A stretch of 64,000 nucleotides of DNA from a virus. Shown here one piece after another: positions 1 to 64,000 of the stretch (its first letter is position 1; the number at the start of each line of letters is the position of its first letter). Below the pieces are notes generated by a model. That model saw only the letters and a program-made list of their open reading frames with translations, did no database searches and was not told the origin of the DNA. Where the stretch lies: the IMG/VR virus record IMGVR_UViG_3300050120_000210, positions 1 to 64,000 of that record. The stretch is one strand, 5' to 3'. Both the position numbers and the translations under genes were made by a program.

Positions 1-374
1 CCACACGACTGGTCGATCTCGACGCTGTTGATGTTGAAGCCAGCCGTGACACCGCTCTCAGCAATCGTCACGGTCGGAATTTGATCGAGTGTCGCATAGA
101 GCGACTTGATGGAGCTATCGCCAGCACTCGTGATGAGTTCGTGCTCCGTCGTCATGAAGAGACGGAACTTGTAGGTCGGTTGACGAAGATCGTTCAGCGA
201 GTTGGGAGCGAAGTTGTTCGGATCGTCCAACAGCGTCATCAGAGCCTTGTTTTGCTCCGCGCCGAAAGTCGTCGTTGCTGTGGTGTTGCTGACCGGTTGG
301 GGGTTCGTCGAGTCTGGGTTGGCGCCGGGCGTTGTGCCCCGCGCCGCCGGTTCATCCATGGTTGCCCAAGTCAT
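1..374 (-). CDS. Baseplate/virion structural protein, N-terminal part (runs off the window)
   Basis: The minus frame is open from an ATG at 374 to the window edge without a stop, giving about 124 residues. It overlaps the end of the gp53 gene by 4 bases, as expected in a translationally coupled late operon. The start is low-complexity and rich in Pro, Thr and Asn. The visible end, with TVTIAESGVTAGFNINSVEI, resembles large baseplate-associated proteins that follow gp53 in T4-like phages. Function is inferred mainly from position, because most of the gene lies outside the window. Confidence 0.6.
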   Translation of the reverse strand, partial: MTWATMDEPAARGTTPGANPDSTNPQPVSNTTATTTFGAEQNKALMTLLDDPNNFAPNSLNDLRQPTYKFRLFMTTEHELITSAGDSSIKSLYATLDQIPTVTIAESGVTAGFNINSVEIDQSC

Positions 375-676
375 GAACCGATGGCCTTTTTGATTGTCGA
401 GAGTGACGGGATGATGATCGTGCGACCAATATCCAAGTCCCAGATCGGATCGACGATGATGTTCCGGTTCCGCACGGCAAAGACCCACCAGTAGGCAGGG
501 GTGCCGTACTGATCGTTGCTCAGAATATCGGGACGGAACTGATACCGCTTGTTGATGGTGAGCGTCTTGTCATCACCGGCCGATGGGATCGGACGATGGG
601 TATAGTTGGAAATATACCAGCTAGTCTGCGGCGTGGCAGCGTAGGGAGACGACGCGGGGTAATTGATGCGGGTCAT
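371..676 (-). CDS. 53: Baseplate wedge subunit, T4 gp53-like
   Basis: A protein of about 101 residues. It carries the gp53 signature of a YAATPQTSWYISNY start, then RPDILSNDQYGTPAYWWVF and VDPIWDLDIGRTIIIPS. The last block is the LysM-like end of gp53. The family builds the wedge arms of the contractile-tail baseplate. The ATG at 676 overlaps the stop of the upstream gene (TAATG). An in-frame GTG at 685 is possible but less likely. It lies in a compact late operon with the gp48/54-like protein. Confidence 0.85.
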   Translation of the reverse strand: MTRINYPASSPYAATPQTSWYISNYTHRPIPSAGDDKTLTINKRYQFRPDILSNDQYGTPAYWWVFAVRNRNIIVDPIWDLDIGRTIIIPSLSTIKKAIGS

Positions 677-1470
677 TAAATCCACCCCGTCGCAGCACCG
701 TTACGCATGAGAGCACCGGTGCGGAATGCATCCAAGCTGAACTCTTTACGCATAGCGGTAGGTGTCTGCTGGACCTGAAGGTCCATGCTGATCGAGAACA
801 GCGCGGGTAGTTTTGCAACACCGCTGGCAGTGTTGACCGTCACCATGTTCATCGACTTGTCGAGCGAATAGCTGTGCGACTTCACGATGACCGGGAGGTT
901 GTTGAACATGTAGTTTCCGTAGCCTTGGAAGATCAGCACGGGAGGCGGAAGACCAGCCTTACCGGCGGCCTTGTCGGTCTCACCGAAATACATCTTGGAG
1001 ACCGTCCGCAGGAAATGCAGACAGGCCAGCGCATAGCGGCCTTCGCGCTGGTTCTGCACGGAGAAGTCTGCGGTGACGCTCAGCGTGACGCTCGGCGTCC
1101 GTGTGTAGGTTTCGATGCTGCCGTTGGTGTGGACCAGTTCGGCCGAGCGATACTCGACGGCCTGCGACACTCCGATGGTCGGAGTGTAGGGGAACATCAT
1201 CCCATCGGTGTCGTAGAGGATCGAGAGGATGTTGTCTGCGGTGCGGTCGCCGTAGACCTGTTGCATCTGCGAGTCGCCGCGCATGGCGCGCAGGCGGACG
1301 CGGGTGTCTGTTGTCGGAGCGATAGGCGTGTCGAGAGAGTCCGTCGTGGTGACGGTGCCTTGACCCATCGGGTCGAAATCCGGGGAAACGATATTCTGTG
1401 GATCAGTCGATGTGGTGATGACTTGCTCACCGCCACGAAAGCTATTCAACAACTGGAAAGATGTAGTCAT
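676..1470 (-). CDS. Baseplate tail-tube cap or initiator, gp48/gp54-like
   Basis: A 264-residue protein between the nucleotidyltransferase and gp53. The C-terminus (RKEFSLDAFRTGALMRNG) resembles the conserved end of gp48/gp54 proteins, which cap the baseplate hub and start tail-tube polymerisation in T4-like phages. The middle has alternating hydrophobic residues typical of tube-fold beta strands. I cannot decide between gp48 and gp54 by eye. It overlaps the upstream gene by 4 bases and gp53 by 1 base. Confidence 0.7.
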   Translation of the reverse strand: MTTSFQLLNSFRGGEQVITTSTDPQNIVSPDFDPMGQGTVTTTDSLDTPIAPTTDTRVRLRAMRGDSQMQQVYGDRTADNILSILYDTDGMMFPYTPTIGVSQAVEYRSAELVHTNGSIETYTRTPSVTLSVTADFSVQNQREGRYALACLHFLRTVSKMYFGETDKAAGKAGLPPPVLIFQGYGNYMFNNLPVIVKSHSYSLDKSMNMVTVNTASGVAKLPALFSISMDLQVQQTPTAMRKEFSLDAFRTGALMRNGAATGWI

Positions 1471-2000
1471 TCGACTCCCATACCGACACGAACCGCTTCG
1501 TAGAGTTCATGTGTCAGTGTGTCGTCAGTCGTAGCGGAGAGATCGCGGAAGGCGGACCAATCACCGGCCGCCGCAGCGGCCCTCGCGCTTGTGGCGCTGG
1601 CGTCAGTCTCTTCCCGCGTAATCGCTCTCACTTCGGCGTGCTTCAAACCAAACACCTCAGTTCCCTCGTAGGCGGACAAAATCTTCGAGAACTGTTCGAG
1701 CCGATCTTCACCGACGATCATCACACCATCTTCCACGCCATCGGCCGCCATATCGAGGGCAGCCACGAACAGGGTTTTCGCCAGTCGAACTTCCACGTCG
1801 GGGAAGAGCTTTTTGGCGAAGGCGAGTTTCTGTTCAGCCGTGAGCGGATTGCGTGCTTCGTCATGGGTTTCGGAGAGATACAGCCGAGCAACAGCGCCAT
1901 CGCGTTGAGCTTCTTCACGAAGCTTTTCAACAACACGACGGTGCCCGCTGGTCGGGGGATTCAACCGCCCAAAAGCGAAGACTGCTTTCACGTTCTTCAT
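1467..2000 (-). CDS. Nucleotidyltransferase (cytidylyltransferase-like) in the baseplate operon
   Basis: A 177-residue protein with the HIGH-type nucleotidyltransferase signature FAFGRLNPPTSGH near residues 8-20. A later SATSARAAA block near residues 138-146 stands where the ISxTxxR motif is expected. The family transfers a nucleotide from NTP to a phosphorylated small molecule, but the substrate is unknown. Similar enzymes occur beside baseplate genes in other T4-like phages. It is first in the late operon, and its late promoter sits only 5 bases before the ATG, so the mRNA may be leaderless. Confidence 0.8.
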   Translation of the reverse strand: MKNVKAVFAFGRLNPPTSGHRRVVEKLREEAQRDGAVARLYLSETHDEARNPLTAEQKLAFAKKLFPDVEVRLAKTLFVAALDMAADGVEDGVMIVGEDRLEQFSKILSAYEGTEVFGLKHAEVRAITREETDASATSARAAAAAGDWSAFRDLSATTDDTLTHELYEAVRVGMGVE

Positions 2001-2005
2001 GTCCG

Positions 2006-2013
2006 TATTTATG
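2006..2013 (-). promoter_or_regulatory. Late promoter box CATAAATA
   Basis: On the minus strand the box reads CATAAATA, five bases before the ATG at 2000. It matches the T4 late consensus TATAAATA read by a gp55-type sigma factor. With the usual spacing, transcription would begin at or next to the start codon. Confidence 0.65.
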
Positions 2014-2215
2014 AGTGAGATTATGTCAGGTGTTAACTATACGCCCAACCTGACGAAATAAGCGAAATCTAAACAACCAGAAGAACCAAATCATCATCGG
2101 AACGAATGATCCGATGGAGAGCGATTCCCTTTGCTACCAAAAAGGTTCGCAGGAAGTCCATTTCATTCAGTGATTTATATTGCTCACAGTATTCATGGAA
2201 GGTTATACATTAAAT
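2014..2215. other. Divergent intergenic region upstream of gp55
   Basis: A gene-free stretch between the divergent baseplate operon and gp55. It is AT-richer than its surroundings. It must hold the gp55 promoter, and TATATT at about 2177-2182 is a weak -10 candidate. No clear TTGAC element was seen. Confidence 0.4.
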
Positions 2216-3085
2216 ATGAGTTCAACCCCCACACCCGCACCAGTAACCGCCAAGATCAAATACATCAACAACAAGGAATTGCTGTCCGAAATCCACAACA
2301 GCAAGAAATCCTTCTGCTCCTTTATTGAACCGGAGCACGCCAACTTCGACACGATTGTTCACAACGTGTCACAGATCACGCCCACGCTGATCGAAGAAGT
2401 CCGGCTGAAGAAATCCAAGCCTCGGGGAAAGCCAGCCATCCCGCTCGACGATCTGCCGCCTGAAGGCATCGTCGTCCGCGTGATGACCTACGAGCACATC
2501 CCCCTCGACCCGGATCGCGTCCGCAAGAGCCGCGTCACCGACCAATCCTACGCCCGCACCAGTTTCCCGCCTTTCAAGCATTACGTCCTGCTGGCCGATG
2601 GCCCGAAGGAAGTTCTTCGTTCGCATTGGAAAGGCGGCTTCGACAACGGCCACTTCATCGCAGATCAGGGCCGGATCAACAACCGACTCGCGATGATGTT
2701 CATGCTGCTGGTCGAACGCTACTCCCGCCGGGGCAACTGGCGTGGCTACACCTACGTCGATGAAATGCGGAGCCAAGCTCTGCTGCAACTCTCCCAGATC
2801 GGCCTTCAGTTCGACGAATCCAAGTCGGACAATCCGTTTGCGTTCTACACGACTGCGATCCGAAATTGCTTCACAAGGGTCCTCAATCTCGAAAAGAAAT
2901 CGCAGAATATTCGCGATGACTTGCTCATCATGAGCGGCGCCTCTCCCTCTTATACGCGTCAGATCGACAACGAACTTGAGTATCGATTCCCCTCGGAGAA
3001 GTCTGGCGAAGCTCCCAAGCGTAGAGGACCGGGCGCTCCCAAGAAAGTCGTGGCCACAACAGCACCATCCGTGATCGACGATTAA
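2216..3085 (+). CDS. 55: Late-transcription sigma factor, T4 gp55-like
   Basis: A 289-residue protein from the ATG at 2216; a start 12 codons upstream is also open. The core around residues 170-230 (NWRGYTYVDEMRSQALLQL and FAFYTTAIRNCFTRVLN) matches the sigma region 2-like core of gp55, with the basic Lys/Arg-rich C-terminus typical of the family. In T4, gp55 directs host RNA polymerase with the gp45 clamp to TATAAATA promoters. That fits the many NTAAATA boxes before virion genes here. No gp33 or gp45 was recognised in the window. Confidence 0.9.
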   Translation: MSSTPTPAPVTAKIKYINNKELLSEIHNSKKSFCSFIEPEHANFDTIVHNVSQITPTLIEEVRLKKSKPRGKPAIPLDDLPPEGIVVRVMTYEHIPLDPDRVRKSRVTDQSYARTSFPPFKHYVLLADGPKEVLRSHWKGGFDNGHFIADQGRINNRLAMMFMLLVERYSRRGNWRGYTYVDEMRSQALLQLSQIGLQFDESKSDNPFAFYTTAIRNCFTRVLNLEKKSQNIRDDLLIMSGASPSYTRQIDNELEYRFPSEKSGEAPKRRGPGAPKKVVATTAPSVIDD

Positions 3086-3147
3086 AATATCGACATCGCG
3101 TTAACCACGATTCTACCTTGCGTGTATTGTTTTAGGACATTTCACGC

Positions 3148-3693
3148 ATGTGCATTCTTCAAGAACGTGCTGCGATCATCAGTAAGATCGTCGAGCACCA
3201 AGACCTACGAGTTAAAACTGCCGCACAAGTTCGTCGGGCGCTGGATTACGCGCTCGACGGTGCAGAGAGCTTCGAAGAACTGGAAGCTGTCGAGAAATCT
3301 ATCATTGGAATCAAGATCGAGAAGTATTGGCTTCGCCAATTCGATTTCCCCATGAAGAAAACCAAGCAGAAATTGGAACGCCTGACTCGGGAAAATCCGG
3401 GTCAGGTGTTTCAAAATACCCTGCTGGATACCGAGATCGCCAACGTCCCGGTCGATCTGAAACACACCATCGGCGACAACTGGATGGTGCCGCTCGAAGC
3501 GGTTGGTCACTGGCTGCTGCTCTTCCAGACGAACATGGAAGGCAAGACCTTCAACCTCGGCCTGTTCAAGGCCGATCCCGAGAACCTCACCAAGGGCGGA
3601 AATCAGGACAAGAAGGTCAACATCTGCGCGAGCGCCAAGGAAACGATCACTTGGATCATCAAGGATGAACCGATTCCCGAGCGCCCAGCATGA
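3148..3693 (+). CDS. NaeI-type restriction endonuclease-like protein
   Basis: A 181-residue protein. The second half resembles the nuclease domain of NaeI-type restriction enzymes: a D-x-K pair in VPVDLKHTIGDNWMVP near residue 100, then EAVGHWLLLF, FNLGLFKADPENLTKGG and NQDKKVN. The N-terminus is helical and unlike NaeI. It overlaps the next nuclease-like gene by 4 bases (ATGA). It may degrade host or competitor DNA, or process phage DNA. The family call is from memory of motifs and is tentative. Confidence 0.5.
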   Translation: MCILQERAAIISKIVEHQDLRVKTAAQVRRALDYALDGAESFEELEAVEKSIIGIKIEKYWLRQFDFPMKKTKQKLERLTRENPGQVFQNTLLDTEIANVPVDLKHTIGDNWMVPLEAVGHWLLLFQTNMEGKTFNLGLFKADPENLTKGGNQDKKVNICASAKETITWIIKDEPIPERPA

Positions 3694-4304
3694 AGTATTT
3701 CTTGCCGAACGCTACCCTTCCGCCGGGTCTGACATTGGAAAGCTTGCATAAAGCCATGGCTCAAACTGCGGATGTAGTTTCCCATCTCAATAATGCATTG
3801 TCAGAAAAAGACATGGGTCCGCTCTCGTCCATCATCCAGAGAAACAATTTTTCAGGAATCGTTTCGAATATTTTCACCAAGGCATTGGATACGCATTCTC
3901 CATTCAAGGATAACTCGGATCAGGAATATCCTGATCTCCTGAGTGAGACAGATGGTCTAGAAGTGAAATGCACATTCTCTGCTTCCAAAGGAGCGGAATC
4001 CCACAATGCTCATTCTGGTTGGCACGTCATCGGTAGTTTCGATTTGGTGGATAGTGCATTGGTATGGACGTGCATGAAATTCGCAAATCTTGTTGCATAT
4101 GATTTGCCTGATTCCGATTGGAATTACTGTGGTAGCAAAAGAAACGAAAACGGCAGTCAGCGCACAGAAACATATACCACTAATACGGTTGGTCGTGGGA
4201 AGTTGCTATCTGGTATCTGTTATCTGGATACTGACATGGTCCCCAATTGGCATCGTTGGCGGGGGCTAACGCCGCATATTCGTCAGAGTATTTTGAATGT
4301 TTGA
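3690..4304 (+). CDS. Putative PD-(D/E)XK endonuclease
   Basis: A 204-residue protein with PDLLSETDGLEVKCTF near residues 89-104, a plausible PD-(D/E)XK core in which the second acid-x-Lys is EVK. Conserved-looking HSGWHVIGSFD and DWNYCGSKRNENGSQRTET segments follow. It is visibly AT-richer than gp47 and gp46, suggesting separate acquisition. It is coupled to the NaeI-like gene upstream and overlaps gp47 downstream by 8 bases. Function is inferred from the motif only. Confidence 0.45.
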   Translation: MKYFLPNATLPPGLTLESLHKAMAQTADVVSHLNNALSEKDMGPLSSIIQRNNFSGIVSNIFTKALDTHSPFKDNSDQEYPDLLSETDGLEVKCTFSASKGAESHNAHSGWHVIGSFDLVDSALVWTCMKFANLVAYDLPDSDWNYCGSKRNENGSQRTETYTTNTVGRGKLLSGICYLDTDMVPNWHRWRGLTPHIRQSILNV

Positions 4305-5328
4305 TCCTCTTTTCAAAAAAGCCGTTACGCTTACCGACGTACACTTCGGCCGCCAGAGCAACAGCCCCACGGCGAACCAAGACAATCTCGACTTCATTGA
4401 CTGGTTCATTGAGGAAGCGAAGACGTGGGGCGCCGAACGCTGCATCATGATGGGCGACTGGCACGACAACCGTCACAGCCTGAACGTCCTGACGATGAAC
4501 TACAGCTTGGAGGCGATGAAGAAGCTCAACGACGCCTTCGAAGTCGTTCACTGGGTGCCGGGCAATCACGACCTGTTCTACCGTGACAAGCGCGACGTGA
4601 GCAGCGTCTCGTTCGCCGATCTGCTGCCCAACGTGTCCATCGTCCGCAAGCCGACCACGGTGGCCGGGGTGACCTTCCTGCCGTGGCTGGTGGGCGATGA
4701 GTCCTCCAAGCTTCGGGCGCTGAAGTCTCGCTACATCTTTGGCCACCTCGAACTTGGTGGTTTCATGATGAATGCGAAGGTCGAGATGCCAGAGACGGAT
4801 CACGGTCTGAAGTCCACGACGTTCGTGAACCAAGACTACGTTTTCTCTGGTCACTTCCATATTCGCCAGCAGAAGAACAAGGTCGTCTATACCGGCAACA
4901 TCATGCCCTTCAACTTCTCGGACACATGGGACGAGGATCGCGGGATGATGTTCTTGGAATGGGGCAAGGAACCTTTCTTCAAGGCTTGGCCGGACCAGCC
5001 GCTTTTCCGCACGATGCGTCTGTCCGAGATGCTCGACAAACCGGCTCAACTCCTGAAGCCGCGCATGACCGCTCGCGTCGGGATCGACATCGAAATTTCC
5101 TACGAGGAAGCCCAATTCATTAAAGACAAGTTCCTTGGCGATTACGGTCTTCGGAAGATCGAGTTCGCACATCAAGCCAAAGGCAGCGTGGACGATCAGG
5201 AGTTCACCGGTGAAGTGATCTACCAGACCGTGGATCAAATTGTCGTGGATGGTCTCATGTCGGTGCAGAGCATCGGGATGAAGCCGGAAACACTCGTGCA
5301 AATCTACAAAGAACTGCCAAACCTGTGA
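4297..5328 (+). CDS. 47: Recombination endonuclease subunit gp47 (SbcD/Mre11-like)
   Basis: A 343-residue calcineurin-like phosphoesterase. The metal-binding motifs are in order: TDVHFGR (D14, H16), MGDWHDNRH near 51, PGNHDLF near 88 and SGHFHIRQ near 185. With gp46 it forms the phage Mre11-Rad50 nuclease, which resects DNA ends for recombination-dependent replication and helps degrade host DNA. It is separated from gp46 by one small unknown gene. Confidence 0.92.
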   Translation: MFDPLFKKAVTLTDVHFGRQSNSPTANQDNLDFIDWFIEEAKTWGAERCIMMGDWHDNRHSLNVLTMNYSLEAMKKLNDAFEVVHWVPGNHDLFYRDKRDVSSVSFADLLPNVSIVRKPTTVAGVTFLPWLVGDESSKLRALKSRYIFGHLELGGFMMNAKVEMPETDHGLKSTTFVNQDYVFSGHFHIRQQKNKVVYTGNIMPFNFSDTWDEDRGMMFLEWGKEPFFKAWPDQPLFRTMRLSEMLDKPAQLLKPRMTARVGIDIEISYEEAQFIKDKFLGDYGLRKIEFAHQAKGSVDDQEFTGEVIYQTVDQIVVDGLMSVQSIGMKPETLVQIYKELPNL

Positions 5329-5816
5329 CTACTCATATTGAATTTCATTTGGTCCAGTTTCAAGGAAACACCGCCAAGTTAGCAAATGTCGTCTACAATT
5401 ACGACGAAGCGCACGATCTGTGCTACAATTTGAATCTAGAACATAGTAATGATGCAAATCGTTCTGTGTTTCAGGTGTTCGAAACTTCACGGTCGGAGCG
5501 GCGCGGGGGAACCGTTCTATCTAAGAGTGAATATGAAATTTGTTCGGCTGTTAGCCGAAAAGTTCCTATCTGCGATTCCAGTGAATTCAAGTTCATCCCC
5601 GTGTTTTCTACTAACATCAGATTGTGCAAGCTTATTGAAATACACGACGATGGAAGACCAATGTATAATACGACATTAGCCCCCGCATATGAACTGTGTG
5701 CATTTCGAGGGGGTAACAACTGGCAAGTTCAATTTATTGCCAACAAAGCCATTTTGATTGGCTCGAAGGTAGATTTCGATGCTGATTTCTTGTTTCTCAG
5801 AGCATTTGCCGCTTAA
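5325..5816 (+). CDS. Hypothetical protein between gp47 and gp46
   Basis: A 163-residue protein starting at a GTG that overlaps the gp47 stop (GTGA). No known domain is recognised. It is clearly AT-richer than its neighbours, like the putative nuclease gene at 3690, so both look like recent insertions into the gp47-gp46 operon. The T4 genome also has a small gene (47.1) at this position, but no similarity is visible. Confidence 0.65.
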   Translation: MTTHIEFHLVQFQGNTAKLANVVYNYDEAHDLCYNLNLEHSNDANRSVFQVFETSRSERRGGTVLSKSEYEICSAVSRKVPICDSSEFKFIPVFSTNIRLCKLIEIHDDGRPMYNTTLAPAYELCAFRGGNNWQVQFIANKAILIGSKVDFDADFLFLRAFAA

Positions 5817-5830
5817 ATTAGAGTTAGTAG

Positions 5831-7894
5831 ATGATTTCGATCAAAAACCTGACGATGAAAAACTTCTTGTCGGTCGGCGCGGTCACACTCGCGCTCAACC
5901 TCGACAAGCATGGGTTGACGTTGGTACTCGGCGCCAACACCGACACGGCTGGTGGCCTGACGCGGAATGGTGCGGGCAAGACGACAGTGCTGCAAGCGAT
6001 CAGCTTCGCGCTCTACGGCAAGCCGCTGTCGAAGATCAAGATTCCGAATCTCATCAATAACGTCAACAACAAGCAGATGTTGGTGACCATCGAGTTCTCG
6101 CGCGGCGACCAGAACTATCGGATCGAGCGTGGACGCAAGCCCGACGTGATGAAATTCTACGTCAACAACCATGAGGTGAAGGACGAAGAGCCGGTCGGCG
6201 GTGAGCAGCAAGGCGAAAACCGCCACACGCAGGAAGAAATCGAACGCATCATCGGCATGAGCCACACAATGTTCAAACACATCGTGGCGCTCAACACCTA
6301 TACCGACCCGTTCCTGCGGATGCCGGTCTCGAACCAACGCGAAGTGATCGAAGAGCTTCTCGGCGTCACGCAAATCAGCACGCGTGCTGAAGTGCTGAAG
6401 AAGCTCATCGGTCAGACCAAAGAAACCATGCGCGACGAACAGGCTGGCCTCAAGGCCACCATCGAAGCGAACACTCGTATCGAGAATGCCATCGTGCAGG
6501 CCGAGACGCTTTCGACCGCATGGCTAACCGAGCATGAGACGACGATCACCGTGCTCGGCGAAGAGATCACGGCGATGAAGGACATCGACTACGAGGCAGA
6601 GATCGTCAAGTTTGACGCCATCGACGCATGGACCACCAAGGAGAAAGAAATCCACGGTGGATTTGATGCGGCCTCGCGCGAAATCTCCCTGCTGACTCGC
6701 GAAATCTCTGCTCTGGAATCCGAAGCCTCCCGTCTGACCAAGGATGCCCACACTGATATCTCGGCCCAAGTTCGGCGCTTCGAGAGCGAGAAGGCTCGTA
6801 AGGAAAAAGACATCGCCAACATGCGTGGCGATGTCGAGACGAAGAAAGCCGAACTGGTCAAGCTTCGCAGCGATATCGAGCTTTCTGGTAAACTGGAATG
6901 CTTCTGCTGCGGCCAAGAGCTTGAAGGCACCGATCATCTGGAAACGGTGCTCGGCAAGATGCACCGCGACGTGGGCCTGCGTGAAAAATCCATCGCCGAT
7001 TTCCAAGCGGCTATCGAAGAACTGACCGCCGAAGTCGCGCACATCGACGAAGAGATCGAACACGTCACCACGGCGGCCGAAACTCGTCGAGTGGACTTCG
7101 AAGCCAAGGCGAAAGCCAAGCTCGATGCGACCAAGGAACCGAAGGGGCGCCTGACGGCCCAAGAGGCTTTGGCGTCGTCGTTTGGCGGGCTCATGAAGAC
7201 GCTCGGTGATCGTCCCGAAGCGTTGTTCTCGACCCGCGACGAAGTCTATCGAGCCAAGCAACTGTTCGACAAATTGGTGCGCGAGGTTGAACTCGAATCC
7301 GCCAAGGAGAACCCGCACGCGAATCAGATTGAGACGTTCCGGGCTACCCTGCAAACGGTGGACTACACTTCCATCAACGATCTCGATGATCTCCACAAGC
7401 ACCAAGATTTCCTGCTGCGGCTGCTGACCAACAAGGACAGCTTCATCCGCAAGAAAATCATCGATCAAAATCTGAACTACCTGAACAGCCGCCTGAACCA
7501 CTATCTGGAAAAGCTCGGGCTGCCGCACGAAGTCCGGTTCCAATCCGATCTCAGCGTGGACATCACGCTGCTCGGCCGGGACTTCGACTTCGAGCAGCTT
7601 TCTCGTGGTGAAATGAACCGCGTCATCATGGCCACCTCGTGGAGCTTCCGCGACGTGTGGGAGAGCCTGAACGAGGGCTTCAACCTGCTGTTCGTGGATG
7701 AGATGCTCGATCAAGGCACCGACGCCCAAGGCGTTGAGGCCGCGCTCAGCATCCTCAAGAGCATGGCGCGTGACCGGAACAAGAACGTGTTCCTCATCAG
7801 TCACCGGGACGATCTGACGGCTCGCATCGACCGCATCCTTCTGGTGCGAAAAGAAAATGGCTTCACGCGCTTCGAGGAAGACGCACTTGTTTGA
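5831..7894 (+). CDS. 46: Recombination endonuclease subunit gp46 (SbcC/Rad50-like ATPase)
   Basis: A 687-residue SMC-like ATPase. It has a Walker A at residues 42-51 (GLTRNGAGKT), long charged helical arms, a zinc hook CFCC near 357-360, an ABC signature QLSRGEMNR near 590 and a Walker B LLFVDEMLD near 619. The ATPase controls the gp47 nuclease and opens DNA ends for recombination and replication restart. Architecture and length are normal for a phage Rad50. Confidence 0.93.
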   Translation: MISIKNLTMKNFLSVGAVTLALNLDKHGLTLVLGANTDTAGGLTRNGAGKTTVLQAISFALYGKPLSKIKIPNLINNVNNKQMLVTIEFSRGDQNYRIERGRKPDVMKFYVNNHEVKDEEPVGGEQQGENRHTQEEIERIIGMSHTMFKHIVALNTYTDPFLRMPVSNQREVIEELLGVTQISTRAEVLKKLIGQTKETMRDEQAGLKATIEANTRIENAIVQAETLSTAWLTEHETTITVLGEEITAMKDIDYEAEIVKFDAIDAWTTKEKEIHGGFDAASREISLLTREISALESEASRLTKDAHTDISAQVRRFESEKARKEKDIANMRGDVETKKAELVKLRSDIELSGKLECFCCGQELEGTDHLETVLGKMHRDVGLREKSIADFQAAIEELTAEVAHIDEEIEHVTTAAETRRVDFEAKAKAKLDATKEPKGRLTAQEALASSFGGLMKTLGDRPEALFSTRDEVYRAKQLFDKLVREVELESAKENPHANQIETFRATLQTVDYTSINDLDDLHKHQDFLLRLLTNKDSFIRKKIIDQNLNYLNSRLNHYLEKLGLPHEVRFQSDLSVDITLLGRDFDFEQLSRGEMNRVIMATSWSFRDVWESLNEGFNLLFVDEMLDQGTDAQGVEAALSILKSMARDRNKNVFLISHRDDLTARIDRILLVRKENGFTRFEEDALV

Positions 7895-8198
7895 TCTACT
7901 GCTTACCGGAAACACCTCTCCGACTCTCGACCTACAATGGGAAAAGGGCGACGTTGGCAATTGGCTGCTTCGCGTGGGCAAGGCACGCAAGGTGGCCCAT
8001 GTCTATCTCAACCCTTGGAGCCCATTGTGGGTCGCCGATGTCCGCGCATGTGACTATTCGGAATCCTTCGTCACAGTAGAAGAAGCCAAGCTTGTTGCGG
8101 AGTTGATGTTCCGGGCATGGCTGGATGAAGTTCTCCACTACGACCATGGTGGTGACATCATAAACTTCGGTGGAGACGGTATCGATTTCGGTTGCTGA
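7887..8198 (+). CDS. Hypothetical protein after gp46
   Basis: About 103 residues from a TTG at 7887 that overlaps the gp46 end by 8 bases. An ATG at 7857 is in frame but would overlap gp46 by 38 bases, so the start is uncertain. No domain is recognised. Trp is frequent in the first half and the tail is Gly/Asp-rich. It is probably the last gene of the gp55-gp46 operon. Confidence 0.6.
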   Translation: MFDLLLTGNTSPTLDLQWEKGDVGNWLLRVGKARKVAHVYLNPWSPLWVADVRACDYSESFVTVEEAKLVAELMFRAWLDEVLHYDHGGDIINFGGDGIDFGC

Positions 8199-8205
8199 GT
8201 TTTCG

Positions 8206-8233
8206 TTGACGAAAACCAGTATTGCAGTAAGGT
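8206..8233 (+). promoter_or_regulatory. Early-type promoter
   Basis: TTGACG at 8206-8211, a 16-bp spacer and TAAGGT at 8228-8233. The -35 box lies in the recurring TCGTTGAC motif of this phage. It precedes the small-gene operon that starts at 8278. Confidence 0.6.
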
Positions 8234-8277
8234 GGGTCTTCAACAACGGGCCGGTTCGGCTTTTTAAGGGAGAATCC

Positions 8278-8682
8278 ATGACCTTACAATCCGTGAGCCC
8301 TGCCGTCGTTGACGCCGCCATCGCCAAGCAATGGCAGGCTGACAACGCCGTGCACATCAACCCCGACCCGTATGTGATATACAGCGAGTTCGGCGAACTT
8401 ATGGTGCTTGATCGCGCCGGAAAGCCGCATCCGTTTGCGGACTTTTTCAAGTTCAAGAACACCGATTCTTTCACGGCCGCCGATCACAAGCTGACGGCGT
8501 GGCCGAAACATGACGGTGATGAACTGCTGGTCAACACATCCGCCGCCGTCCAAGGCGCCACCGCCTCGACCGCCGTGTCCCATCCGACTTGGCCGGAAGC
8601 GTTCGAGCATTCCGCATTCGCGATCTGCGGTGCGGCGATGTTCGCCGCGTTCGTCATCGGCATGATAAAAATCGCACGATAG
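8278..8682 (+). CDS. Hypothetical protein with C-terminal membrane segment
   Basis: 134 residues from the ATG at 8278, chosen because GGGAGA lies just upstream and the promoter at 8206 would fall inside a longer reading frame. The body is soluble. The C-terminus holds one hydrophobic helix (FAICGAAMFAAFVIGMI) with a short basic tail, so it is probably tail-anchored in the inner membrane. No family is recognised. Confidence 0.65.
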   Translation: MTLQSVSPAVVDAAIAKQWQADNAVHINPDPYVIYSEFGELMVLDRAGKPHPFADFFKFKNTDSFTAADHKLTAWPKHDGDELLVNTSAAVQGATASTAVSHPTWPEAFEHSAFAICGAAMFAAFVIGMIKIAR

Positions 8683-8690
8683 GAGACCCA

Positions 8691-8843
8691 ATGAACAGCA
8701 CCTCGATCCCGATCTCGTGGCCGGACGCCGTCGAGCACATCGCCCACTACGCGCTGATCCCGGTCTGTGTGACCGTGGTCATCATCGTCCTCGTTCGCTG
8801 TGTCACGCACATCGTCACGTCGCTGATCGTCACCAACGCCTAA
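8691..8843 (+). CDS. Small single-span membrane protein (50 aa)
   Basis: ATG at 8691 after AGGAG. The product is 50 residues with one long hydrophobic helix covering roughly residues 20-45. It follows another tail-anchored small protein by 8 bases, so the two may act together at the membrane. The function is not known. Confidence 0.6.
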   Translation: MNSTSIPISWPDAVEHIAHYALIPVCVTVVIIVLVRCVTHIVTSLIVTNA

Positions 8844-8844
8844 G

Positions 8845-9162
8845 ATGCTCGGTGATTTCACCATCCATTCGGTAGACCCCCGCGAAGAAGGGTGGTCGCC
8901 GAGCGTGCTGTTCAAGTCGGAGATTCGATTTCGAATCCTCCTGCCGAGCACCATGGATAACTGGATGGCCCGTGTCGTCGCCCGTGACGCCTACGCGAAA
9001 CAGATGGACCCTGACGCCGAAGGCGTGAAGTGGCTCATCACGGAGGAATACGAAGTCTACTGCAATAGCATCACGTTCCTGATTATGGCGCGGATGAACG
9101 AAGACGAGACCTTCGAGAAATTGGTCGGCCGGATCGAAGAGCGGAACGACCGCGATGAATGA
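8845..9162 (+). CDS. Hypothetical protein
   Basis: 105 residues, starting 1 base after the previous stop and overlapping the next gene by 8 bases. It is acidic. The segment EVYCNSITFLIMARMNEDE faintly resembles the C-terminal aromatic motif of the small accessory family found elsewhere in the window (for example 12398 and 36343). No domain is recognised. Confidence 0.6.
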   Translation: MLGDFTIHSVDPREEGWSPSVLFKSEIRFRILLPSTMDNWMARVVARDAYAKQMDPDAEGVKWLITEEYEVYCNSITFLIMARMNEDETFEKLVGRIEERNDRDE

Positions 9163-9568
9163 TGATCCAGACGGCTTGGGTAAGAAACCCTTACCCATCG
9201 AAGCCACTCGCCATGGCCATTTTACGTGGACGCTCGGCCTGACGGGAGAGCTTGACGAAAATTACGTCTCGCCCCGCGTGGCGCTGCTTCGTATCACCAA
9301 CGATCTGGCTGGGGCGTCGAAGATCAACATGCTCTATGCCTTGGAACGCCGGGGCTATGTCGAAAGCATGGTCATCGACGTGCCGGACTTCCAGATTGGG
9401 GAAGACCTCGTAAAGAAAATGCTGGCCGAGCGTGACATGCCCTCCAACGACAAGTGGACATGCTTTCTCACGACTGGACCAGAGATTGACGTGTCTCCGT
9501 GCCTCGTATTCGCCTTCAAGAGCCAAGTGGATCGGCTGCTGTTCAGCATGGATTGGCCGCGTGATTAA
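9155..9568 (+). CDS. Hypothetical accessory protein, aromatic C-terminal motif family
   Basis: 137 residues. It ends in LVFAFKSQVDRLLFSMDWP, which resembles the closing strand-helix unit (FExxxxALHFKLRW) of several short accessory proteins in this window. It is in tandem with a likely paralogue at 9561, which ends in IFAFRQLVDYTMFRM. Domain unknown. Confidence 0.65.
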   Translation: MNDDPDGLGKKPLPIEATRHGHFTWTLGLTGELDENYVSPRVALLRITNDLAGASKINMLYALERRGYVESMVIDVPDFQIGEDLVKKMLAERDMPSNDKWTCFLTTGPEIDVSPCLVFAFKSQVDRLLFSMDWPRD

Positions 9569-9947
9569 GGGGTTCGACGGGATAGGGATTTCGACCAACC
9601 CGACAAAGTTCTTGCCGCCAATCGTGTCGCTGCAACCTCAATACACGAACATGGTCTGGTCGGAAGCATTCAAGATGTTGATGCTGAACGATCTGACGCA
9701 CATCTATCACACGACAGTGACGTTCCACACAGAGGCCCGAGAGAAATTCCAGAAGTTTGTCGATAGTGTGGAATGGCCGGTATTCAAGGATTACTGGACA
9801 GCGTTCTATTGCTTTGACGAGTTTTCCACGCCGGAAACTGAACCGGATTTCAAGGAATATCATCGATTTGCCCCACGCCGGGAAATCATCTTCGCGTTTC
9901 GGCAATTGGTTGATTACACCATGTTCAGGATGATCCACGAAGAGTAG
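9561..9947 (+). CDS. Hypothetical accessory protein, probable paralogue of the preceding gene
   Basis: 128 residues from a GTG at 9561 that overlaps the upstream stop. Upstream in-frame starts would lie deep inside the previous gene. The end, IIFAFRQLVDYTMFRM, parallels the end of the 9155 product, suggesting an old tandem duplication. Function unknown. Confidence 0.6.
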   Translation: MIKGFDGIGISTNPTKFLPPIVSLQPQYTNMVWSEAFKMLMLNDLTHIYHTTVTFHTEAREKFQKFVDSVEWPVFKDYWTAFYCFDEFSTPETEPDFKEYHRFAPRREIIFAFRQLVDYTMFRMIHEE

Positions 9948-9956
9948 CGAATATCG

Positions 9957-9984
9957 TTGACGAGATTCGGATCAGTAGTATTCT
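9957..9984 (+). promoter_or_regulatory. Early-type promoter
   Basis: TTGACG at 9957-9962, a 16-bp spacer and TATTCT at 9979-9984, preceded by ATCG as in the other copies. It drives the 10015-12141 group. Confidence 0.7.
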
Positions 9985-10014
9985 ACCAATACTGAAACGA
10001 AGGAGATCGTTCGC

Positions 10015-10671
10015 ATGGTTCGCCCCGCTTTTGACACGACCCTCGCCGATCTCGCCGACATCTCCGTCTCCGTGAACCGGACAACCTCGCAGGCGACCGA
10101 AACCCAGCCCTGCATCGCGACGGTGACGATCCCGGCCCATCTTCTGCAACAAATTCTGACCTGTGCCAGCCTGCACATGTCGGATAACCCCTTCGTGCCG
10201 CGCCCGGAAATCGGCGACTTGGCCGAAGTGATCGCCTCCAACAATGCCGTCGATCAGGACTGGCATTGGGAGATGCGCGACACCATCGAAATCCTGTCGG
10301 CGCGTTGCTCCGTGGCCCAGTCGCCGGACTATCCGCAAAACGGGCTCAACAAGGAACGCAGCGTCGCCAGCGACCGCCAGTTCCGCGCCCTCAAGAAAGG
10401 TTGGGACGAGAAGGCCAAGGTGGAAGCCGAAGCCATCGACTCAAGCACCCCGGAAGGGATGAAGGCTCGCTGGGACGCCCTGAACGTCAAGCCGCTCCGC
10501 GACAAGCAAATCGTCGGCCTGATGGCCACGTTGCTCGAAGGCGAAAAGCCGCAAGGCTTCGCGTGGAATATCGTGGCCCCTCTGTTCGAGAACTACCGCA
10601 AGGAAGCCGCCAAGGCGGCCAAGGGCGCGGAAGCCATCTCGGCCGCTCGCAAGCTGTTGGGCGGCACCTGA
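10015..10671 (+). CDS. Hypothetical protein
   Basis: 218 residues, preceded by AAGGAG at good spacing. The N-terminal part has a segment similar in feel to ligand-binding alpha/beta domains. The C-terminal third is helical and Lys/Ala-rich (YRKEAAKAAKGAEAISAARK). No family is recognised. It is the first gene after the promoter at 9957, so it is probably expressed early and strongly. Confidence 0.65.
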   Translation: MVRPAFDTTLADLADISVSVNRTTSQATETQPCIATVTIPAHLLQQILTCASLHMSDNPFVPRPEIGDLAEVIASNNAVDQDWHWEMRDTIEILSARCSVAQSPDYPQNGLNKERSVASDRQFRALKKGWDEKAKVEAEAIDSSTPEGMKARWDALNVKPLRDKQIVGLMATLLEGEKPQGFAWNIVAPLFENYRKEAAKAAKGAEAISAARKLLGGT

Positions 10672-10672
10672 G

Positions 10673-11047
10673 ATGCCCCAGACGACATACATCGTGGAAT
10701 GGAACGAAGGGCGTGGCACCAAGGTCCACGTCATCGTCGGCCCGAGCTACGGCGAGTCGGGCTTCTACCGCCAGACCGAAAGCTGGAATGCGTTCCGCAC
10801 GAACGCGCATCGCATCGGCGCGCAGTCCATTCGAGACGGAGATCGTGCAACCCGGTTCCATGTGCGTTGGGGCGGCGATTTCGAAGCCGACATGGAATCC
10901 GAACAGCGAACCATTGACCAGATCATCGCACTGGGTAAGACGCCCAAGCTACCCCGCACGGCGGATTTGCCCCGGATCGAACATGCTGACTGTAAGGCGT
11001 TTTACGCTTTCGTTGGCTACAACACCAAGAAAAGGAAGTTCGGATGA
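10673..11047 (+). CDS. Hypothetical protein
   Basis: 124 residues starting 1 base after the previous stop and overlapping the next start by 4 bases. It is basic and rich in Arg, Lys and aromatic residues, so nucleic-acid binding is possible but unproven. No motif is recognised. Confidence 0.6.
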   Translation: MPQTTYIVEWNEGRGTKVHVIVGPSYGESGFYRQTESWNAFRTNAHRIGAQSIRDGDRATRFHVRWGGDFEADMESEQRTIDQIIALGKTPKLPRTADLPRIEHADCKAFYAFVGYNTKKRKFG

Positions 11048-11334
11048 CCATCATCTACAACCGCACCACCGGTCAGTTCGAGGATTCTATCCCGAACAAC
11101 GAACAACACTGGACCGACTGGCTGGCGGCCGGGAATACACCGGAGCGTGGTTCGATGCTCGAAATCTATCTGGAACGCGTGGGCCTCGTGCCCCCGTTCT
11201 GCGTGAAACTGACCGATGCCGAACGACAGGCCATCCAAACTGACGTGCGCGGCTTCTGGAAGAAATGGGCGGCCGAGCACCCCGAGTCGTTCCATCCGAC
11301 CCCGGAACTGTCCACCTTCATCGAAACCGCCTGA
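11044..11334 (+). CDS. Hypothetical protein
   Basis: 96 residues, start overlapping the upstream stop (ATGA). The N-terminal TIIYNRTTGQFEDSIP resembles a short beta-hairpin and the rest is helical. No domain is recognised. Coupling suggests co-expression with the 10673 product. Confidence 0.6.
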   Translation: MTIIYNRTTGQFEDSIPNNEQHWTDWLAAGNTPERGSMLEIYLERVGLVPPFCVKLTDAERQAIQTDVRGFWKKWAAEHPESFHPTPELSTFIETA

Positions 11335-11335
11335 C

Positions 11336-11683
11336 ATGAGCAACAAAATCGAAATCGATCTCGATGGCCCCGGCCTCGACAACGAGCAGTTCTACGATGA
11401 AGTGCTGGCGCCCGCCCTGCTGAGAATCTCGCAAGAATTGGAATCGCGCGGGCTCGCGTTCCTGTGCACTGCCGAATACAATCCCGGCGAGTTCGGCACC
11501 ACGCTCAACAATCCGGCGACCAAGTGCGATGCCACGCGGATGGGTTACTATGCGATCCGCTCGCACGGCAACATCGACTCCGTCGCCATTCAGTGGGTCC
11601 GCGAGGCCCGAGAGCAGAAACGCGCCCACGGTTCCATCGTGATGAACCAAATGGGATTGGACCCAGACCCGGCCAAACGCTAA
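11336..11683 (+). CDS. Hypothetical protein
   Basis: 115 residues from the ATG at 11336, 1 base after the previous stop. It is acidic at the N-terminus (IEIDLDGPGLDNEQF). The middle has an alpha/beta pattern with RSHGNIDSVAIQW. Family not recognised. It is part of the same tightly packed operon. Confidence 0.6.
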   Translation: MSNKIEIDLDGPGLDNEQFYDEVLAPALLRISQELESRGLAFLCTAEYNPGEFGTTLNNPATKCDATRMGYYAIRSHGNIDSVAIQWVREAREQKRAHGSIVMNQMGLDPDPAKR

Positions 11684-11692
11684 GGAAGCATC

Positions 11693-12010
11693 ATGATCGT
11701 CCTTCCCATCATATACTACATCGTGTGGGCGCTTCTTGCAGCCTACGGATGGAAGAATTTCTTCCGTGACACGCTTCTCCCCGTTGAAGGAAGCAACGCG
11801 CTGACGCTTGCTTTCTTCTATCTTCTGGGAGTGGGCGGCTTCGTGCTGGGATTCTTGCTCATCCTGCAATGGGTGGAATGGCTGCCGTCGTTCCTCAACA
11901 ACATGGAAAACAACACGAAGTGGTTCGTGCGGATTTTCCTGCTGGTCTGGCCGCCCTATGCCTACGCCCTCGTTTTTCGAGCGTGGCGGAAGCGGCAACG
12001 AATCGTCTAA
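11693..12010 (+). CDS. Membrane protein with three predicted spans
   Basis: 105 residues with hydrophobic segments at about 2-20, 38-60 and 76-92, and a basic C-terminal tail (RAWRKRQRIV). Likely in the inner membrane. A role in superinfection exclusion or lysis control would be a guess. It overlaps the next small membrane gene by one base. Confidence 0.65.
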   Translation: MIVLPIIYYIVWALLAAYGWKNFFRDTLLPVEGSNALTLAFFYLLGVGGFVLGFLLILQWVEWLPSFLNNMENNTKWFVRIFLLVWPPYAYALVFRAWRKRQRIV

Positions 12011-12141
12011 TGCACCATCTCGCAGACTTCCTCGCGCGGGAAGCGGCCTTCATTTCCGGCATCCCTCCGTGGGGCTGGGCGCTGCTACTGTGCCTGCTGA
12101 TCTGGTTGGGAATCACGTCGATGTTTCAGCCGCCCCGCTGA
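12010..12141 (+). CDS. Small membrane protein (43 aa)
   Basis: ATG at 12010 overlapping the previous stop (TAATG). 43 residues with one hydrophobic helix (WGWALLLCLLIWLGITSMF). Its coupling to the three-span membrane protein suggests a joint function. It is the last gene before the tRNA-like element. Confidence 0.55.
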   Translation: MHHLADFLAREAAFISGIPPWGWALLLCLLIWLGITSMFQPPR

Positions 12142-12221
12142 TCTCGTAAACGAATTGCAATTACGGTGAGATGCTCCTAATATGGGGGTCTCAGACTTGA
12201 CGGCGTGGGAGTCTCTAGCAC

Positions 12222-12352
12222 GCAGGAATGGTGGAATTTGGGCATACACAGGGGTGTGGGTAAGGACCCTCACTTCGGTTGGGAAACGCGGGCGACCGCC
12301 TCCCGGCTGCCTAACATGCGGGTGTTTGCTGGTTCGAATCCAGCTTCGTGAT
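12222..12352 (+). tRNA. tRNA-like element, enlarged or degenerate
   Basis: The 3' part has a perfect T arm at 12328-12344 (GCTGG/CCAGC around TTCGAAT) and a 7-base acceptor-like strand. A D-arm-like segment (TGGTGGAATTTGGGCATACA) lies at 12229-12248, as in class II tRNAs. An anticodon-like hairpin GGGGT/ACCCT at 12251-12270 contains GTA, but its loop is 10 bases rather than 7. A second hairpin with loop CTAACAT is at 12307-12321. About 55 extra bases separate it from the T arm, and the acceptor pairs at only 5 of 7 positions. It may be a decayed or interrupted tRNA gene. Confidence 0.4.
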
Positions 12353-12397
12353 TGGCATGTGAGTGTCGGAGTGACGCCCGGCTCAAGGATGAGAACT

Positions 12398-12724
12398 ATG
12401 GTGGCGAAAACCTACGACCCGAAAACTATGGCGCTCGCTGCCGAATATCCCTTTGAGGTGATGGTGCAATCTAGCACCGATCCTGTCGGGTCGCGGCAAG
12501 GGTTCGGCGTGAAGCTGGGAGTTTCGAGCCGTGGTTCGGGCAAAGTCAACGATAGCGGGTTCGATAATGCCGTTAGAGAAATGATGGACTGGTGTAACGA
12601 GAATTGCGTTTTCTTCTGGATGCTGGGGCCGGTTCTTCCGATCAAAGTGTTCGAGACGTGGACATACAATTTCGCCTTCGTAGACGAACAAGACGCGATG
12701 TTTTTTAAGCTGCGGTGGCAATGA
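12398..12724 (+). CDS. Accessory protein containing a copied gp21 segment
   Basis: 108 residues from the ATG at 12398 with AAGGA upstream. It ends in FAFVDEQDAMFFKLRWQ, the C-terminal signature of a small paralogous family in this phage. Residues 36-53 (about 12505-12558) are nearly identical in DNA and protein to part of the gp21 protease gene at 26342-26395, including VKLGVSSRGSG. The stop overlaps the TyrRS start (ATGA). No function is known. Confidence 0.65.
   Translation: MVAKTYDPKTMALAAEYPFEVMVQSSTDPVGSRQGFGVKLGVSSRGSGKVNDSGFDNAVREMMDWCNENCVFFWMLGPVLPIKVFETWTYNFAFVDEQDAMFFKLRWQ
12505..12558 (+). repeat. 54-bp duplication of gp21 protease gene sequence (copy 1)
   Basis: 53 of 54 bases match 26342-26395, the single difference being at 12544. 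The reading frame is the same in both copies. The second copy lies in the gp21 gene and covers its GVSSRG motif. Confidence 0.9.
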
Positions 12725-13947
12725 AATCCGAACTGATCCTTATGTTGCAAGAGCGTGGTTTCATCAACCAAGCGACTAACCTTGAGGGGTTGGATGCGCT
12801 GGCGCTTGAGCAGAAAATCACGAGCTACATCGGTTTCGATTTGACCGCCGACAGCTTGCACGTCGGCTCGCTGGTGCAGATCATGTTGCTGCGTCACATG
12901 ACAAAGCTCGGCCACGATCCCTTGATCCTCTTGGGTGAGGCGACCACGCGCATTGGCGATCCGTCCGGCAAGAGCGCGGCAAGGCCGATGCTCACCCGTG
13001 ACCAGATCGAGCACAACCGTCTGGGCATCGAAAAAGTTTTCCGCAAGTTCGTGGACAATCCGACGTTCGTTTCGAACGCCGCATGGTTCGACGATGACAC
13101 GACTCTGTTCGGTTACCTGCACGACTACGGCCCGCATTTTTCCATCAACCGGATGCTCACGTTTGATTCGGTGAAGTCGCGCCTGCGTGGGAACTCGACG
13201 CTGTCGTTCCTTGAGTTCAACTACATGCTCATGCAGGCCATCGACTTCTTCAAGCTGTCTGAAACCATGGACTGCGTGTTGCAGATCGGCGGCTCGGATC
13301 AGTGGGGCAACATCATCAACGGTGTCGAACTGGTTCGTCGAAAGAGCAGCCGTGAGGTGTTCGGGCTGACCACTCCGCTGATGACCAACTCGGCCGGGGA
13401 GAAAATGGGCAAGACCGCCGATGGCGCCATCTGGCTCGACCCGGATAAAACCTCGGCGTTTGAGTTCTGGCAGTTCTGGCGGAACGTGGAAGATGTGAAG
13501 GTCGGAGAGTTCCTTCGCCTGTTCACCGACCTCGATCTCGATGAAATCACGCGTCTGGAAATCCTCGGTGGTCAGGAACTCAACGAGGCCAAGAAAATCC
13601 TCGCGACTGAGGTGACGGCCATGGTCCACGGTAGGGCCACCGCTGCACACGTTGCGCTGCTCACCACGGGCGGTAACGTCGATCCCTGCCCGGATAGTAT
13701 GCCGATGCACATTATCCCGTCAGCGGCCTTCTCTGCGGGCATTACGCTCGCTCAAATCCTTCTCGACAGCAAGTTGGTCACGTCGAAGGGGGAAGCTGAT
13801 CGAATGGCCGCTAACGATGGTGTGAAGATCAACGGGCACATCGTCAACGACGTGCGTGAGGTTCTTCCTCGCCATGCGTTCGAGGACAACAGCTTCCTGC
13901 TCTCCGTGGGCAAGAAGAAGATGATCGCCGTGAAGATCGAGGACTGA
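12721..13947 (+). CDS. tyrS: Tyrosyl-tRNA synthetase, full length
   Basis: 408 residues, the usual bacterial length. Class I motifs are intact: the HIGH motif is HVGS near residue 47 and the KMSKS motif is KMGKT near 230, the latter typical of alphaproteobacterial TyrRS. The tyrosine-site segment YIGFDLTADSLHVGS, the SDQWGN block and a C-terminal S4-like RNA-binding domain (about 340-408) are present. It charges tRNA-Tyr in the cytoplasm. It is coupled to the upstream accessory gene by ATGA. The ATG at 12721 is preferred over a GTG six bases upstream. Confidence 0.93.
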   Translation: MKSELILMLQERGFINQATNLEGLDALALEQKITSYIGFDLTADSLHVGSLVQIMLLRHMTKLGHDPLILLGEATTRIGDPSGKSAARPMLTRDQIEHNRLGIEKVFRKFVDNPTFVSNAAWFDDDTTLFGYLHDYGPHFSINRMLTFDSVKSRLRGNSTLSFLEFNYMLMQAIDFFKLSETMDCVLQIGGSDQWGNIINGVELVRRKSSREVFGLTTPLMTNSAGEKMGKTADGAIWLDPDKTSAFEFWQFWRNVEDVKVGEFLRLFTDLDLDEITRLEILGGQELNEAKKILATEVTAMVHGRATAAHVALLTTGGNVDPCPDSMPMHIIPSAAFSAGITLAQILLDSKLVTSKGEADRMAANDGVKINGHIVNDVREVLPRHAFEDNSFLLSVGKKKMIAVKIED

Positions 13948-13948
13948 G

Positions 13949-14176
13949 ATGGAAGAACACGATTCCACCGAACAACGTAGCAATTGGCTACAGGAGTTCT
14001 GGGAACGGGTCCTCTATGAGGACCCGTTCTATCAGGTCGGCCCGCTGTTGGGGTTCGGTATTTTCATTCTGCCGATCATCTTCGTGTGGTTCCTGTTGCG
14101 CGATGGGCACTCGCTTCGCAGCCGAGTGATCGGCTTTTGCTGGCTCGCTTTCTGCGCGGGCATCTTCGCATCGTGA
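13949..14176 (+). CDS. Two-span membrane protein
   Basis: 75 residues. A charged N-terminus is followed by two hydrophobic segments (GPLLGFGIFILPIIFVWFLL and VIGFCWLAFCAGIFA). It starts 1 base after the TyrRS stop, and its stop overlaps the next start (GTGA). Function unknown. Confidence 0.6.
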   Translation: MEEHDSTEQRSNWLQEFWERVLYEDPFYQVGPLLGFGIFILPIIFVWFLLRDGHSLRSRVIGFCWLAFCAGIFAS

Positions 14177-14406
14177 GCGACGACGATTGGAAACCTCTGG
14201 ATAGCGTGCCTCGCGATGGCACGCCTTTCGTAGTTCAGACGACCCACACATTTCGGTGGGCGCCTTACAAGGATTTCGGGAAGACCAAAAATCAGATCGG
14301 CAAAGATGCCCAGATGATCGACGGTCAACCGGGACGGTGGCAATATCTCGATATTCGAGGCCACTGGGCTAACACTATTGCACCCAAAGGACTTTGGAAA
14401 AAATGA
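14173..14406 (+). CDS. Small protein with WKPLDSVPRDGTPFVV motif
   Basis: 77 residues from a GTG at 14173 overlapping the previous stop. The DWKPLDSVPRDGTPFVV start is a small module often seen in phage and prophage proteins (WxPIxxAPKDGTxIxxW type). The Trp-rich end (WQYLDIRGHWANTI) is also typical. The module's function is not known. Confidence 0.6.
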   Translation: MSDDDWKPLDSVPRDGTPFVVQTTHTFRWAPYKDFGKTKNQIGKDAQMIDGQPGRWQYLDIRGHWANTIAPKGLWKK

Positions 14407-14654
14407 GCAATTTGCCAGCCCAAAAGGCTGCACAGGACTACCTCAAGAGCATCGAACCGGCCGTGCAATATCACGACGGAGCATCCATCGGAAACATCGT
14501 CAGCGGCTACCGTAAGGACACCGCCGGGGCGTTGAAAGAAGTCACCAGCTATTGCCGCCGCGAGGGGCTGAAGCTCACCGAAGAGCAGATCGACACGTTG
14601 ATCTCTCTGACGCACGCGGCGCTCCCGGCACAGAACGCCTACCGATTGGTATAA
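14403..14654 (+). CDS. Hypothetical helical protein
   Basis: 83 residues, start overlapping the upstream stop (ATGA). Mostly helical, with no recognised domain. Its last 16 bases overlap the convergent gene ending at 14639, so the two operons meet tail to tail with no terminator between them. Confidence 0.6.
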   Translation: MSNLPAQKAAQDYLKSIEPAVQYHDGASIGNIVSGYRKDTAGALKEVTSYCRREGLKLTEEQIDTLISLTHAALPAQNAYRLV

Positions 14655-15007
14655 CGATACGCCCGGCCGATCAGAGTCGGGTGGGCAATCGTCAACAGCA
14701 CAAGGTCGGACTCGTTTTCCAGAAGCACTTTGGTAACGACGACGTTCGTCTTGCGCTGCTGGATGATCTTGAAGCGGCCATACACCATTGCGCGTAGGGT
14801 CGCGAAGAACAGTTGCAGTTCGTTGTAGAGATCGCGCTCGCGCTCACTGATCCAGCGCCCGCCGCCATAGCCCACGACCAATGGTACGTTGATCGTCGGG
14901 CAAACGCGCAGTTCGATGTTGAATCGCGTCTGGCGTACCGGCCGCAGTTTGTCTCGAAGGTTGAGCCGAGCCTTGTGGCCGAATTTCGGCCTACGTTTTT
15001 TTGCCAT
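14639..15007 (-). CDS. Hypothetical basic protein
   Basis: 122 residues with a very basic N-terminus (MAKKRRPKFGHKARLNLRDK), suggesting nucleic-acid contact. Downstream of the resolvase-like gene and overlapping it by 17 bases, so both are probably expressed late from the CTAAATA box at 15562. Family unknown. Confidence 0.6.
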   Translation of the reverse strand: MAKKRRPKFGHKARLNLRDKLRPVRQTRFNIELRVCPTINVPLVVGYGGGRWISERERDLYNELQLFFATLRAMVYGRFKIIQQRKTNVVVTKVLLENESDLVLLTIAHPTLIGRAYRYTNR

Positions 15008-15536
15008 CTAGCCCACCACTGGACAGAATCTCGATAGGCGCCTTGTTATCGGTGATGAACTGCACGAGGTTGGTGACCACGTATTGCACGCCGCTGGCGG
15101 CCGTATAGACGATGTAGTTCGGTAGGACGAACTCGTCTTTCAGGCGGGCATCGAAGCACGCGGCCCATTCCCGGCGGTTTGCTCTGAAAGCGAGCATCCA
15201 GAAGTCACCCTTATCGACGGCATCAAGGGTCTGGTCGATCCAAGTATCGAGCAGCTTGATCGGCGTCGGGGTGATGAACTGATGATAGGGGAACTCGGCG
15301 TAGAACTTCGATTCCAAAACGAGGAACGGAAGATTGTCGGGCGTGATGATGTCGCCCTTCGACGCTTTGAGTTGGGTGTCGGACAAAATGTCACGACGAT
15401 AGGCGTTCTTACCCCCAGTGAACGCGCCAGAGGTGAAAACTCGTTGGAAACTACCTCCGAAGACACCTTCGAAGAGACGGCACAACTCGCGCTCGCCAGC
15501 GTTGCCCTTGTTCTTGCTACGATTACCGCCTGCCAT
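14991..15536 (-). CDS. Holliday-junction-resolvase-like PD-(D/E)XK nuclease
   Basis: 181 residues. The N-terminus KNKGNAGERELCRLFEG matches the start of Hjc-type resolvases and related nucleases, with the catalytic Glu in GERE. A KGD then LPFLVLESKFY block near residues 60-78 gives the D and the E-x-K pair. It could resolve branched DNA before packaging, the job of gp49 in T4. The basic gene 14639 lies downstream. Confidence 0.65.
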   Translation of the reverse strand: MAGGNRSKNKGNAGERELCRLFEGVFGGSFQRVFTSGAFTGGKNAYRRDILSDTQLKASKGDIITPDNLPFLVLESKFYAEFPYHQFITPTPIKLLDTWIDQTLDAVDKGDFWMLAFRANRREWAACFDARLKDEFVLPNYIVYTAASGVQYVVTNLVQFITDNKAPIEILSSGGLDGKKT

Positions 15537-15561
15537 CTGGTCCTCATGGAGTGTGGACCAG

Positions 15562-15568
15562 TATTTAG
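15562..15568 (-). promoter_or_regulatory. Late promoter box CTAAATA
   Basis: On the minus strand GGCTAAATACTGG lies about 25 bases before the ATG at 15536, with GAGGACC as ribosome-binding site between them. Confidence 0.6.
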
Positions 15569-15574
15569 CCGGTG

Positions 15575-15817
15575 TTAATTCGGCTGTAATCTGAGCTTCG
15601 TTTGAGCGATGACCTCGGGGTTGAGCACGAACATGAGACGATCACCATCTTCGGTTTCGATGTCGGCATCCATTTCGATGATCCCGATGATCGGGTGATG
15701 CGTATGTTCGAAAACACGGAAGATCGCCCCGCCGATGTCTTTTTCGAAGGTGCAAGTCCATTCGATGCGACTCGCACCGGGGTAGAACTGTTCAAGTGCT
15801 TCGTGGCTCAGGTTCAT
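15575..15817 (-). CDS. Hypothetical acidic protein
   Basis: 80 residues from the ATG at 15817, with GAGGAG just upstream; longer in-frame starts would run through the promoter at 15835-15862. The sequence alternates charged and hydrophobic residues (IGIIEMDADIETEDGDRLMF), suggesting a compact beta-rich fold. Family not recognised. It has its own early-type promoter although it lies on the late strand. Confidence 0.6.
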   Translation of the reverse strand: MNLSHEALEQFYPGASRIEWTCTFEKDIGGAIFRVFEHTHHPIIGIIEMDADIETEDGDRLMFVLNPEVIAQTKLRLQPN

Positions 15818-15834
15818 ATGATTCTCCTCAACTA

Positions 15835-15862
15835 GAAATACCATGAGTCGAAAATTGGTCAA
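15835..15862 (-). promoter_or_regulatory. Early-type promoter, minus strand
   Basis: On the minus strand: TTGACC (15862-15857), a 16-bp spacer, TATTTC (15840-15835). Same layout as the plus-strand early promoters. Drives the gene starting at 15817. Confidence 0.6.
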
Positions 15863-15929
15863 CCAAAGGCTCAATTGAAATTGCGATTCGTGCCGCTCTC
15901 AACGTAATATCTGAGTATAGGAGCAGTGC

Positions 15930-16448
15930 ATGACAGTTGAAGTTCGCGTAATCCCGGCTGGCGTATCAGGTCTTTCGAAGAAAAAGACACAGTCGCAACA
16001 AAAACCCAAAGCCGTTCGGCTGAATCCCAAGGAAACTGCAAAACTCAAGCAGAAAACCAAAGAAAAGATCGTTCCTATTGTTGGACGATATGGAGAAGCC
16101 GTCACCCGCACGGTGACGCGGATGCAATCCGAAAACAAGGCTGAGCACAATCGTCTTACCGACCGCGAAATCCATCGCCAGCTACGGCAGCAGCTTTCGA
16201 CGGCTCATCCGCAAAAGTCTGGCGTCGAAATTGATATTCTGGTAAACCAAGTTTTGCCCACGGTGATGGCTGCCTACCGTGGCCCAGCCGCGCAACCTGC
16301 TCCGGTGCGTTCGGCTGAAGAAGTGGCGGTTTGGACTGCTCGAAACACGGAACGCCGTCGAGTGGTCAAGTCCAATCGTCTGCGTCGTAAGGCCGACCAG
16401 CCAATGTCGAAAGCTGATCGAGCATGGGTCGCGTCCGGCCGTCGATAA
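15930..16448 (+). CDS. Basic RNA/DNA-binding-like protein
   Basis: 172 residues, preceded by AGGAG. It is strongly basic: a KKKTQSQQKPKAVRLNPKE start, a helical middle and an Arg-rich end (RNTERRRVVKSNRLRRKADQ). ProQ/FinO-like RNA binding is conceivable from the helix-plus-basic-tail design but is not supported by a motif. It overlaps the next gene by 25 bases. Confidence 0.6.
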   Translation: MTVEVRVIPAGVSGLSKKKTQSQQKPKAVRLNPKETAKLKQKTKEKIVPIVGRYGEAVTRTVTRMQSENKAEHNRLTDREIHRQLRQQLSTAHPQKSGVEIDILVNQVLPTVMAAYRGPAAQPAPVRSAEEVAVWTARNTERRRVVKSNRLRRKADQPMSKADRAWVASGRR

Positions 16449-16756
16449 CCACCAAGGCCGACAAGCCCGAGATTGATCGTCTCAACGATCTCTTGAAGGC
16501 GGCGGGACTCCGCGCCGAAGTCTTCCATTCTCGATGGCCGGACGATACGCTGCGTGTTGTGTTCCGTCGTATCGTGGCGCCCAAGCCCGGCTATTGGCCG
16601 GACGAGGAAATGGATTACGACACCACCTTCAGCCAAATCGAAGACGTGCGCGGCATGGTCAACGATTTCATCAAACAGAATACAAACTCTCCGGCCTCGG
16701 CCCCGACCAAGTGGTGGAATTTTGAAGCTCTATTTCGACGGCGGCTGCAAGCCTAA
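16424..16756 (+). CDS. Hypothetical protein, LNxLLK domain
   Basis: 110 residues. The segment IDRLNDLLKAAGLRAEVFHS plus a downstream TTFSQIEDVRGMVNDFI helix recalls the repeated domain in the products at 42205 and 42455. It overlaps both its upstream and downstream genes. No function is known. Confidence 0.55.
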   Translation: MGRVRPSITTKADKPEIDRLNDLLKAAGLRAEVFHSRWPDDTLRVVFRRIVAPKPGYWPDEEMDYDTTFSQIEDVRGMVNDFIKQNTNSPASAPTKWWNFEALFRRRLQA

Positions 16757-17099
16757 CCCCGGCAAAATGGAAGTCGCTGTGGTGTCGGATGACGGCTCTA
16801 TCAAAGAGCACGCCCGTATCCACGACGGCACCAACAACGAAGCTGAGTGGCTCGCATTCTTGTGGGCCGCGAGCATCGCCATTTCCAAGGGGTTCAACCG
16901 CGCCCCGTTGACGATCCTCGGCGACTCCAAGTTGGTGATCTCGCAGGCACAAGGCGTGTGGCAGGTTAAACAACCCAGCCTCGCCGTTTTCCGCGATGAG
17001 TTCCGAACTATGGAACCTGAGTTCAAGCAACTGCGGCTCGTTCACGTTTTGCGTGGTGTGAACCCTGCCGGACACTACATCGAGGAAGTCAACGGATGA
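16722..17099 (+). CDS. RNase HI-like protein
   Basis: About 125 residues from a TTG at 16722, inside the end of the upstream gene. RNase H signatures are clear: LYFDGGCKPNPG (first Asp), TNNEAEW (Glu), LGDSKLVISQ (second Asp). The C-terminus ends in GVNPAGHYIEEVNG, where the last catalytic Asp (normally NxxAD) is not evident. It may remove RNA primers or hybrids, or bind hybrids without cutting. T4 uses an unrelated RNase H. Confidence 0.7.
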   Translation: MKLYFDGGCKPNPGKMEVAVVSDDGSIKEHARIHDGTNNEAEWLAFLWAASIAISKGFNRAPLTILGDSKLVISQAQGVWQVKQPSLAVFRDEFRTMEPEFKQLRLVHVLRGVNPAGHYIEEVNG

Positions 17100-17260
17100 A
17101 ATATGTGTATGGCGCGCTTTTGCTCATTTCGGTGATCTCGGTCATCTACAGTTTTGCTGGACCGTTCACGCCGAACTCAAAAGTCGTGGCATTCATCGGC
17201 ATCGCCAACGGCGCCATGATCGTCTATGCCCTGCTTTTTCTGCTCGGAAAGCTGAAGTGA
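17096..17260 (+). CDS. Two-span membrane protein (54 aa)
   Basis: ATG at 17096 overlapping the RNase H-like stop (ATGA). 54 residues with two hydrophobic helices separated by GPFTPNSK and a short basic end. It overlaps the next start (GTGA). The size and tight coupling support a real gene. Function unknown. Confidence 0.6.
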   Translation: MKYVYGALLLISVISVIYSFAGPFTPNSKVVAFIGIANGAMIVYALLFLLGKLK

Positions 17261-17664
17261 CAGACAAATATTGGATCGTCACGCACGAAGTCCATCCGCC
17301 GCAGTATGCCCTACATGGTTCCGTGGCTCGGCCGGGCATGGCGATATCCGCAGAAGACCCGGTGTCTCATTTCGATAAGATGGTTGACGACATTCGTCTT
17401 GACGCTCATCGCCTTTCGGGTATCAGTCCAACGTTCGTAGATTTCGTAGCCAAGTCTCGTAACATGAAAGATGTTACCTTGCGATGGTGTCTGTTCGATG
17501 GCACTTCGGCATTGGCTTTTGCTATGCTTGTCAGCGGAAAGATAACAGAGCGGGACTGGCCGATAGCTATCGATGAACTGTCAGATGAAGAAAAACTCGT
17601 GGCTTTCTTCGACGTGGTGGTTTCGAACATGTGGACTGAGATAGTGGGGTCTGTGGGTGGATAA
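17257..17664 (+). CDS. Hypothetical protein
   Basis: 135 residues from a GTG overlapping the upstream stop. Mixed alpha/beta, no recognisable motif. It overlaps the Nudix gene by 8 bases, so the two are probably co-translated. Confidence 0.6.
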   Translation: MTDKYWIVTHEVHPPQYALHGSVARPGMAISAEDPVSHFDKMVDDIRLDAHRLSGISPTFVDFVAKSRNMKDVTLRWCLFDGTSALAFAMLVSGKITERDWPIAIDELSDEEKLVAFFDVVVSNMWTEIVGSVGG

Positions 17665-18175
17665 GTTTTGTAAGTTCTGCGGCGTGGTGCATAGCGCCCC
17701 AGAGTATCCGAAGACATGCACAGCGTGTGAGCAGATCACATACGTCAATCCGACACCGGTTGCCGTGTTGCTTCAGCCGGTCACGGGTGCGGATGGGCGG
17801 TTCTCCGGTATCATCGTCGGCAAGCGCGGCATTGAACCCGGCAAGGGCGAATATGGCCTACCGGGTGGCTTCATCGACTGTGGCGATGTGGATGTGATCG
17901 AAGGTGCAAGGCGTGAATTCTGGGAAGAACTCGGCGTCACGGCGCCGCCCGCCAATCGCATGAGCCTCTTCTGGTCGTTCTCGAACACTCGCCAACTGTT
18001 GCTGTTTGTGCGCTCACACCTGACTCTGGACGAAGCCGAAGTCATGGCCGGGTTTACCCCCAACTTCGAATGCCCGGAAATCAGGATCGCCCGCAAGCCG
18101 GAGGCTTTGTGCTTCCCGTCACACACGCGGGCGCTGGCGATGTATTTCGACTGGTTCAACCAGCCCGGCGACTAA
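17657..18175 (+). CDS. Nudix hydrolase with N-terminal zinc ribbon
   Basis: 172 residues from a GTG at 17657. A CKFC...CTAC zinc ribbon (Cys 5, 8, 21, 24) precedes a Nudix fold. The Nudix box GGFIDCGDVD...ARREFWEELGV is near residues 75-99. The zinc ribbon plus Nudix layout is like NudC-type NADH pyrophosphatases and ADP-ribose pyrophosphatases. It could hydrolyse a nucleoside diphosphate derivative such as NADH, ADP-ribose or an RNA cap. Substrate not determinable by eye. Confidence 0.85.
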   Translation: MDKFCKFCGVVHSAPEYPKTCTACEQITYVNPTPVAVLLQPVTGADGRFSGIIVGKRGIEPGKGEYGLPGGFIDCGDVDVIEGARREFWEELGVTAPPANRMSLFWSFSNTRQLLLFVRSHLTLDEAEVMAGFTPNFECPEIRIARKPEALCFPSHTRALAMYFDWFNQPGD

Positions 18176-18176
18176 C

Positions 18177-18392
18177 ATGAACAGAGAAAAAGCCTACGCC
18201 AATCGCGCCACGTTGGATCGGAAGAACCTTGAGCAACTGTATCAAGGTCTCTTAGACGAACTGGTCAACTACAAGCGCGCGGTGGCGAACTATCCGCCCG
18301 ACCGTATGATGAAATACGGCACGCCGTTCATGAACAAAATAGAAGCACGCATCGGGGAAGTCGAACGACTACTCACGACCACCGAAGTTTGA
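18177..18392 (+). CDS. Small helical protein
   Basis: 71 residues, predicted all helical (coiled-coil-like LDRKNLEQLYQGLLDELVNYK). It starts 1 base after the Nudix stop. Its 3' end overlaps the convergent gene ending at 18373 by 20 bases. Function unknown. Confidence 0.55.
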   Translation: MNREKAYANRATLDRKNLEQLYQGLLDELVNYKRAVANYPPDRMMKYGTPFMNKIEARIGEVERLLTTTEV

Positions 18393-18696
18393 AGTGGAGT
18401 GCTTCGTGAACATCTTCGAACACGAAGCCCGTGGTTCCCAATTTCCATTGACCGTGTAGCTCTTCGACGATCCAGATGATCCGGTCGCCAAGAGCGTTTG
18501 GCTTGACGTGCCGTGGCAATCCCACAGTGCTTCCTTCCAACGTTTCCGACCAACGATCCAGATCAGCTAGGCGCGGCTTTCCTTGAAGCCACCCCGGCCG
18601 ATCCTCTCGCAGACCGATTCGAAGTAGGATCGTGTTGACGTTGTGAAGATAGGAGCCAAAATACTCCACCATCTCGCAAGCGTTATCCACGTTCAT
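18373..18696 (-). CDS. Accessory protein, FExxxxALHFKLRW family
   Basis: 107 residues from the ATG at 18696, which overlaps the stop of the gp51-like gene (ATGA). It ends in TGFVFEDVHEALHFKLRWS, the signature shared with products at 12398, 36343, 36624 and 36848. Although this looks like an accessory family, the gene sits at the end of the baseplate hub operon. Function unknown. Confidence 0.65.
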   Translation of the reverse strand: MNVDNACEMVEYFGSYLHNVNTILLRIGLREDRPGWLQGKPRLADLDRWSETLEGSTVGLPRHVKPNALGDRIIWIVEELHGQWKLGTTGFVFEDVHEALHFKLRWS

Positions 18697-18965
18697 AGAA
18701 GCGGCAAGCCGTTCTTCTCGACCATCTTCACCCGTTCGTCGATCTGGCGAAGGATGCGTTTGCGTTCGTTGAAGCTCAGCGACCACGCCTCTTGACGAGA
18801 CAGGCTTCCCCGCATGTGCCACATGATAGAGTGGACATGGTCGATCAGTTCGTCAGTCTCAGCGCGGAAGCTGCCTAGAAGCTCCTGAAGCTCCCGAAGG
18901 TCTGTAATTCTCAGGAGCCGTTGTCGAAAAAACTTGTCGGATCGAACTCGATCTCCGGCGTCCAT
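18693..18965 (-). CDS. 51: Baseplate hub assembly protein, gp51-like
   Basis: About 90 residues from an ATG at 18965 inside the gp26 gene; a GTG at 18986 is also open, so the start is unsure. The C-terminal half (MRGSLSRQEAWSLSFNERK then DERVKMVEKNGLPLL) matches the short protein that follows gp26 in T4-like phages, where gp51 helps assemble the hub. The order gp26 then gp51 is as in T4. Confidence 0.7.
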   Translation of the reverse strand: MDAGDRVRSDKFFRQRLLRITDLRELQELLGSFRAETDELIDHVHSIMWHMRGSLSRQEAWSLSFNERKRILRQIDERVKMVEKNGLPLL

Positions 18966-19858
18966 TTGTGCTCGCACTTCGCGCACGCTGCATCAACGTG
19001 CTTGTCGATCCCGGCCGAGTTCAGTTCATCGAGTTTCTTTTCGATTTTCTTGACCCACGATTGCGACGTGTTGTTGATGAACTCCGAGATGTTGGCTCGG
19101 TCGGTCACAGCGCCGGTCGGCACTGCCACCGAGATCACGCACGACGAAATAGCGTCGATGTTGATCTTGCTCATTTTCCTGAAGCTCTCGTTCCGAGCAT
19201 CAGCCATGCGCTTGTTCGCGATTTCTTTCTCTTCAGCCGACGAACCGTCCTCGAAGAACACAGCAAGCTCGTCGGCCACGCCTTGCAGGCGTCGAGCCTC
19301 GTTGAAGCTCTCCATGGCTACCAGCGTGGCAGTTTCCAAGTTGTAGGGTCGAAGAGTGACGATGATGTCGTCGGACAGTCGAGCCTCGTTGACCGGATTG
19401 ATGAACGTCATGCGTCCCATCATCGACGGGAGGTGGCAATCGAACACGTTCTCATGCTTGCATTCCGGGCAGATGACTTCGACTTCCATGTTCTCACCGT
19501 AGGTCGCGGCGCGGATGGCGAGAAGGATCACATCGAGATCGGGCGTACTGATGAGGCGCGGGCGGCGGATTGAGGGAACGCACGAGCGAACCAGTTCTTC
19601 CAGAGCCATCCCGCTCATCAGAGCATCCGGTGAACGAAGCAGCAGTTCGTCGGCCGCCTTCATCGGGAAAACCGGTACGTCACCGGCTAGAGTCGGATCG
19701 TAATCTTCTTTCGGCAGAAAGGCTCCCCGCGTCGGCAACGGAACGTGCAATCCCGGCATACGGAAGTAGCCCGCCAGTGGGTTCGAGGAAGCAGCAACCG
19801 GGACGGGTCGGAACAGTTCGGCCTCATTGAAATCGTCTTCGGGAATCTGGTTGGTCAT
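18911..19858 (-). CDS. 26: Baseplate hub subunit, gp26-like
   Basis: 315 residues. Typical stretches of the T4-type baseplate hub family are YFRMPGLHVPLPTRGAF near 30, VFPMKAADELLLRSPDAL near 60 and PDLDVILLAIRAATYGE near 105. CPECKHEN near 135 and CAKCEHKW near 300 form a likely split zinc site. The protein is part of the central hub that joins the wedges and the tail tube. A late box CTAAATA lies about 35 bases upstream. Confidence 0.85.
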   Translation of the reverse strand: MTNQIPEDDFNEAELFRPVPVAASSNPLAGYFRMPGLHVPLPTRGAFLPKEDYDPTLAGDVPVFPMKAADELLLRSPDALMSGMALEELVRSCVPSIRRPRLISTPDLDVILLAIRAATYGENMEVEVICPECKHENVFDCHLPSMMGRMTFINPVNEARLSDDIIVTLRPYNLETATLVAMESFNEARRLQGVADELAVFFEDGSSAEEKEIANKRMADARNESFRKMSKINIDAISSCVISVAVPTGAVTDRANISEFINNTSQSWVKKIEKKLDELNSAGIDKHVDAACAKCEHKWTPEIEFDPTSFFDNGS

Positions 19859-19890
19859 GTAATTTCCATCAAGAGTGAGTAATGTGCGAG

Positions 19891-19897
19891 TATTTAG
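19891..19897 (-). promoter_or_regulatory. Late promoter box CTAAATA
   Basis: On the minus strand CCTCTAAATACTCG lies about 35 bases before the gp26 start at 19858, with GGAAATTAC as ribosome-binding site. Confidence 0.65.
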
Positions 19898-19928
19898 AGG
19901 CCCATTAACTCCTCAGTTTAAGCACATC

Positions 19929-19935
19929 CTAAATA
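19929..19935 (+). promoter_or_regulatory. Late promoter box CTAAATA
   Basis: ATCCTAAATAAAGG about 25 bases before the tape measure start. Divergent from the gp26 late box 35 bp away, so one small region fires late transcription in both directions. Confidence 0.65.
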
Positions 19936-19960
19936 AAGGACCATATCATTATTGTAGGTC

Positions 19961-22492
19961 ATGAGCGATATTTCAGCAGAGCAGATGGACGATCTGATTC
20001 AGGCGATGAGCAAGTCGGCTGGGTCACTCGGAAAGATCGCCGACAAGTTCGGAACTAGTAGTTCCGGCAAGGCGAATGCTCGCGATCAACTGCAAAAAGA
20101 CTTCACTGACGCTCGTAAAGAAGATACCAAGCAGACGAAGGATCACTTCGCGGCCATCAAGACGGCTACGTCGGCGGTCAAGACTTATGCCGCCAACATC
20201 CTTGAAATCGCCCTTGTCACTTCGGTCTTCAAGGAGATCATCAAATACGGCACCGAAACGGTAGAGACCTACCGTGACCTGAGTAATCATGGTCAGAGCT
20301 TCGGCGGCAGCATGATTAAGATGTCGCAGGCCGCTGCGTCGGCTGGTCTGCCGCTCAAGACGTTTGCCGAAGCCGTCCGCCACAACTCAGTCGTCTTCTC
20401 GCAGATGGGGCAATCTGGACCGGGTAGCTTCGCGTCTGTTTCCAAGCAGCTTCGTGTTCTCACGGAAAGCTCGGGTCTCTACGGCATGACCGTGAAGGAC
20501 TTGAACGACTTCGCGCTCGACTACATCGACATTCAACGAACGGCCGGTAAGAACGTCTCTGCCACCAGCGCCCAAGGCGTGGCCTCTATCGCAAAGTTCG
20601 CGCTGGGCATCACCGGCATCTCTGACGTGCTCGGCGCTGAGCGCGAAGTCGTGATGGCAAACACCAAGAAGCTGCTCCAAGAAGACACCGTCGTCGCAGC
20701 CCAACGTCTCAATACTGTCAACGGCATGGACGCCTACAACGAAGGTCTGAAGGCGGCCGTGGCCGACTTGGCGGCCCAACCCGGTAAGGGTGGCGAAATG
20801 CTCAGCCAAGGTCTGGCTGAAGCGTTCGGCAACACCGGCGGCGCCCTCTTCACCGACCTCGGCAAAAAACTGAACAGCGTTGGTCAAGGTGGCGCCACCA
20901 TGATCCTCGACGAAGCGAATCAGCGGATCAAAGCCGGTGAAGACGCACACGTCGTGGCCATGCAGACCGTGTCCAAGATGAAGGACGAGCTAACGAATCC
21001 GGCGACCATGGAAAGCCTGCGGATGCTCGCCTCGTTCGGTGGTCCCACGGCCGATACCGCCAAGCAACTCATCGGTATGGCGTCCAGTCTCAAGACCTAC
21101 AATATGCAAGACCTCAAGCGCGCTGAGCAAGCTCGCAAGACGGGTGATGGCTTCACTCAGATGTTTGAGAGCTTCACGAGCGTGATGGATCGCCTGAAGG
21201 GTTCGTTCCTTGATGGCTTCCTGAAGCCGTTCACGGTCTTGGGTAAGATCGATACCACACAGATTTTCAAAAATATCAATGACTTGGGTCCAGTTCTCGA
21301 AGAAATGGGCACCAAGTTCGGTGACTTCGTTTCCAAGCTGTTCACGAAGGAAAACCTAGACACGATGGTGGCGACCATCGGTGAAATTGTCACGCTCGGT
21401 CGGATCGCGGCTCGAACGGGCTCCTTCATTTTCTCGGCGCTGACCAAGGCCATCGGCTTTGTTCATGACAGCTTCATGATCTTCGGCAAGAAAACGGCTG
21501 ACATTGCCACGGGTCTGTCGGTTATCGCTGCATGGTTCTTGGGTAAGTTCTTCATCAAAGCTATCGTCAGTGGCCTTGGTCGCCTCCTTGGCATGGACAA
21601 GGTCGTCACTGTCTCTGGCCGAATTGTCAACGTCAACGGTGCAGTCACCGGCGGCGGTGGCGGCGGAAGTGGTGGCAATCTGTCCAAGGCCGAGAAGGCT
21701 GAAAAAGAAGCCGAAGAGATCAAAACTGCCGCGAAAGGCGCGAAAGCTGCCAAGGCCGTTGCGGCTGCCGAAGAGGCTGCTGCCGTCGCAGGTAAAGCGG
21801 GCGGTAAACTCGGTCTCCTCGGAAAAATGGGCGGGATGCTCGGTGCGCTTCCTCTGTTGGGAAACCTCGGAGGAATGGGCGGCAAACTCATGAGTGGTGG
21901 CGCCCGCCTTGGCGGTAAAGCATTGGGTCGTCTCGGTGGGATGTTGATCCCCGGCGTCGGCGCTGCATTGGACTTTGGTGCTGCGGCCAACGCACACAAA
22001 GAAGGCAATAATCTCGCCGCCGGTCTTTACGGTTTGGGTGGCGGCTTGAATGCGGCTGGCGCCGGATCGGCTCTCACCGGTATCGGTGCTGTAGCGACTC
22101 CATTCTTGGATATGGCTGGCTTCGCTGCCTCTGGCCTTGGCTTGGCGGCCGATGTCACTGGTTTCGGCAAGGGTTGGGGCAAAAAGAAGCCCACGACTGC
22201 TCCTGCTGAAGACGCGAATGCAGAAGGTGCGATGCCAAAGGACGCGGCCATGGCTGGCCCGACTGCTGCACCGACCGGCGGCGCTCCCAGCGTGGTCGAT
22301 GACGATAAACTGCTGCAACTTCGGACGGATGCATTGGTCGATGGCAACGACCAAACCATTGCCGAACTCAAGAAAATCCAAGAAGCTCTGGATCGTCACA
22401 CGGCCATTCTTGCTAGCCAACAAGCACGCAATACTGCGGCTGTTCAGGCGACGACTTCGGCCGTCAAAGCCACTGGGGGCTATGCGTCCTGA
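19961..22492 (+). CDS. Tail tape measure-like protein
   Basis: 843 residues, the longest gene in the window. The first 450 residues are helical. Around 475-550 there are hydrophobic segments (VIAAWFLGKFFIKAIVSGL), and a Gly-rich linker near 567 is followed by Ala/Lys- and Gly-rich low-complexity sequence with further hydrophobic stretches. The C-terminus is helical again. This composition and the position beside baseplate and head genes fit a tape measure that sets tail length and is ejected ahead of DNA. No sequence motif proves it. Confidence 0.65.
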   Translation: MSDISAEQMDDLIQAMSKSAGSLGKIADKFGTSSSGKANARDQLQKDFTDARKEDTKQTKDHFAAIKTATSAVKTYAANILEIALVTSVFKEIIKYGTETVETYRDLSNHGQSFGGSMIKMSQAAASAGLPLKTFAEAVRHNSVVFSQMGQSGPGSFASVSKQLRVLTESSGLYGMTVKDLNDFALDYIDIQRTAGKNVSATSAQGVASIAKFALGITGISDVLGAEREVVMANTKKLLQEDTVVAAQRLNTVNGMDAYNEGLKAAVADLAAQPGKGGEMLSQGLAEAFGNTGGALFTDLGKKLNSVGQGGATMILDEANQRIKAGEDAHVVAMQTVSKMKDELTNPATMESLRMLASFGGPTADTAKQLIGMASSLKTYNMQDLKRAEQARKTGDGFTQMFESFTSVMDRLKGSFLDGFLKPFTVLGKIDTTQIFKNINDLGPVLEEMGTKFGDFVSKLFTKENLDTMVATIGEIVTLGRIAARTGSFIFSALTKAIGFVHDSFMIFGKKTADIATGLSVIAAWFLGKFFIKAIVSGLGRLLGMDKVVTVSGRIVNVNGAVTGGGGGGSGGNLSKAEKAEKEAEEIKTAAKGAKAAKAVAAAEEAAAVAGKAGGKLGLLGKMGGMLGALPLLGNLGGMGGKLMSGGARLGGKALGRLGGMLIPGVGAALDFGAAANAHKEGNNLAAGLYGLGGGLNAAGAGSALTGIGAVATPFLDMAGFAASGLGLAADVTGFGKGWGKKKPTTAPAEDANAEGAMPKDAAMAGPTAAPTGGAPSVVDDDKLLQLRTDALVDGNDQTIAELKKIQEALDRHTAILASQQARNTAAVQATTSAVKATGGYAS

Positions 22493-22499
22493 CTAAATA
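22493..22499 (+). promoter_or_regulatory. Late promoter box CTAAATA
   Basis: CTGACTAAATAACATC overlaps the last codon and stop of the tape measure gene and lies about 30 bases before the portal start. Confidence 0.6.
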
Positions 22500-22530
22500 A
22501 CATCGCACATATCCCGAAATTGGAGTTGCG

Positions 22531-24342
22531 ATGTCTTGGAAGAAACACTTCCGAATTGTGAATACTACCGCGCCCGGCGTCAGTTCTATGGCTGTCGGTT
22601 CCGCTGTGGACGAGAAAGCAAGCGCGGGCACTAGCTCGAAATACGCCAGCTATCTTCCCGAGGTTTACGCCGGGCACCCCAACCGAATCCAACGGTATTA
22701 TCAATACGATGACATGGACCGGGACAGCGATATCAACGCTGCGCTCGACACCATTGCTGACTTCTGCACGCAGTCTGAAGAGCAAAACGAAGAGCCCTTC
22801 GAAATCCTCTACAATGAGGAAGCGAACGAGACCGAAGTCACGCTTATCAAGACAAACTTGAAGCTCTGGGTCAAACTCAACGACTTCAAGCAACGCCTCT
22901 GGCACATTTTCCGTCAGACCGTGAAGAACGGTGACCAGTTCTTCTTGCGCGATCCCGAAACAGCCGAATGGCTGTGGATCGACCATTTCTCCGTGGAAAT
23001 GGTGAAGGTTGACGAGAGCGCAGGCAAGGAAGCCGACGAATACATCGTTCGTGGTCTAGATATCAATCGTCAGGCGAAGTTCGCAACGCGTTCGGCCGAT
23101 CCGTCGCAGTATCGCACACCGTTCGGCACCAGTCTCGTTCCGGGCAGTCGTCCGCAGCAAGGCGGCGGCGGTGGACAAGGTTCGAACGTCTTCCAAATGT
23201 CGGGCTCCAACCGCGATCCGCGCTCTGGTGCGGCCGGGCAGCAACTCACCGAACTCTCCGTGATCGATGCCGATCACATCATCCACTTGTCTCTGTCGGT
23301 GGGCATGGACATCAACTGGCCGTTCGGCGCCTCGATCCTCGAACCGATTTTCAAGACCTACAAGCAAAAGGAACTGCTTGAGGACTCGATCATCATCTAC
23401 CGCGTTCAACGCGCACCGGAACGCCGTATTTTCTACATCGACGTGGGCACGATGCCACCTATTCGCGCCAAAGCGCACATCGAGCAGATCAAGAACGAAA
23501 TCCACCAACGTCGCATCCCGAACCGCACCGGTGGTGGCTCGTCCATCATGGACGCCGCCTACAACCCGTTGACCATCGTCGAAGACTATTTCTTCGCACA
23601 ATCGGCCGAAGGTCGTGGGTCCAAGGTCGAAACTCTAGCCGGTGGCGATAATCTCGGCGAAATCGGTGACTTGACTTTCTTCACGAAGAAGATGGCTCGC
23701 GGCCTTCGTATCCCGTCGTCGTATCTGTCGCTCGGCGACGAGGAAGGCGGCGGTGGGGCTTCCTACAATGACGGCAAGCTGGGTGCGGCCGTGATCCAAG
23801 AGTTCCGCTTCAACAAGTATTGTATGCGACTTCAATCCTTGCTGGCTCCGCAGTTCGACAAGGACTTCAAGCGGTTCCTCAAGGCTAGCGGCATCGAAAT
23901 TGAGCAAAGCCTCTTTGAACTCAAGTTTAACCCGCCGCAGAATTTCACTAAATATCGTCAGATCGAACTCGATACTCAACAGGTCGGCGTTTACCAGCAA
24001 GTTGCTGACAACAAGAAGCTCGCAGAACGCTTCAAGTTTAAGCGATTCCTCAACCTCACGGAAGAGGAAATACTGGAAAACGAGCGTATGTGGTCGGAAG
24101 AAAATGCCGCGAAGCTCAAAAAAGCTGTCGGCAATACTCCCGCTGAGAGCGAGCCCGATGGCGATCTGTCGTCAGTTGGTATCCGTATGCCCGGAGATGA
24201 AGGGCTCGGAGACATGGGCGACTTGGATAACCCGGATGAGGCCGGGCCTGATGGCGGCGCCCCGCCTGATGGCGCCGCTCCTCCGGCTGGTGACCAAGGT
24301 GCGGCGGCTCCTCCGGCAGCGGGTGGGCAACCGCCCCTCTAA
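22531..24342 (+). CDS. 20: Portal vertex protein gp20
   Basis: 603 residues. Typical gp20 features are YLPEVYAGHPNRIQRYYQYDDMDRD near 34, an NAALDTIADFCTQ helix and RVQRAPERRIFYIDVG near 291. The LGDEEGGGGASYNDGKLG and GKLGAAVIQEFRF segments lie near 408-430. The dodecameric portal is the DNA entry gate and tail attachment site. An acidic, Pro/Ala/Gly-rich tail is longer than in T4. It starts the head operon. Confidence 0.93.
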   Translation: MSWKKHFRIVNTTAPGVSSMAVGSAVDEKASAGTSSKYASYLPEVYAGHPNRIQRYYQYDDMDRDSDINAALDTIADFCTQSEEQNEEPFEILYNEEANETEVTLIKTNLKLWVKLNDFKQRLWHIFRQTVKNGDQFFLRDPETAEWLWIDHFSVEMVKVDESAGKEADEYIVRGLDINRQAKFATRSADPSQYRTPFGTSLVPGSRPQQGGGGGQGSNVFQMSGSNRDPRSGAAGQQLTELSVIDADHIIHLSLSVGMDINWPFGASILEPIFKTYKQKELLEDSIIIYRVQRAPERRIFYIDVGTMPPIRAKAHIEQIKNEIHQRRIPNRTGGGSSIMDAAYNPLTIVEDYFFAQSAEGRGSKVETLAGGDNLGEIGDLTFFTKKMARGLRIPSSYLSLGDEEGGGGASYNDGKLGAAVIQEFRFNKYCMRLQSLLAPQFDKDFKRFLKASGIEIEQSLFELKFNPPQNFTKYRQIELDTQQVGVYQQVADNKKLAERFKFKRFLNLTEEEILENERMWSEENAAKLKKAVGNTPAESEPDGDLSSVGIRMPGDEGLGDMGDLDNPDEAGPDGGAPPDGAAPPAGDQGAAAPPAAGGQPPL

Positions 24343-24354
24343 GGAGAGTATGAG

Positions 24355-24597
24355 ATGAAGATTTTCGAGTTCGACGCGACCAACGTTGCTACGGGTTACT
24401 ATGACCCGTCCAAGGACGAATACAACAAGCGCCACCTCGATGACACGCGTAAGCCTGTTCTGACGTTGGCCGCATTGAATCGTTTGAAGCGTATGCGTGC
24501 TCTTCGCAAGCTCGAAAAACTGAAGCGTCAAGACCTTCTGGGCGTCATGTATGCCGCACCGGAAGCTGACGCTGGCGGCGGAATGCCCGGCTTCTAA
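24355..24597 (+). CDS. Small prohead core protein, gp67-position
   Basis: 80 residues between portal and the gp68-like gene, with GGAGAG upstream. The centre (LAALNRLKRMRALRKLEKLKRQDLLGVMY) is a basic amphipathic helix and the end is Gly-rich. T4 has the small core proteins gp67 and gp68 at this place. Assignment is by position and character. Confidence 0.65.
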   Translation: MKIFEFDATNVATGYYDPSKDEYNKRHLDDTRKPVLTLAALNRLKRMRALRKLEKLKRQDLLGVMYAAPEADAGGGMPGF

Positions 24598-24830
24598 GTC
24601 TCTACAAACGACCCGGCAATACTGAACAGCATAGCAAATGCGTCGGCCGGGTCGGTCGTTTCTAGCAGCACATATCCCGAAATCCCGCCACCTGTATCTC
24701 GCTCATCCGTCAATTCGGACGCGAACGAAATTGGCCGAGTTCTCAGTGTTTCGAGGAACTCGTTGAAATCATCCAAGAAGTTGTCGGGGTCAGAACAGGC
24801 CAAATTGGCCCTTATTCGAAATCTGCTCAC
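24594..24830 (-). CDS. Small hypothetical protein on the opposite strand inside the head cluster
   Basis: 78 residues, convergent with the gp67-position gene (ends overlap by 4 bases). A GTAAATA box lies about 33 bases upstream on its strand. It starts with a basic strand (MSRFRIRANLACSD) and ends in FAMLFSIAGSFVET, slightly like the aromatic C-terminal family. An insertion of an accessory gene in the core cluster is likely. Function unknown. Confidence 0.5.
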   Translation of the reverse strand: MSRFRIRANLACSDPDNFLDDFNEFLETLRTRPISFASELTDERDTGGGISGYVLLETTDPADAFAMLFSIAGSFVET

Positions 24831-24862
24831 GAAAAATGCCAGTTTTTGCAGTTATCAAACAG

Positions 24863-24869
24863 TATTTAC
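24863..24869 (-). promoter_or_regulatory. Possible late box GTAAATA
   Basis: On the minus strand GCGTAAATACTG, about 33 bases before the start at 24830. One base off the common CTAAATA form. Confidence 0.4.
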
Positions 24870-24878
24870 GCACGATTA

Positions 24879-24885
24879 CTAAATA
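24879..24885 (+). promoter_or_regulatory. Late promoter box CTAAATA
   Basis: GATTACTAAATACTTC about 50 bases before the core protein gene at 24934. Probably an extra start site for the core-protease-scaffold-capsid genes. Confidence 0.6.
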
Positions 24886-24933
24886 CTTCACAGATGCTTG
24901 AGCGGCGTCGTAGCAATCATAGGGAGACTATCA

Positions 24934-25932
24934 ATGCGTTCTATTTTGGAAAAGGCTTTTGTTGCTCTGCTCAACGAAGAGCACGACAAAGCTGAAGAAC
25001 TGTTTCACAAGTTCATCGTCGAGCGGGCACGTCAGATTCACGAATCCAATCGTGCAGGCGACGATTACGTTCTGGACGAAAACTGGAACGACGAAATCAC
25101 GACCGAATCCTACTTCACCGAAGATGATCTGACCGACATCGAAGGCGAAGGCGAGGGTGAAGATCACGCCGAAGGCGGCGAAGAGATGGGCGGCGACGAG
25201 TTCGGTGCTGACGCTGCTGGTGAAGAACCGGCCGCAGACGAGTTCGGCGCTGAAGCCGGTGGCGAAGGCGACATGGACGGTATGGGCGAGCCCGACGAAC
25301 ATGCTGACGAAACCCCGGAAGAGCAGATCGAAGACCTGCGCGACCAACTCGAAAAGCTGACCGCAGAATTCGAAGCCATGATGGACGCCATCGGTGACGA
25401 AGGCGGCATGGACGACGGCGAAGACGCTGGTGAGTTCGGCGACGAGCCCAAGGACGATGAGTTCTCTGGCGCTGACGACACCGAAACCAACGACGAAATG
25501 GCCGACCACGTCGAAGACGACATGGACGACGCAGGCGAAAAGCCCGCCATGGAAAGCGACGAAGGCGACGAGGAATACGACGACATCACCGAGTCCATCA
25601 TTGATGAACTGGAAAAGGTCACTGTCTCCCTCGACGACGGCAAGGAAATCGGCACCGGCAAGGGTTTCACCCAGAACCGTGGCGCCGCCATCCCGCAGAA
25701 GAGCAAGGACGCCCGTCAGGGTGGTGCTCCGATCAAGGTGAAGCAAGACGCCCACAAGGGCTTCGAGCGTGAGACCGCCCCCGGCGTCGAAACCATGAAG
25801 CCCCGCCGCAACAACGTCTCCAAGGCCAACGCTGCTCTGAGCCGCGTGTCCAAGGAAGGCGACAAGTCGGCCGAGATCAACAAGCTGTCTTCGGAGAACG
25901 GCAACACCAAGTCGCCGCTCGAAGGTCAGTAA
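24934..25932 (+). CDS. 68: Prohead core protein, gp68-like, very acidic
   Basis: 332 residues from the ATG at 24934 with AGGGAGA upstream. The start MRSILEKAFVALLNEEHDKAEELFHKFIVERARQ is characteristic of gp68-type core proteins. Residues 60-215 are extremely Asp/Glu/Gly-rich, and the last 100 residues are basic and likely cleaved. It is expected in the internal core that shapes the prohead and is digested by gp21. Much longer than T4 gp68. Confidence 0.75.
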   Translation: MRSILEKAFVALLNEEHDKAEELFHKFIVERARQIHESNRAGDDYVLDENWNDEITTESYFTEDDLTDIEGEGEGEDHAEGGEEMGGDEFGADAAGEEPAADEFGAEAGGEGDMDGMGEPDEHADETPEEQIEDLRDQLEKLTAEFEAMMDAIGDEGGMDDGEDAGEFGDEPKDDEFSGADDTETNDEMADHVEDDMDDAGEKPAMESDEGDEEYDDITESIIDELEKVTVSLDDGKEIGTGKGFTQNRGAAIPQKSKDARQGGAPIKVKQDAHKGFERETAPGVETMKPRRNNVSKANAALSRVSKEGDKSAEINKLSSENGNTKSPLEGQ

Positions 25933-25964
25933 TACGAATTCGCTACTGAGTAAGGCACTGCAAC

Positions 25965-26600
25965 ATGTCCATGTTTCTTTCTGAACGTCTGACTTTCGAC
26001 CAAGCCCAGATCATCGTTGAATCGATGAACGAGGGTGAGGGCGATAACGCCAAGAAGAAACTGTTCATGTCCGGTGTCTTTATTCAGGGCGGCGTTCGCA
26101 ACCTGAACCAGCGTGTCTATCCCGTCCGTGAAATCTCAAAGGCTGTTGAAAACGTCAACGACATCCTCACCAAAGGTGAGAGTGTTCTTGGTGAACTCGA
26201 CCATCCCGAAGAACTGACGATCAATCTCGACCGTGTTTCCCACATGATTACTAAGATGTGGATGGACGGCAATACTGGGATGGGCAAGCTGCAAATTCTC
26301 CCGACCCCGCTCGGAGAAATCACCCGCACGTTGCTGGAAAGCGGCGTGAAGCTGGGAGTTTCGAGCCGTGGTTCGGGCAACGTCAACGATAGCGGCGAAG
26401 TCTCGGACTTCGAAATTATTACTGTCGATATCGTTGCACGCCCCAGCGCCCCCAATGCCTACCCGAAGCCGGTCTACGAAGCACGTAACAGTCGTCGTGG
26501 CGCCGTCATCGAAGACCTCGCCCGAGCGGTGTCGAATGATCCCAAGGCACAGAAGCATCTCCACAAGGAGCTTCTGACGTGGATCAACAACCTAAAGTAA
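25965..26600 (+). CDS. 21: Prohead core protease gp21
   Basis: 211 residues, nearly the T4 length. It has the early SGVFIQGGVRNLNQRVYP block and LGELDHPEELTINLDRVSH with the putative catalytic His. The serine protease motif LGVSSRGSG lies near 129-137, followed by a VSDFEIITVDIVARPS block. It matures the prohead by digesting scaffold and trimming capsid. Part of this gene (26342-26395) has a near-identical copy at 12505-12558. Confidence 0.92.
   Translation: MSMFLSERLTFDQAQIIVESMNEGEGDNAKKKLFMSGVFIQGGVRNLNQRVYPVREISKAVENVNDILTKGESVLGELDHPEELTINLDRVSHMITKMWMDGNTGMGKLQILPTPLGEITRTLLESGVKLGVSSRGSGNVNDSGEVSDFEIITVDIVARPSAPNAYPKPVYEARNSRRGAVIEDLARAVSNDPKAQKHLHKELLTWINNLK
26342..26395 (+). repeat. 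54-bp repeat within gp21 (copy 2, likely parent)
   Basis: Encodes residues around GVSSRG in the gp21 protease. 53 of 54 bases are identical to 12505-12558 and in the same frame. This copy lies in a conserved gene, so it is the probable source. Confidence 0.9.
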
Positions 26601-26618
26601 CCAAAGGAGAATCATCCT

Positions 26619-27872
26619 ATGGATAAAACACTCGCTGAACTTCTTGAAAGCACCGGCCTCTCTTCGGAGATCGTCGAAAGCTTGCAGGAAGCCTTCGCTA
26701 AGAAGGTGGCCGAAGCCAACGAAGCGGCAGAAATGTCGATTCGTGAAGAGTTTGCTCGTCGTTATGAACACGACAAGAGCCAACTGGTTGAAGCCATGGA
26801 CCGTATGCTCACGGATGTGGTCACCAAGCAAGAAGAATCCAAGGCGGCAGAAGTGGCTCAATTCGTTGAAGCCCGTGATGCCTTCCGCACTGCTGTGTCG
26901 GAATCCCGCCAACACTACAAGACCAAGCTCAAGGAACATGTTGCACTTACTCGCAACTTCGCCGTTGAGCAACTGAGCAAGGAAGCTAGTGCTCTGCAAG
27001 CCGAGCGCCGTTCGATCAAGGAAGCCAAGATTCAAATCAAGGCCGAACTGAACAAGCTGCGTGAAGCCGCTGCAAAGCAACAGAACGACCGTCTGAAGAA
27101 GATTGATGAATTCGTTGTCCGTCAGGTCACGAAGGAACTCAAGGAATTCTCGGAAGATCACCGCGCTCTGGTCGAAACTCGCGTCAAGCTGGTTTCCGAA
27201 AGCCGTAACAAGCTGAAGGAAATGCAGACGAAGTTCATCAAGCACTCGGCCCTCAAGGTTGAGACGATGGTGAATGAGTCGCTGAAGCGCGAAATGACTC
27301 AGCTACACGAAGACCTCGAACGCAATCGCCAGAACATGTTCGGCCGTCGCATCTTCGAAGCCGTCGCTGCTGAATACATGACGAGCTACCTCGCCGAAGG
27401 AACGGAAGTCCGTAAACTGCAAACGATGCTGGAAGGCAAGTCTGCGGAACTGACCGATGTCAAGTCTAAGCTCAGCGAAGTTGAGCAAAAGACCGAAGTT
27501 GCACGCCGCAAGGCTGCACTGGCCGAGGATCGCGCCCTCCGTTCCCAAACCATGAGCGAGCTTCTGTCTAACCTTCGTGGTGACAAGCGCGCGGTCATGG
27601 AAGGCATGTTGGAGACTATCAAAACACCGAATCTCCGCACCGCCTTCACCAAACTCCTCCCGGTTGTTGTCAACGAGAACACCCGTACCCAAGCAGCTAC
27701 CCCCAACGGGGCAAAGAAGCTGATGGAGGAACGCGCCCCCGAAAAGCGTGTCGTCACCCATACCGGTGACCAACGCATCAACCGTCTTCACGAATCGGCT
27801 CAGGTCGAATCGGAAGTCGAAACCGATTCTGATCTGGCCCAAGTCGTTCGACTGGCCGGTATCCAGAAGTAA
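26619..27872 (+). CDS. 22: Prohead scaffold protein gp22
   Basis: 417 residues, almost entirely charged helix with heptad-like patterns (long coiled coils at about 25-330), as in T4 gp22. GGAGA is upstream. It forms the main internal scaffold that is degraded by gp21. A conserved-looking ending follows (RINRLHESA near 385). Position between gp21 and gp23 is exactly as in T4. Confidence 0.88.
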   Translation: MDKTLAELLESTGLSSEIVESLQEAFAKKVAEANEAAEMSIREEFARRYEHDKSQLVEAMDRMLTDVVTKQEESKAAEVAQFVEARDAFRTAVSESRQHYKTKLKEHVALTRNFAVEQLSKEASALQAERRSIKEAKIQIKAELNKLREAAAKQQNDRLKKIDEFVVRQVTKELKEFSEDHRALVETRVKLVSESRNKLKEMQTKFIKHSALKVETMVNESLKREMTQLHEDLERNRQNMFGRRIFEAVAAEYMTSYLAEGTEVRKLQTMLEGKSAELTDVKSKLSEVEQKTEVARRKAALAEDRALRSQTMSELLSNLRGDKRAVMEGMLETIKTPNLRTAFTKLLPVVVNENTRTQAATPNGAKKLMEERAPEKRVVTHTGDQRINRLHESAQVESEVETDSDLAQVVRLAGIQK

Positions 27873-27892
27873 AAACAAGGAGTCATACTCAA

Positions 27893-29107
27893 ATGAATAA
27901 GCTTTTTGAATCTCAGTGGCAAGCCACTAAGAAGGCCCTGTGCGAAGGTGCAGACCTCAAGAAGAACGCAGACGGTTCGCCGAACACGACCAAGCAAAAG
28001 GTCATGGAAACGGTTCTCGAAAACACCCGTCGTGAACTGAAGCTGCTGGAATCGGCCACCGCCGGTGCCACCAACGCCGCTTCCGTTGCAACCCTGAACA
28101 AGGTCATCCTGCCGGTCATCCGCCGTGTCATGCCGACCGTGATCGCGAACGAAATCATCGGCGTTCAGCCGATGACCGGCCCGGTCGCTCAAATCCACAC
28201 CCTGCGCGTCCGTTACGCTGATACCGTTCCGACCGCTGGTGGTGGTGTTTCGGCTGGTAACGAAGCCCTGTCGCCGTTCGACATCGCCCGTTTCTACTCG
28301 GGTAACGAGAACGTCAACACCCCCAAGGCTGCTGCTACGCCTGCTCTGGAAGGTCGTCCGGGTAACCGCATGTCCATCCAAATCCTGAAGGAAGTCGTCG
28401 AAGCCAAGACCCGCAAGCTCTCCGCTCGCTGGACCTTCGAAGCCGCTCAGGACGCCCAAGCTCAGCAGGGCATCGACATCGAAGCCGAAATCATGGCCGC
28501 ACTGGCTCAGGAAATCACCGCAGAAATCGACCAAGAAATCTTGGTTTCCCTGCGTGCTCTTCCGGGTGCAGCTACTTCGACCTTCAAGCAGGACGACGTG
28601 TCCGGCACCCCGACCTTCGTCGGCGACGTGCACGCTGCTCTGGCCATCCTGATTAACCGTCAGGCCAACCTCATCGCTTCGCGCACCCGTCGCGGCGCCG
28701 GTAACTGGGTTGTCGTCTCCCCGACTGCACTCACGATCCTGCAATCCGCAACGACCTCCGCTTTCGCTCGCACGACCGAAGGCGTGTTCGAGGCTCCGAC
28801 CAACACCAAGTTCGTCGGCACCCTGAACAACTCGATGCGCGTTTACGTTGACCAGTATGCATCCGACGCGACTCCGGTCCTCGTCGGCTACAAGGGCAAC
28901 GAAATGGACGCAGCGGCATTCTACTGCCCCTACGTTCCGCTGACCTCTTCCGGCGTCGTCATCGACCCGAACACGATGGAACCCGTCGTGTCGTTCATGA
29001 CTCGTTACGGCTACATCGAACTGTCCAACACTGCGTCGTCGCTCGGCAACGCAGCGGACTTCCTCGGTCTGGTTGCTATCGACACCGCCACCCTGTCGTT
29101 CATCTAA
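27893..29107 (+). CDS. 23: Major capsid protein gp23
   Basis: 404 residues, shorter than T4 gp23. Recognised stretches are LPVIRRVMPTVIANEIIGVQPMTGPVAQI near 65-93, SARWTFEAAQDAQAQQGIDIE near 177-197, YVDQYASDATPVLVGYKG near 318 and a YVPLTSSGVVIDPNTMEP block near 343. The HK97-fold shell protein is processed by gp21. GC and codon use look optimised (mostly C/G-ending codons). A strong terminator follows. Confidence 0.95.
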   Translation: MNKLFESQWQATKKALCEGADLKKNADGSPNTTKQKVMETVLENTRRELKLLESATAGATNAASVATLNKVILPVIRRVMPTVIANEIIGVQPMTGPVAQIHTLRVRYADTVPTAGGGVSAGNEALSPFDIARFYSGNENVNTPKAAATPALEGRPGNRMSIQILKEVVEAKTRKLSARWTFEAAQDAQAQQGIDIEAEIMAALAQEITAEIDQEILVSLRALPGAATSTFKQDDVSGTPTFVGDVHAALAILINRQANLIASRTRRGAGNWVVVSPTALTILQSATTSAFARTTEGVFEAPTNTKFVGTLNNSMRVYVDQYASDATPVLVGYKGNEMDAAAFYCPYVPLTSSGVVIDPNTMEPVVSFMTRYGYIELSNTASSLGNAADFLGLVAIDTATLSFI

Positions 29108-29139
29108 GCTTCGGCTTAGGGACCACGGACCCAAAGAGA

Positions 29140-29170
29140 CCCCCGCAGGAAACTGCGGGGGTTTTTCTTT
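29140..29170 (+). terminator. Rho-independent terminator after gp23
   Basis: A 9-bp GC stem CCCCCGCAG/CTGCGGGGG with a GAAA loop, followed by TTTTTCTTT. It ends the head operon. Confidence 0.95.
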
Positions 29171-29208
29171 GTCGGGAACCACCCGATGCACCATGTGTTT
29201 ATCGGCCC

Positions 29209-29415
29209 ATGGGCGTTAGTAACAATCAGCGTGTCATGCGGGAACCGCAAGGTGATCTGCAACCGGTCTCTGAAGAGGCGGCGAGCAACGACGTGGGTCT
29301 CACGCAGGAAGAACGTGACCTACTGAGCAGTATCATAGATGATGTTCTAGATATGCCGATACCCTCTTACGAAGTAGACATCGATAGCTTCGGCGGTCTC
29401 CCCAAACTCCGTTAG
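29209..29415 (+). CDS. Small acidic protein
   Basis: 68 residues after the gp23 terminator. Acidic, with an amphipathic helix EERDLLSSIIDDVLDMPIPSY. No clear promoter or strong ribosome-binding site is seen, so it is less certain than its neighbours. It might be expressed by read-through. Confidence 0.45.
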   Translation: MGVSNNQRVMREPQGDLQPVSEEAASNDVGLTQEERDLLSSIIDDVLDMPIPSYEVDIDSFGGLPKLR

Positions 29416-29473
29416 TCGATTTACGTTCCCTCAATTTTCAAATATTTTCAGCATCCCGGCATCTTGTTTTTCG

Positions 29474-29501
29474 TTGACGAGATTGATCGCTAGGGTAGAT
29501 T
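29474..29501 (+). promoter_or_regulatory. Early-type promoter
   Basis: TTGACG at 29474-29479 in the TTTTCGTTGACGAGAT context, a 16-bp spacer, then TAGATT at 29496-29501. Drives the three-gene group 29535-30738. Confidence 0.7.
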
Positions 29502-29534
29502 ACAAGCTGAAGCTTTTTGACGGGAGGGTATATT

Positions 29535-29951
29535 ATGACTGTAGCCATTGAAGCCGCGCCGGTATGGACGCGCGACAGCCATATGTCGGTCTCCCAACTC
29601 GCCAACGAAGGCGCCTACAAGACCAAGCTGCCTTACCCGGATCGGGTTCATGAACCCGCCGTGCTCCGCAAGCGCGCCAAGGAACTGACGCCGGATGAAC
29701 TGGCGAGCATTCCCACGGTGCTGGCCGAGTTCGAGGCGGCCAAAATCGCCGAGCGGGCCGCACGCATGGCCTACAGCGACGACAACGGCCGCCTGCTGGA
29801 TCAGATGCGGGTCGATCTCGAAGCCGAGCACGGTATGACGGGTCACCCCAAGGCCGCCATGCTGTGGGCCAAGGCGTGCGAAGATGGGCATTCCGCCGGT
29901 ATCGGCGAGGTGTGCTCCGTCTATGAAAACCTCGTCGATCTGGCGAAGTGA
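29535..29951 (+). CDS. Hypothetical early protein
   Basis: 138 residues, ATG at 29535 after GGGAGGG. Helical, with no recognised domain. The first gene after a strong early-type promoter, so probably made soon after infection. It overlaps the next gene by one base. Confidence 0.6.
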   Translation: MTVAIEAAPVWTRDSHMSVSQLANEGAYKTKLPYPDRVHEPAVLRKRAKELTPDELASIPTVLAEFEAAKIAERAARMAYSDDNGRLLDQMRVDLEAEHGMTGHPKAAMLWAKACEDGHSAGIGEVCSVYENLVDLAK

Positions 29952-30382
29952 TGGGAAGTCTATCTCGTAAGATCGCCCGGCGAAATCTGCCGAAACAACG
30001 TCGGAGCAGTGACACCGTCCATTGGCCGGTGGAGCATCGGCGGGAGAAACTTGTGGCGTATCTCCCGCCGACTGCGTCCATGTCGGACACCATCTCTAAG
30101 TATGCCCACAGGGACGGAGAGACGCCGCTGGACGCCTATGCGCGAGGCGTGGGCTACGCCGGTCCCAAAATGCCGGACAAGGGCCAGAAGGACGGCTCCT
30201 GCAACGTCACGGCCTGTCAGCTTCCACTCGTGGATATGCCGCAGTGGACGATGACCGACCATGGCATGGGCGGCGGCACCGATGGCAAGCTCTACTATTG
30301 CGGGTCCTGTGCCATGAAGTTCCACGACGCGGATCGAGAGTTCGGAGAGCCGCTGCGATGCACGTTGGAGGTGCCCGCCTGA
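29951..30382 (+). CDS. Hypothetical Cys-containing early protein
   Basis: 143 residues with a basic N-terminus (SLSRKIARRNLPKQRR). A possible zinc site is formed by SCNVTAC near 84-90 and YYCGSCAMKFHD near 116-127, in a layout of C-x4-C then C-x2-C. A zinc-binding DNA- or protein-interaction module is plausible. No family name is supportable. Confidence 0.6.
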   Translation: MGSLSRKIARRNLPKQRRSSDTVHWPVEHRREKLVAYLPPTASMSDTISKYAHRDGETPLDAYARGVGYAGPKMPDKGQKDGSCNVTACQLPLVDMPQWTMTDHGMGGGTDGKLYYCGSCAMKFHDADREFGEPLRCTLEVPA

Positions 30383-30450
30383 CAGCCGCCGTTCAGGATC
30401 ACTAGGTTAGCATCCATACTTTCAACGGAGAAGCCCGCAAGGCGCCACGC

Positions 30451-30738
30451 ATGGCTAAGTCAAAAGTTGTTAAGTTTGAGACACTCGGCCGCCCCATTGG
30501 CTCTGAAGCTAAACGCTTCGAGTTCATCAATTACGCCAACGAGCATAAGAGCGCCGTGGCGTCGCTCTTCGGTCGAAGCTGCGGGCGGGTCGATTTCATT
30601 TTCCCCGTGCTGGTCGGCCGGATGACCGCCGACGATGCCGAGCGACTTGCGGAAATGCTGCTGTTGTCCGCCAAGGAAGCCCGAGAGGGCAAGCTTGCCA
30701 AGGATGATGCCGCTACTGCCCCATACGTGGGAGCCTAA
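30451..30738 (+). CDS. Hypothetical small early protein
   Basis: 95 residues. It has a basic start (MAKSKVVKFETLGRP), then an alpha/beta body with HKSAVASLFGRSCGRVDFIFP. A terminator follows directly. Function unknown. Confidence 0.6.
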   Translation: MAKSKVVKFETLGRPIGSEAKRFEFINYANEHKSAVASLFGRSCGRVDFIFPVLVGRMTADDAERLAEMLLLSAKEAREGKLAKDDAATAPYVGA

Positions 30739-30743
30739 AAAGG

Positions 30744-30783
30744 TGAAAGCCCCCGGTGGCGAGACCGAGGGCTTTCGTTTTTC
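30744..30783 (+). terminator. Rho-independent terminator
   Basis: A long stem from GAAAGCCC...CGGT to ACCG...GGGCTTTC, followed by GTTTTT. It closes the early operon 29474-30738 ahead of the convergent PhoH gene. Confidence 0.85.
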
Positions 30784-30824
30784 CGGGGGAGGGAGTTTGA
30801 GCGGCGGCTCCCCGGTAAGTTGGC

Positions 30825-31604
30825 TTATTCTCCGTAGAGACTAAGGATTTCTTCGATCACGGGGTGACGTTCCACGTCACCAGCTTGAAAGTTGATAACC
30901 TCCATCGACTGGCTACCGCGCATTTTGAGACGCTCGGTAAAGTCCTTGAGGCCGTTGGAGACGAAACCACGGTCGTGTTGGGCCAAGTCGCCCGTGACGA
31001 ACATGCGGCAATTGTCACCGATGCGGGTGAGAACCATCTTCATTTGATTCTCGTTGGTGTTCTGCATTTCGTCGGCGAGGACGATGCAATTCTTCATGGT
31101 CCGGCCGCGCATATAAGCGAGCGGGGCGATCTCGATGATCTCTTCTTCCATCATCTTCACGATCTGGACGGGGGAGTAGTGTTCCTTGAACACATCCATG
31201 ATCGGAATGACCCACGGCGCCATCTTGTCGATCAGCGTGCCCGGCAGGAAGCCGTGCTGCTCATCCACGGACACTGCCGGACGGGTCAGGATGATTTTGG
31301 TCACCAAACCTTCTTGCAGCGCCTTGATGGCGTATTGGGTGGCCAGAAGAGTCTTGCCGCAGCCTGCCGGACCCATCGCGAAAACGATGTGCTTCGACTG
31401 GTCGTGCAGAGCATCGACGTAATCTTCTTGAGCCAGATTGCGGGGGATTAGTTCCACGCGCTTGCGACGAGTTTTTGATGCCTCATCGAAATCGACAATA
31501 TTATCGCGCCCACGGCGATTGGAACGAAAATCGGGAGAGTTGCGCTCTTCCCGAGGATTGGGCTTGTTGGAACGCTTAGCGTTCCGGGCGAGGTGTCTTG
31601 CCAC
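30825..31604 (-). CDS. phoH: PhoH-like P-loop ATPase
   Basis: 259 residues from a GTG at 31604 with GGAGG upstream. It has a PhoH core with Walker A MGPAGCGKTLLATQYA near 80, AVSVDEQHGFLPGTLIDKM near 112, Walker B IVLADEMQNTNENQMKMVLTRIG near 180 and a VTGDLAQHD sensor near 207. The N-terminus is basic and disordered. PhoH proteins are common in T4-like phages and are linked to RNA metabolism or phosphate stress; the exact role is unsettled. A late box precedes it. Confidence 0.92.
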   Translation of the reverse strand: MARHLARNAKRSNKPNPREERNSPDFRSNRRGRDNIVDFDEASKTRRKRVELIPRNLAQEDYVDALHDQSKHIVFAMGPAGCGKTLLATQYAIKALQEGLVTKIILTRPAVSVDEQHGFLPGTLIDKMAPWVIPIMDVFKEHYSPVQIVKMMEEEIIEIAPLAYMRGRTMKNCIVLADEMQNTNENQMKMVLTRIGDNCRMFVTGDLAQHDRGFVSNGLKDFTERLKMRGSQSMEVINFQAGDVERHPVIEEILSLYGE

Positions 31605-31643
31605 TTCAGCCTCCGTTGGTGGTTGAATTTAACCGCTCAAAGG

Positions 31644-31650
31644 TATTTAG
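31644..31650 (-). promoter_or_regulatory. Late promoter box CTAAATA
   Basis: On the minus strand CCCCTAAATACC, about 40 bases before the PhoH start. Confidence 0.6.
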
Positions 31651-31929
31651 GGGTGGCCCTCTCCCAATGTGGTGGGTCTTTTTAAGTGCGGTGTTTGAGC
31701 TATACAGAACAGCGCCACGAGACATCAGTAAGCAATCTCCTTTTACTGTCCTAATCGTAGCTTCCGCGAGATTTGTAGTAAATAAATGCTTCGCAATCCC
31801 AGCGAATACCTGTGGAAAAATCTTCACAGATCAAAGAAAATTGATATGGCAAGCTGCTGGGTCGTGTCGCTGATCGCGATCACGAAAATGTAAGTTCATC
31901 GGTGATGAAAAACAGGCTTAGCTCATCTG
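31651..31929. other. Gene-free region upstream of PhoH
   Basis: About 280 bases with lower GC. Short open frames exist on both strands but lack ribosome-binding sites and I do not call them. It contains several A/T-rich stretches, including GTAAATAAATG near 31779. It continues into the hairpin element at 31930. Confidence 0.4.
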
Positions 31930-31999
31930 GCGAAGGCGGCGGCGACCCCCGCCCCCCTCGGTGAGACGCAAGTCTCCCAAAACTGCTCGCCGCCTTCGC
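31930..31999 (-). ncRNA. Structured element after thymidine kinase gene
   Basis: A perfect 12-bp inverted repeat, GCGAAGGCGGCG (31930-31941) with its complement at 31988-31999, encloses about 46 bases. Inside is a second perfect hairpin GAGAC/GTCTC (31963-31976) and C/G runs. No T-run follows, so it is not a classic terminator. It could be an RNA stability element, a processing site or a small RNA. Confidence 0.4.
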
Positions 32000-32002
32000 G
32001 CC

Positions 32003-32566
32003 TTACAATCCCCAGTGGGTGTTGCAGCGAGCCTCATAGAGATCGCCCGCTCCCACTTCGATCTGTTCGCCGTTCGGGGATTTCTTGTGGGTCTTCGGCG
32101 CGGGTTGAGCGCACACGGTGCAGTTGGCCTGAAGCTTCTTCACTTCGTCGGCCATAGCGATCAGTCGAGCGGTGACGTTGAACGGTTCACCCTGCCAATC
32201 CATGTCTAGTCCGCTGACCACCACATCGGTGCCGGTCGCGAGCAACTGACGAACTTGTTCGACCACATCACCATGGAAATGTGGTTCTTGGAAAAACTGA
32301 ACCTCGTCGATGCAGACCATATCGGCGTCGGCCGCCAGAAGATCGATTTGATCCCAACTGGTGATCGCTTTGGCTTCAGTCGCCAATTTGTCGTGCGAGA
32401 CGATCTTGGTCGCAGAATAGCGATCATCCAGAGCCGGTTTAACGACCAGCACGGCTTTGCTCCACAGATTGCGAGCAACGATGATGCGCTTAAGGATTTC
32501 GGTGGTCTTGCCCGCATACATGGGGCCGCAGATGACCGTCAGGTGGCCATACATGGGGTTAGGCAT
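32003..32566 (-). CDS. tdk: Thymidine kinase
   Basis: 187 residues from the ATG at 32566. The P-loop is GPMYAGKTTEIL near 13-24 and the Walker B-like DEVQFFQE near 88. Zinc-site cysteines appear in ANCTVCAQPAPKTHK, with a late Cys in EARCNTHWG. It phosphorylates thymidine to dTMP to feed phage DNA synthesis. Upstream small and HAD-family genes overlap, forming an operon. Confidence 0.92.
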   Translation of the reverse strand: MPNPMYGHLTVICGPMYAGKTTEILKRIIVARNLWSKAVLVVKPALDDRYSATKIVSHDKLATEAKAITSWDQIDLLAADADMVCIDEVQFFQEPHFHGDVVEQVRQLLATGTDVVVSGLDMDWQGEPFNVTARLIAMADEVKKLQANCTVCAQPAPKTHKKSPNGEQIEVGAGDLYEARCNTHWGL

Positions 32567-32732
32567 CCAATAGCTGGCAAAGTGCAGCACGAAGCTTCAC
32601 GGCCTCTGGGCTGCCTTCAGGAGCCCTCGTAAGGGCGTCACGAAGTGCCTGTCCGGCTTCGCGCAACACGACAGCCGTCCGGCGCTCGCGTTCGAGTTCG
32701 AGCAGTTGTTCGTCTATGCTCTTACGCCGCAT
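32559..32732 (-). CDS. Small helical protein (57 aa)
   Basis: ATG at 32732 inside the end of the HAD gene, stop overlapping the TK start. 57 residues, helical and charged (DEQLLELERERRTAVVLREA). The nested overlaps on both sides support a real coupled gene. Function unknown. Confidence 0.6.
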   Translation of the reverse strand: MRRKSIDEQLLELERERRTAVVLREAGQALRDALTRAPEGSPEAVKLRAALCQLLDA

Positions 32733-33330
32733 CACGTTCGCTCCGAACGATGGCGTCGAACACGTTGTGCCAGCTTTTCACCCGACGAAGATCGGCGGGA
32801 AAATCAGGCAGATTGATCGTGGTCAGATCGTTGTAGGGACGTTCGAGCAGGAACGCCTTGTGGCCAAGCGCCGCCCCTGCGAATGCATGACCCGCGTTGT
32901 CTTCGACCCACCATGTGGGTTGGAACTTGCTCAGATAGTCCACCTTGGGCTTCAGGAGCCCCGTGCAGTGGACATCGAGCCACGGGATGCCAAAGGCTTC
33001 CTCTAGGTTCTTACGGCGACAGGCGGTCACTTCCGGGCCATCCACGCATGACGAGATCGCCACGAACTGGTGACCCATCTTGTGCAGGACCGGGATCACA
33101 GCGAGAGCGTCTTCTTCGGGCGGAATGGTTCCGAAGAACTCGGGGTTGGTCGAAAACTCGATCACGAGTTCATCGACATGATCGCGATGGCAACCAATCG
33201 CATCCTGAATAGAGCCACCGTCACGAATGGATTGCGTGAGAGTGTAACCCTTCTCTTCGACAGCCCACTTCTGGAACGCATCAGCGAACTTCAGAATGGT
33301 GTCGTCAATGTCGGTCAGAATGATTGCCAC
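32722..33330 (-). CDS. HAD-superfamily phosphatase, 5'-nucleotidase-like
   Basis: 202 residues. The HAD motif I is ILTDIDDTILKF (Asp 7, Asp 9), motif II is AISSCVDG near 93, motif III Lys is in LLKPKVDYL near 130, and motif IV is WWVEDNAGHA near 141. It probably hydrolyses a nucleoside monophosphate or another small phosphate ester. Its position next to thymidine kinase suggests nucleotide metabolism. Confidence 0.75.
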   Translation of the reverse strand: MAIILTDIDDTILKFADAFQKWAVEEKGYTLTQSIRDGGSIQDAIGCHRDHVDELVIEFSTNPEFFGTIPPEEDALAVIPVLHKMGHQFVAISSCVDGPEVTACRRKNLEEAFGIPWLDVHCTGLLKPKVDYLSKFQPTWWVEDNAGHAFAGAALGHKAFLLERPYNDLTTINLPDFPADLRRVKSWHNVFDAIVRSERDAA

Positions 33331-33358
33331 GAATATCTTCCACGTTTGAAAATGGGTA

Positions 33359-33384
33359 GAAAGGGCGGCCCGAATAGACCGCCC
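33359..33384 (-). terminator. Hairpin after the 33390 gene
   Basis: On the minus strand GGGCGG and CCGCCC form a 6-bp GC stem followed by TTTCT. Weak to moderate terminator between the 33390-34970 group and the HAD-TK group. Confidence 0.55.
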
Positions 33385-33389
33385 TCACA

Positions 33390-33833
33390 TCACGCTGCGC
33401 TGTAGACGCCGTCCGAGATGTTCTTATCGACGACCTTCTGCGCGAGGCGCGACAGCCAGATGTCCATGGCTTCGGCGACTTGAGGCCGGTATTTTTCCAT
33501 GTAGTGCTGGACGACTTCTTGGTCAGAGGCGCCCGCGAAACCGTTCTTCACGCAGACACCCTTCATCACGTCGATGATGACGTTGGCGTTGATCTGATGC
33601 GTGGTGTTCACGCGATCCACGACACCAGCCTTTTCGAAGCTGGCCATGTTGCCAGTGACATCGGCCCAGCCCTTGACGGCGGTGTTGACGCCCTTCGCCG
33701 GGCGGCGGGTCATCTCGATGACGAGGAACGGACGGTTCCGCAGATACCGTTCAGTGCGAGGGATTTGGACCGCGTCGGCGGGTGCATTCGGATCGGCGGC
33801 AACTTTAGATTTCGTGGTCAAAATAATCTCCAA
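33390..33833 (-). CDS. Hypothetical protein
   Basis: 147 residues. The middle (FLVIEMTRRPAKGVNTAVKGW then VTGNMASFEKAGVVDRVNT) suggests a small alpha/beta protein, and the C-terminal half is helical. No family recognised. Downstream of the clamp loader gene. Confidence 0.6.
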   Translation of the reverse strand: MEIILTTKSKVAADPNAPADAVQIPRTERYLRNRPFLVIEMTRRPAKGVNTAVKGWADVTGNMASFEKAGVVDRVNTTHQINANVIIDVMKGVCVKNGFAGASDQEVVQHYMEKYRPQVAEAMDIWLSRLAQKVVDKNISDGVYSAA

Positions 33834-33839
33834 AAATAA

Positions 33840-34025
33840 TCAAGCAGTCAGATTAGGGAAGCCATACGGCCTAGTGAGCCGATCTTCTTTCTCTCTGGCG
33901 AACCTCTTACAAATAGCAGTGATCTCGTCTTTGGCGGTAATTCTTTCGACTCTATAGTCCGTGTATCGAACCGTCACTGAGCCGTCGTCATGGTGGTCAA
34001 TATAGTGCACCGGGACTGGACGCAT
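33840..34025 (-). CDS. Hypothetical small protein
   Basis: 61 residues. The ATG at 34025 lies next to the clamp loader stop. The N-terminal half is a predicted beta hairpin (VTVRYTDYRVERI) and the rest helical and basic. Position matches where T4 encodes gp62 after gp44, but the product is far too short to be gp62. Confidence 0.55.
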   Translation of the reverse strand: MRPVPVHYIDHHDDGSVTVRYTDYRVERITAKDEITAICKRFAREKEDRLTRPYGFPNLTA

Positions 34026-34970
34026 TTACTTGCCCTGTGCAACGTGCGTGAGTTCCACGAGGCAGGCGGCGAGGTTTATCTCGGCGTCGGCGACATGGGC
34101 ATGGTTCACCAAGGCCCGGCGAATCACGAGCAGGGCCTCGTCTTGTTGGTCTTCACCTGCACCCCAGAGATCGAGGTTGCGATAGAAGTAGCGGAAGATG
34201 TCGGGATATTCTTCCAACTGAGCCTGCGAGACGATCAGTTTCCGAGCCTCGGTGAAACGTCGGGCCTTGAACAGCGCCGCCATCTCCAAGAGATAGTCCT
34301 TGCCATCGGTTTGCTCTTCAGCCGAAGGCGGGGCCGCCAGCTTGCCAGCTTGAGTGTGTTGCTGAAGCAGACCGATGCACTTGCGAAGATCGGGATAGGT
34401 GATCGACACATAGCCGAGCAAATCTTCGATCTCGAAGCTCACGTTCTCTCGTGTCAGGATTTCCCCAGCACGCGCCGTATATTCGTCCCGGTCGAGAGCC
34501 GAGAACTTCATTTCCTGCACGCGCGAATGGATCGCCGGAGCGATGCGGTTCGGGTGGTTGCAAGTCAGGATGAAGCGGCAGCTTGCCTCGAATTTCTCCA
34601 TCTCACCACGCAGGAAGCGTTGCGAAAGGGGGCTGAGACTGTCGGCTTCGTCGAGAAGGACGTATTTGAAACCTGTGTCGTTCAGCGCATAGGTCGAGGC
34701 GAAATTGACGATCTGGGCTTGGACTTCGTCGATCTTCCGCGCCCGGCTCGCATTGATTTCGAGAATGTCACCCTTCGGGATGCCCAGCATTCGAAGCAGG
34801 AGTTTGGCGAGCGAAGTTTTGCCGGTGCCGGGCTTCCCAGACAGCAAGATGTGCGGAAGGGCGCCATCGGCAACCCACTCCGCAACCTTCTTACGTTGGG
34901 TGTCGTCCTGCCAGACGTATTCGTCCGGGCTGATCGGCCGATAGACTTCGACCCACAACTTCACGCTCAT
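34026..34970 (-). CDS. 44: Sliding clamp loader large subunit, gp44-like
   Basis: 314 residues. AAA+ clamp-loader features: EVYRP near 6, Walker A LLSGKPGTGKTSLAK near 42-56, Walker B YVLLDEADSLS near 105, and sensor 1 ILTCNHPNRI near 135. It loads the gp45 clamp onto primed DNA for replication; the clamp also activates late transcription. Neither gp62 nor gp45 was seen nearby. Confidence 0.9.
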   Translation of the reverse strand: MSVKLWVEVYRPISPDEYVWQDDTQRKKVAEWVADGALPHILLSGKPGTGKTSLAKLLLRMLGIPKGDILEINASRARKIDEVQAQIVNFASTYALNDTGFKYVLLDEADSLSPLSQRFLRGEMEKFEASCRFILTCNHPNRIAPAIHSRVQEMKFSALDRDEYTARAGEILTRENVSFEIEDLLGYVSITYPDLRKCIGLLQQHTQAGKLAAPPSAEEQTDGKDYLLEMAALFKARRFTEARKLIVSQAQLEEYPDIFRYFYRNLDLWGAGEDQQDEALLVIRRALVNHAHVADAEINLAACLVELTHVAQGK

Positions 34971-35014
34971 CAAAATCTCGCAATCGAATATGGTTTACCA
35001 AATATGGTTAAGGC

Positions 35015-35413
35015 TTACCACCGCTTGGGCGCGACGCTAATTTCTTTTTTCGCATCGGGTGCGATTTCCGAGTCCGGCTTCTCGTCACTCACGACCAGAG
35101 CCGCCTCGGGATAGTCGATCCGCCAGACATCGACTTCGCCGTCTGCGAGTTCGATGGTGATGCGATTGGTCCACCGGCCGTGTTCGACCAGCACCCATTC
35201 ACCGACGCTGATGTCCTCGACATCGGCTCCGACAGCCCAAACCTTCGCCCAGCGGGCACGAATGCCACGGTTGGTCATGTTGTCGTCGAGAACAATGAGA
35301 CCACCCTTGGTGACTCGGTCGCCACGGTCGATTTCAGTGACGAAGACCTTGCCCTTATAGGGCTTGAAGGCACTAGCCTTGATACGAGTAGCAGACGTAG
35401 AGTAATTGGACAT
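35015..35413 (-). CDS. GroES-like co-chaperonin, gp31-type
   Basis: 132 residues with GAAGG upstream. The GroES-fold pattern is visible: FKPYKGKVFVTEIDRGDRVTKGGLIVLDDN (strand plus mobile-loop-like segment) followed by AKVWAVGADVEDISVGEWVLVEHGRW. In T4, gp31 replaces GroES to fold the capsid protein gp23. The same job for the gp23 of this phage is likely. The C-terminal 30 residues are an added charged tail. Confidence 0.75.
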   Translation of the reverse strand: MSNYSTSATRIKASAFKPYKGKVFVTEIDRGDRVTKGGLIVLDDNMTNRGIRARWAKVWAVGADVEDISVGEWVLVEHGRWTNRITIELADGEVDVWRIDYPEAALVVSDEKPDSEIAPDAKKEISVAPKRW

Positions 35414-35467
35414 GAAATACCTTCAGAAACAATATACTCAAAATACTGTCTGAGGCTGTCAGAAGTC

Positions 35468-35500
35468 AAAATGAAAAAGGCTGACCCGAAGGCCAGCCTT
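35468..35500 (-). terminator. Rho-independent terminator
   Basis: On the minus strand AAGGCTG...CAGCCTT with an 10-base loop is followed by TTTTTCATTTT. It ends the transcript of the 35526 gene. Confidence 0.85.
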
Positions 35501-35525
35501 AAACTTGTTTCTCTCGTGAGAAATC

Positions 35526-35888
35526 TTACTTCTTGGGGAACATCGCGGCTGCGGCGGCGGCGGCAGCTTCTTGAGCCGTCTCCACTTTCGCGGCCTTCTT
35601 CGTGGCGGCATCAGCTTCAGCGGCGATGACAGCAGTCTTGACATCGTCTTCGCCAGCTTTGGCGGCGCCGAAGTCCTTCATAGCTTCCATCAACGCTTCT
35701 GCGGCGTTGTGATCCTTCGTGAAGACCATGATCGCGCCTGCGAGGGCGCCACCGACCGAAACGATCAGCGCGGCTTGATTGGGGTCGAGAGACATGCCCG
35801 TAGAGGCGAGCAAGGTGACGGCACCCACCCAAGTGGAACGCTCAGCGAGACGGGCGAGAACCCAATCTAGAATAACAGAGAAGTCCAT
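35526..35888 (-). CDS. Small membrane protein, holin candidate
   Basis: 120 residues. An N-terminal amphipathic part and one or two hydrophobic segments (TWVGAVTLLASTGMSL and AALIVSVGGALAGAIMVF) are followed by a charged, Ala/Lys-rich cytoplasmic-like tail. Size and layout fit a holin that opens the inner membrane at lysis. No endolysin is seen nearby, so the call is tentative. Confidence 0.5.
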   Translation of the reverse strand: MDFSVILDWVLARLAERSTWVGAVTLLASTGMSLDPNQAALIVSVGGALAGAIMVFTKDHNAAEALMEAMKDFGAAKAGEDDVKTAVIAAEADAATKKAAKVETAQEAAAAAAAAMFPKK

Positions 35889-35900
35889 TGTGTGTTGTCC

Positions 35901-36251
35901 TTAGTTGTCCCGATCCTCGATTTTTCTTTTCCGGGGCGGGGTCGGGGCCGCTTCGGACTGTTTGGCCTCCGGGGCAGCGTCAAGCTTCGGGAGATGCTTC
36001 GCCGCTGCTTCCGCAGGGCTAACAAACACTTCACTCGAAATGTCTCGTAGGGCGACTTGCTTCACAGCCTTGGGGTTCGAAGCATAGTATTCCTGTGCAA
36101 CTTGCTCGCGACGCTTAACGATTTCGCCACGGGCGCCAAGAATGTCTCCGCGCGCGTTCATCGAAGCGTTTCCAAGCGCAATTGCTTTTTCATTCTTCGA
36201 GATCAACTGGCTCATGTCGAGCGTGTGACCGCGCATTGTTCTAACCTTCAT
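35901..36251 (-). CDS. Hypothetical late protein
   Basis: 116 residues from the ATG at 36251, with GGAG 8 bases before it. A GTG three codons earlier is possible. Helical N-terminal half, then a Pro/Ala/Lys-rich tail (APEAKQSEAAPTPPRKRK). A late box GATAAATA lies about 30 bases upstream, suggesting a virion or assembly role. Family unknown. Confidence 0.6.
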   Translation of the reverse strand: MKVRTMRGHTLDMSQLISKNEKAIALGNASMNARGDILGARGEIVKRREQVAQEYYASNPKAVKQVALRDISSEVFVSPAEAAAKHLPKLDAAPEAKQSEAAPTPPRKRKIEDRDN

Positions 36252-36282
36252 GTAATTCACTCCAATGACATGTGTATGCTGT

Positions 36283-36290
36283 TATTTATC
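36283..36290 (-). promoter_or_regulatory. Late promoter box GATAAATA
   Basis: On the minus strand CCAAGATAAATAACAG precedes the gene starting at 36251 and sits 19 bases from a divergent early promoter. Confidence 0.6.
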
Positions 36291-36308
36291 TTGGCTCCCG
36301 GCATTTCG

Positions 36309-36336
36309 TTGACGAGATCGGAAAAATTGGCTAGAG
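36309..36336 (+). promoter_or_regulatory. Early-type promoter
   Basis: TTGACG at 36309-36314 in ATTTCGTTGACGAGAT, a 16-bp spacer, then CTAGAG (36331-36336). Drives two small accessory genes embedded in the late minus-strand region. Confidence 0.6.
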
Positions 36337-36342
36337 GGCGTC

Positions 36343-36627
36343 ATGGTTGCGAGTCTCGAAGACAATCGGCGGAAGACCCTGTCGGCGCTCGCCCGGACCT
36401 TGGGAAGACGCCCGTTTTCTGTCATCATTCCGATACTGCCCACCGTCGAGCTTCGTTACGCGAAGGAGCAAGAATGCGAACAGTTCATTGCTGATTCGTG
36501 CAAGCACGGGCTCTGGGCGTTCACGCTGTGGGATTCCGATGAGGATCGGATCAACCAGACCATCAGGATCACTTACTATTTCGAAGATGAACGCGACGCG
36601 ATCCACTTCAAGATGCGGTTTTCATGA
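36343..36627 (+). CDS. Accessory protein, FExxxxALHFKLRW family
   Basis: 94 residues, ATG at 36343 after AGAGGG. The N-terminus is basic (LEDNRRKTLSALARTLGRR). It ends in YYFEDERDAIHFKMRFS, the family signature. A paralogue follows directly, coupled by ATGA. The repeated presence of this family near early promoters suggests small early effectors. Confidence 0.65.
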   Translation: MVASLEDNRRKTLSALARTLGRRPFSVIIPILPTVELRYAKEQECEQFIADSCKHGLWAFTLWDSDEDRINQTIRITYYFEDERDAIHFKMRFS

Positions 36628-36851
36628 GTTGGCTAGTGAAACGCGAGGGGCAGCGAGTTCGCCCCGTAGATTTCAACAACGTGCCGCACACGCTCGTCGA
36701 AATCAGCCACGGCCGCAGTATGGATGCCGAAAACCAGTGGCTAGCTGAAAACACCACTAAAATGTGGGCGAGGACGCGCTTCGAGCATCATGTGATCTAC
36801 ATGTTCGAGAACGACACAGAGGCCCTGCATTTCAAGATGCGGTTCGGTTAA
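36624..36851 (+). CDS. Accessory protein, FExxxxALHFKLRW family
   Basis: 75 residues, start overlapping the previous stop. It ends in IYMFENDTEALHFKMRFG, almost the same as its neighbour's end. The two genes are an obvious tandem pair. Its 3' end overlaps a convergent third member (36848-37174) by 4 bases. Confidence 0.65.
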   Translation: MSWLVKREGQRVRPVDFNNVPHTLVEISHGRSMDAENQWLAENTTKMWARTRFEHHVIYMFENDTEALHFKMRFG

Positions 36852-37174
36852 GGGAACGCCATCTTCAGCATGTAGAGAGCGTGTTCATCAATGATGCAGT
36901 GATGGGAAACGCAAAGAGAGAAGAAATCTTGGTCGCGCTTGTCGTTTACCCAATAAGGCAGCCTGACGCCCATACGTCGAACTTGAAAGAACAATTCCCC
37001 GTCAAATACGTCTTTGCCAACCCCAAATCGGTCGGGGATTACACTTGTGCGTCGTCCTCGGTGAGGTTTTGTCCACGCGACAGCGAGGGCCAATTTCGCA
37101 TTACGCGATTTGGATTCGTAAATCTCTGACAGTTCGCCGATGAGGAACTGTCCGTCGTTGAATACGTCAATCAT
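36848..37174 (-). CDS. Accessory protein, FExxxxALHFKLRW family (minus strand)
   Basis: 108 residues, coupled by ATGA to the DnaE-like gene upstream. The end HCIIDEHALYMLKMAFP fits the family pattern with an acid, ALxxxK and an aromatic close. It faces its two plus-strand relatives tail to tail. Function unknown. Confidence 0.6.
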   Translation of the reverse strand: MIDVFNDGQFLIGELSEIYESKSRNAKLALAVAWTKPHRGRRTSVIPDRFGVGKDVFDGELFFQVRRMGVRLPYWVNDKRDQDFFSLCVSHHCIIDEHALYMLKMAFP

Positions 37175-37698
37175 TTCAGGAAATCGTGCACGTCCAAGCC
37201 GTAACGGATTGGATCGATTTTATGGACGCCGATCAGGAAAAGCACGTAGCTCGCGACGCTTGATCCCCGACCAACTCCCCAGACGATCTTGTTCGCTCGG
37301 AAATGATCCACGAGGAACATCATCAGTTGGAGAAGCGGCACAAGGCCGCGTTCCTCGAACAAGTTCATCTCGACATTCACTCGATCACGGCAAACGTCGT
37401 CCTTGCACATTTCTTCCAAGAGGAAACGGCGAACGTCGATGCGTTGAATGTCATCCGAGATGAACCACGTCGCGGCCCGATGCGCGTGTTCTTCTTCGGG
37501 AGTGCGTTCCATAGGACCGGGCGACTGGACAAGATATTCCGTCTTGTCGAACTCGCTGCACCACCGATTATACTCGTCAACCAGCGGGCCGCCTTCGATG
37601 AGCAGTGTCGAAATGTCGATGCCTTTCAGCACCAAATCGGAGACAATGTCCGGCTGCACGACGGTGCGGCCCCAAGCGTCAACGGTCCTAGCGATCAT
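37171..37698 (-). CDS. DNA polymerase III alpha (DnaE)-like fragment
   Basis: 175 residues. The C-terminal 45 residues, FRANKIVWGVGRGSSVASYVLFLIGVHKIDPIRYGLDVHDFL in pieces, match the start of the palm of bacterial DnaE, where the GxGRGS loop binds the incoming nucleotide and IDPxxYxLxFERFL follows. The catalytic aspartates of DnaE lie further downstream and are absent, so it cannot polymerise by itself. It may be a regulatory decoy or part of a split protein. The stop is coupled to the next gene. Confidence 0.7.
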   Translation of the reverse strand: MIARTVDAWGRTVVQPDIVSDLVLKGIDISTLLIEGGPLVDEYNRWCSEFDKTEYLVQSPGPMERTPEEEHAHRAATWFISDDIQRIDVRRFLLEEMCKDDVCRDRVNVEMNLFEERGLVPLLQLMMFLVDHFRANKIVWGVGRGSSVASYVLFLIGVHKIDPIRYGLDVHDFLK

Positions 37699-37713
37699 GG
37701 GTGGTTTCCGAGA

Positions 37714-38427
37714 TTAGTCGTCTTCACCCTTACTCTTACCACCATCAATGACCGTTGGCCTAAATTCTGGTCGAACAATTTTGCCGCTGGTCTCAGTCGT
37801 CTTCTTTGGCTTGTCCAAGAAGTCGAAATTGAACGCCCATGCAGGTTTCACCGTCAGGTCCGCGTCCTCCGGCGGCAGCACGTCGAGCGTGGAGCCGTCA
37901 TCGCGATCCCACCACGGCTTGTCGAAATAGGTCCGTTCACCAACCCAGTCGGCGATCCTCGGTAGAACGGCGCTGGAATCACCCACGAAGGTGAACTGAA
38001 GTCCAAGCGAATTGTCGGACTTCACCTTCACGGGGCCGAAAGCCATGGCGGCGCCAGCGAGCGCCTGAAGTTTTGCTTGGAAAATGGCAGCCAAGTGCTG
38101 GTCGTCCGGCTCTTCCGGCGTCACCACGAGGACATTACCCACACGGGTGTGACCCACTTCTTCGTCGATGAACATCTGAATGGCAGCGGAGTTCTCATGA
38201 GAGAACACGATGCTCTTGCTGATGACGTTGTCCAACCACCAGCGCATCTTGTTGAAGGCTCGCTCGATGTGGTTTTCTTCGGCGGTGTCCATCGGAATGA
38301 ACTCCATCTCGAACTTGAGCGTGCTTGGCACGAGGATGTTTTCGATTACTCGAACAATTTTGATCTCAAAGACAAAGTGGGTGTAGATTTCGGGGGAGAA
38401 ATCGTCGTCATCATCGTCTTCCATCAC
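37714..38427 (-). CDS. Hypothetical late protein
   Basis: 237 residues with an acidic start (MMEDDDDDDFSPE) and a basic Lys-rich end. The body is alpha/beta with a FSHENSAAIQMFIDEEVGHTRVGN segment. It overlaps the upstream gene by 4 bases. No family recognised; co-transcription from the late box at 38892 suggests a structural or assembly role. Confidence 0.6.
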   Translation of the reverse strand: MMEDDDDDDFSPEIYTHFVFEIKIVRVIENILVPSTLKFEMEFIPMDTAEENHIERAFNKMRWWLDNVISKSIVFSHENSAAIQMFIDEEVGHTRVGNVLVVTPEEPDDQHLAAIFQAKLQALAGAAMAFGPVKVKSDNSLGLQFTFVGDSSAVLPRIADWVGERTYFDKPWWDRDDGSTLDVLPPEDADLTVKPAWAFNFDFLDKPKKTTETSGKIVRPEFRPTVIDGGKSKGEDD

Positions 38428-38837
38428 TTGTCCTTATCGTCTTCATCCGGCCTGTCGTGCTGCGGGAAGTGCGGTTGCTGTTGTGGGGGAGTTGAGGTTT
38501 TGGTGAGCGTAAGGCGCTCGCGGCCGATCTTCCGACGATTGACCATGCGCTCGTCTTTTTCGTCATCGACTTTCTTGCGACGATGTTCCTGTGCGAGATC
38601 GGGTTCGGTTTCGATGATCTCGGGGAACATCTTCTGGCGCTCTTGGAACATCATTTTCAGCACACGATCTCGGCGTTCGGCTTCGATAGCTCCGATCATC
38701 GCGTAGAGTTGGCCCGACATATCGCCAGACATGCTGAAACGAGCGGCCCAACCAAGGCGCCTCGAAAGCTCTCCTTGGCGGTTGAGCAACTCATCGTCGC
38801 TCATCGCAGACGGGTTGAAACCGGGAATATCGAACAT
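38424..38837 (-). CDS. Hypothetical charged late protein
   Basis: 137 residues from the ATG at 38837; a TTG 5 codons upstream is possible. A helical N-terminal domain (ELLNRQGELSRRLGWAARF) is followed by a highly charged helix and a Gln/Pro/Asp-rich tail. It may interact with virion or packaging proteins. Family unknown. Confidence 0.6.
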   Translation of the reverse strand: MFDIPGFNPSAMSDDELLNRQGELSRRLGWAARFSMSGDMSGQLYAMIGAIEAERRDRVLKMMFQERQKMFPEIIETEPDLAQEHRRKKVDDEKDERMVNRRKIGRERLTLTKTSTPPQQQPHFPQHDRPDEDDKDK

Positions 38838-38891
38838 GCTTGTGTATACCAACTTCAGACCGAGGAACCAATATTCCTACGAGCGTCTAAG

Positions 38892-38899
38892 TATTTATG
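38892..38899 (-). promoter_or_regulatory. Late promoter box CATAAATA
   Basis: On the minus strand CCTCACATAAATACTTAG lies about 55 bases before the ATG at 38837. Confidence 0.6.
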
Positions 38900-38908
38900 T
38901 GAGGCGTT

Positions 38909-39139
38909 TTAGGACTTTGGGCGTTTCGGTAGAGGTTTCACGAAAGCTGGATTGGTCACGCGGTAGTGAGTTCCACAGCAAGAGCAGTAGAAATCGAAGT
39001 ATCGAAAAATCATTCCAGTCATGTGAATGTCAGACACATTGCCGCATTCGCAGCTAAACCGCATTGGCCCCAAGGCCATATTGGTCTGTTGTGTTGGAAC
39101 TGCTTTTGGCTTGCGGCCGGGAAAGTCGATGATCTCCAT
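38909..39139 (-). CDS. Small zinc-ribbon protein
   Basis: 76 residues from the ATG at 39139; a GTG at 39166 is also in frame. Two Cys pairs, FSCECG near 26-31 and FYCSCCG near 48-54, form a likely zinc ribbon. The tail is basic (KPLPKRPKS). Such small zinc proteins often bind nucleic acids or RNA polymerase. Preceded by a CTAAATA box. Confidence 0.55.
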   Translation of the reverse strand: MEIIDFPGRKPKAVPTQQTNMALGPMRFSCECGNVSDIHMTGMIFRYFDFYCSCCGTHYRVTNPAFVKPLPKRPKS

Positions 39140-39184
39140 AACGCATACGCTTAGTGGTTTACCCACATCTCACTATTGTGAAAA

Positions 39185-39191
39185 TATTTAG
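39185..39191 (-). promoter_or_regulatory. Late promoter box CTAAATA
   Basis: On the minus strand GATCTAAATATTTTC lies 18-45 bases before the possible starts of the zinc-ribbon gene. Confidence 0.55.
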
Positions 39192-39225
39192 ATCGCGACG
39201 GAGAGGAGATAAGTGCCACGAGAGA

Positions 39226-40368
39226 TCAATTCGTCTTGGTTAAAGATGCAGTAAAATCACTGACATAGGCGTTACTGTCGGTGTTATTGAAGACAGTGAT
39301 GTGGTGACCAACCGTCACGCCGGACGTTCCGTAGCCTCCGAAGACAAAAAACACGGTGTCTCCGTTGTTCACGGTAACTGTCGTGGAGGTGTTCCCCGTG
39401 AGCATCGCCCCGGCCACAGAGCCATTCACATAGACTTGGAACTGCTCTCCGGTGTCCATGGCGGTGCCGGAGGTGATAAGCAAGGTGATCGGCTGGTTCA
39501 CACCGTTGACGGTCTGTGTGGTGCTCGTAGCGGCAATCGACGTGCCGGGCAGCGTGGTATCGTCCGTGGGTCCACTGGCGCCGAAACTGCTCCAAGCCAT
39601 TGGACCCAATGTCACATCCGGCGTGATCGCAGAGAATTGTCCGCCGAAGAAGTCTGAGAAGTTGATTGTTCCAGAGGTTGGGATACGAGAGTTCGTCGGC
39701 GTATCCGCGACGTAGCTGCCACCGCGATAGTAATTTTTCAACTTGATGGGCGTCGGGCCACCGAACTCAGTCTGAAGGTCTTTGAGGTGGATTTCGGCGA
39801 AAAACTTGAAGCTGACAAGTTTGAAACTAGCGTCTGAGTTGTCAGCGGACGGATTAGAACCACCCGTGCCGAGCCCAACATCAAGTTGGCGGCGATTGAA
39901 GCGACAGCGCACCCGAACGTTCAAGGCGCTGGGGGCGACCCAATAAGGACGCAGGGTATAAGCAGTTCCGGGGTTCCAAGTGCTGGTGTCGTAGGATGAT
40001 AGATTTCCCGAACTGCTCTGGAAACCGGGGCCGGAAGTTGATCCAGTCATGCTGATCGCCGATCCGGCGGTGACGTTGATGAAGCCCGGCTTGACGAACG
40101 AATCGGCACCGGAGTCGAGCTTGATGACCACCAGTTCGAGAGTGTATCGGCGGCCTGCCGTGGTCGTCAGGAGTTGTTTGTAGCTGACGGTGGGAGAATA
40201 GGTCGCGTTGCTCTGATAACTGCCGCCAGAGAACGCACCCTCGGCGCCGTTGGTATAGTCATGCGGTGTGCCCGTGTTTGCTTCACCGGTTGCGTCCAAT
40301 GGAATTGGACCAGTCCATGAAGGAGCATCCATTGTGCCCGGAAAAAACGGCGGGAGCGTAGTAGTCAT
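39226..40368 (-). CDS. Tail fibre or virion surface protein
   Basis: 380 residues, rich in Thr, Ser, Gly and Asn, with beta-strand periodicity. NSRIPTSGTINFSDFFGG near 225 is a motif widely found in phage tail fibre and adhesin-like proteins. Start PPFFPGTMDAPSWTGPIP is also typical of short tail-surface proteins. It likely contacts the host surface. Its late box is 5 bases before the ATG. Confidence 0.65.
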   Translation of the reverse strand: MTTTLPPFFPGTMDAPSWTGPIPLDATGEANTGTPHDYTNGAEGAFSGGSYQSNATYSPTVSYKQLLTTTAGRRYTLELVVIKLDSGADSFVKPGFINVTAGSAISMTGSTSGPGFQSSSGNLSSYDTSTWNPGTAYTLRPYWVAPSALNVRVRCRFNRRQLDVGLGTGGSNPSADNSDASFKLVSFKFFAEIHLKDLQTEFGGPTPIKLKNYYRGGSYVADTPTNSRIPTSGTINFSDFFGGQFSAITPDVTLGPMAWSSFGASGPTDDTTLPGTSIAATSTTQTVNGVNQPITLLITSGTAMDTGEQFQVYVNGSVAGAMLTGNTSTTVTVNNGDTVFFVFGGYGTSGVTVGHHITVFNNTDSNAYVSDFTASLTKTN

Positions 40369-40373
40369 GCCAA

Positions 40374-40381
40374 TATTTATG
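40374..40381 (-). promoter_or_regulatory. Late promoter box CATAAATA
   Basis: On the minus strand CGTCATAAATATTGGC ends 5 bases before the ATG at 40368, predicting a leaderless transcript. Confidence 0.65.
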
Positions 40382-40392
40382 ACGGCTTTTCG

Positions 40393-40421
40393 TTGACCAA
40401 AGTGAGGTCTGGTTCTATTCT
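40393..40421 (+). promoter_or_regulatory. Early-type promoter
   Basis: TTGACC at 40393-40398 in CTTTTCGTTGACCAAA, a 17-bp spacer, then TATTCT (40416-40421). It drives the HNH-ligase operon. Confidence 0.7.
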
Positions 40422-40455
40422 ATAAATCGACCACAGCCTTGAATGGAGAAGGGCG

Positions 40456-41508
40456 ATGCAAGTTCGATCTGCCGACCGCCAAGTCCTTCTCACGAGGGAC
40501 GTATTTCGCGAAGGCGTGTTCGCCCGCGATGGCCACAAATGCGTGTTCTGCGACAAACCGGCCGTAGACGCCCATCACATCCTCGAACGACGCCTATTCG
40601 TCTCGCCCGGCGAGCAAGGCGGCTACTTCATGAACAACGGTGCGTCGGTGTGTGGCGAGCATCACATGGCCTGTGAGATGACCACCATCTCCGTAGAGGA
40701 CGTGCGAATCGCCTGCGGGATCACCAAGCCCGTGATCCCTGCCCATCTCTATTCGGACCATGTTTACGATAAATGGGGCAACGTCGTACTGCCCGATGGC
40801 CGCCGCCTGAAGGGCGAACTGTTCAACGACGCCAGCGTTCAAAAGGTGTTGGGCATGGGCGGCGTGCTCGATCTCTTCACGCATTGGGTGAAATACCCCC
40901 GGACCCATCATCTGCCTTGGTCGGAAGGTCTGACCGAAGATGACCGGATGCTCGACACGCTCGATCACTATCGCGGCAAGCGCGTGATTGTGACTGAGAA
41001 GATGGATGGTGAAAACACCACCATGTATCAGGACTACATCCACGCCCGCAGCTTGGATGGTCGAAATCATTCCTCGCGCAACTGGGTCAAGAACTATTGG
41101 GGCCAGATTTGCGGTGACATTCCCGTGGACTGGCGGCTGTGCGGCGAGAACCTCTTCGCCAAGCATTCGATCACCTACGATGCCCTGCCGACGTATTTCA
41201 TGGGTTTCTCGATGTGGAATGACCGCAACGAGTGCCTGTCGTGGGACGAAACCATCGAATGGTTCACCCTGCTCGGTGTCACGCCGGTGCCAGTGCTGTT
41301 CGACGGCATCTTCGACGAGGCAAAAATCAAGGCGTTGTTCAACGTCAAGGATTGGGAACATCGCGAGGGCTATGTCCTGCGGATCGCCGATGGGTTTACC
41401 TATGGCGAGTTCCGCACTTCGGTATCGAAGTTCGTTCGGAAAAATCATGTCCAAACTGTGAAGCATTGGATGCACGGCAAGCCTGTTGAACAGAATGGGC
41501 TAGCCTGA
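40456..41508 (+). CDS. HNH nuclease fused to RNA ligase
   Basis: 350 residues, ATG after GGAGAAGGGCG. Residues 10-80 form an HNH domain: RDGHKCVFCDKPAVDAHHIL, then NNGASVCGEHH. Residues 130-345 form a ligase of the RNA ligase nucleotidyltransferase family: motif I KMDGEN near 181, a CGENLFAKHSITY block (motif III-like) near 235, EGYVLRIADG (motif IV-like) near 302, and a KFVRK motif V-like near 320. One chain can thus cut and seal nucleic acid. It is coupled to a DEDDh exonuclease. Confidence 0.85.
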   Translation: MQVRSADRQVLLTRDVFREGVFARDGHKCVFCDKPAVDAHHILERRLFVSPGEQGGYFMNNGASVCGEHHMACEMTTISVEDVRIACGITKPVIPAHLYSDHVYDKWGNVVLPDGRRLKGELFNDASVQKVLGMGGVLDLFTHWVKYPRTHHLPWSEGLTEDDRMLDTLDHYRGKRVIVTEKMDGENTTMYQDYIHARSLDGRNHSSRNWVKNYWGQICGDIPVDWRLCGENLFAKHSITYDALPTYFMGFSMWNDRNECLSWDETIEWFTLLGVTPVPVLFDGIFDEAKIKALFNVKDWEHREGYVLRIADGFTYGEFRTSVSKFVRKNHVQTVKHWMHGKPVEQNGLA

Positions 41509-42215
41509 TGGACCTGAACGCTCTCGAACTCCGTGTGAAGAAAAAAGTCTCGGTGCTCTATCACGAGAAACACCCGGAACCGGGTGTGATCGTCGATGTC
41601 CCCGATTTCGACGCACGGATGGGTCGCCTACGGGCTTTCCAGCGGAACCTACGCGGCCATCGCGAGATCATGACGGCGCGGAAGAAGCGCGCCGATTACG
41701 TGGCCAGTCAGGTTGCCGTGCTGTGGGAACTTTCCCGCGCTCTGGCGGATGGAAAGCGTATCATGGCGTTCGACGTGGAACGCACGCTGTCGGAGATCAC
41801 GCAAGAAGTCGGCGTGACGACCTTCCGTCGTGGCGAAGGTTTTCGATCCTTCAACTTCCGAGTCGAAGGGGCGCCCAAGCGCGCCATGTCCTTTGCTTTT
41901 GGCAACTCCGATGTGATGCCGTGGGAAGAGATGAAACGCCGCCTCATGCTGGAAGGTGAACAGTCGGATTTCTATGTCGGCCATAGCATCGCGACCGACT
42001 TCGAGCATCTGAAGAGCAAGGGTCTACGCCTGCCGTTCCGGCCGATCATGGACACGTTCCATGCTTCCTGTCTCGTAGAGGAACGGGAGGGTGGCAAGCT
42101 GGGCGAACTCTGTGAATATCTTGGTGTGGACGCCAGTCGGCCGCACGGCGGTGGCAACGATGCTCGATACAATATGGAACTAGCCCTCGCCATGGTCGAT
42201 GCCTATGTCTCTTGA
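41508..42215 (+). CDS. DEDDh-type 3'-5' exonuclease-like protein
   Basis: 235 residues. The three Exo motifs are visible: MAFDVERT near 86 (D-x-E), YVGHSIATDFEHL near 154 (Asp), and HGGGNDARYN near 216 (His then Asp). The N-terminal 75 residues are basic and helical. It probably trims DNA or RNA ends. Its start overlaps the stop of the HNH-ligase fusion by one base, suggesting a joint role in end processing. Confidence 0.75.
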   Translation: MDLNALELRVKKKVSVLYHEKHPEPGVIVDVPDFDARMGRLRAFQRNLRGHREIMTARKKRADYVASQVAVLWELSRALADGKRIMAFDVERTLSEITQEVGVTTFRRGEGFRSFNFRVEGAPKRAMSFAFGNSDVMPWEEMKRRLMLEGEQSDFYVGHSIATDFEHLKSKGLRLPFRPIMDTFHASCLVEEREGGKLGELCEYLGVDASRPHGGGNDARYNMELALAMVDAYVS

Positions 42216-42465
42216 AGCGGCACAGTCTCGCTGCGACACCCTGAACATGCTGTTCAAGATGTATGAGATCAATTTGGTCTCGTCCTACAAGGACAGCGCC
42301 AGACGGCCATGGCGCCTTTCGGTCTCGAAAAACAAAACCGAGAAGCTGTTCACACTGACGACGGGCAACGGCCCGCAAATTCGGTTCTTCTGGTCGGGGA
42401 CGCAGATGGAAAACTACGCCCACCGACTCATTCGTCTCGTGCAGTCTCGTGCCGATGCTGAATGA
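42205..42465 (+). CDS. Small protein, LNxLLK domain
   Basis: 86 residues from an ATG at 42205 inside the end of the exonuclease gene (ATG at 42199 also open). LNMLFKMYEINLVSSYK is followed by strands and a C-terminal helix. A similar unit is repeated in the next gene. Basic overall. Function unknown. Confidence 0.6.
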   Translation: MSLEAAQSRCDTLNMLFKMYEINLVSSYKDSARRPWRLSVSKNKTEKLFTLTTGNGPQIRFFWSGTQMENYAHRLIRLVQSRADAE

Positions 42466-42889
42466 TCGTCGTATCCCCACCGGCGACGAGCACGAGCGTA
42501 TTCGAGCGTGCAATGAACGCCTGACTCCTTTGGGTCTCAAGGCGTTTTTCTTTTCGAAAGATGGCCCAAATGGATCACGCCGCCCGTTCCGGTTGACGCG
42601 CAATGGGCGGACGGATTCAATGCGCTACTTCACGACCATCGACGCTCTGGAAAGATATACCGACCGGGTGTTCACCGAGCAGGATCAAGTTCAAAAACTG
42701 AACGTCTTGCTGAAGATGTTCGATACCGGATACAAAACACAGATCATTTGGAAAAGTAACAAGTGCGAATATGAACTGAGTCCATCGGCTTCATATTCCG
42801 GGCGACCGAAAATGACCTTTCTATCTATTCGACAGTTGCTTGCGCGGGCTCAACGAATGATGGAAGAGCATCAAAAACTCGATGTCTGA
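42455..42889 (+). CDS. Hypothetical protein with two LNxLLK-type units
   Basis: 144 residues. Two similar units are visible: IRACNERLTPLGLKAFFFSK...YFTTIDALERYTDRVF and LNVLLKMFDTGYKTQIIWKS...FLSIRQLLARAQRMM. Each is helix, strands, helix. The 42205 product has one such unit, so the group arose by duplication. It overlaps the HNH gene by 8 bases. Confidence 0.6.
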   Translation: MLNDRRIPTGDEHERIRACNERLTPLGLKAFFFSKDGPNGSRRPFRLTRNGRTDSMRYFTTIDALERYTDRVFTEQDQVQKLNVLLKMFDTGYKTQIIWKSNKCEYELSPSASYSGRPKMTFLSIRQLLARAQRMMEEHQKLDV

Positions 42890-43181
42890 TTGTGAACTCT
42901 GCACCCGAGAACTCGTGCTCGGCCCGAGTATCGACGAACACCACCTGATTCCCAAACTGAAGGGCGGGAAACGTGGACCGACCGTGATTATCCACAAGGT
43001 CTGTCACGCGAAAATCCACTCGATTTTCACGGAATCCGAGCTTGCCCGCATCTACAACACCATCGAAAAGCTTCTAGAACACCCAGAAATAGAGAAATTC
43101 GTTAAATGGGTTTCTAAGAAGCATCCCGAGTTTTATGAGTCGAGCCGAGAGAGTAACGGCAAGCGTCGGAAGCGACGCTAA
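42882..43181 (+). CDS. HNH endonuclease
   Basis: 99 residues. The HNH signature is CELCTRELVLGPSIDEHHLIPK, then HKVCHAKIHSIF, with paired Cys for zinc. A Lys/Arg-rich tail (SNGKRRKRR) ends the protein. This compact HNH type is common in phages, with roles from packaging to host DNA cutting. Last gene of the HNH-ligase operon. Confidence 0.8.
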   Translation: MSDCELCTRELVLGPSIDEHHLIPKLKGGKRGPTVIIHKVCHAKIHSIFTESELARIYNTIEKLLEHPEIEKFVKWVSKKHPEFYESSRESNGKRRKRR

Positions 43182-43186
43182 TTTGG

Positions 43187-43216
43187 TTGACCCCTTCGAA
43201 ATCTGTGGGATACTCA
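43187..43216 (+). promoter_or_regulatory. Early-type promoter
   Basis: TTGACC at 43187-43192, an 18-bp spacer and TACTCA at 43211-43216. Drives the 43243-45885 operon. Confidence 0.55.
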
Positions 43217-43242
43217 AGTTCTAGTCCGCAGCGGAGGTCCCC

Positions 43243-43683
43243 ATGAAAGTCGCCATTTACCAGATGACCGTTGGTGCCCTCCGCAACCGCTACGATGACG
43301 CCGGTCGCAGGCTCGTCGATGAAGCCGCTGGCATCGTCCTTCGCGGCGTGGCCGAAAATCGCTACGTCTACAGCGGTCGCGTGAAGTTCGACGATCCGAT
43401 GATCGGCGAGGGCGATGCCCGTCAGCATGACTGGGCCGTCGCCATGGAGAAGGCGTTCTACGCCACTCAGAACGATTGCGCTGAGACCGGTCGTTGGACC
43501 GGCAACGAAAGCACCATCTATTCGGCCGCCGAGCGCCAGCGTTCGACCATGGTCGGCGACATCTTCGTCTATGGCGAAGACGCGTGGGTCGTGGCTTCCT
43601 GCGGCTTCAAGAAACTTCCGGCTCCGGTCGGCAAGGCGTTGGTTGAGGGCGCGAAGCCCGGCAACGCCATGGACGACATGTAG
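43243..43683 (+). CDS. Hypothetical protein
   Basis: 146 residues, with GGAGG upstream. Alpha/beta, with no recognised motif. It is the first gene after the promoter at 43187, followed by a membrane protein. Confidence 0.6.
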   Translation: MKVAIYQMTVGALRNRYDDAGRRLVDEAAGIVLRGVAENRYVYSGRVKFDDPMIGEGDARQHDWAVAMEKAFYATQNDCAETGRWTGNESTIYSAAERQRSTMVGDIFVYGEDAWVVASCGFKKLPAPVGKALVEGAKPGNAMDDM

Positions 43684-43694
43684 GAGAACCAGAC

Positions 43695-44027
43695 ATGACC
43701 ACGCGCAAGAAAATCATCTTCGGCTTCGCCACGTTCTACCTCGTGTGCGGCCTGACCGTCTCGTCCCTGCTCGCCTACGCTCTGCCCGCGACGAGCATCT
43801 CCGGTCGGCTCTATCTGATCGTCATCTGGCCAGCGATGGTTTCGGCTGGCAGTTTCCACACGCCTACCCCGCCGATCCCGGCGTGGTGCTTCAGCTTCTC
43901 CGGCGGCAAGGAACTCGATCAATGGATTCCCTTCGCGGGTCTGATGCTGGGCATGGCGATCTTTTTGGTCCTGCTGTTCACCGGCAAGATCAAAATCGGC
44001 AACGGTCTGCGTATCCGTAGCAAGTGA
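43695..44027 (+). CDS. Membrane protein with about three spans
   Basis: 110 residues with hydrophobic helices near 7-28, 40-55 and 78-97 and a basic tail (KIKIGNGLRIRSK). GGAG is upstream. The stop is coupled to the next gene (GTGA). Function unknown. Confidence 0.6.
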   Translation: MTTRKKIIFGFATFYLVCGLTVSSLLAYALPATSISGRLYLIVIWPAMVSAGSFHTPTPPIPAWCFSFSGGKELDQWIPFAGLMLGMAIFLVLLFTGKIKIGNGLRIRSK

Positions 44028-45118
44028 CCGACCTTCTCAACGATTTCGCTGCGGCGGCCGAGAAGGAAAAGCACCTCCAATGCTATCGGGGGCTGATCCG
44101 CCGAGCGCGCCCCTATACGCTCGATGACGACGCCACTGCGTTGATTACGGAACTGGCGTCCGGCCCGACGATCAACGACAAGCTGTCGATCTATCGCATC
44201 CTCGCCCGTCTCCCGTTTGACGTGGTCTGGCTCGAACTGAACTACGATGCCCGCTACTACGCCCGCGTGGCGCTGGGCACATCGGTCGGTGAGAAGCCCA
44301 AGGATGTTCCCGACCGCATGGGCTGGCTCATGGAGCGCGTCACAGACACGGTGTGGCGAGCGACCACCATCATCCGATATGGTAAGGGCGTGACCGAGAG
44401 TGGCCGCCAAGTCGATACCTTCGGCTGCACCCATGTCATCTCGACGGAAGGCCCCCTAGAGTTCCGCTCGTTCGTCCGAGACCCTGTCCTGCGTCAAGCG
44501 GTCAAAGAGATCAACGAACCCGAACCCGACCGCGAAGCGTCCATGATCGCGGCGCTGATGTGGGGTTTCGGTGAGAGCGCGAACACGGCGGTCCATAACG
44601 GCCAAAAGATGATGCACATCGGCCTGCCGAGCCACCTCAACAAATCCAACGCCGTTGATCTGCCCGCCTCGTGGGAACCCATGATGGAGAAGGTCAGCAA
44701 GGGTGTGACAAGCGTGAAGCTCGCCCGCACCAAAGAGTTCATGATGACCTCGGCGGTTGAGCTTCAGGGCGACCTTCGTTTTCTGATGGCGGCGTTGGCT
44801 ACCCTCAACGAAGTGCCGATCACTTATGCCGATTTCAAGCCGAAGGGCTCGCGCCGCATCGGCGGCGGCATCAAGGAATATCTGGTCAACCGCATCGTGA
44901 CCATCGCCATCCCGAAGAAATATGGCCGCACCAACAAAGTCATGAAGATGCTTCGTCTGGCCGAAGTGCGGATGCGGCGCCACGAGGTGTCCGGCTACTG
45001 GAAGCGTGTGCGCTTCGGTGACGGCCGGGTCGAACGTCGGTGGATCAATGAATATATGCGCGGTGACGCCGGACTGGGTTTCGTGCGGCAAGAACGCGAA
45101 GTCGTGGAGTCCAAGTGA
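44024..45118 (+). CDS. Hypothetical phage protein with C-terminal RRHEVSGYWK motif
   Basis: 364 residues from a GTG overlapping the previous stop. The C-terminus (RMRRHEVSGYWKRVR followed by RRWINEYMRGDAGLG) is a motif I recall from uncharacterised proteins in many large phages, usually RRHxVRGHWR...RGDxxLG. The N-terminal 280 residues are mixed alpha/beta. It is coupled to the HD protein. Role unknown. Confidence 0.6.
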   Translation: MTDLLNDFAAAAEKEKHLQCYRGLIRRARPYTLDDDATALITELASGPTINDKLSIYRILARLPFDVVWLELNYDARYYARVALGTSVGEKPKDVPDRMGWLMERVTDTVWRATTIIRYGKGVTESGRQVDTFGCTHVISTEGPLEFRSFVRDPVLRQAVKEINEPEPDREASMIAALMWGFGESANTAVHNGQKMMHIGLPSHLNKSNAVDLPASWEPMMEKVSKGVTSVKLARTKEFMMTSAVELQGDLRFLMAALATLNEVPITYADFKPKGSRRIGGGIKEYLVNRIVTIAIPKKYGRTNKVMKMLRLAEVRMRRHEVSGYWKRVRFGDGRVERRWINEYMRGDAGLGFVRQEREVVESK

Positions 45119-45885
45119 TGCTCGAATCAACTTTCAACCGTGGCCTGCTGTGGACCTATTGGAAGACCGCACACGCCCAATTGGGCGTGGCCCTCGGTGA
45201 TAGAGGCCAAGACGAGTTCAATACGATCCTTGCGGCCTATAAAGCCAAGGGTCGGAAGTATCATGGCATCAAGCATCTGGTGCACGGGCTTGACATGATC
45301 CGTCAAATCCAACGGTCGCTGCTGGATTTGGGAACCAGTTTCGCGCGCATTGGTCCCAGCGTGGACATGCAACCGCAAACCGGTCTCACGTTCCGTGAGA
45401 TGGCGCTGCTGGTGCTCGCGTTTTTCTATCACGACATCATCTACGACGTGTCTCGTAAGGACAACGAAGTGATGAGCGCCAAGCGGGCGCGAGAATATCT
45501 GTCGGCGTTCCTGCGCGAGGACGAACTCCTGCGGATCGACGTTTTGATCCATGCGACGGCCGACCATCAGAACTCCGACGTGACCGACCCACTGTGGCCG
45601 CTTATGAACGACGGCGATCTCGCGATCATGGCGGCGAAGCGGCCGATCTACGAGCAGTATGGGAAGAAGGTTTGGCAGGAATATCGCGCCATCGTCAAAC
45701 GCCTGCCGTTCGTGACGGGGCGGGCGGACTTCATCAAGAAGTTCGGCTCAAAGCCCATCTTCCGCACGGAGTTCATGATGGGTCGCAAAGAAGAGATCGC
45801 GAAAGAAAATCTCTTTTGGGAATATGCTCGTCTAGTCAAAGAGGCCGACGAGTTGATGGCAGCCCACGCGAATGGCGCCCCGTAA
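45118..45885 (+). CDS. HD-domain phosphohydrolase-like protein
   Basis: 255 residues from the ATG at 45118 (TGATG overlap). It matches predicted metal-dependent HD phosphohydrolases: YHGIKHLVHGLDMIR near 42 (first His), FFYHDIIYD near 102 (HD pair), SAKRAREYL, then LIHATADHQ near 142. The substrate is probably a nucleotide or phosphoester. It ends the operon with the hairpin at 45874. Confidence 0.75.
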   Translation: MLESTFNRGLLWTYWKTAHAQLGVALGDRGQDEFNTILAAYKAKGRKYHGIKHLVHGLDMIRQIQRSLLDLGTSFARIGPSVDMQPQTGLTFREMALLVLAFFYHDIIYDVSRKDNEVMSAKRAREYLSAFLREDELLRIDVLIHATADHQNSDVTDPLWPLMNDGDLAIMAAKRPIYEQYGKKVWQEYRAIVKRLPFVTGRADFIKKFGSKPIFRTEFMMGRKEEIAKENLFWEYARLVKEADELMAAHANGAP

Positions 45886-45893
45886 AGGGCGCC
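45874..45893. terminator. GC hairpin between convergent genes
   Basis: GGCGCCC and GGGCGCC form a 7-bp stem with a 6-base loop over the HD stop codon. There is no T-run, so termination would be weak or factor-assisted. Confidence 0.4.
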
Positions 45894-45927
45894 ACCACGT
45901 AGTCATATGCCATTCTTGCTCAGTCGC

Positions 45928-46314
45928 TTAGGCAGCGGCGGGAGCGGCAACCATCGCCGCCTTGGCTTCGAAAGCCAGAGCGTCGATTTCGGCCTTGAAC
46001 GCTGCGACCATGCGGTCCAGCGCGTCAATCGCCATCGGGGTCAGAACGGTGCCTGCGGGCACGTAGTGTGCGAGCGCAGCGGAAATGGCGGGGGTGATGG
46101 CAGTCAGGCCGACATCCAGAGCCGCCTTCATGGCCGTGTCACCCATATCAACTGCGTTGGACGCAGCTTGCTTCAGGTCGGGCAGGATGGCGTTGATTGC
46201 ATCATGCAGGGGCGCGGGGAGGTGATTCACGAGGGCCACGGCGTCGGCTTCGATCTTGGCAGCAGCGTCAGAGAAGCTGAGCTTGCCATGCAGGACTTCA
46301 GTAAGGATGGACAT
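45928..46314 (-). CDS. Hypothetical Ala-rich helical late protein
   Basis: 128 residues, with GGAG upstream. All helical and Ala-rich (ALVNHLPAPLHDAINAILPDL), with a hydrophobic but not clearly transmembrane centre. Preceded by a GATAAATA late box, so probably a virion-associated protein. No family recognised. Confidence 0.6.
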   Translation of the reverse strand: MSILTEVLHGKLSFSDAAAKIEADAVALVNHLPAPLHDAINAILPDLKQAASNAVDMGDTAMKAALDVGLTAITPAISAALAHYVPAGTVLTPMAIDALDRMVAAFKAEIDALAFEAKAAMVAAPAAA

Positions 46315-46344
46315 ATTGGGTCTCCAAAGGAATGGTTATGACCC

Positions 46345-46352
46345 TATTTATC
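46345..46352 (-). promoter_or_regulatory. Late promoter box GATAAATA
   Basis: On the minus strand GGCGAGATAAATAGGG lies about 30 bases before the start at 46314. Confidence 0.6.
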
Positions 46353-46404
46353 TCGCCATTCCGAGCAGCCGTTCGTAAGGGCAAAATCGTTAATTAGTGA
46401 CTCG

Positions 46405-46432
46405 TTGACCAGATCAGCGGTATGGTGAAGGC
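46405..46432 (+). promoter_or_regulatory. Early-type promoter (weak -10)
   Basis: TTGACC at 46405-46410 in GACTCGTTGACCAGAT. The -35 context is typical but the -10 region (around GAAGGC) is poor. Confidence 0.45.
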
Positions 46433-46451
46433 ATTCAAATGAGCTATTTCG

Positions 46452-47045
46452 ATGCCCAAACCCATTCAAAAAAGCAAAATCCAGTTCGCTCTTCGTGCGG
46501 CCGACAAAACATATTGGGACGGCCGTAGTCGCCGAAGATTGCGTCACGGCGCCATGGCCGCATGGTATCCGAAACTGAGCGCAGTGCCGACTTTTTGGTC
46601 TACTCAGAAAAAAGCGGCCTCGCAGTGGAAGAAGTATGAGCTTGAGCGACTATGCGGTGAAGATGTGCCGCCGCTGCACTTGGTTCAATACAAGCTGGAA
46701 GCCGTCGAGACGAACGAGATCATTCTCCAAGTCAGTTTCGCCGACACGGTCTACGAGCGCATCAAGCGCGCGCATGGCCTAGATTTCTCGCAAGCGTTCC
46801 TGAAGGTCACCAAGGAATGTGACTCGAAACGAGAGCAAATCGAAGAATATAAGTATGCGTTCCGCCGTCGCGGCGCGACGAAAACCATCATCGAAGAACA
46901 AATGCCGGAAGCGATCTCTTATGGCTTTGTCACCATCGTGAAATCTGAACGAGACTGGGTCTACGCACGAATGTTGCTCGGAAGCCAGTTCACGGAACAC
47001 TGGGAAATGGCTCCGTTCTATGATATAAATACGCCACTCGGCTAA
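46452..47045 (+). CDS. Hypothetical basic protein
   Basis: 197 residues, basic N-terminus (MPKPIQKSKIQFALR...GRSRRRLRHG), helical middle, then a C-terminal TIVKSERDWVYARMLLGSQF strand-helix that faintly recalls the aromatic family. No domain recognised. A late box lies over its last codons. Confidence 0.6.
   Translation: MPKPIQKSKIQFALRAADKTYWDGRSRRRLRHGAMAAWYPKLSAVPTFWSTQKKAASQWKKYELERLCGEDVPPLHLVQYKLEAVETNEIILQVSFADTVYERIKRAHGLDFSQAFLKVTKECDSKREQIEEYKYAFRRRGATKTIIEEQMPEAISYGFVTIVKSERDWVYARMLLGSQFTEHWEMAPFYDINTPLG
47024..47031 (+). promoter_or_regulatory. Late promoter box TATAAATA
   Basis: A perfect match to the T4 late consensus, inside the end of the upstream gene and about 50 bases before the AlaRS-like gene. 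Confidence 0.5.
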
Positions 47046-47071
47046 TGTCAGCCGAGCTTAGGAGGTTGTCT

Positions 47072-47092
47072 ATGTCACTGCGGGACGCTTGA
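47072..47092 (+). CDS. Six-residue leader peptide upstream of AlaRS-like gene
   Basis: A perfect AGGAGG at 47060-47065 stands 6 bases before an ATG that encodes MSLRDA and stops at TGA (47090-47092). The stop overlaps the TTG start of the AlaRS-like frame (TTGA). Either it is a leader that couples translation, or a -1 frameshift joins it to the main protein. Confidence 0.45.
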   Translation: MSLRDA

Positions 47093-47919
47093 CGCGCCGG
47101 TTCGAAACTTTCTGCGAGACGCGAGGGATTTCGTTCCACCACGAGGATCACGTTCGATCCTATGATTCCACGACGCTGTTCTGCCCGGCGGGTATGCAGC
47201 AGTTCAAATCCCAGTTCCGAGACCCCAACTACCGGGGAACCGTCTCGAACATTCAGGGATGTCTACGCCTCAATGATCTCGATGAGATCGGCGACGGCAC
47301 CCACCTACTCCACTTCGACATGATGGGCTTGTTCTCCTTCCGCGAACTCAGCGTTCAGGATGCGGTGAACTTTTGGTTCGATTTCCTTGAAGAGATCGGC
47401 CTACGTCCAGACACGGTCACGATCCACCCAGATCGTATGGAGGAGTGGCGCGGGCTCTACGACGGCCGCAACGTCATCGTGAAGCCCGATGTGGAATGCA
47501 TCTGGTCGGACGGTGAAATCGGCGGCTATTGCACCGAGTTCTACATCGACGGTGTCGAGATCGGGAACATCGTCAACACCAACGGCGATTGCATCGACGT
47601 GGGCTTCGGCCTTGACCGTCTGTTGTTGTTCCTCGGAGATATCCCACCAGACAGGATCACCGTGCTCCAACGCGGGATCGGCCAGATTATCAAGTCGGGT
47701 TTCGTGCCGGGCAATAAGCAACAGGGCTACACCCTTCGGCGCCTGTTGCGACTTCTAGTGCGTGAGGGAGGCGATCTAGATCATCCGTTCTTCGAAGAAG
47801 AGCGGGTCCGGCAAAATCTTTTGAGAGAAAAGTTTGAGCGCCTGTCGCCCAAACATGGGGACAAACCACCAGAGTGGTGGATGGACACCCACGGTATCGA
47901 GGTATCCGACTTCAGGTAA
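47089..47919 (+). CDS. Alanyl-tRNA synthetase-like catalytic domain, stand-alone
   Basis: 276 residues against about 875 for AlaRS. The class II catalytic core of AlaRS is recognisable: LFCPAGMQQFKSQF (AlaRS TNAGMxQFK) near 31, GCLRLNDLDEIG near 59, HFDMMGLFSFRE near 76 (FEMLGNFSF), IGGYCTEFYIDG near 144, and motif 3 IDVGFGLDRLL near 169, which keeps the Asp that holds the alanine amino group. It ends just after QGYTLRRLLRLLVREGG, the start of the tRNA-recognition part. Editing and C-Ala domains are absent. The acceptor may be a tRNA or another molecule. Confidence 0.8.
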   Translation: MTRRFETFCETRGISFHHEDHVRSYDSTTLFCPAGMQQFKSQFRDPNYRGTVSNIQGCLRLNDLDEIGDGTHLLHFDMMGLFSFRELSVQDAVNFWFDFLEEIGLRPDTVTIHPDRMEEWRGLYDGRNVIVKPDVECIWSDGEIGGYCTEFYIDGVEIGNIVNTNGDCIDVGFGLDRLLLFLGDIPPDRITVLQRGIGQIIKSGFVPGNKQQGYTLRRLLRLLVREGGDLDHPFFEEERVRQNLLREKFERLSPKHGDKPPEWWMDTHGIEVSDFR

Positions 47920-48121
47920 GGTATCGGCTCCGGTTAGCATCGTTCTGACCGGAGTCGTATCCCCGACCAAACTCGGAAGCCAGTGCGGCGTTCAACGCGG
48001 CGGCTGTGCGCTGAGCCTGAGCTTCCAGCGGAACCGACAGTTCGAGGCCAATGTGCTTCCCGTGATAGAGGATGCACCAGCGCCCAGCGTCGTTTCGATC
48101 AGTGGTATAAGGCTCGCTCAT
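47912..48121 (-). CDS. Small hypothetical late protein
   Basis: 69 residues. It has the character of a short dsDNA-phage helper protein: RWCILYHGKHIGLEL strands, then an AQRTAAALNAALASEF helix. The late box TATAAATA is 6 bases before its ATG. Its 3' end overlaps the AlaRS-like gene on the other strand by 8 bases. Confidence 0.6.
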   Translation of the reverse strand: MSEPYTTDRNDAGRWCILYHGKHIGLELSVPLEAQAQRTAAALNAALASEFGRGYDSGQNDANRSRYLT

Positions 48122-48127
48122 ACCCCT

Positions 48128-48135
48128 TATTTATA
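48128..48135 (-). promoter_or_regulatory. Late promoter box TATAAATA
   Basis: A perfect T4-type late box on the minus strand, separated from the ATG at 48121 by only AGGGGT. It overlaps the stop codon of the upstream gene. Confidence 0.65.
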
Positions 48136-48388
48136 TCGGCTTAGAACCCTTCCGCAGGCCCTTCAGGGCCTCAGTCACAATTGCCGCACCTACTGGGTCC
48201 ACTGGCATCTCCGGCACTTTCTCGGGATCGCAGTTGAGGCCCATTTCCTCAAGTTGGCGGCGGACGATCAAGAAGTCCTGACCCCACCACGCGTCATCAC
48301 CCTCGATACCGCGCTCGACCATGCTGAAGATCAGAGACCAGACGGAGTTGCGGAACTCTTCGTATGAAAGTTCAGTTTTCTTCGTCAT
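48131..48388 (-). CDS. Hypothetical acidic protein
   Basis: 85 residues. Helical N-terminal half (ELSYEEFRNSVWSLIFSMVERG) and a loop-rich acidic half. It overlaps the upstream gene by 17 bases. Function unknown. Confidence 0.6.
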   Translation of the reverse strand: MTKKTELSYEEFRNSVWSLIFSMVERGIEGDDAWWGQDFLIVRRQLEEMGLNCDPEKVPEMPVDPVGAAIVTEALKGLRKGSKPI

Positions 48389-49157
48389 ATTTCGCCTTCT
48401 CCTTGACGATGGCTTCGACCATGAACTTCCCGAGCATGGTGTAACCGTTTTCGTTGAAGTCCTGCGATCCGGCGCCGGGCGTCGGCATCAGTGCCTTGCG
48501 AAGGGCGTTCATGCCCATGAACACTTGCCACAGGTTCAGAAGGTCTTCGAGATTTTGCTCCCTCTGCGCGTCGGACATATCGCGTCTACCAAGCATCGGA
48601 TTGAGTTGATTCTTCAGAGGCCAGATGGGCATTTCGCCAGTATTGAAAATGCGGCCCATTTCCTCTCGCAAAGTCCAAATATGATGCTGGTTTTCTTCGT
48701 TCTCGGCGCCAATATGGATCGCGATCTCAGAATCAAGTGCATGAAACTTATCGCGTTTCATGGCGATGCTTTGTCCGACCGTGGTGGGCATGTCGGCGCC
48801 CCACGAGTCGATGGGCATGTCCTTCAACATCTGAAACGCGTCTTCACGGATCATCCATTGAAAATAGTTCGGCGGAAACTCGGGGTTGTCGTCTTCCTCT
48901 TTGACGAGACCGACGCCGATAGACAGAGCAGAATTGAAGAACCGCTCTTCCTCTCCTTCATCGAAATCGACCCAACCGTAATCGTTGTATTTCCCCTTGG
49001 TGAGAATGGTGATCGGCTGGAACAGATCGAACGCACGATATAGCGATGAGTTACCCGACTCTTTCTGAGGTGTGAGTTTGATCGCCATGATGCGAACCGG
49101 CTCGGGATACACAATCGCAAGACCGGTCAGCCCACAAGTTTCATGCCAGCAACCCAT
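48372..49157 (-). CDS. Large-phage conserved-type hypothetical protein
   Basis: 261 residues. The start MGCWHETCGLTGLAI is a pattern I recall from uncharacterised proteins of large phages (GCxHETCxxTxLPI), perhaps a metal or substrate pocket. The rest is alpha/beta with acidic helices. It starts at the stop of the upstream gene (TAATG). No function can be assigned. Confidence 0.6.
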   Translation of the reverse strand: MGCWHETCGLTGLAIVYPEPVRIMAIKLTPQKESGNSSLYRAFDLFQPITILTKGKYNDYGWVDFDEGEEERFFNSALSIGVGLVKEEDDNPEFPPNYFQWMIREDAFQMLKDMPIDSWGADMPTTVGQSIAMKRDKFHALDSEIAIHIGAENEENQHHIWTLREEMGRIFNTGEMPIWPLKNQLNPMLGRRDMSDAQREQNLEDLLNLWQVFMGMNALRKALMPTPGAGSQDFNENGYTMLGKFMVEAIVKEKAKYDEEN

Positions 49158-49501
49158 TACGTCCTCATCTTTTCTAGAAGTTCGCCGTGCTCTCTGGCGC
49201 GACGAAGGCGGTGCATCAGGAGATTTTCGTATTCGTGAAACGGAAGCCCCAAACGCTCATACATCGGCCGCAACTTGTTCTGCGCTCGTTCGAAGTGATG
49301 ATTATACCATAGCGCGAGAACTTCGCCACGAGTGGGGTTATCGACTGCCGCGAGGTTCGTCAAACCGTCTGTGTATTTGATGAAGTGCTGAATTGTCTTA
49401 CGCGCGGCGGCATCGTTGTTCGCCAACTTGAGAGCGGCGACCAACAGACGGCTCGCGCGTGAAGTCGTCGAGAAATAGTGCTCGTCGAGGGTGACCGTCA
49501 C
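49157..49501 (-). CDS. Hypothetical helical protein
   Basis: 114 residues from a GTG at 49501 overlapping the 2H gene stop (GTGA). Mainly helical with many Arg and Leu residues. Longer in-frame starts would lie inside the 2H gene. Function unknown. Confidence 0.6.
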   Translation of the reverse strand: MTVTLDEHYFSTTSRASRLLVAALKLANNDAAARKTIQHFIKYTDGLTNLAAVDNPTRGEVLALWYNHHFERAQNKLRPMYERLGLPFHEYENLLMHRLRRAREHGELLEKMRT

Positions 49502-49872
49502 CTGAAGACTTTCGGCTCCATGTTGACTTTCCAGCCCACCGCGAAAGGTGTCCACCCACATTCGGCAATTACCTTGTTGCTGTCCACGGGCTTCCGCCCA
49601 GCCTCGCGGTCGATGGACCATGTGATATGATAGGTGCCCCCGATGGGACGCTCCACGGAGCCGTTGATCCGAACGATCAACGCTTGAACACCCAGACCAT
49701 CGTCGGCGAACCCAATGATTTCGGCTTCAACTTCGTCGGGTGTGGCCAGTGTCGTCAGATCACCAAGCTCGGCGGTGACATGATGCGCGATGACATCGGG
49801 ATAGGCAGGCGCGATCATGCTCAGGAGACGATCCCGATCCGATCCGGCGAGTTCCCATCCAGAATAAGCCAT
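49498..49872 (-). CDS. 2H phosphoesterase-like protein
   Basis: 124 residues from the ATG at 49872 after GGGAGG. Two H-x-T motifs, AHHVTAE near 31 and TYHITWS near 84, are the hallmark of the 2H phosphoesterase fold. An ADDGLGVQALIVRI strand lies between them. 2H enzymes cleave cyclic or linear 2'/3' phosphodiesters. The anti-CBASS protein Acb1 (T4 57B) is one such enzyme. Which substrate this one uses is unknown. Confidence 0.65.
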   Translation of the reverse strand: MAYSGWELAGSDRDRLLSMIAPAYPDVIAHHVTAELGDLTTLATPDEVEAEIIGFADDGLGVQALIVRINGSVERPIGGTYHITWSIDREAGRKPVDSNKVIAECGWTPFAVGWKVNMEPKVFR

Positions 49873-49895
49873 TGGCACCTCCCAAGTGAAGCACC

Positions 49896-49923
49896 AACAT
49901 ATCGCGGAAGTCGATTTTGTCTA
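49896..49923 (-). promoter_or_regulatory. Early-type promoter, minus strand
   Basis: On the minus strand: TAGACA (49923-49918), a 16-bp spacer, TATGTT (49901-49896), upstream of the 2H gene. Confidence 0.45.
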
Positions 49924-49936
49924 CCAAATAAGTGGT

Positions 49937-50143
49937 TTACGACTTCTTCTCTTCGGCAACCTCTTCGTCGGCCTTGTCTTTCTTTTTGGTCTTGGTTTTC
50001 TTATTGATGCGGACCCGAACGTGCACGAATCGGAAAATCCGAGCGATGGCCGCGATAATCAAGAAACAGGCCACGAAGTGCCAGAAACCGCCGGACACGC
50101 TATAGGTGACCAACCATTCTACGAGTTCTTTGATCGCTTCCAT
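49937..50143 (-). CDS. Small membrane protein
   Basis: 68 residues. One hydrophobic helix (GFWHFVACFLIIAAIARIF) is followed by a strongly basic then acidic tail (RINKKTKTKKKDKADEEVAEEKKS). It starts at the macro-domain gene's stop (TGATG). Topology suggests a cytoplasmic charged tail. Function unknown. Confidence 0.65.
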   Translation of the reverse strand: MEAIKELVEWLVTYSVSGGFWHFVACFLIIAAIARIFRFVHVRVRINKKTKTKKKDKADEEVAEEKKS

Positions 50144-50658
50144 CAGGCGGCAACCACGTCGGCTTCAACCCCATCGGGGATGAGCCCGTCGAAAAGATAA
50201 ACGACCGGCTGCCAGTTCTTGGATTCCTCTTCGAGGATTTCGGCGATCACTGACCATTTGCCCTGAGCCAATCCGGCGCCGATCAGAGGAAGAGCCATGG
50301 CCACCGGCGGCGAGAAATCGAAAGACTTGATCGACTTGGCGTGTTCGTCGATTTTCTTCATCGCTTCGCGCAATCCTGCGTAGCTGACGTAGACGACGCC
50401 CGGCTCGCGGCCGTAGAACTCTTGCGAGATGACGTTGACGACGGTCTTGGCCAGAGCGGCGCTCGGAACCCAGATCACTTCACCGACCTTGAGACCCTGA
50501 TCCTCGTAGACCTTGCGGTAATCCGAGAACACTTTCTCGTCGGCATCGCGCAGCAGCTTGGCGACCCCGGAGCCCATGACACCTTGGGCGTTGCACCCTT
50601 GAATGATGAACTTCTCTTCCGCCTTGAGCAGATCACCGTGCTTGTAGATGATTTTCAT
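50143..50658 (-). CDS. Macro domain protein (ADP-ribose-binding/hydrolase)
   Basis: 171 residues from the ATG at 50658. It has macro-domain features: KHGDLLK near 6-12, IIQGCNAQGVMGSGVAKLLR near 18-37 (the Asn and Gly-rich ADP-ribose loop), and ALPLIGAGLAQGKW near 124-137. It could remove ADP-ribose from DNA or protein, or hydrolyse ADP-ribose 1''-phosphate or O-acetyl-ADP-ribose. It lies between two small membrane proteins and close to two NADAR genes. Confidence 0.85.
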   Translation of the reverse strand: MKIIYKHGDLLKAEEKFIIQGCNAQGVMGSGVAKLLRDADEKVFSDYRKVYEDQGLKVGEVIWVPSAALAKTVVNVISQEFYGREPGVVYVSYAGLREAMKKIDEHAKSIKSFDFSPPVAMALPLIGAGLAQGKWSVIAEILEEESKNWQPVVYLFDGLIPDGVEADVVAA

Positions 50659-50996
50659 TTTCCGTCCTCGATCTCGGCCATCTTGCGTTTGAACCAAGCG
50701 TCCTGCTTGGCATGTTTCCGGCGGAAATGCAGTCGCATAGCTTGCCGCATGTCCCATCCATCGATGTAACCGCAGAAAACGGCCACGAACATCAATCCGG
50801 CGCCCTGCCACCACGGGATGATTTTACCGTCGAGCGCCGACGCATAGATCGTCAAGAAGGCGGCGCCGCCAACGACCAAGCTCCATTTCATCCGCCAGAG
50901 GTTCCAGAAAATGAACCAGATGATCGTCCACGCGACGATCTGAATCTCTTGTAGGAGATTGAAGTGGATTTTCGTAGGTTCCGTCACGTCTGTCAT
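50655..50996 (-). CDS. Membrane protein with two to three spans
   Basis: 113 residues from the ATG at 50996. Hydrophobic stretches IQIVAWTIIWFIFWNLW, WSLVVGGAAFLTIYASAL and GAGLMFVAVFCGYI are followed by a basic C-terminal tail. It is coupled to the macro-domain gene by a 4-base overlap. Function unknown. Confidence 0.65.
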   Translation of the reverse strand: MTDVTEPTKIHFNLLQEIQIVAWTIIWFIFWNLWRMKWSLVVGGAAFLTIYASALDGKIIPWWQGAGLMFVAVFCGYIDGWDMRQAMRLHFRRKHAKQDAWFKRKMAEIEDGK

Positions 50997-51280
50997 TACC
51001 ACGCCTTGGCAGGGGCTTGCTTCGATAGTACCCAACGCACCTCGCTATTGGACCATCGGGCGTAGAAGTACCCTTTTCCCTCGTCGTCCAACAGGGCTTT
51101 CTCGGCATCAGTAAGGTCTTGATGCTTCAGACCCATCCGGCCTTCGCGATAGACCACCGCATCGTCGGCCAGCATGTCGTAGACAACCTTGACGACATAG
51201 GTTGCTTCTTCACGAGCACGGCGCTCTTTTTCTTCCGTGATGGTTTTTGGCCGGGCGGCCCAGTTGATGCGTTGGGTCAT
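50996..51280 (-). CDS. Hypothetical helical protein
   Basis: 94 residues, start overlapping the stop of the NADAR gene (ATGA). Charged helix (KTITEEKERRAREEATYVVK) then a compact segment ending in Trp-rich loops. No family recognised. Confidence 0.6.
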   Translation of the reverse strand: MTQRINWAARPKTITEEKERRAREEATYVVKVVYDMLADDAVVYREGRMGLKHQDLTDAEKALLDDEGKGYFYARWSNSEVRWVLSKQAPAKAW

Positions 51281-51738
51281 GACTTTCCCGATTGGAGGCG
51301 AGCCCGAATCTTCGTCAGGCGAGAACAAAACTCGCGCTCGGTCAACACGGTTTCACGCGCATCATTTTTGCCGATTGCATGGGTCAGGTTGGACGAACCG
51401 GTCGCCAGTAGCGCCCGACGAAACCCGTCGTTCTCTGCCAATGCGTCGAACGCATCATCCAACAGAGTTTGATATTCGTCGCCGTGACGATCAAAGGCGA
51501 CACCGGCCCACCAAAGGGTCTGTCGCTGTTTCCACGCCTTGTTGCGTTTCTGGCCACGACGTTTCGCGGCGAGACCGACGAGCTTGCAGACTTCGACTTG
51601 GATGTGGACCTTGTCGAACTTGAACGCCTGAACCAGTCCTTCCATGGAGTTGCACTCCACCCCTCGGAAGACGAAGGGATGTGGGGAGAAATTGCTCAGT
51701 TTGTCTGCGGGCCAGCCTTTGCCCGAGCCAATGTCCAT
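51277..51738 (-). CDS. NADAR-family protein 1
   Basis: 153 residues. NADAR/YbiA-like signature: LSNFSPHPFVFRGVECNSMEG near 14-34, a QAFKF helix, then KQRQTLWWAGVAFDRHGDEYQ near 70-90 and LLATGSSNLTHAIGKNDARE near 110-129. NADAR proteins act on N-glycosidic bonds of ADP-ribose-type molecules; the NADAR of DarG1 removes ADP-ribose from guanine in DNA. Here it stands alone without a toxin. A paralogue is at 52060. Confidence 0.75.
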   Translation of the reverse strand: MDIGSGKGWPADKLSNFSPHPFVFRGVECNSMEGLVQAFKFDKVHIQVEVCKLVGLAAKRRGQKRNKAWKQRQTLWWAGVAFDRHGDEYQTLLDDAFDALAENDGFRRALLATGSSNLTHAIGKNDARETVLTEREFCSRLTKIRARLQSGKS

Positions 51739-52001
51739 TATGAGTCCGCCTTGACCAAGAAACGATCTGCGGCCACTGCACGGACCATGCCAGAAAAGAA
51801 TGGCGTCATGAACTCGACGGCAAGAGCGTGGGCCTTGCCGACCATGTAGCTATCGACGATCTCTCCCGAATACGAACCGATCATCCCGATCATGGCATCG
51901 TCTTCGTTGGCCGAATGCTCGGGATTGAAGCGTGCACGACGGCCGATCCACGCCTTAGCCTGTTCTTCGGTCTCGGCTACTGGAACGATCTCGGAAGACA
52001 T
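51738..52001 (-). CDS. Hypothetical protein between the NADAR genes
   Basis: 87 residues from the ATG at 52001. A short acidic start, then AWIGRRARFNPEHSANEDDAMIGMIG, suggesting a small beta-barrel-like fold. It overlaps NADAR 1 (TAATG). Function unknown. Confidence 0.55.
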   Translation of the reverse strand: MSSEIVPVAETEEQAKAWIGRRARFNPEHSANEDDAMIGMIGSYSGEIVDSYMVGKAHALAVEFMTPFFSGMVRAVAADRFLVKADS

Positions 52002-52059
52002 GATTTCGCTTTCGGAAAATCTCGTATGCGAAAACATTTACGACCATATAATCTAATGG

Positions 52060-52548
52060 TCAAGTTGCTTCGCCTGCTACCACTGCCTGTTGAACGCGAG
52101 CACGCAGCCTATACATATTGTAGATGTATTCCCACTCGGTCAGCGTTGTCCGTGTTGGATCATGATGTCCAATAACGTGGGTCAACAAGTCCACGCCAGT
52201 CTCGAACAAAGACTGGCGGAAGATTGGGTTTTGATCGAAGCAGGCATCGTAACCGCGTTCGATCAAGGTATGGAATTCACGAGACAATCTCGGATATGCC
52301 TTACCTCTCCACCACAGGGTTTGGGTATCTCGCCAGTCGTTCCCAACCTGTCCGACTTTGTAGGCTCTGTAGCCCACAAGAACTGCGATCATTTCTTGTT
52401 CTTCAAGCCCTTCGAACTTGAGAGATTGCAGCCAGCCTTCGATCCCGCCGCACTGAACGCCATCCATGACGAAGGGATATGACGCGAAGTTAGAAAGCGC
52501 CTTTCCGAGCCCGCCATTTCGGGAACCAAGATCGAGAATTGCAGTCAT
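52060..52548 (-). CDS. NADAR-family protein 2
   Basis: 162 residues. The same blocks as NADAR 1 are present: LSNFASYPFVMDGVQCGGIEGW near 18-39, QSLKF, then DWRDTQTLWWRGKAYPRLSREF near 75-96 and GVDLLTHVIGHHDPTRTTLTE near 120-140. The two genes are diverged paralogues in one operon. Two copies may have different ADP-ribosyl targets, or one may be a sensor. Confidence 0.75.
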   Translation of the reverse strand: MTAILDLGSRNGGLGKALSNFASYPFVMDGVQCGGIEGWLQSLKFEGLEEQEMIAVLVGYRAYKVGQVGNDWRDTQTLWWRGKAYPRLSREFHTLIERGYDACFDQNPIFRQSLFETGVDLLTHVIGHHDPTRTTLTEWEYIYNMYRLRARVQQAVVAGEAT

Positions 52549-52677
52549 CTAGCCACCTCTAGAAACAAGATAGCCCCCATCTATTGTGGGGTCAAAATTC
52601 AACATTATGATAACCGACGATTTCATGCGGGTGCCGGTTTTCCATTAACAACCTTGAACTTTTTTCTTGACGAACGG
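52549..52677. other. Divergent regulatory region between NADAR 2 and the MucR-like gene
   Basis: About 130 AT-rich bases. GGCTATCTTGTTTCTAGAGG-like sequence on the minus strand precedes NADAR 2, and CCCC/GGGG around 52577-52592 can form a small hairpin. TTGACG (52667) and TTGACA (52678) occur in tandem for the plus strand. AT-rich DNA is the usual MucR target, so autoregulation is possible. Confidence 0.4.
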
Positions 52678-52706
52678 TTGACAGCAAATGCAGGCCAAGT
52701 TACTTG
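52678..52706 (+). promoter_or_regulatory. Probable promoter of the MucR-like gene
   Basis: TTGACA at 52678-52683, a 17-bp spacer, then TACTTG at 52701-52706. The -35 is consensus but the -10 is poor. It argues for the downstream ATG at 52748. Confidence 0.4.
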
Positions 52707-52747
52707 CTGAAATCCCTACCGCTGCTTTCCAACAGGAGTGCCCTTAT

Positions 52748-53335
52748 ATGCAGCAATCGGAAGGCGGAAACGCCCAATTCAAGACTGAGATGGCCGTGAG
52801 CATGTTCAATGCTTACGCGGCCAACAACCACGTCGCCGCCACGGAAATTCCGGGTCTCATGGCGACCTTCTCCAAGGAACTGGACGTTCTGATGAACGTG
52901 GCGGCCCCCGCCACCGAACTGGAAAAGAAGGAACCTGCGGTCGCGATCCGCAAGTCCGTCACCCCGGATCACATCATCGACCTGTTCACCGGCCGCAAGT
53001 TCAAGTCCCTGAAGCGTTACCTCCGCACGTCGCACAACATGACGCCGGAGCAGTATCGCGCCTACTGGAACCTGCCGAAGGACTACCCGATGGTCGCCCC
53101 GGCCTACGCGCAACGTCGTTCCGACCTCGCGAAGTCCATGGGTCTCGGCCAAGGTGGGCGCCAGCCCGCCAAGACGGCTCCCGCCGCCGCTGAAGCGCCG
53201 AAGGCTCCCAAGGCCGCCGCCCCCAAGAAGGCCGCTGCCCCGAAAGCTCCGAAAGCCGCCAAGGCCCCGAAGGCTCCCGCTGCTGCCGCCGCTCCGGCTG
53301 AAGCTCCGGCCGCGTCGGAAACCGTCGCTTCCTAA
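52748..53335 (+). CDS. MucR/Ros-family regulator with histone-like tail
   Basis: 195 residues from the ATG at 52748 (GGAG upstream; an ATG at 52688 would lie in the promoter). The MucR core is clear: IRKSVTPDHIIDLFTGRKFK, SLKRYLRTSHNMTPEQYRAYW, LPKDYPMVAPAYAQRRSDLA. The zinc-finger cysteines are replaced (DLFT in place of CLEC), as in zinc-free Ros homologues. The last 60 residues are Ala/Pro/Lys repeats like histone H1 tails. MucR proteins are alphaproteobacterial H-NS-like silencers. Confidence 0.85.
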   Translation: MQQSEGGNAQFKTEMAVSMFNAYAANNHVAATEIPGLMATFSKELDVLMNVAAPATELEKKEPAVAIRKSVTPDHIIDLFTGRKFKSLKRYLRTSHNMTPEQYRAYWNLPKDYPMVAPAYAQRRSDLAKSMGLGQGGRQPAKTAPAAAEAPKAPKAAAPKKAAAPKAPKAAKAPKAPAAAAAPAEAPAASETVAS

Positions 53336-53362
53336 GCGCCAGTTTCGATCCTACCAAGACAG

Positions 53363-53393
53363 AGGCCGCCGGGGTGACTCGGCGGCCTTTTTC
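53363..53393 (+). terminator. Rho-independent terminator after the MucR-like gene
   Basis: AGGCCGCCG/CGGCGGCCT stem with an 8-base loop, followed by TTTTTC. Confidence 0.92.
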
Positions 53394-53431
53394 GTGCCTG
53401 AAATTATATTTGGACTTTGCTTACGGCCGTG

Positions 53432-53438
53432 CTAAATA
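53432..53438 (+). promoter_or_regulatory. Late promoter box CTAAATA
   Basis: CGTGCTAAATAGAATC about 55 bases before the NMNAT-Nudix start. It suggests that the NAD+ cluster is at least partly expressed late. Confidence 0.5.
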
Positions 53439-53490
53439 GAATCTAACAGTGGGAACAAACTCACTGGCCATACACATAGAAGGATTTTCT

Positions 53491-54645
53491 ATGGCCCATA
53501 TCACCCGTGCGCGGGAACATGACATTTGCGTCTTCATTGGACGCTTTCAACCCTTGCACGCTGGACATATGGGCGTGATTCTCAAGGCGTTGGAATACGC
53601 CGAGTTCCTCTTCATTCTCATCGGCTCTGCCAACGTCGCCCGTCGTCCTGACGCCAATCCCTTTTTCGCGGCCGAACGCATCGAGATGCTGCTCGCGTCT
53701 CTGCCGCCAGAGGCGCGCGAGCGAGTGATCTTCATTCCCATGGAAGATAGTGACTACGAAACTATCGATTGGGTGAATGCGGTCAACCGCGCCGTGACGA
53801 CCGAAGCGATCAAGATCATGGGCAAGCTCGATTCGAGCATCAGCCTGATCGGCCACTCCAAAGACCACACGTCTTTCTACCTGAAGCTCTTCCCGCAGTG
53901 GAACACTATCGACGTGGTGTCTTCTCGTCCCCTCGACGCGACCATACTGCGGAATCAGTTCTTCACGGGCAACACGGCTGTCGTCGATAACATGTTCCGC
54001 TACGCCGTGGAAAACCAAGACATCCCGCTAGGCGCCATCAACTGGCTGCGAGACTTCCAAAAACTGGATGTCTATGGCGAACTCGTCGAAGAGATGGAGT
54101 TCTATCGATCCTGTCACGCCCGTTGGGATGCGGAATCGTGGCCTGCGAGCCGCAACACTGTCACCGGTGATGCTCTGATTCTGCAATCCAACCATGTCCT
54201 GCTGATCCAGCGCGGTGAGTTCCCTCAGAAGGGAACGTGGGGTATGCCCGGCGGCCACACCAATACGAACGAAACTGTTGCCGATTCTGCGCTGCGCGAA
54301 GGCTACGAAGAGACCGGCATCAAAGTGCCCAAGATCGTTTTCGAAAAGGCGTTCGTCGGCAAAGACTATTTCGATGCTCCCCGCCGCGATCCGCGTGGCC
54401 GGTATATCGGACACGTCTTCATGTATCACTTGCAACCTTCGGCGCCGTCCTACGACACCACCAAGTCGCCTGTGGAGAACCGTCGCCGGGTGAAGGACGC
54501 GTTGTCTCTGCCGAAGGTGAAGGGCATGGACGACGCCATGGGTGCCAAGTGGTGGCACCTCGACGACCTCAAGCGGTCTGAGATGTTCTTGGACCACTAT
54601 TCCATCATTCGCAAAATGACTGCCCAGTTCGGGAAGGGAAATTAA
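53491..54645 (+). CDS. nadM: Bifunctional mononucleotide adenylyltransferase-Nudix (NadM/Nudix type)
   Basis: 384 residues from the ATG at 53491 with AAGGA upstream. The N-terminal 200 residues form an NMNAT: CVFIGRFQPLHAGHMGVI near 13 (GxFxPxHxGH), LIGSANVARRPD, and DATILRNQFF near 165 (SxTxxR-like). The C-terminal Nudix domain has WGMPGGHTNTNET...LREGYEETGI near 250-273. It joins ATP to NMN or nicotinate mononucleotide; the Nudix half may degrade ADP-ribose. Phage KVP40 NatV has the same design. Confidence 0.88.
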   Translation: MAHITRAREHDICVFIGRFQPLHAGHMGVILKALEYAEFLFILIGSANVARRPDANPFFAAERIEMLLASLPPEARERVIFIPMEDSDYETIDWVNAVNRAVTTEAIKIMGKLDSSISLIGHSKDHTSFYLKLFPQWNTIDVVSSRPLDATILRNQFFTGNTAVVDNMFRYAVENQDIPLGAINWLRDFQKLDVYGELVEEMEFYRSCHARWDAESWPASRNTVTGDALILQSNHVLLIQRGEFPQKGTWGMPGGHTNTNETVADSALREGYEETGIKVPKIVFEKAFVGKDYFDAPRRDPRGRYIGHVFMYHLQPSAPSYDTTKSPVENRRRVKDALSLPKVKGMDDAMGAKWWHLDDLKRSEMFLDHYSIIRKMTAQFGKGN

Positions 54646-54646
54646 A

Positions 54647-56008
54647 ATGGACTTCGCGAAACGCGCACATGACCACAGCTTCCACATCGACCCCATCGTG
54701 CGGTCGCTGTTCGACACCGATTTCTACAAGCCGCTGATGCACCAGTTCATCTGGTCGCGCCACCCGAACACGCAGGTTACGTTCGGCGTGACCAACCGCA
54801 CGAAAGACGTGCCGCTCGCCGATATCATCGACGAGGGCGAACTGCGTGAGCAACTCGACCATGTCAAGTCGCTGACCTACACGAAATCGGAACTCATCAA
54901 CCTGAAAGGCCAGTCCTACTACGGTCAAGAGGGCATCTTCCGGCCGGGTTACATCGACTTCCTGCGGACCTTCCGCATGGGCGACTATAATCTCGAACGC
55001 GAGCGCGCGTTCAACGGCGGCGTGGGCTACGACACCGGCCAGTTCCGGTTGGAGTTCGACGACAAGTGGACGCACAGCAGCCCTTGGGAACTGCACTCGC
55101 TGACCGTCGTCAATGAACTTCGCAACCGGGCGCTCATGAAGTCGATGAGCAAGTCCGAACTGGACATCATGTATGCCCGCGCCAAGGTGAAGCTATACGC
55201 CAAGCTGAAGGCTCTGGCCGACGACCCGGCCCTCGAAGGCATCAGCGTCTCCGACTTCGGCACCCGCCGTCGCCATTCGTTCCTCTGGCAGGAATATGTC
55301 GTGCAGATGATGGCCGAAGTTCTCGGAGACCGGTTCGGCGGCACCTCGAACGTCTTCCTCGCCATGAAGCATGGTTTCGAAGCGCGGGGCACCAACGCGC
55401 ACGAACTGCCGATGGTCTACGCGGCTCTGGCCAAGAACGATGAAGAACTCGCGCAGGCGCCCTACAAGCTGTGCCACGACTGGGAGGCCGATGTTCGCGG
55501 CCCGCTGCAAATCATGCTGCCCGACACTTTCGGCACCACGGGGTTCCTGAAGAACGCCCCGCACGGCATGGCTGACTGGGCGGGTGCGCGCCCGGACTCC
55601 AAGAAAGCCAAACCCGCCATCGAAGAACTGATCGCTTACTGGGAATACCATTCCAAGGACCCGAAAACGAAGTTGGTCATCCCGAGCGATGGCCTCGACG
55701 TTCGTGTCCCCGGCTATGAGCCGCAGGGCGAAGACATCCCGACCATCTATCGCGAGTTCAAGGGCCGTGTTCGGATGTCGTTCGGTTGGGGAACGCTGGC
55801 GACCAATGACTTCGTCGGCTGCCATCCGAATCAAGCCGACTACATGAAGCCCGTCAGCCTCGTGTGCAAGGTGAAGTCGGCCGAAGGTCGCCCGGCGGTC
55901 AAGCTGTCGGACAACTACAACAAGGCCACTGGCCCCGCTGAAGAGATCGAACGCTATCGCCGCGTCTTCGGTATCGAAGGGCTGGCTGGCGTCCCGGTCA
56001 CCGTCTGA
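54647..56008 (+). CDS. pncB: Nicotinate phosphoribosyltransferase-like (PncB)
   Basis: 453 residues. PncB-type stretches occur in order: SLFDTDFYKPLMHQ near 22, VSDFGTRRRHSFLWQE near 203, GGTSNVFLAMKHGF near 230, RGTNAHELPMVYAAL near 246 (with the His that is phosphorylated in PncB), LPDTFGTTGFL near 287, VIPSDGLDVRVPGY near 345, FGWGT, and VKLSDNYNKATG near 422. It converts nicotinate plus PRPP to nicotinate mononucleotide. The RHDSGD loop is altered to RPDSKK. Nicotinamide use cannot be excluded. Confidence 0.8.
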   Translation: MDFAKRAHDHSFHIDPIVRSLFDTDFYKPLMHQFIWSRHPNTQVTFGVTNRTKDVPLADIIDEGELREQLDHVKSLTYTKSELINLKGQSYYGQEGIFRPGYIDFLRTFRMGDYNLERERAFNGGVGYDTGQFRLEFDDKWTHSSPWELHSLTVVNELRNRALMKSMSKSELDIMYARAKVKLYAKLKALADDPALEGISVSDFGTRRRHSFLWQEYVVQMMAEVLGDRFGGTSNVFLAMKHGFEARGTNAHELPMVYAALAKNDEELAQAPYKLCHDWEADVRGPLQIMLPDTFGTTGFLKNAPHGMADWAGARPDSKKAKPAIEELIAYWEYHSKDPKTKLVIPSDGLDVRVPGYEPQGEDIPTIYREFKGRVRMSFGWGTLATNDFVGCHPNQADYMKPVSLVCKVKSAEGRPAVKLSDNYNKATGPAEEIERYRRVFGIEGLAGVPVTV

Positions 56009-56018
56009 GGAAAGAAAC

Positions 56019-56264
56019 ATGCATACCAAAGTCGAACGCAAGTTCACCCTCGACGAAGCGGACATCAAAGCCATCGTGGCGGCTCATCTGAGCACGCTCG
56101 GCGATCTTTCTGTCTCGCCGGAACAAGTCATCATCCACATCAAGGACAGCACGCCGTATGGCGGGGGAGGTGATGATGGAAAGCCTGCCGTGCTCACGGT
56201 GACGGCAGTTATCGAAGAACCGCCCGGCCCGTTTCTGCTGTCAGCGCATAGGACTCGCCGGTAA
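56019..56264 (+). CDS. Hypothetical small protein in the NAD+ cluster
   Basis: 81 residues, GGAAAG upstream. Helix (TLDEADIKAIVAAHLSTLG) then strands (QVIIHIKDS and AVLTVTAVIEE) with a Gly-rich loop. No domain recognised. Lies between pncB and the promoter before pncA. Confidence 0.6.
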   Translation: MHTKVERKFTLDEADIKAIVAAHLSTLGDLSVSPEQVIIHIKDSTPYGGGGDDGKPAVLTVTAVIEEPPGPFLLSAHRTRR

Positions 56265-56275
56265 GGCGATTATCG

Positions 56276-56303
56276 TTGACCAAATCAATATTCAAGATAG
56301 CCT
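56276..56303 (+). promoter_or_regulatory. Early-type promoter within the NAD+ cluster
   Basis: TTGACC at 56276-56281 in TATCGTTGACCAAAT, a 16-bp spacer and TAGCCT at 56298-56303. Gives pncA-nadE an early promoter of their own. Confidence 0.6.
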
Positions 56304-56327
56304 CTGAATAGAGGCAGAAGGATCAAA

Positions 56328-56966
56328 ATGAACAAGATTGCAATCAAGCAAGGGACCGACATTCTGGGTTCCATCGACCAGCAGGTTGACTTTGGCGACG
56401 ACGGCAAGCTGCCGGTCGCCGGTGGCAAGGCCACGGTCGAACCCACCAATCGTGTGGGCAAGAAGTTTCGGCGCGCGTTCAAATCGCAGGATTGGCACCC
56501 GGCCGACCACGGTTCGTTCGCCAGTCAACACGGCGTGGCCCCCTTCACGATGATTAAGTTGGGTGGTCTCGATCAAGTCGCGTGGACGGATCACTGCGTG
56601 CAGGGCACCGAAGGCGCCGAGTTCCTCCCCGGCCTCGATCTGCCAAACACCGTACTGGTCGTCCGCAAGGGCATGAACCGGATGATCGACAGTTACTCGG
56701 CGTTCTTCGAGAACGATGGCACGACGCCGACCGGCCTGAACGGCGCGCTGGCCGAACTCGGAATCAAGCGCATCTTCCTGACTGGTTTGGCCCGCAACTT
56801 CTGCGTTGCCTTCACGGCGCTGGATGCCATTCGGCTTGGTTACGAAGTCTTCATCTTCGAAGACGCCGTCGCCTCGATCCAAGATGGCTCGGACGAGGCT
56901 ATGACCGAAAAACTACTCGCCGCTGGCGTGAAGCTCATCACCACGGCCGACATCGAGGGGATTTGA
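56328..56966 (+). CDS. pncA: Nicotinamidase (PncA-like)
   Basis: 212 residues. The isochorismatase-fold catalytic triad is complete: Asp 17 in SIDQQVDF, Lys near 114 in VVRKGMN, Cys near 159 in ARNFCVAFTALDA. The metal site DWHPADHGSF (Asp 55, His 57, His 61) is also intact. It hydrolyses nicotinamide to nicotinate, the first step of the deamidating NAD+ salvage route. AAGG upstream. The next gene starts 1 base after the stop. Confidence 0.9.
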   Translation: MNKIAIKQGTDILGSIDQQVDFGDDGKLPVAGGKATVEPTNRVGKKFRRAFKSQDWHPADHGSFASQHGVAPFTMIKLGGLDQVAWTDHCVQGTEGAEFLPGLDLPNTVLVVRKGMNRMIDSYSAFFENDGTTPTGLNGALAELGIKRIFLTGLARNFCVAFTALDAIRLGYEVFIFEDAVASIQDGSDEAMTEKLLAAGVKLITTADIEGI

Positions 56967-56967
56967 G

Positions 56968-57618
56968 ATGACCGAATCGTTCGAAAGCAAATTCACCAAA
57001 ATCGGTGACGTGACGCTTCCCTACTATGCGGGAACCCGCGTCATGATGCTCCCGGTCATCATCGGCAACGAGGCCAGCATTCCCGATCTGCTGGCCGGTG
57101 AATGGAAGGCGACCTTCCATGAACTGTCCGAACTCGCCAATCCCGCCCACAAGGGCAAGGTTGGTTACCTGACCATCGACGAGAAAATTGTTCAACCTGC
57201 CAAGACCCATCGCCGCGAAGGCAAACACGTCGATGGCGTGTTCCAAGGCAGCACCGGTAGCTGGGGCGGCGGTGGAGGATGGGGCTCCGTGGGCAACGGT
57301 ATGATTACCGTCGCCTCGCACCCCGGTTGTCGTGCGTGGAACCAAACCTTCATCGGTCGCACCGGATACGAAGGCGAATGCGATCACCTCGCCGACCAGT
57401 GCGAAGGTGAAGGCACGCTGTTTGGCGCCGGTGAAGTGTTCTGGGTGGATGGATTGTGCGTCCATGAGTCGGTGGCCATGACGCGGCCGACTCCGCGCCA
57501 GTTCGTGCGACTCTCGCTGCCGTCGAATGCGGCGTGGTTCGAGGGCTACACAGAAAATCCGCTGGGCGTGCTTCCCACCGGCCCGATCCTCCCGCGCCGT
57601 TCGTTCATGGACGCCTGA
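56968..57618 (+). CDS. Unknown protein embedded in the NAD+ operon
   Basis: 216 residues. An alpha/beta N-terminal half is followed by a Gly-rich stretch (GSTGSWGGGGGWGSVGNG) and a region with conserved-looking His and Asp: GEVFWVDGLCVHESVAM near 156, then PTPRQFVRLSLPS and YTENPLGVLPTGPILPRRS. The C-terminal part has the feel of a cupin or 2-oxoglutarate oxygenase sheet, but I cannot assign it. Its place between pncA and nadE suggests a role in pyridine nucleotide metabolism. Confidence 0.6.
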   Translation: MTESFESKFTKIGDVTLPYYAGTRVMMLPVIIGNEASIPDLLAGEWKATFHELSELANPAHKGKVGYLTIDEKIVQPAKTHRREGKHVDGVFQGSTGSWGGGGGWGSVGNGMITVASHPGCRAWNQTFIGRTGYEGECDHLADQCEGEGTLFGAGEVFWVDGLCVHESVAMTRPTPRQFVRLSLPSNAAWFEGYTENPLGVLPTGPILPRRSFMDA

Positions 57619-57620
57619 AT

Positions 57621-57932
57621 ATGACGGCTCCCGCACTTCATTCCTTTGAATATGCGCTGGTGGTGGTGTCTCAACGCCTGCTGCCGTCCGCATATCCGAC
57701 TGAAGTTGCGCGGGAGCTTTCCACCGTGCTCAACCGAGAAGTCAGCATCCCGCAAGTCGTGCTCTCGCTGAACCGGCTTGAGGAAAATGGCTTCGTGGTC
57801 ACCACGATCAGCGAAGCCCGGCCCGTTCGCGGTGGCCGTAAGCGGCGGATGATCTATGTCACGAAGTCCGGCGCGGATGCTGCGGTTCAGACGCGTGATT
57901 TCTACAATAACCTTCAGTTCGAGAAGGACTAA
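57621..57932 (+). CDS. Winged-helix regulator, PadR-like
   Basis: 103 residues from the ATG at 57621. The winged-helix pattern matches PadR: YPTEVARELSTVLNREVSIPQVVLSLNRLEENGFV then GGRKRRMIYVTKSGADA. It probably binds DNA as a dimer. It could control the NAD+ operon or a host gene. Confidence 0.7.
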   Translation: MTAPALHSFEYALVVVSQRLLPSAYPTEVARELSTVLNREVSIPQVVLSLNRLEENGFVVTTISEARPVRGGRKRRMIYVTKSGADAAVQTRDFYNNLQFEKD

Positions 57933-57935
57933 AAA

Positions 57936-59705
57936 ATGAAGATCAAGATCGCCGTCGTGCAATTCAATCCCAAGGTGGGAGCACTGGAAGACAACGCCGC
58001 CCGGATGCTCGGACTGTATTCGGCCGCCGCCGTGTCCGGCGCCGATCTCGTCGTGTTCCCCGAATGCGCGCTCACTGGCTATCCGCTGGAAGACCTCGTG
58101 TTGCGTCACAGCTTCATGGACGCCGTGGTCGTGGAATCGAAGGCGTTCATCGACGCGGTTTATGCCACCGGCCTGAAAGCATCCGTGATCTTTGGTACGC
58201 CCATCCACGGTGTGGCCATCAACGGCGATGATCGGTCGGGCAATGGCGCCATCCTGTTTGATCCCACCACGGGCAAATGGGAATCGGTTCTCAAATACGA
58301 ACTGCCGAATTACGGCGTGTTCGACGAGAAGCGCATTTTCCAACGCGGCGAAGACCCGATCCATACCATTGAATGGCGTGGCAAGAAAATCGGCCTGATG
58401 ATCTGCGAAGACGCGTGGTTCTCGACCGTCACGAATCGGCTCTACACGGATGACGCCGTCTTCCTCATCTCGATCAACGGTTCGCCGTTCGAGTCCGGCA
58501 AGAACGTCATCCGCCACAACGTCGTCAAGGAACGGATGAACGAAACCGGCCTGCCGTTCCTCTACGTGAACATGGTCGGTGGACAAGACGAACTGGTGTT
58601 CGACGGTGGGTCTTTCCTCTACGACAGCAACGGTCTGCAAGAGGCTCCCTACTTCGAAGATGGTCTCTTCTTTTTCGACACAGAAATCACCGAAGAGAAA
58701 CGATCCCAGTCGATGTCGTGGGGTGATCCGCCACCTCCGGCAATCATGACCTTCACCGACTTCCCAACCATCGTTCCCACCGGCATCGGCGCGATCTACC
58801 AAGCCTGCGTGCTCGGTCTGCGGGACTACGTGACCAAGCAGGGTTTCAAGAGCGTCTTGCTGGGATATTCCGGCGGGGTGGACTCCGGTATCGTCGCCGC
58901 CATGGCCTGCGATGCTCTGGGTCACGAGAACGTTCTGTTGGTCCGTCTACCCTCCAATTTCTCATCGGACGGTTCGCTCACCGACGCCGCTGATGGGGCC
59001 AAGCGGCTCGGTGCGGCGATGCGGACGATCTACATCGAAGGGATCGTCAACGAACTGCGGCGGTCCTACACCACGGCGACATACGGTCATGACGAAAACG
59101 CGCCGGGTGCTTCACAGTTGGACAAGCACCTCGAAGGTGTGGCCGACGAGAACATCCAAGCTCGCGCTCGCGGGACCGTCCTGATGGCCATCAGCAATCA
59201 GGAAGGCCATATGCTCTTGACCACCGGCAACAAGTCGGAAGTCAGCGTGGGCTATTCGACGCTCTACGGCGACATGTCGGGCGGCTTCAATCCGATCAAG
59301 GATTGCTACAAGGTCACGGTCTGGGACCTCTGCCGCTGGCGGAACGCCTTGACCGCTCAGCAAATCCGCGACTTCGGGTTCATGGGCGCGGCGACGGAGG
59401 TTGTGCCGGAAGCAATCATCGTCAAGCCGCCGTCCGCCGAACTTCGGCCGGACCAACAAGACAGTGACAGCCTTCCCGCCTATCCGATTCTCGACGCGAT
59501 GCTGAAGGCGATGATCGAAGACGAACTTAGCGTCAACGAGATCGTTGACAAGCTGGGTCTTGATATCGACTTGGTCAAACGCATCCGGCGACTGGTGGAC
59601 AACGCAGAATACAAGCGCCGTCAAGCGGCGCCGGGCGTGAAGATCACCAGCAAGATTCACGGCCGGGATCGTCGCTACCCCATCGTCAACGCGTGGAGGA
59701 ACTGA
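57936..59705 (+). CDS. nadE: Glutamine-dependent NAD+ synthetase (NadE)
   Basis: 589 residues, full length. The N-terminal nitrilase-type glutaminase has Glu 43 in FPECALTGY, a Lys in LKYELPNYGVFDE near 116 and Cys in LMICEDAWF near 157. The C-terminal synthetase has the P-loop LLGYSGGVDSGIVAAM near 308-323 and TTGNKSEVSVGYSTLYGDMSGG near 430-451. It amidates nicotinate adenine dinucleotide to NAD+ using ATP and glutamine. Confidence 0.93.
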   Translation: MKIKIAVVQFNPKVGALEDNAARMLGLYSAAAVSGADLVVFPECALTGYPLEDLVLRHSFMDAVVVESKAFIDAVYATGLKASVIFGTPIHGVAINGDDRSGNGAILFDPTTGKWESVLKYELPNYGVFDEKRIFQRGEDPIHTIEWRGKKIGLMICEDAWFSTVTNRLYTDDAVFLISINGSPFESGKNVIRHNVVKERMNETGLPFLYVNMVGGQDELVFDGGSFLYDSNGLQEAPYFEDGLFFFDTEITEEKRSQSMSWGDPPPPAIMTFTDFPTIVPTGIGAIYQACVLGLRDYVTKQGFKSVLLGYSGGVDSGIVAAMACDALGHENVLLVRLPSNFSSDGSLTDAADGAKRLGAAMRTIYIEGIVNELRRSYTTATYGHDENAPGASQLDKHLEGVADENIQARARGTVLMAISNQEGHMLLTTGNKSEVSVGYSTLYGDMSGGFNPIKDCYKVTVWDLCRWRNALTAQQIRDFGFMGAATEVVPEAIIVKPPSAELRPDQQDSDSLPAYPILDAMLKAMIEDELSVNEIVDKLGLDIDLVKRIRRLVDNAEYKRRQAAPGVKITSKIHGRDRRYPIVNAWRN

Positions 59706-59863
59706 TGGCCAGATTGACCGGCTTGGGGAAGGCCATCGTGTTTGTTGGCGGGGCGGTGACCATCGTGTTTTTTATGACGTTGGTGGTCCAAACTCACGGC
59801 CATAAACCAGACGCCAGTAGTGCTCTGTGGTTTATGAGCGGCATGATAAACGCAGCGGGTTGA
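59705..59863 (+). CDS. Small membrane protein (52 aa)
   Basis: ATG at 59705 overlapping the nadE stop (TGATG). 52 residues with one hydrophobic helix (AIVFVGGAVTIVFFMTLVV). The frame is kept up to 2 bases before the next start. Function unknown. Confidence 0.55.
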   Translation: MARLTGLGKAIVFVGGAVTIVFFMTLVVQTHGHKPDASSALWFMSGMINAAG

Positions 59864-59865
59864 CC

Positions 59866-60249
59866 ATGAGCAAATCAAAAAACTGGCCAGCCAACGACGC
59901 ACCGATGGACTTCGAAAGCTTGACCAAGCCCCTCGTCCGGGCAATGCGTTTCGCCTACAAGCTGCGGCGCCAGAATCGCGACAAGGACATCCCGTGGACT
60001 GGGCCGGAAATCGGCGAGCGTGAGCGGGCAACGTGCCTGTCACCGTCCACCCAACTGTCGTCCGAGAACATGATCTATTCGGAAGACGAACAGGGCCGCG
60101 ACGGTCTCGAAGAGATCATCGGGCTGGCGCTTCGCATCGGCATCGAGCAGGGTCGTCGGATCACCATGGGAAGCCCGGAGATCAAGATGATGGAGACCCA
60201 GCTTCTTCTCTGGAAGCATGGCGTCCCGTTCAAAGACTTCAATGTCTGA
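59866..60249 (+). CDS. Hypothetical protein
   Basis: 127 residues, ATG at 59866. Helical, with a basic N-terminal third (FAYKLRRQNRDKD) and an acidic middle. It overlaps the next gene by 8 bases. No domain recognised. Late member of the NAD+ operon. Confidence 0.6.
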   Translation: MSKSKNWPANDAPMDFESLTKPLVRAMRFAYKLRRQNRDKDIPWTGPEIGERERATCLSPSTQLSSENMIYSEDEQGRDGLEEIIGLALRIGIEQGRRITMGSPEIKMMETQLLLWKHGVPFKDFNV

Positions 60250-60559
60250 CGATCACATTCTGGTCGAAGTCACGATCAAGCGGCGGCAACATGCAAAGCT
60301 TTTTCGGTGGCTGGACAAGAACACACCCGGATGGTCATTGGGGCTACGTCCCGAGCGTGTGGACTATTACTACGAAATCGTCGAAGAATACGACTTCGAC
60401 GAACCCGAGCAGTTGATCGAATACCTGCGCGGCTCTCACAAGCGCGGCCTGATGAACAGCATGAAGACAGATCGACCCTTGATCTGGCTGACACCGGAGC
60501 AAGGCGTCGTCATGAAGCTGTTCTGGGAAGGCGATTGCCAGCTTTACAAGTCGCCCTAG
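60242..60559 (+). CDS. Hypothetical protein
   Basis: 105 residues from the ATG at 60242. Alternating strands and helices; a DDHILVEVTIKRRQHAKLF start and IWLTPEQGVVMKLFWEGDC end. The closing VVMKLFWEG is weakly like the aromatic C-terminal family. Its 3' end overlaps the convergent gene by 4 bases. Confidence 0.6.
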   Translation: MSDDHILVEVTIKRRQHAKLFRWLDKNTPGWSLGLRPERVDYYYEIVEEYDFDEPEQLIEYLRGSHKRGLMNSMKTDRPLIWLTPEQGVVMKLFWEGDCQLYKSP

Positions 60560-60909
60560 GCGAGCATTTTCGCGAAAATCAATGCCTGTTCGAAGGCTTC
60601 GCGGTCGCCGGTGAACTCGATGTTCTGGACGACGGTCATGCTTTGTCGGCTGTTCGGAGAGGCCATCACGAAGCGTGTGCGATTCGCATTCAGAACCAAA
60701 TGGGTGGGGTAGCCTTTGGGCAGATCAAAGCTGATCCGCCAGTTCTCTGACCAGATGAGACCGGCCGGAAGTCGATGTTCGAAAGGATCGGCGACGATGC
60801 ACATGACGCGCACGCCGCCGATGTTTTCCATGAACCCGCCGCGCGCCATCTGGTCCCCGGCTGACACGAGGTTCAGCATAAGAACCAGATCGGCGGACGA
60901 CGGGTTCAT
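60556..60909 (-). CDS. Hypothetical protein, TGDREAF family
   Basis: 117 residues. It ends in IEFTGDREAFEQALIFAKML; the 63435 product has FTPSLTGDREFMRDMTILMM at the corresponding place, so the two are likely paralogues. Alpha/beta character. Function unknown. Confidence 0.6.
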   Translation of the reverse strand: MNPSSADLVLMLNLVSAGDQMARGGFMENIGGVRVMCIVADPFEHRLPAGLIWSENWRISFDLPKGYPTHLVLNANRTRFVMASPNSRQSMTVVQNIEFTGDREAFEQALIFAKMLA

Positions 60910-60911
60910 TT

Positions 60912-61622
60912 TTAGGCCGCCGGATCGTCGGCGAGATCGGCCTTATACTTCGCGAACATGCTGTGCGAAATTTTCTGGAAGAGCGCACCCAGCCGACGAT
61001 AGAGACGCGTAATCGGATCGTTGATGAGCGTCCACACGCCTGAGAACGGCCAGTAGGACATCCAGAAAATGATCCGACCTTTGTTCTTGTCGGCCGAAGG
61101 CGGGAAGTCCCGCAGTTCGAAGCTCTGGTTGGAGGCATAATGTTGGAACAGTGCCTTGTCGAATCCAGCGGGCTTCACATTCAGGCGGGCAACCTCGGCC
61201 TTGTAGCTTTCCTCGTTGGCCTCGGTGCGTGCGGTCGAACCGCGACCCAGAGGATACTTGTCGCTCGCGGCGCGAGTGGCCACCGTCAAGCGGAAAGCAT
61301 CGGCGCGTTCTTCGAATTCGGCGCGCATCTTTTCGTATTTGTCACGGGCGCGGAGGACGTAGAAGAACCACTTCACGAAGCCCCAGACGATGCCGATCAG
61401 CACGTAGGCGCCAATGTCGATGGCCAGATCAACGGGGTGGGAGATCACCCACGGAAGCAGGCGTTTGTCGCCAAAGGCCACGAAGACGCCAATGGTGATG
61501 AGCACGGTCATCAGGGCGCCGACTGCCTTCTCATTCTCGATGAGGTAGAGCAGGAAAAGCGAAGGGAAGAGCAGCGCGCACCAGAACCACGGCGTGCCGA
61601 AGAGGAGAAAGGCAAAAATCAT
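60912..61622 (-). CDS. Membrane protein with charged cytoplasmic domain
   Basis: 236 residues, 3 to 4 hydrophobic segments in the first 95 (FLLFGTPWFWCALLFPSLFLLYL and others), a charged helical region, then a conserved-looking RIIFWMSYWPFSGVWTLINDP near 185 and an amphipathic end. I recall the WPFSxxWTLxNDP motif from membrane proteins of other large phages. Function not known. Confidence 0.65.
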   Translation of the reverse strand: MIFAFLLFGTPWFWCALLFPSLFLLYLIENEKAVGALMTVLITIGVFVAFGDKRLLPWVISHPVDLAIDIGAYVLIGIVWGFVKWFFYVLRARDKYEKMRAEFEERADAFRLTVATRAASDKYPLGRGSTARTEANEESYKAEVARLNVKPAGFDKALFQHYASNQSFELRDFPPSADKNKGRIIFWMSYWPFSGVWTLINDPITRLYRRLGALFQKISHSMFAKYKADLADDPAA

Positions 61623-61682
61623 GGGTGTCCCCCGTTGAATTTAACCAAGCCTAACGCGGCTTTTGGGGATTTGCAAGATGGT

Positions 61683-62687
61683 TTACGAAATGACGAAACC
61701 CTCGTTGGACGCGTTCAATATTCGCTGACCAAGCCAGTGAACGTCCTTAACGTTCAGCGAATTACCGATAGCTTTGTAACGGACGGTGTCCGAAGCCATT
61801 CCTCGGCCGAACGGCACGAGTGTGTGATTGTCGGGCATTCCCATAAGCCGCTCGCACTCCAACGGCGATAGCTGACGGACATGCGGTGAGACTCCGTCGT
61901 CGATCAATGCAAAAGCCTTGTCAGAGCCCCCAGTAGAGGCGCGGAGGCAATTGGCCACCTCGTCACCGATCTCAAGCTCTTCGCCGTCTACGCGCCCTCT
62001 GAAGGCTACTGTGAACGCGCGCGATCCAGAGCGAGCTTCAAGAGCAGCGGCAAGTGCTTTCCGCGAGCGATCAGGTGTTGGTAGAGCTTCTGTGCCCGAC
62101 CTTTCTTCAAAAAGTATCCTCCGTGGATCGGCCCCGTCTCTAGGACAGGCCACAAGGAAGACGCGCTCGCGTCGTTGCGGAACTCCTGAGTGTTTGGCGT
62201 CAAGGAGCCGCCAAGCGATGTTTCGACGGGGTCCAGACACACAACCAGCGTGCGTCCATCCTTCCCCTGCTGGGACCAGCGGAGTGTCTTCTCCGGCCAA
62301 CGCTGCAAGTAGGCATCCAAAGGCATTGTTTTTGTCACTCAAAATTCCCTTCACGTTCTCGAAGCAGACGAACGGAGGGTTGATGTCGTCAGCCAAATTA
62401 CAGAAGCTCAGTGTCAGGGCGCCACGGGGATCGGCCGCGCCAGCGCGCCTACCGGCCAGAGAGAACGCCTGACAGGGAGTCGATCCCCACAGGATATCCA
62501 CCTTGTCGGCCCATTCTTTCCCGTCGATCTTGGTCAAGTCCCCAAGGTCCGGCACATGCGGCCAACGATAGGCTAGAACAGCCTTGGGGAACGGTTCGAT
62601 CTCGGAGAAAGCCACAGGCGTGAAGCCAAGCGGCTCCCACGCCAGAGAGACCGCATCAACGCCGCTGCATACGGTGAGGTAGCGCAT
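61683..62687 (-). CDS. dcm: DNA (cytosine-5) methyltransferase
   Basis: 334 residues with the ordered C5 motifs: I TVCSGVDAVSLAWEPLGF near 4, IV WGSTPCQAFSLAGRR near 71 (catalytic PCQ), VI FENVKG near 108, VIII SGVPQRRERVFLVA near 163, and IX-X LSPLECERLMGMP...AIGNSLNV near 273-311. It transfers methyl from SAM to cytosine in DNA. The target-recognition region is short. It lies 1 base after a GIY-YIG nuclease gene, so it may protect phage DNA. Confidence 0.92.
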   Translation of the reverse strand: MRYLTVCSGVDAVSLAWEPLGFTPVAFSEIEPFPKAVLAYRWPHVPDLGDLTKIDGKEWADKVDILWGSTPCQAFSLAGRRAGAADPRGALTLSFCNLADDINPPFVCFENVKGILSDKNNAFGCLLAALAGEDTPLVPAGEGWTHAGCVSGPRRNIAWRLLDAKHSGVPQRRERVFLVACPRDGADPRRILFEERSGTEALPTPDRSRKALAAALEARSGSRAFTVAFRGRVDGEELEIGDEVANCLRASTGGSDKAFALIDDGVSPHVRQLSPLECERLMGMPDNHTLVPFGRGMASDTVRYKAIGNSLNVKDVHWLGQRILNASNEGFVIS

Positions 62688-62688
62688 C

Positions 62689-63369
62689 TTAGGACAGACT
62701 TTTCCCTTGCTTATGTTTGCGCTCTTTTGGGAGTTGATCCAAAAGGTCGTTGACCAATGTCTGGCGATACCGAATAGCGTCGTTCATCGCTGCACTGGCG
62801 TCCGTATCCAGATAGTATCTCGTGACGCGCAGGAGCATTTCTTGCTGATGCAAAAGATAGTTGTCCAATTTGCTTTGATCCGCGATATCATCATCGGGCA
62901 GAAGTTGGATGACGTTGCACGTAGGAATTTCCACCACGCGCTTTGCAGGCTTAGGACGATAGGCGGCCATAATTGGATGTCCGTCATCCATATATTGTCG
63001 GGTAACTTGTTCTTCGATCCGACTGAGTTCGTCTTTGTTGCTGCCCGGCGATGGGTAAATCATCGCATATGCGATTTCGGCTGGGTCAATTTTCTGCTTC
63101 GCCATCGGGTCGGATCGTCCACAAGTGAGGTGACGTTGAATACGCCCACCCATTCCCTGCGTAGATTCGATACATTGGCCAACGTAGAAAACGCGCCGAG
63201 TTGCATCGGCGAGAGCATAAACCCCGGCCTTCTTAATATCGGGATGATGAAGGGCCGTGAGTTTGAAATTTTGCTTATTGGCGAAGTCCCGCTTCAAGTC
63301 ACCAACGGGCATCGGGGCTTCTAAAGAGACTTTATTTTCAGTCTCCGCCGAATCTGTAATCTTGACCAA
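62689..63369 (-). CDS. GIY-YIG endonuclease-like protein
   Basis: 226 residues. The GIY-YIG core is near 48-85: AGVYALADATRRVFYVGQ with GMGGRIQRHL downstream (Arg) and SRIEEQVTRQYM near 140 (metal-binding Glu). The N-terminal and C-terminal parts are helical and basic at the end (KERKHKQGK). Restriction enzymes Eco29kI and Hpy188I have this fold. With the adjacent methyltransferase it may form a small restriction-modification pair. Confidence 0.7.
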   Translation of the reverse strand: MVKITDSAETENKVSLEAPMPVGDLKRDFANKQNFKLTALHHPDIKKAGVYALADATRRVFYVGQCIESTQGMGGRIQRHLTCGRSDPMAKQKIDPAEIAYAMIYPSPGSNKDELSRIEEQVTRQYMDDGHPIMAAYRPKPAKRVVEIPTCNVIQLLPDDDIADQSKLDNYLLHQQEMLLRVTRYYLDTDASAAMNDAIRYRQTLVNDLLDQLPKERKHKQGKSLS

Positions 63370-63434
63370 TCTAATACGCTCATCGAAAGATAATGAGCCA
63401 TTAGTAACAGTTCATATTTTCGTTTACCATATTT

Positions 63435-63794
63435 TCAGGAGATGTGGTCTTCATCGTCCCAATCGCAGGCGCTCATCATCAGGATCGTCATGTCCCGCAT
63501 GAATTCCCGGTCGCCGGTGAGGGATGGGGTGAACATCTCGAACTGATTGGCGAAGGCCGTGAAGATGTTCTCTGGGTCGGACTCTTCGACCGGTTCACGT
63601 AGATTGAAACCCAACGTCCAGCCCTGCCCAACGAGCATATACCGCTCGAACCCGGCCCAATGGCTGTTGACATACAGATAGAGATGAACGCCGCCCAGCA
63701 CGAGCATTTCGCGGCTATGTGGCGATGTCCGCGAGAACAGCGTCTCGCAAACCTTGAGAACGAACTCGGGCGTGGTTTCGGCAAAGGCGATCAC
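63435..63794 (-). CDS. Hypothetical protein, TGDREAF family
   Basis: 119 residues, similar in design to the 60556 product. A TPSLTGDREFMRDMTILMMSA helix near the end is shared, and both have GGVHLYLY/GGVRVMCI-like strands. Acidic C-terminus. Function unknown. Confidence 0.6.
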   Translation of the reverse strand: MIAFAETTPEFVLKVCETLFSRTSPHSREMLVLGGVHLYLYVNSHWAGFERYMLVGQGWTLGFNLREPVEESDPENIFTAFANQFEMFTPSLTGDREFMRDMTILMMSACDWDDEDHIS

Positions 63795-63910
63795 AGCGGC
63801 ATCCGCCGTTGTTTCGTCATTCTTGCGGCCCCGACTTCATTCGATGTTCGAACGCCTAGCACAGTGCTACCACACAAAAACTGATCTATGTTAGTCATAT
63901 GCTTTGGGTG
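63795..63910. other. Intergenic region
   Basis: About 115 bases between two minus-strand genes. I see no clear promoter, terminator or repeat in it. Confidence 0.4.
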
Positions 63911-64000
63911 TTATCTGCCAGCAAAAATATGTTCGATTCCAAACATACGGAGAAGCGTCAGGTCTCTATCGATGGCTTCTCGATTTGCCACTTCAATTCC
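63911..64000 (-). CDS. C-terminal end of a gene that starts beyond the window
   Basis: The minus frame is open from the window edge to a TAA at 63911-63913, giving 29 residues (GIEVANREAIDRDL then TLLRMFGIEHIFAGR). An AREAIDRDLxxLKxFG-like helix is seen in AP2/HNH-type phage proteins, but this is too short to assign. Confidence 0.4.
   Translation of the reverse strand, partial: GIEVANREAIDRDLTLLRMFGIEHIFAGR

Follow-up and report, generated by a model that had tools for sequence, protein, structure and literature searches.

In phage T4, recombination between homologies of 2-10 bp is frequent (PMC9391042), and UvsX together with Dda takes part in template switching (PMC3016280); for T4-related phages, ectopic insertion via invading 3' ends has been proposed (PMC2993671). 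The locus described here would share with the T4 cases (PMC9391042; PMC3016280) homologies of 2-10 bp, an intragenomic setting and a context of replication or break repair, but the T4 cases are segmental amplifications and deletions, whereas here a 50-nt piece of one gene has a copy in another gene at a distance of 14 kb. With the templated insertions and MMBIR of eukaryotes (PMC8421209; PMC2621351), the locus would have in common a short copied donor, microhomology at the junctions and a donor that stays intact; the eukaryotic cases involve other replication and repair enzymes and many events, in contrast to the single scar of this phage. As for the protein encoded by the copied piece, the counterpart is the prohead protease gp21 of T4 (Peptidase_S77; PDB 5jbl), whose Ser-motif segment is encoded by the insert; gp21 is known to cut after L/I-x-E motifs (PMC9026906).

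The DNA analysed, here called the window, is a stretch of 64,000 bp from a virus record of 149,124 bp. It was compared with L003 (IMG/VR contig IMGVR_UViG_3300009177_000068), which has the same order of conserved leader, accessory ORF and tyrosyl-tRNA synthetase (TyrRS) gene. The features are as follows:

12398..12724, + strand: accessory gene (108 aa) that received the insert, ATG at 12398 and TGA at 12722-12724
12480..12499, + strand: rest of the loop that is absent from L003
12500-12506, + strand: GGGTTCG, left copy of the 7-bp direct repeat on the two sides of the insert
12506..12558, + strand: copy of the gp21 active-site segment, 52/53 identical (C12505 matches too, giving 53/54)
12557-12563, + strand: right 7-bp direct repeat GGGTTCG, with a period of 57 bp, or 19 codons
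12721..13947, + strand: TyrRS gene (PF00579, E 4.1e-70), directly downstream of the accessory gene
25965..26600, + strand: gp21-type prohead protease (Peptidase_S77), 211 aa, the donor gene
26343..26395, + strand: donor segment inside gp21, coding GVKLGVSSRGSGNVNDS, whose motif corresponds in the alignment to the serine region of T4 gp21
L003:3001-3240: accessory orthologue, 79 aa, against 108 aa in the window

Diagonal comparison of the 64-kb window confirmed what the first-pass annotation had reported, namely that 53 of 54 bases of gp21 (26342-26395) recur in the accessory gene (12505-12558) between unrelated flanks; identity drops sharply to chance level beyond both limits of the match. The one mismatch is A12544 in the copy versus C26381 in gp21, which turns an Asn codon (AAC) into a Lys codon (AAA). 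This pair is the sole exact repeat of at least 18 bp on either strand of the window, and no direct repeat in all 149,124 bp of the record is longer than its 39-bp exact core, the next ones measuring 22, 21 and 20 bp; a search of the same record located the gp21 piece at these two places only. Among inverted repeats, the longest measures 19 bp; it is TTTTCGTTGACGAAAACCA, present at window 8200-8218 and at record 81748-81766 with 73 kb in between, and it may be a promoter-like element.

Among the 33 related phage loci (527 kb), four exact repeats of at least 24 bp lying more than 300 bp apart were found; the one in Sinorhizobium phage Phosso comes from scaffold paralogues arranged in tandem, and a further two resemble acidic low-complexity repeats. 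Because there are only four such repeats in 527 kb, an isolated copy is uncommon among these phages. The Phosso genes concerned (17602-18597 and 18664-19896 of locus L087) are adjacent, lie just upstream of gp21 and are diverged tandem paralogues of an acidic scaffold-like protein, of which the window has one (24898-25932).

The donor matches Pfam PF03420 (E 1e-27), phrog_207 (E 3.7e-59) and the T4 gp21 structure 5jbl (E 3.6e-16). As for polarity, every relative has an intact, conserved gp21, which is therefore the donor. Its closest relative, from locus L004, has 97% protein identity and differs at 36 of 636 bases, with third positions 13% different. Within the 54-bp stretch, three sites differ between L004 and the gp21 of the window, and at each of these the accessory copy agrees with the window gp21; at two of them, in the codons GGA and TCG, the window state also differs from L006 and L007, and these states were probably derived in the lineage of this phage. 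Since the copy shares these derived bases, it is younger than the split from L004. The Asn that became Lys in the copy is invariant in nine gp21 homologues, so that AAA arose for AAC in the copy, after the transfer.

As for the recipient, its protein belongs to a group of small proteins with a C-terminal FK[LM]RW motif; its host part could be placed in no family of Pfam or PHROGs, and its AlphaFold model, with a mean pLDDT of 35.7, is uninformative. About 10 small paralogous ORFs that end in F-x-F-x4-[DE]A-x2-FK[LM]-x-[WF] are spread across the record, at 36313, 36591 and 18852 (minus strand) of the window and in L090 and L092, which are record 64001-84000 and 104001-124000. The gp21 piece is absent from the record's other small ORFs with an F-x5-F-K-[LM]-x-[WF] tail; that the other family members lack it, as first annotated, holds for these paralogues and for the L003 orthologue. 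No relative of the accessory protein besides that of L003 was found among IMG/VR contigs, the annotated phage collection (GenBank phages) held no related accessory gene, and a C-terminal motif scan found no accessory gene upstream of the TyrRS relatives L096-L103.

The accessory proteins of L003 and the window align end to end, save that L003 lacks 29 residues, the gp21 piece among them. Two marks of templated insertion are present, an intact donor elsewhere in the genome and, in L003, an empty site in a relative with conserved flanks. No other IMG/VR contig matched a 26-bp core of the piece, and the search for the same insert in related phages gave no further carrier. In its simplest reading, the scar would be an insertion of 57 bp (19 codons) with a 7-bp target duplication. 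Before this duplication, the site would have read ...GCGGCAAGGGTTCGATAATGCC... uninterrupted, a sequence that we infer because L003 is the only accessory orthologue found. A simulation of 40,000 plain insertions, each placing a random 53-mer in this genome, gave a flush repeat of at least 7 bp around the insert in 0.115% of cases (P 0.00115). The significance of the 7-bp repeat GGGTTCG is moderate. The microhomology at the junctions, as read from the sequence, is 2 nt at each (CG into gp21, GG on return) and lies within chance.

The empty site of L003, the shared derived bases and the near identity of the two segments support what was first proposed, a recent recombination, here an ectopic or gene-conversion-like transfer of gp21 sequence to the accessory gene; the insertion is real, recent and uncommon. 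We favor, with a probability of about 0.75, a single recent ectopic templated insertion that arose by template switching or microhomology-mediated repair during recombination-linked replication or break repair, and that has no function. By this route, a 3' end growing at ~12506 in the accessory gene would have switched to gp21, in the same genome or in a sister copy, 14 kb away, via ~2 nt of microhomology (CG); ~50 nt of gp21 would then have been copied before the end moved back, by way of a second 2-nt match (GG), to a point in the accessory gene 7 nt upstream of its exit. The locus would thereby gain 57 bp and carry GGGTTCG on either side. Neither a RecA-type recombinase (PF00154) nor UvsX was found in the record, which is incomplete for a jumbo phage.

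Alternatively, a staggered double-strand break in the accessory gene, of the kind that a homing or restriction endonuclease makes, might have been filled in with capture of a gp21 fragment. A flush target duplication is the product expected of staggered-end fill-in, so that such a capture would leave the same scar, and T4-like phages often carry homing endonucleases (PMC2993671); however, of the two families searched, HNH_3 and GIY-YIG, neither was found in the 149-kb record, and a microhomology of ~2 nt at each junction fits template switching at least as well. We consider break capture unlikely. Separately, a transposon, homing intron or intein was considered and rejected: the 57 bp have no coding capacity of their own, reading them revealed no evident terminal inverted repeats, and the record has no HNH_3 or GIY-YIG endonuclease.

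The sequence comes from a single metagenomic record, and a chimera of assembly or amplification was considered. A chimera at a 53-bp repeat is not expected to enter and exit within one ORF with the frame kept, nor to bring a private substitution, a 7-bp duplication and an unrelated loop sequence into the copy, and the sequence to either side follows the same order as in L003, which it matches. Given this junction structure, an assembly artefact is very unlikely.

The loop just mentioned, ~30 bp near 12480-12505, lies beyond the 57-bp insert and is absent from L003. No source for it was found in the 149-kb record, where the best match, 21/30, is near chance by a hand estimate for a search of this size. 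It may be a length difference that predates the insertion, or else a further part of an event more complex than the one described here.

Regarding the reading frame, the piece is read in the accessory gene in the frame of gp21, as the first-pass annotation stated, but this conservation does not serve as an argument for function. Read forward, the 53-bp piece is free of stops in the gp21 frame alone, and because the other two frames contain stops the kept frame is no evidence of function. In addition, the stop codon of the accessory gene overlaps the start of the TyrRS gene (ATGA) in both the window phage and L003, which suggests that the two genes are translationally coupled. Only in-frame insertions should survive next to such an overlap, since one out of frame would cut the accessory protein short and probably upset TyrRS expression. 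An insertion that is in frame and stop-free is thus the only one that could ever be observed at this site, and the kept frame is silent on function. The templated insertion would have been tolerated because it added exactly 19 codons in the only stop-free forward frame, fell where the length of this small accessory protein varies, and left the TyrRS stop/start overlap intact. The flanking GGGTTCG repeat, the single open frame and the overlap are additions to what had been annotated.

The insert has also been interpreted as a protease decoy or as the mimic of a sensor target. In such a role, its gp21-like active-site strand would let the accessory protein bind or inhibit gp21, or would serve as bait for a host sensor of phage proteases. 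The piece surrounds the most conserved motif of gp21, in frame, and phrog_207 weakly matches the accessory product at residues 37-59, which are the insert itself (E 0.01). Yet the frame is forced, as set out above, and of the catalytic residues the insert has the Ser motif alone, with no Asp and no His (by alignment, H80 in the gp21 of this phage). Because the His and Asp of the triad are missing, protease activity of the accessory protein is excluded; the L/I-x-E cleavage motif of gp21 was not found in the insert, so that activity as a substrate decoy is unlikely as well. The sole change since copying alters a residue that is invariant in gp21, no other IMG/VR phage was found with the insert, and the L003 orthologue is without it. 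Functional mimicry is accordingly highly improbable, and of the earlier interpretation the recent recombination stands, whereas the decoy and mimic proposals do not. That the 19 added residues, even if picked up by chance, led the accessory protein to bind gp21 or a host factor that recognizes gp21, and are used by the phage to time or inhibit head maturation, is likewise highly improbable. The copied piece itself is best regarded as having no function.

As for a possible classification of the accessory protein as a Peptidase_S77 homologue, this was rejected: it has no Pfam S77 match and no His-Ser-Asp triad, and what it shares with gp21 is only 17 residues. Compared with gp21 itself (Peptidase_S77; PDB 5jbl), the insert amounts to 17 of 211 residues, with no His or Asp, and hence makes no protease.

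The insertion is most probably a mutational accident of a known kind with a well-preserved scar; for a natural ectopic templated insertion, here in a large phage of the T4-like type, the scar is unusually clean, and from it donor, recipient, empty site, polarity and target duplication can all be read. It illustrates that scraps of core genes can land inside fast-evolving accessory proteins, and that an in-frame motif common to unrelated phage proteins need not mean a common function.

Upstream of the accessory-TyrRS operon, a conserved leader of ~205 nt was observed in both phages (window 12189-12397; L003 2794-3000). It matched no Rfam family and gave no convincing tRNA or tmRNA. The two sequences available support 63 consensus pairs, four of which are changed on both sides; the ends of the leader pair with each other (ACTTGA/TCAAGG, CTCA/TGAG), burying the Shine-Dalgarno sequence of the accessory gene, and the leader contains a canonical T-arm-like hairpin, GCTGGTTCGAATCCAGC. 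By analogy with the thrS operator of E. coli, the comparison case for such an element, it is possibly a tRNA-mimic autoregulatory leader of the phage TyrRS.

Follow-up and report, generated by a model that had tools for sequence, protein, structure and literature searches.

A viral protein that joins an HNH domain to a DRB0100-type ligase

Introduction

T4 Rnl2 carries a C-terminal domain, which holds the substrate, and Naegleria Rnl carries an N-terminal domain. In IscB, Cap5 and McrA, the companions of the HNH domain are domains that read guide RNA, cyclic nucleotides or modified bases. HNH nucleases normally leave 5'-phosphate and 3'-OH ends, and HNH genes are common as mobile elements. Fusions of an HNH domain with an Rnl2-type ligase have been reported in jumbo phages, with a guess at their function (Iyer et al. 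2021, PMC7824862). These fusions (phrog_24030; gene 233 of the archaeal virus HGTV-1) have the same domain order as the protein described here. The HGTV-1 gene is already annotated as an RNA ligase with an HNH domain, and two Rnl2 ligases have been counted in HGTV-1 (PMC8651126). The architecture is already described, and our protein is a further member of the HNH-Rnl2 fusion family.

DRB0100 (LigB, DdrP) is a radiation-induced, ligase-only relative from D. radiodurans, encoded on megaplasmid MP1 in an operon in which it is followed by DRB0099 (macro/PARG, TIGR02452) and DRB0098 (HD domain and AAA_33 kinase). Proteins with an HD domain and an AAA_33 kinase are here called HD-Pnk. DRB0100 self-adenylates at Lys40 (PMC1997131). 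In the same study, DRB0100 alone gave no detectable sealing of DNA, RNA or hybrids, and DNA ligation was not detected with DRB0100 and its operon partners. A review, citing others, states that DRB0100 ligates only with DRB0098 and PprA (PMC5128194), and activity with PprA is mentioned in another paper, again citing others (PMC3893189). DRB0100 knockout cells are described as fully radiation resistant (PMC1978522). The name 'RNA ligase' has been given to the DRB0100 group on account of its fold, and its substrate may be RNA or DNA.

Results

The window, which is the whole stretch of DNA analyzed here, comprises bases 1-64000 of a 149,124-base record from a large virus of bacteria. The fusion gene lies on the + strand at 40456..41508 and encodes 350 amino acids; this open reading frame was also chosen by a simple codon-usage scan. 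As originally predicted, the protein has an N-terminal HNH domain and a C-terminal ligase with the KMDGEN motif, and profile searches found each half: residues 176-325 matched PF09414 (RNA_ligase) in Pfam with an E value of 2.7e-29, and residues 1-95 alone matched several HNH families in PHROGs (best E value 1.9e-5). Nearly the full length, residues 11-346, matched positions 3-338 of the 342 in the PHROGs profile phrog_24030, 'RNA ligase' (E 3.3e-138). The HNH (His-Me finger) domain occupies residues 12-76 (40489..40683, + strand) and is followed by a conserved middle, residues 77-143 (40684..40884, + strand), which contains K106-W107-G108 and is modelled mostly with a pLDDT above 89. The Rnl2-type adenylyltransferase spans residues 144-348 (40885..41499, + strand). 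KMDGEN corresponds to residues 182-187, and the codon of the nucleotidyl lysine, Lys182, is 40999-41001. The later ligase motifs were also borne out, as the positions of E231, E304-G305, K325 and V327 are conserved. An AlphaFold2 model of the whole chain, built from 45 homologues, had a mean pLDDT of 91 and a pTM of 0.83. When solved structures were searched with the single sequence, only antibody chains were returned, which we judged to be chance matches.

Relatives were collected from viruses, cells and plasmids. tblastn in phages matched 32 records, of which 16 had at least 80% query coverage. They include Caulobacter jumbo phages (62-64%), Salicola phage SCTP-2, Acinetobacter phage ME3 and HGTV-1. 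Matches in Xanthomonas XacN1, Agrobacterium Atu_ph07 and Sinorhizobium Phosso were confined to the ligase half. At the DNA level, window positions 20000-44900 had no match in the phage collection. A profile scan of IMG/VR gave 162 relatives, and the best 80 were kept. After removal of L020, L052, L060 and L074 (frames broken during extraction), L082 (a frame of 2,834 amino acids) and eight near-identical proteins, and addition of the window protein and seven named phages, the cleaned viral set contained 75 proteins, of which 50 are fused and 25 lack HNH; these 25 include L055, which is truncated by its contig, so the true number of viral ligase-only proteins is 24. The fusion is thus present in other phages, as the original prediction proposed to check. 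A scan of bacterial and archaeal genomes gave 477 relatives, and the best 80 comprised 20 fused and 60 ligase-only loci. Both best-80 sets are biased towards close relatives and Paenibacillus. When 398 genomes were drawn evenly from a single phylum, we found, leaving aside the centre genome, no fused gene, one close ligase-only gene and 15 remote ligases, which indicates that the fusion is sporadic in cells. It was also found on megaplasmids of Variovorax, Erythrobacter, Pseudomonas, Bosea, Rhizobium and Miltoncostaea. At two chromosomal loci (L093 and L094), the fusion is a lone gene among unrelated genes, flagellar-looking ones in L094. Thus, the fusion seems to need no fixed neighbour. A tree of 120 ligase domains, which 28 of the 60 cellular ligase-only loci entered (31 were given to it), requires a minimum of 12 switches between the fused and the unfused state, but it is poorly resolved, with 17 of 117 inner branches starred.

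The HNH domain of the window protein has the active-site residues (HH, N and H) and the cysteines for zinc; these roles are presumed from what is generally known of HNH enzymes. C29, C32, H40, H41, C66 and H70 are invariant in the 50 fused viral proteins, and N61 is found in 49. The middle is equally well kept, with K106 and W107 in all 50 and G108 in 47, and is missing from the ligase-only relatives. When the comparison was extended to 68 fused proteins (49 viral, including that of the window, and 19 cellular; L055, L079 and L106 were left out), only two deviated: L017, in which N61 is changed, and L108, in which H40, H70 and K106 are changed. In pairs of close homologues, both halves are under purifying selection, and dN/dS of the HNH part was 0.03-0.14 where it could be computed. 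Conservation over distant viruses together with low dN/dS in both halves rules out a chance arrangement. Residues 1-143, modelled separately, gave a pLDDT of 94. This model is nearest to HNH domains of the IscB, Cap5 and McrA type, weakly (Z 5.3-6.3; best IscB, Z 6.3, rmsd 2.7 over 72 residues), and a Foldseek search with it returned no match at an E value of 0.001 or better. Because these matches are weak, we base the HNH assignment chiefly on the conserved residues and the PHROG matches. The likeness to IscB, Cap5 and McrA is weak in both fold and profile, and in the window protein we saw no domain that would read guide RNA, cyclic nucleotides or modified bases. Four members from Pseudomonas plasmids (L108, L176, L177 and L181) have lost HNH residues while the ligase is intact, suggesting that cutting is not always needed. 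Degeneration of the HNH residues in homologues had been named as a result that would count against the original prediction; it was seen in these few Pseudomonas plasmid members but not in almost all other homologues.

The ligase half has the features of the Rnl2 type, namely the adenylyltransferase fold, the K-x-D-G of motif I and a PF09414 match above the cut-off. K182, D184 and G185 are present in all 75 proteins of the viral set, with or without HNH. The model of residues 142-334 is nearest to T4 Rnl2 (2hvr_A; Z 14.9, rmsd 3.0 over 174 residues), followed by an archaeal Rnl, Naegleria Rnl and REL1; T4 Rnl2, REL1 and Naegleria Rnl share the adenylyltransferase fold with it at Z 13.3-14.9. 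However, the window protein has neither the C-terminal domain of T4 Rnl2 nor the N-terminal domain of Naegleria Rnl: the chain ends at residue 350, and the matches stop at about residue 234 of T4 Rnl2. Because the C-terminal domain is missing, we do not file the protein as T4-Rnl2-like in the narrow sense. REL1-type members also lack this domain. As modelled, the ligase half is a bare, minimal adenylyltransferase core.

DRB0100, which is 210 amino acids long, is 50% identical to window residues 145-349 over 205 amino acids (E 9e-69), and its adenylated lysine is the counterpart of the nucleotidyl lysine of the window protein. It consists of the adenylation domain only, akin to the window ligase half, and has neither the HNH domain nor the middle. 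The DRB0100 operon contains a PARG macro protein and HD-Pnk, whereas neither is beside the window gene, and tblastn found no DRB0099-like macro-domain gene in the loci examined. Judged by sequence, the window ligase belongs to the DRB0100/LigB ligase group but not to the DRB0100 operon type.

HD-Pnk largely separates ligase-only from fused loci in cells. HD-Pnk or its reversed form Pnk-HD is encoded in 58 of the 60 cellular ligase-only loci: the HD-Pnk order, always on the strand of the ligase, in 53 and Pnk-HD in 5 more, the two exceptions being L127 and L119, the latter on a contig of 3.4 kb. HD-Pnk likewise adjoins the close ligase-only gene from the phylum draw, as well as five of the remote ones. 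In contrast, neither form is present in any of the 20 cellular fused loci, although its absence carries less weight in L101 (3.1 kb), L105 (3.0 kb) and L110 (6.2 kb), which are short. When 29 fused cellular and plasmid loci are considered, HD-Pnk is found only in L177, where it overlaps the fused gene by 4 bases. The whole genomes of 17 of the 20 fused carriers were searched, and a full-length HD-Pnk was found only together with the HNH-dead L108. Full-length HD-Pnk was not found in 87 viral loci or in 43 virus records, 12 of which had partial matches, and the window encodes none; in one virus (L059) a kinase gene lies directly downstream of the fused gene.

Plasmids gave a different result. 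Twelve plasmid records had at least 80% query coverage, 11 of them among those listed (H84-H94), and all of these 11 except H92 and H94 were read for the state of the HNH domain. Of the 11 listed records with a near-full-length fusion, 8 also encode HD-Pnk on that plasmid, compared with 40 matching records among 72,556. This suggests that HD-Pnk and the fusion act in a shared pathway, with the large size of these plasmids as an uncontrolled factor. The genome of L108 and the plasmids of L176, L177 and L181, all with a degenerate HNH domain, carry HD-Pnk. An intact HNH domain and HD-Pnk also occur on one plasmid, far from each other, in L178 (whose annotated start lacks the first part of the protein), L179, L180 and L182, while the plasmids of Variovorax RA8 and Erythrobacter have an intact HNH domain and no HD-Pnk among the matches listed. 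A strict exclusion between HNH and HD-Pnk held in the 17 cellular genomes searched but failed on plasmids. Because of these plasmids and of the overlap in L177, replacement is no strict rule, and 'HNH replaces HD-Pnk' describes a tendency. They are thus alternatives at the level of the gene neighbourhood but not at that of the whole genome. A phylogenetic sign test of HNH versus HD-Pnk had too few independent pairs for a decision.

In viruses, repair-type genes accompany the fusion. Among 33 virus records with the fusion, including that of the window, 21 have an AAA_33 kinase above the cut-off, 26 have another RNA ligase and 29 have either. Pfam neighbours include Rnl1, OB-fold Rnl, Thg1, Pnkp, cREC and NADAR, some of them beside ligase-only loci. 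The p value for repair genes near the viral fusion was 0.13 within 6 kb, 0.005 within 12 kb and 0.13 within 25 kb; clustering exceeds chance only weakly, and the outcome varies with the distance used. Since RNA-repair-type genes abound in jumbo phages anyway (PMC7824862), the viral neighbourhood is supporting context only. The window's own record has one PF09414 gene and an AAA_33 kinase (G000:138210-138644) about 97 kb from the fusion; no RtcB was found in this record, and its three tRNA genes all lie outside the window. A repair role, which the original prediction suggested, is indirectly supported by the tie of the ligase group to end-healing enzymes.

The next gene, at 41508..42215 (+ strand), encodes a 235-residue DEDDh-type exonuclease (PF21762 DEDDh_C, 5.2e-11) and overlaps the fusion gene by one base, in agreement with the original prediction. 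A separate HNH gene further downstream was also predicted and is indeed present, but it comes after two small open reading frames (42199-42465 and 42449-42889) and outside 40456-42889: a small HlpB-like HNH protein of 99 amino acids is encoded at 42882..43181 (+ strand), with matches to the NCBIfam model NF058586 (1.8e-21) and Pfam HNH (0.0016) that are both under the cut-off. The idea that the exonuclease and the second HNH protein are parts of one system with the fusion did not hold. In profile searches of open reading frames around viral and cellular loci, close homologues near the fusion appeared only in L017, where the DEDDh homologue is about 1 kb downstream of the ligase and a homologue of the 99-residue HNH protein is found likewise. 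An HD protein at 45115-45885 was considered as half of an HD-Pnk and rejected, as it has the HD domain only and was found only in L017. DNA repeats around the fusion gene are short imperfect pairs only. A possible sigma-70-type promoter upstream of it (40393..40421, + strand) has 9 of 12 matches, and such patterns are no commoner than in shuffled sequence; promoter and terminator patterns around the gene gave nothing above chance. The suggested handling of introns or mobile DNA found no support.

Discussion

We favour the view, with a probability of about 0.4, that the fusion is a self-contained break-processing and sealing ligase acting on RNA or DNA. Both active sites are conserved in sequence and in the predicted structure, in keeping with the originally predicted chain that may cut and seal. 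We infer the activity of the HNH domain, the order of the steps and the substrate. The C-terminal domain would take AMP from ATP onto Lys182 and pass it to a 5'-phosphate, which would then be sealed to a 3'-OH. The ligase half appears to be an adenylyltransferase without extra domains that hold the substrate, and cellular relatives of this size have HD-Pnk alongside; at the gene level, the HNH domain and the K-W-G middle may substitute for this kind of partner. The HNH-middle part would bind the broken or nicked substrate, and an HNH domain with an intact active site would cut it, leaving the 5'-phosphate and the 3'-OH needed by the ligase. A damaged or blocked stretch could thus be excised and then closed. 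To seal ends left by RNA-cleaving toxins, a kinase/phosphatase would be required in addition, and many carriers encode one elsewhere. Several results speak against this view: the loss of HNH residues in the four Pseudomonas members, the occurrence of HD-Pnk together with an intact HNH domain, the weak clustering of repair genes in viruses, and the full radiation resistance of DRB0100 knockout cells. A more specific version is doubtful in our estimate: the fusion would be a self-contained DRB0100 ligase to which HNH adds both holding and cutting, giving single-chain excision and sealing of RNA or RNA:DNA breaks, with cutting lost in an HD-Pnk-reliant lineage.

Somewhat unlikely is that the HNH-middle part mainly holds a nicked or broken substrate, as the C-terminal domain of T4 Rnl2 does, and that cutting is secondary or lost. 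A ligase half that is modelled, against T4 Rnl2, as the adenylyltransferase core only, members with a dead HNH that retain both the domain and the ligase, and a K-W-G middle conserved as strongly as the active sites all speak for such docking; however, 66 of the 68 fused proteins keep the HNH residues (L108 and L017 being the exceptions), and docking alone would not conserve them. The two halves might instead have two separate jobs, the HNH domain attacking DNA of a superinfecting phage or of the host and the ligase repairing RNA, as proposed by Iyer et al. 2021 (PMC7824862), and the HNH fold is nearest to DNA-cutting domains of IscB, Cap5 and McrA. We regard this as unlikely, because nothing around the solitary chromosomal copies points to a partner for immunity or modification, the fusion fits none of the PADLOC defence models, and the domains are joined by a conserved and confidently modelled middle.

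Phage Rnl enzymes are usually interpreted in terms of tRNA repair (PMC7824862), and in viruses RNA ligases, Thg1, cREC and Pnkp lie close to the family or accompany it. Plain tRNA repair, in which the ligase seals tRNAs cut by anticodon nucleases and the HNH domain is incidental, is nevertheless quite improbable here, since the one studied relative, DRB0100, did not seal RNA (PMC1997131), the HNH domain is conserved, and the window has no tRNA gene. Capture of a homing or other mobile-element HNH by a ligase gene would agree with the mobility of HNH genes and with the 12 or more architecture changes of the best tree, but that tree is poorly resolved, and the same junction, the shared middle and low dN/dS are found throughout. 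The conserved junction already largely refutes such capture, and we consider it very improbable.

The present analysis adds the residue counts, the HNH-dead members and the connection of the fusion family with DRB0100 and HD-Pnk, and it also places the fusion in bacterial chromosomes and megaplasmids. In the literature searched, we found no published statement of the link of HNH-Rnl fusions to DRB0100 or HD-Pnk, of the residue counts or of HNH-dead members. The DRB0100 group, for whose best-known member neither the substrate nor the phenotype is settled in the literature consulted, gains a natural one-protein fusion with two active sites that can be mutated separately. Should the fusion prove to seal breaks that DRB0100 does not, this would answer what this ligase group does. 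It may also yield a single-chain tool that cuts and joins.

Further features of the fusion protein and its relatives

The middle part of the fusion protein (window 40684-40884), which lies between the HNH domain and the ligase, carries a near-invariant K-W-G and is confined to the fused form. At locus L106 (5757-7271), one full fused gene is preceded by additional copies of the HNH domain start, and these repeats are apparently a local duplication. Immediately upstream of the fusion in the close viral relative L017, a 386-aa protein (4841-6001) consists of two mutually similar halves, which look HNH-like by eye; Pfam gave no convincing match for this protein. A ligase domain of the fusion's family is enclosed in a 2,834-aa open frame in the viral locus L082 (2221-10722), and record G036 has another PF09414 match, this one within an open frame of 14,712 aa. 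HD-Pnk, the end-healing gene that overlaps the fused gene of the Pseudomonas plasmid locus L177, is also present on the Pseudomonas aeruginosa plasmids NZ_OX638702.1 and NZ_CP115230.1 (PLSDB), with about 61% identity to that of L177.

Other genes of the viral record

An AAA_33 polynucleotide-kinase-like gene is located beyond the window in the same record (G000:C1:138210-138644, minus strand), as are three tRNA genes at 105-126 kb. Within the window, 12715-13947 encodes a tyrosyl-tRNA synthetase, and 47089-47919 encodes a protein of 276 aa that resembles class II (Ala-type) tRNA synthetases. A 175-aa ORF on the minus strand (37171-37698) contains a partial DNA polymerase III alpha domain and is perhaps a piece of a split polymerase; its counterpart is of equal length (175 aa) in L017 and 307 aa long in the viral locus L016. 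NAD+ salvage genes are clustered at 53449-59705, comprising a cytidyltransferase/NMN adenylyltransferase-Nudix type gene (53449-54645), a nicotinamide phosphoribosyltransferase (54647-56008) and an NAD synthetase (57936-59705). This cluster may be a counter-defence module.

Follow-up and report, generated by a model that had tools for sequence, protein, structure and literature searches.

The window, a stretch of 64,000 nucleotides from the virus record IMGVR_UViG_3300050120_000210 (149,124 bases in all, and possibly a fragment), contains a gene whose product resembles alanyl-tRNA synthetase (AlaRS). The coding frame of this gene is preceded by a Shine-Dalgarno sequence and by an ATG that opens a different, very short frame, and the coordinates of these features are collected in Table 1. 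Elsewhere in the window, an HNH-like N-terminal part and an RNA ligase domain are combined in one frame (40456-41508). Moreover, a macro-domain protein, two gp30.3-like (Phage_30_3) proteins, a ROS/MucR-type regulator and a nucleotidyltransferase-NUDIX protein are clustered at 50143-54645, an assemblage that is suggestive of NAD/ADP-ribose metabolism or counter-defence.

Table 1. Features of the AlaRS-like gene and its start region, in window coordinates.
Feature	Position	Strand	Basis
Shine-Dalgarno AGGAGG, 6 nt 5' of ATG 47072	47060..47065	+	Direct reading; relatives with Shine-Dalgarno-type starts fall in the same spacing class
Conserved 18-base start module TATGTCACTGCGGGACGC	47071..47088	+	Comparison with relatives; occurs once in the 149-kb record
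Start ATG and short frame MSLRDA-stop, one frame off the AlaRS-like frame	47072..47092	+	ATG kept in relatives
Candidate -1 slip site CGG GAC GCT	47081..47089	+	Inferred from the X-XAY-GCN rule (23/23 instances)
AlaRS-like coding frame, 276 codons from TTG plus stop	47089..47919	+	Profile, structure-model and fold matches
Class II motif 2 region, residues 60-84	47266..47340	+	Arg60, His72 and Met78 invariant
Class II motif 3, residues 168-181	47590..47631	+	Contains alanine-binding Asp170
Shortened tRNA-recognition domain, residues 196-276	47674..47916	+	Second Pfam stretch, profile positions 281-320; host-type AlaRS aligns co-linearly
Peptide DTHG, residues 266-269, counterpart of the cellular G3:U70-reading peptide	47884..47895	+	Alignment; PMC6451123

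It is well supported that the gene is real and that it encodes an AlaRS-type enzyme. A preliminary description, made from the sequence alone, had proposed kinship to AlaRS and suggested a profile search as a check, and with the 276-residue frame this search returned Pfam tRNA-synt_2c (PF01411) at 70.6 bits (E=1.3e-19), above the cut-off of 30.3. The curated equivalog TIGR00344 gave 75.5 bits, which is below its cut-off of 457. AlaRS crystal structures were matched by phmmer (E=2.8e-13) and by the family profile (E=1.2e-23). An AlphaFold model, for which 32 phage sequences were aligned as input, has a confident fold (pLDDT 89.4, pTM 0.82), and its top Foldseek matches are AlaRS throughout (E=8e-14). 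The catalytic domain of the protein is that of a class II AlaRS and includes motifs 1-3 as well as the alanine-binding aspartate of motif 3, D170. This residue, together with R60, H72, F76, M78, W139, N160, G172 and R177, aligns with its counterpart in host-type AlaRS and is invariant in 32/32 phage sequences. The kinship, the class II motifs and the retained aspartate of the preliminary description are all borne out in this way.

Its further statements, that the protein is reduced to the catalytic core and ends where tRNA recognition begins, do not hold. Alignment to the 883-residue AlaRS of a Caulobacteraceae genome extends co-linearly as far as residue 400 or so, and the phage protein has lost loops at several sites. 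A P-x-N...GY..RR..R segment is retained after motif 3, residues from about 196 to 276 align with the recognition domain of AlaRS, and the C-terminal end of the phage protein, WWMDTHG, aligns to KLYDTYG of the cellular enzyme. In the structure of A. fulgidus AlaRS with tRNA, a Y-(D/E)-(S/T)-(H/Y)-G peptide reads the G3:U70 base pair (PMC6451123); the phage peptide is M-D-T-H-G, within a shortened domain. The preliminary description was right that the editing and oligomerisation domains are missing. The editing domain tRNA_SAD (PF07973) was found neither in the phage protein nor in any of the 15 phage records searched, and the C-terminal oligomerisation domain is likewise absent from the protein. 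Judged by alignment, the phage protein corresponds to AlaRS residues 1 to about 400 in compacted form, ending at the putative G3:U70-reading peptide. The aspartate of this peptide is not universal among the 32 phage sequences (25 have Asp, 3 Glu, 2 Asn and 2 Ser), and P-x-N retains its asparagine in 17/32. With the former replaced in 7/32 sequences and the latter lost in about half, some members may hence read tRNA differently.

A scan of viral contigs gave 58 loci with relatives of the AlaRS-like gene, and a genome scan gave three more in metagenome-assembled genomes; a Caulobacteraceae contig shows 69% identity. A relative is also contained in the 634-kb uncultured phage record LR745206. The contigs searched may be incomplete, and the E-values of the locus searches are relative. 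In a tree, which was another check named in advance, the phage members cluster together and are distant from the sole cellular AlaRS taken in. The deep branches are without resolution, so the tree does not separate one origin of the start module within the AlaRS-like family from repeated origins.

The start of the AlaRS frame requires a separate account. From the ATG the window reads ATG TCA CTG CGG GAC GCT TGA (47072-47092), and the AlaRS frame lies one base back. TTG 47089, the start given in the preliminary description, is in the AlaRS frame but is 23 nt from the ribosome-binding site. This start is probably wrong, as the ribosome-binding site and an ATG lie upstream in another frame, an arrangement that the description missed, and relatives with this arrangement lack ATG, GTG and TTG at the position of the TTG, where codons such as CTG (L062 and L064), CTA, AAT or ATT stand. 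No Rfam family, frameshift families included, reached threshold around the start.

Most AlaRS-like relatives have an ordinary ATG directly 5' of the AlaRS frame, and the enzyme as such therefore does not need recoding. A directly preceding ATG is absent from the window and from L001, L002, L005/L006, L008, L010, L048, L053, L059, L062 and L064, and in L001, L002, L008, L010, L048, L059, L062 and L064 no ATG, GTG or TTG was found close to where the AlaRS frame opens. The out-of-frame ATG is kept in 9/9 AlaRS-like instances found by protein homology (L001 has GTG), and in the window and about ten relatives its frame ends after 6 to 18 codons. Over codons 1-35 of the AlaRS-like frame, which precede the first in-frame methionine, substitutions number 107 at third positions versus 68 and 49 at the others, as expected of a frame that is translated upstream of that methionine. 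Most carriers have one copy of the start signal, and three AlaRS-like records with ordinary starts (G015, G016 and G017) have none.

The same signal, ATG-xxx-xxG-CNX-XAY-GCN, was also found 5' of other genes of large phages in a search with the 18-base pattern. These include a family of small proteins (about 110-130 residues) unrelated to AlaRS, the homologues of which were gathered by protein similarity to escape the bias of pattern searching. This collection comprises 29 loci, of which L230 and L231 were uninformative and were left out; the signal is present in 25 of the remaining 27. The two exceptions, L228 and L229, are AT-rich and have an ordinary in-frame ATG without the signal. In 23 of the 25 signal carriers the small-protein gene lies in the -1 frame relative to this ATG. 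Distant homologues occur in the cultured phages ACF1, X1 and XacN1, and the ACF1 copy has an ordinary in-frame ATG.

The small proteins (L203-L227, for example L203:3001-3369; L102:5458-5826, L104, L155 and L189) are about 110-150 residues long and share the motif NL.V.MW.ED...G...K.ELY...PHWWLD. Many members are located in tRNA arrays of large phages. The family has no Pfam match, and a fold search gave nothing significant. In L207 and L208, which are alike, a second frame break lies 3' of the start signal (about 3040-3070) and runs the same way in both contigs. At five further loci (L075, rc 1550; L089, rc 3741; L095:1546; L073:4914; L134:1298) the signal is present, there is no in-frame start codon and the gene was not recognised as AlaRS. 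LYDTYG-like strings had suggested a split AlaRS, composed of a core and the small-protein family, but records with the small-protein family gave no AlaRS match. The frame-0 peptide of the module, YDTAGR, resembles the YDTYG motif of AlaRS and was treated as a coincidence. Many matches of the 18-base pattern are chance coding matches, namely those in YETAGRK structural-type proteins, YETAERNT proteins, RHS-like repeats, the L070 group, L101 and L103. They were discarded, as either the open frame extends far upstream or the start context is absent.

Conservation of the signal was assessed only on the set found by homology, as pattern scans favour sequences that resemble the pattern. This set was hand-picked and contains 23 instances (20 distinct 18-mers) from the two families, repeats and the degenerate L001 having been left out. 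The ATG, the GC at module positions 10-11, A15 and the GC at positions 17-18 are invariant. Moreover, position 13 is identical to position 14 in 23/23 instances, the combinations being A-AAC, G-GAC, C-CAA or A-AAA. Translated in the frame of the ATG, the signal gives M-x-x-[LR]-[NDKQ]-Ala.

In both the AlaRS-like and the small-protein families, the coding region runs on in the -1 frame and the sequence at the putative recoding site is conserved. These observations are best read as recoding, by which translation that starts at ATG 47072 would enter the AlaRS frame of the window. A ribosome would initiate at this ATG, in the frame neighbouring that of AlaRS, the tRNA on codon 5 (GAC) would re-pair on GGA with a shift of -1, and CGC followed by the AlaRS-like frame would then be read, to yield a product of about 282 residues. 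In general terms, the step would be a re-pairing of XAY on XXA within about five codons of the ATG, and ribosomes that do not shift would terminate after 6 to 18 codons. We infer the exact step and codon from the identity of positions 13 and 14, with which a codon-5 tRNA slipping by -1 would keep its first base pair. The site, G_CNX_XAY, lacks a classical X_XXY_YYZ slippery heptamer and preserves the X-XA identity alone. Against such a slip, the re-pairing of GAC on GGA is weak, the invariant GC at positions 10-11 is not accounted for, and an in-frame TTG does exist in the window.

This TTG is the basis of a different explanation, in which TTG 47089 or a different non-AUG codon serves as the start of the AlaRS frame and the mini-frame of the out-of-frame ATG is a regulatory leader or incidental. 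TTG is able to start genes, and at this site L062 and L064 carry CTG. It is nevertheless rather unlikely, as other relatives have codons such as CTA, AAT and ATT there, the spacing of the ribosome-binding site suits the ATG (6 nt) and not the TTG, and the same frame offset recurs 5' of unrelated genes. It is also possible, albeit quite unlikely, that recoding takes another route, for example a 7-nt backward hop from one invariant GCN codon of the module to the other, or a shift of +2. In 23/23 instances both GC dinucleotides are kept at a spacing of 7 nt, and a movement of -7 leads to the frame that -1 would reach, but the hop leaves the equally constant X-XA identity unexplained, and backward ribosomal hops of this kind are rare.

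The genomic setting of the family is translational. Relatives of the AlaRS-like gene sit in tRNA arrays, several of them together with a phage tRNA-Ala, and tRNA-Ala with G3:U70 is found near L001, L002, L008, L010, L012, L015 and L059. The tRNA-Ala of L005 and L053 also has G3:U70, which was read by eye after a script had misaligned both, their CCA end being encoded. A tRNA called Ala was present in 10 of the 20 searched sources that have any tRNA gene. Such large phages commonly have tRNA-Ala in general, and its co-occurrence with the AlaRS-like gene is therefore supporting and not strong evidence. The 508-kb contig L001 has genes for HisRS-like and PheRS-like proteins, a class II core, TyrRS and IF3 inside 16 kb, along with 11 tRNA genes, two of which are called tRNA-Ala. 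The phage of the window itself encodes tRNA-Val, tRNA-Asn and tRNA-Cys, located beyond the window. It also encodes a 420-residue ThrRS without the N-terminal (TGS/editing) region (L067:7215-8477, minus strand; listed as G000:111524-112135), which exceeds the cut-off of NCBIfam thrS and matches from profile position 169 onward. ARAGORN listed no tmRNA in the loci searched for tRNAs.

Given its domains and its setting, the protein is likely to be a miniature, editing-free AlaRS with a predicted activity of charging tRNA-Ala. The preliminary description had entertained other roles, in which alanine is activated but handed to a peptide, a DNA base or a small molecule, or in which the protein depletes alanine or senses alanine or tRNA-Ala. 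The protein is small, the residues that read G3:U70 vary in some members and the tRNA gene search of the 149-kb record, which may be a fragment, gave no tRNA-Ala. These roles gained no support and are improbable, in view of the retained recognition domain with its DTHG peptide, the location of relatives among tRNA and synthetase genes, and the neighbourhood examined, in which no modification genes were seen.

That the frame offset stems from assembly errors or pseudogenes is hardly credible: single members do have breaks of the homopolymer type, but an identical offset recurs at one and the same position in many contigs of different samples and in two unrelated families, and the substitution pattern downstream is of the coding type. 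The break seen in L056 (about 8250-8280), where the AlaRS-like frame is interrupted at a run of seven T, is probably an assembly error, but may be a slippery site.

The overall reading favoured here, to which a probability of roughly 0.6 is assigned, is that the gene encodes a phage-specific, miniature editing-free AlaRS that would activate alanine with ATP and charge tRNA-Ala, either of the host or of a phage that has its own, in support of phage translation, and that in the window and about ten relatives it would be expressed by way of an out-of-frame ATG and a -1 shift. The codon in the waiting A site would always be one for alanine, which may hint at sensitivity to the supply of alanyl-tRNA. 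A bolder and doubtful extension is that large phages share a start-proximal frameshift switch that senses a shortage of alanyl-tRNA. Stalling at Ala codon 6 would promote the -1 slip and thereby synthesis of the downstream protein, translation otherwise ending at the stop, and some of these switches may control the mini-AlaRS and so give feedback on the charging of tRNA-Ala.

The closest known enzyme is bacterial AlaRS (alaS; PF01411, TIGR00344), with which the phage protein shares the class II fold, motifs 1-3, the alanine pocket, the P-x-N/RR segment and a putative G3:U70-reading peptide of the DTYG type. It differs in having 276 residues compared with the 883 of the host-type enzyme, with shortened loops and recognition domain and without editing and C-terminal domains. 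Programmed ribosomal frameshifting is exemplified by prfB (+1) and dnaX (-1), and the phage arrangement resembles it in its conserved out-of-frame coding, upstream Shine-Dalgarno sequence and slip-type X-XAY site. Unlike these systems, the phage site lies inside the first five codons, such that the Shine-Dalgarno sequence doubles as the initiation signal, and the signal is common to unrelated genes and is without a classical heptamer. The main text of the huge-phage study of Al-Shayeb et al. 2020 describes phage-encoded synthetases beside tRNA arrays, as are the AlaRS-like relatives, and the words 'alanyl' and 'frameshift' are absent from that main text (PMC7162821). No report of a miniaturised phage AlaRS or of the out-of-frame start arrangement was found in the open-licence papers searched.

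The out-of-frame start common to unrelated genes is rated as more surprising than the enzyme, which by itself is moderately interesting. The enzyme would add an AlaRS of fewer than 300 residues, compared with the 441-residue E. coli catalytic fragment in the PDB, and would offer a tool for defining the minimum needed to read G3:U70. If a frameshift signal common to unrelated phage genes does coincide with the initiation site, such genes would carry wrong annotations of their starts and first residues, and large phages would possess a compact and testable switch for the control of translation.
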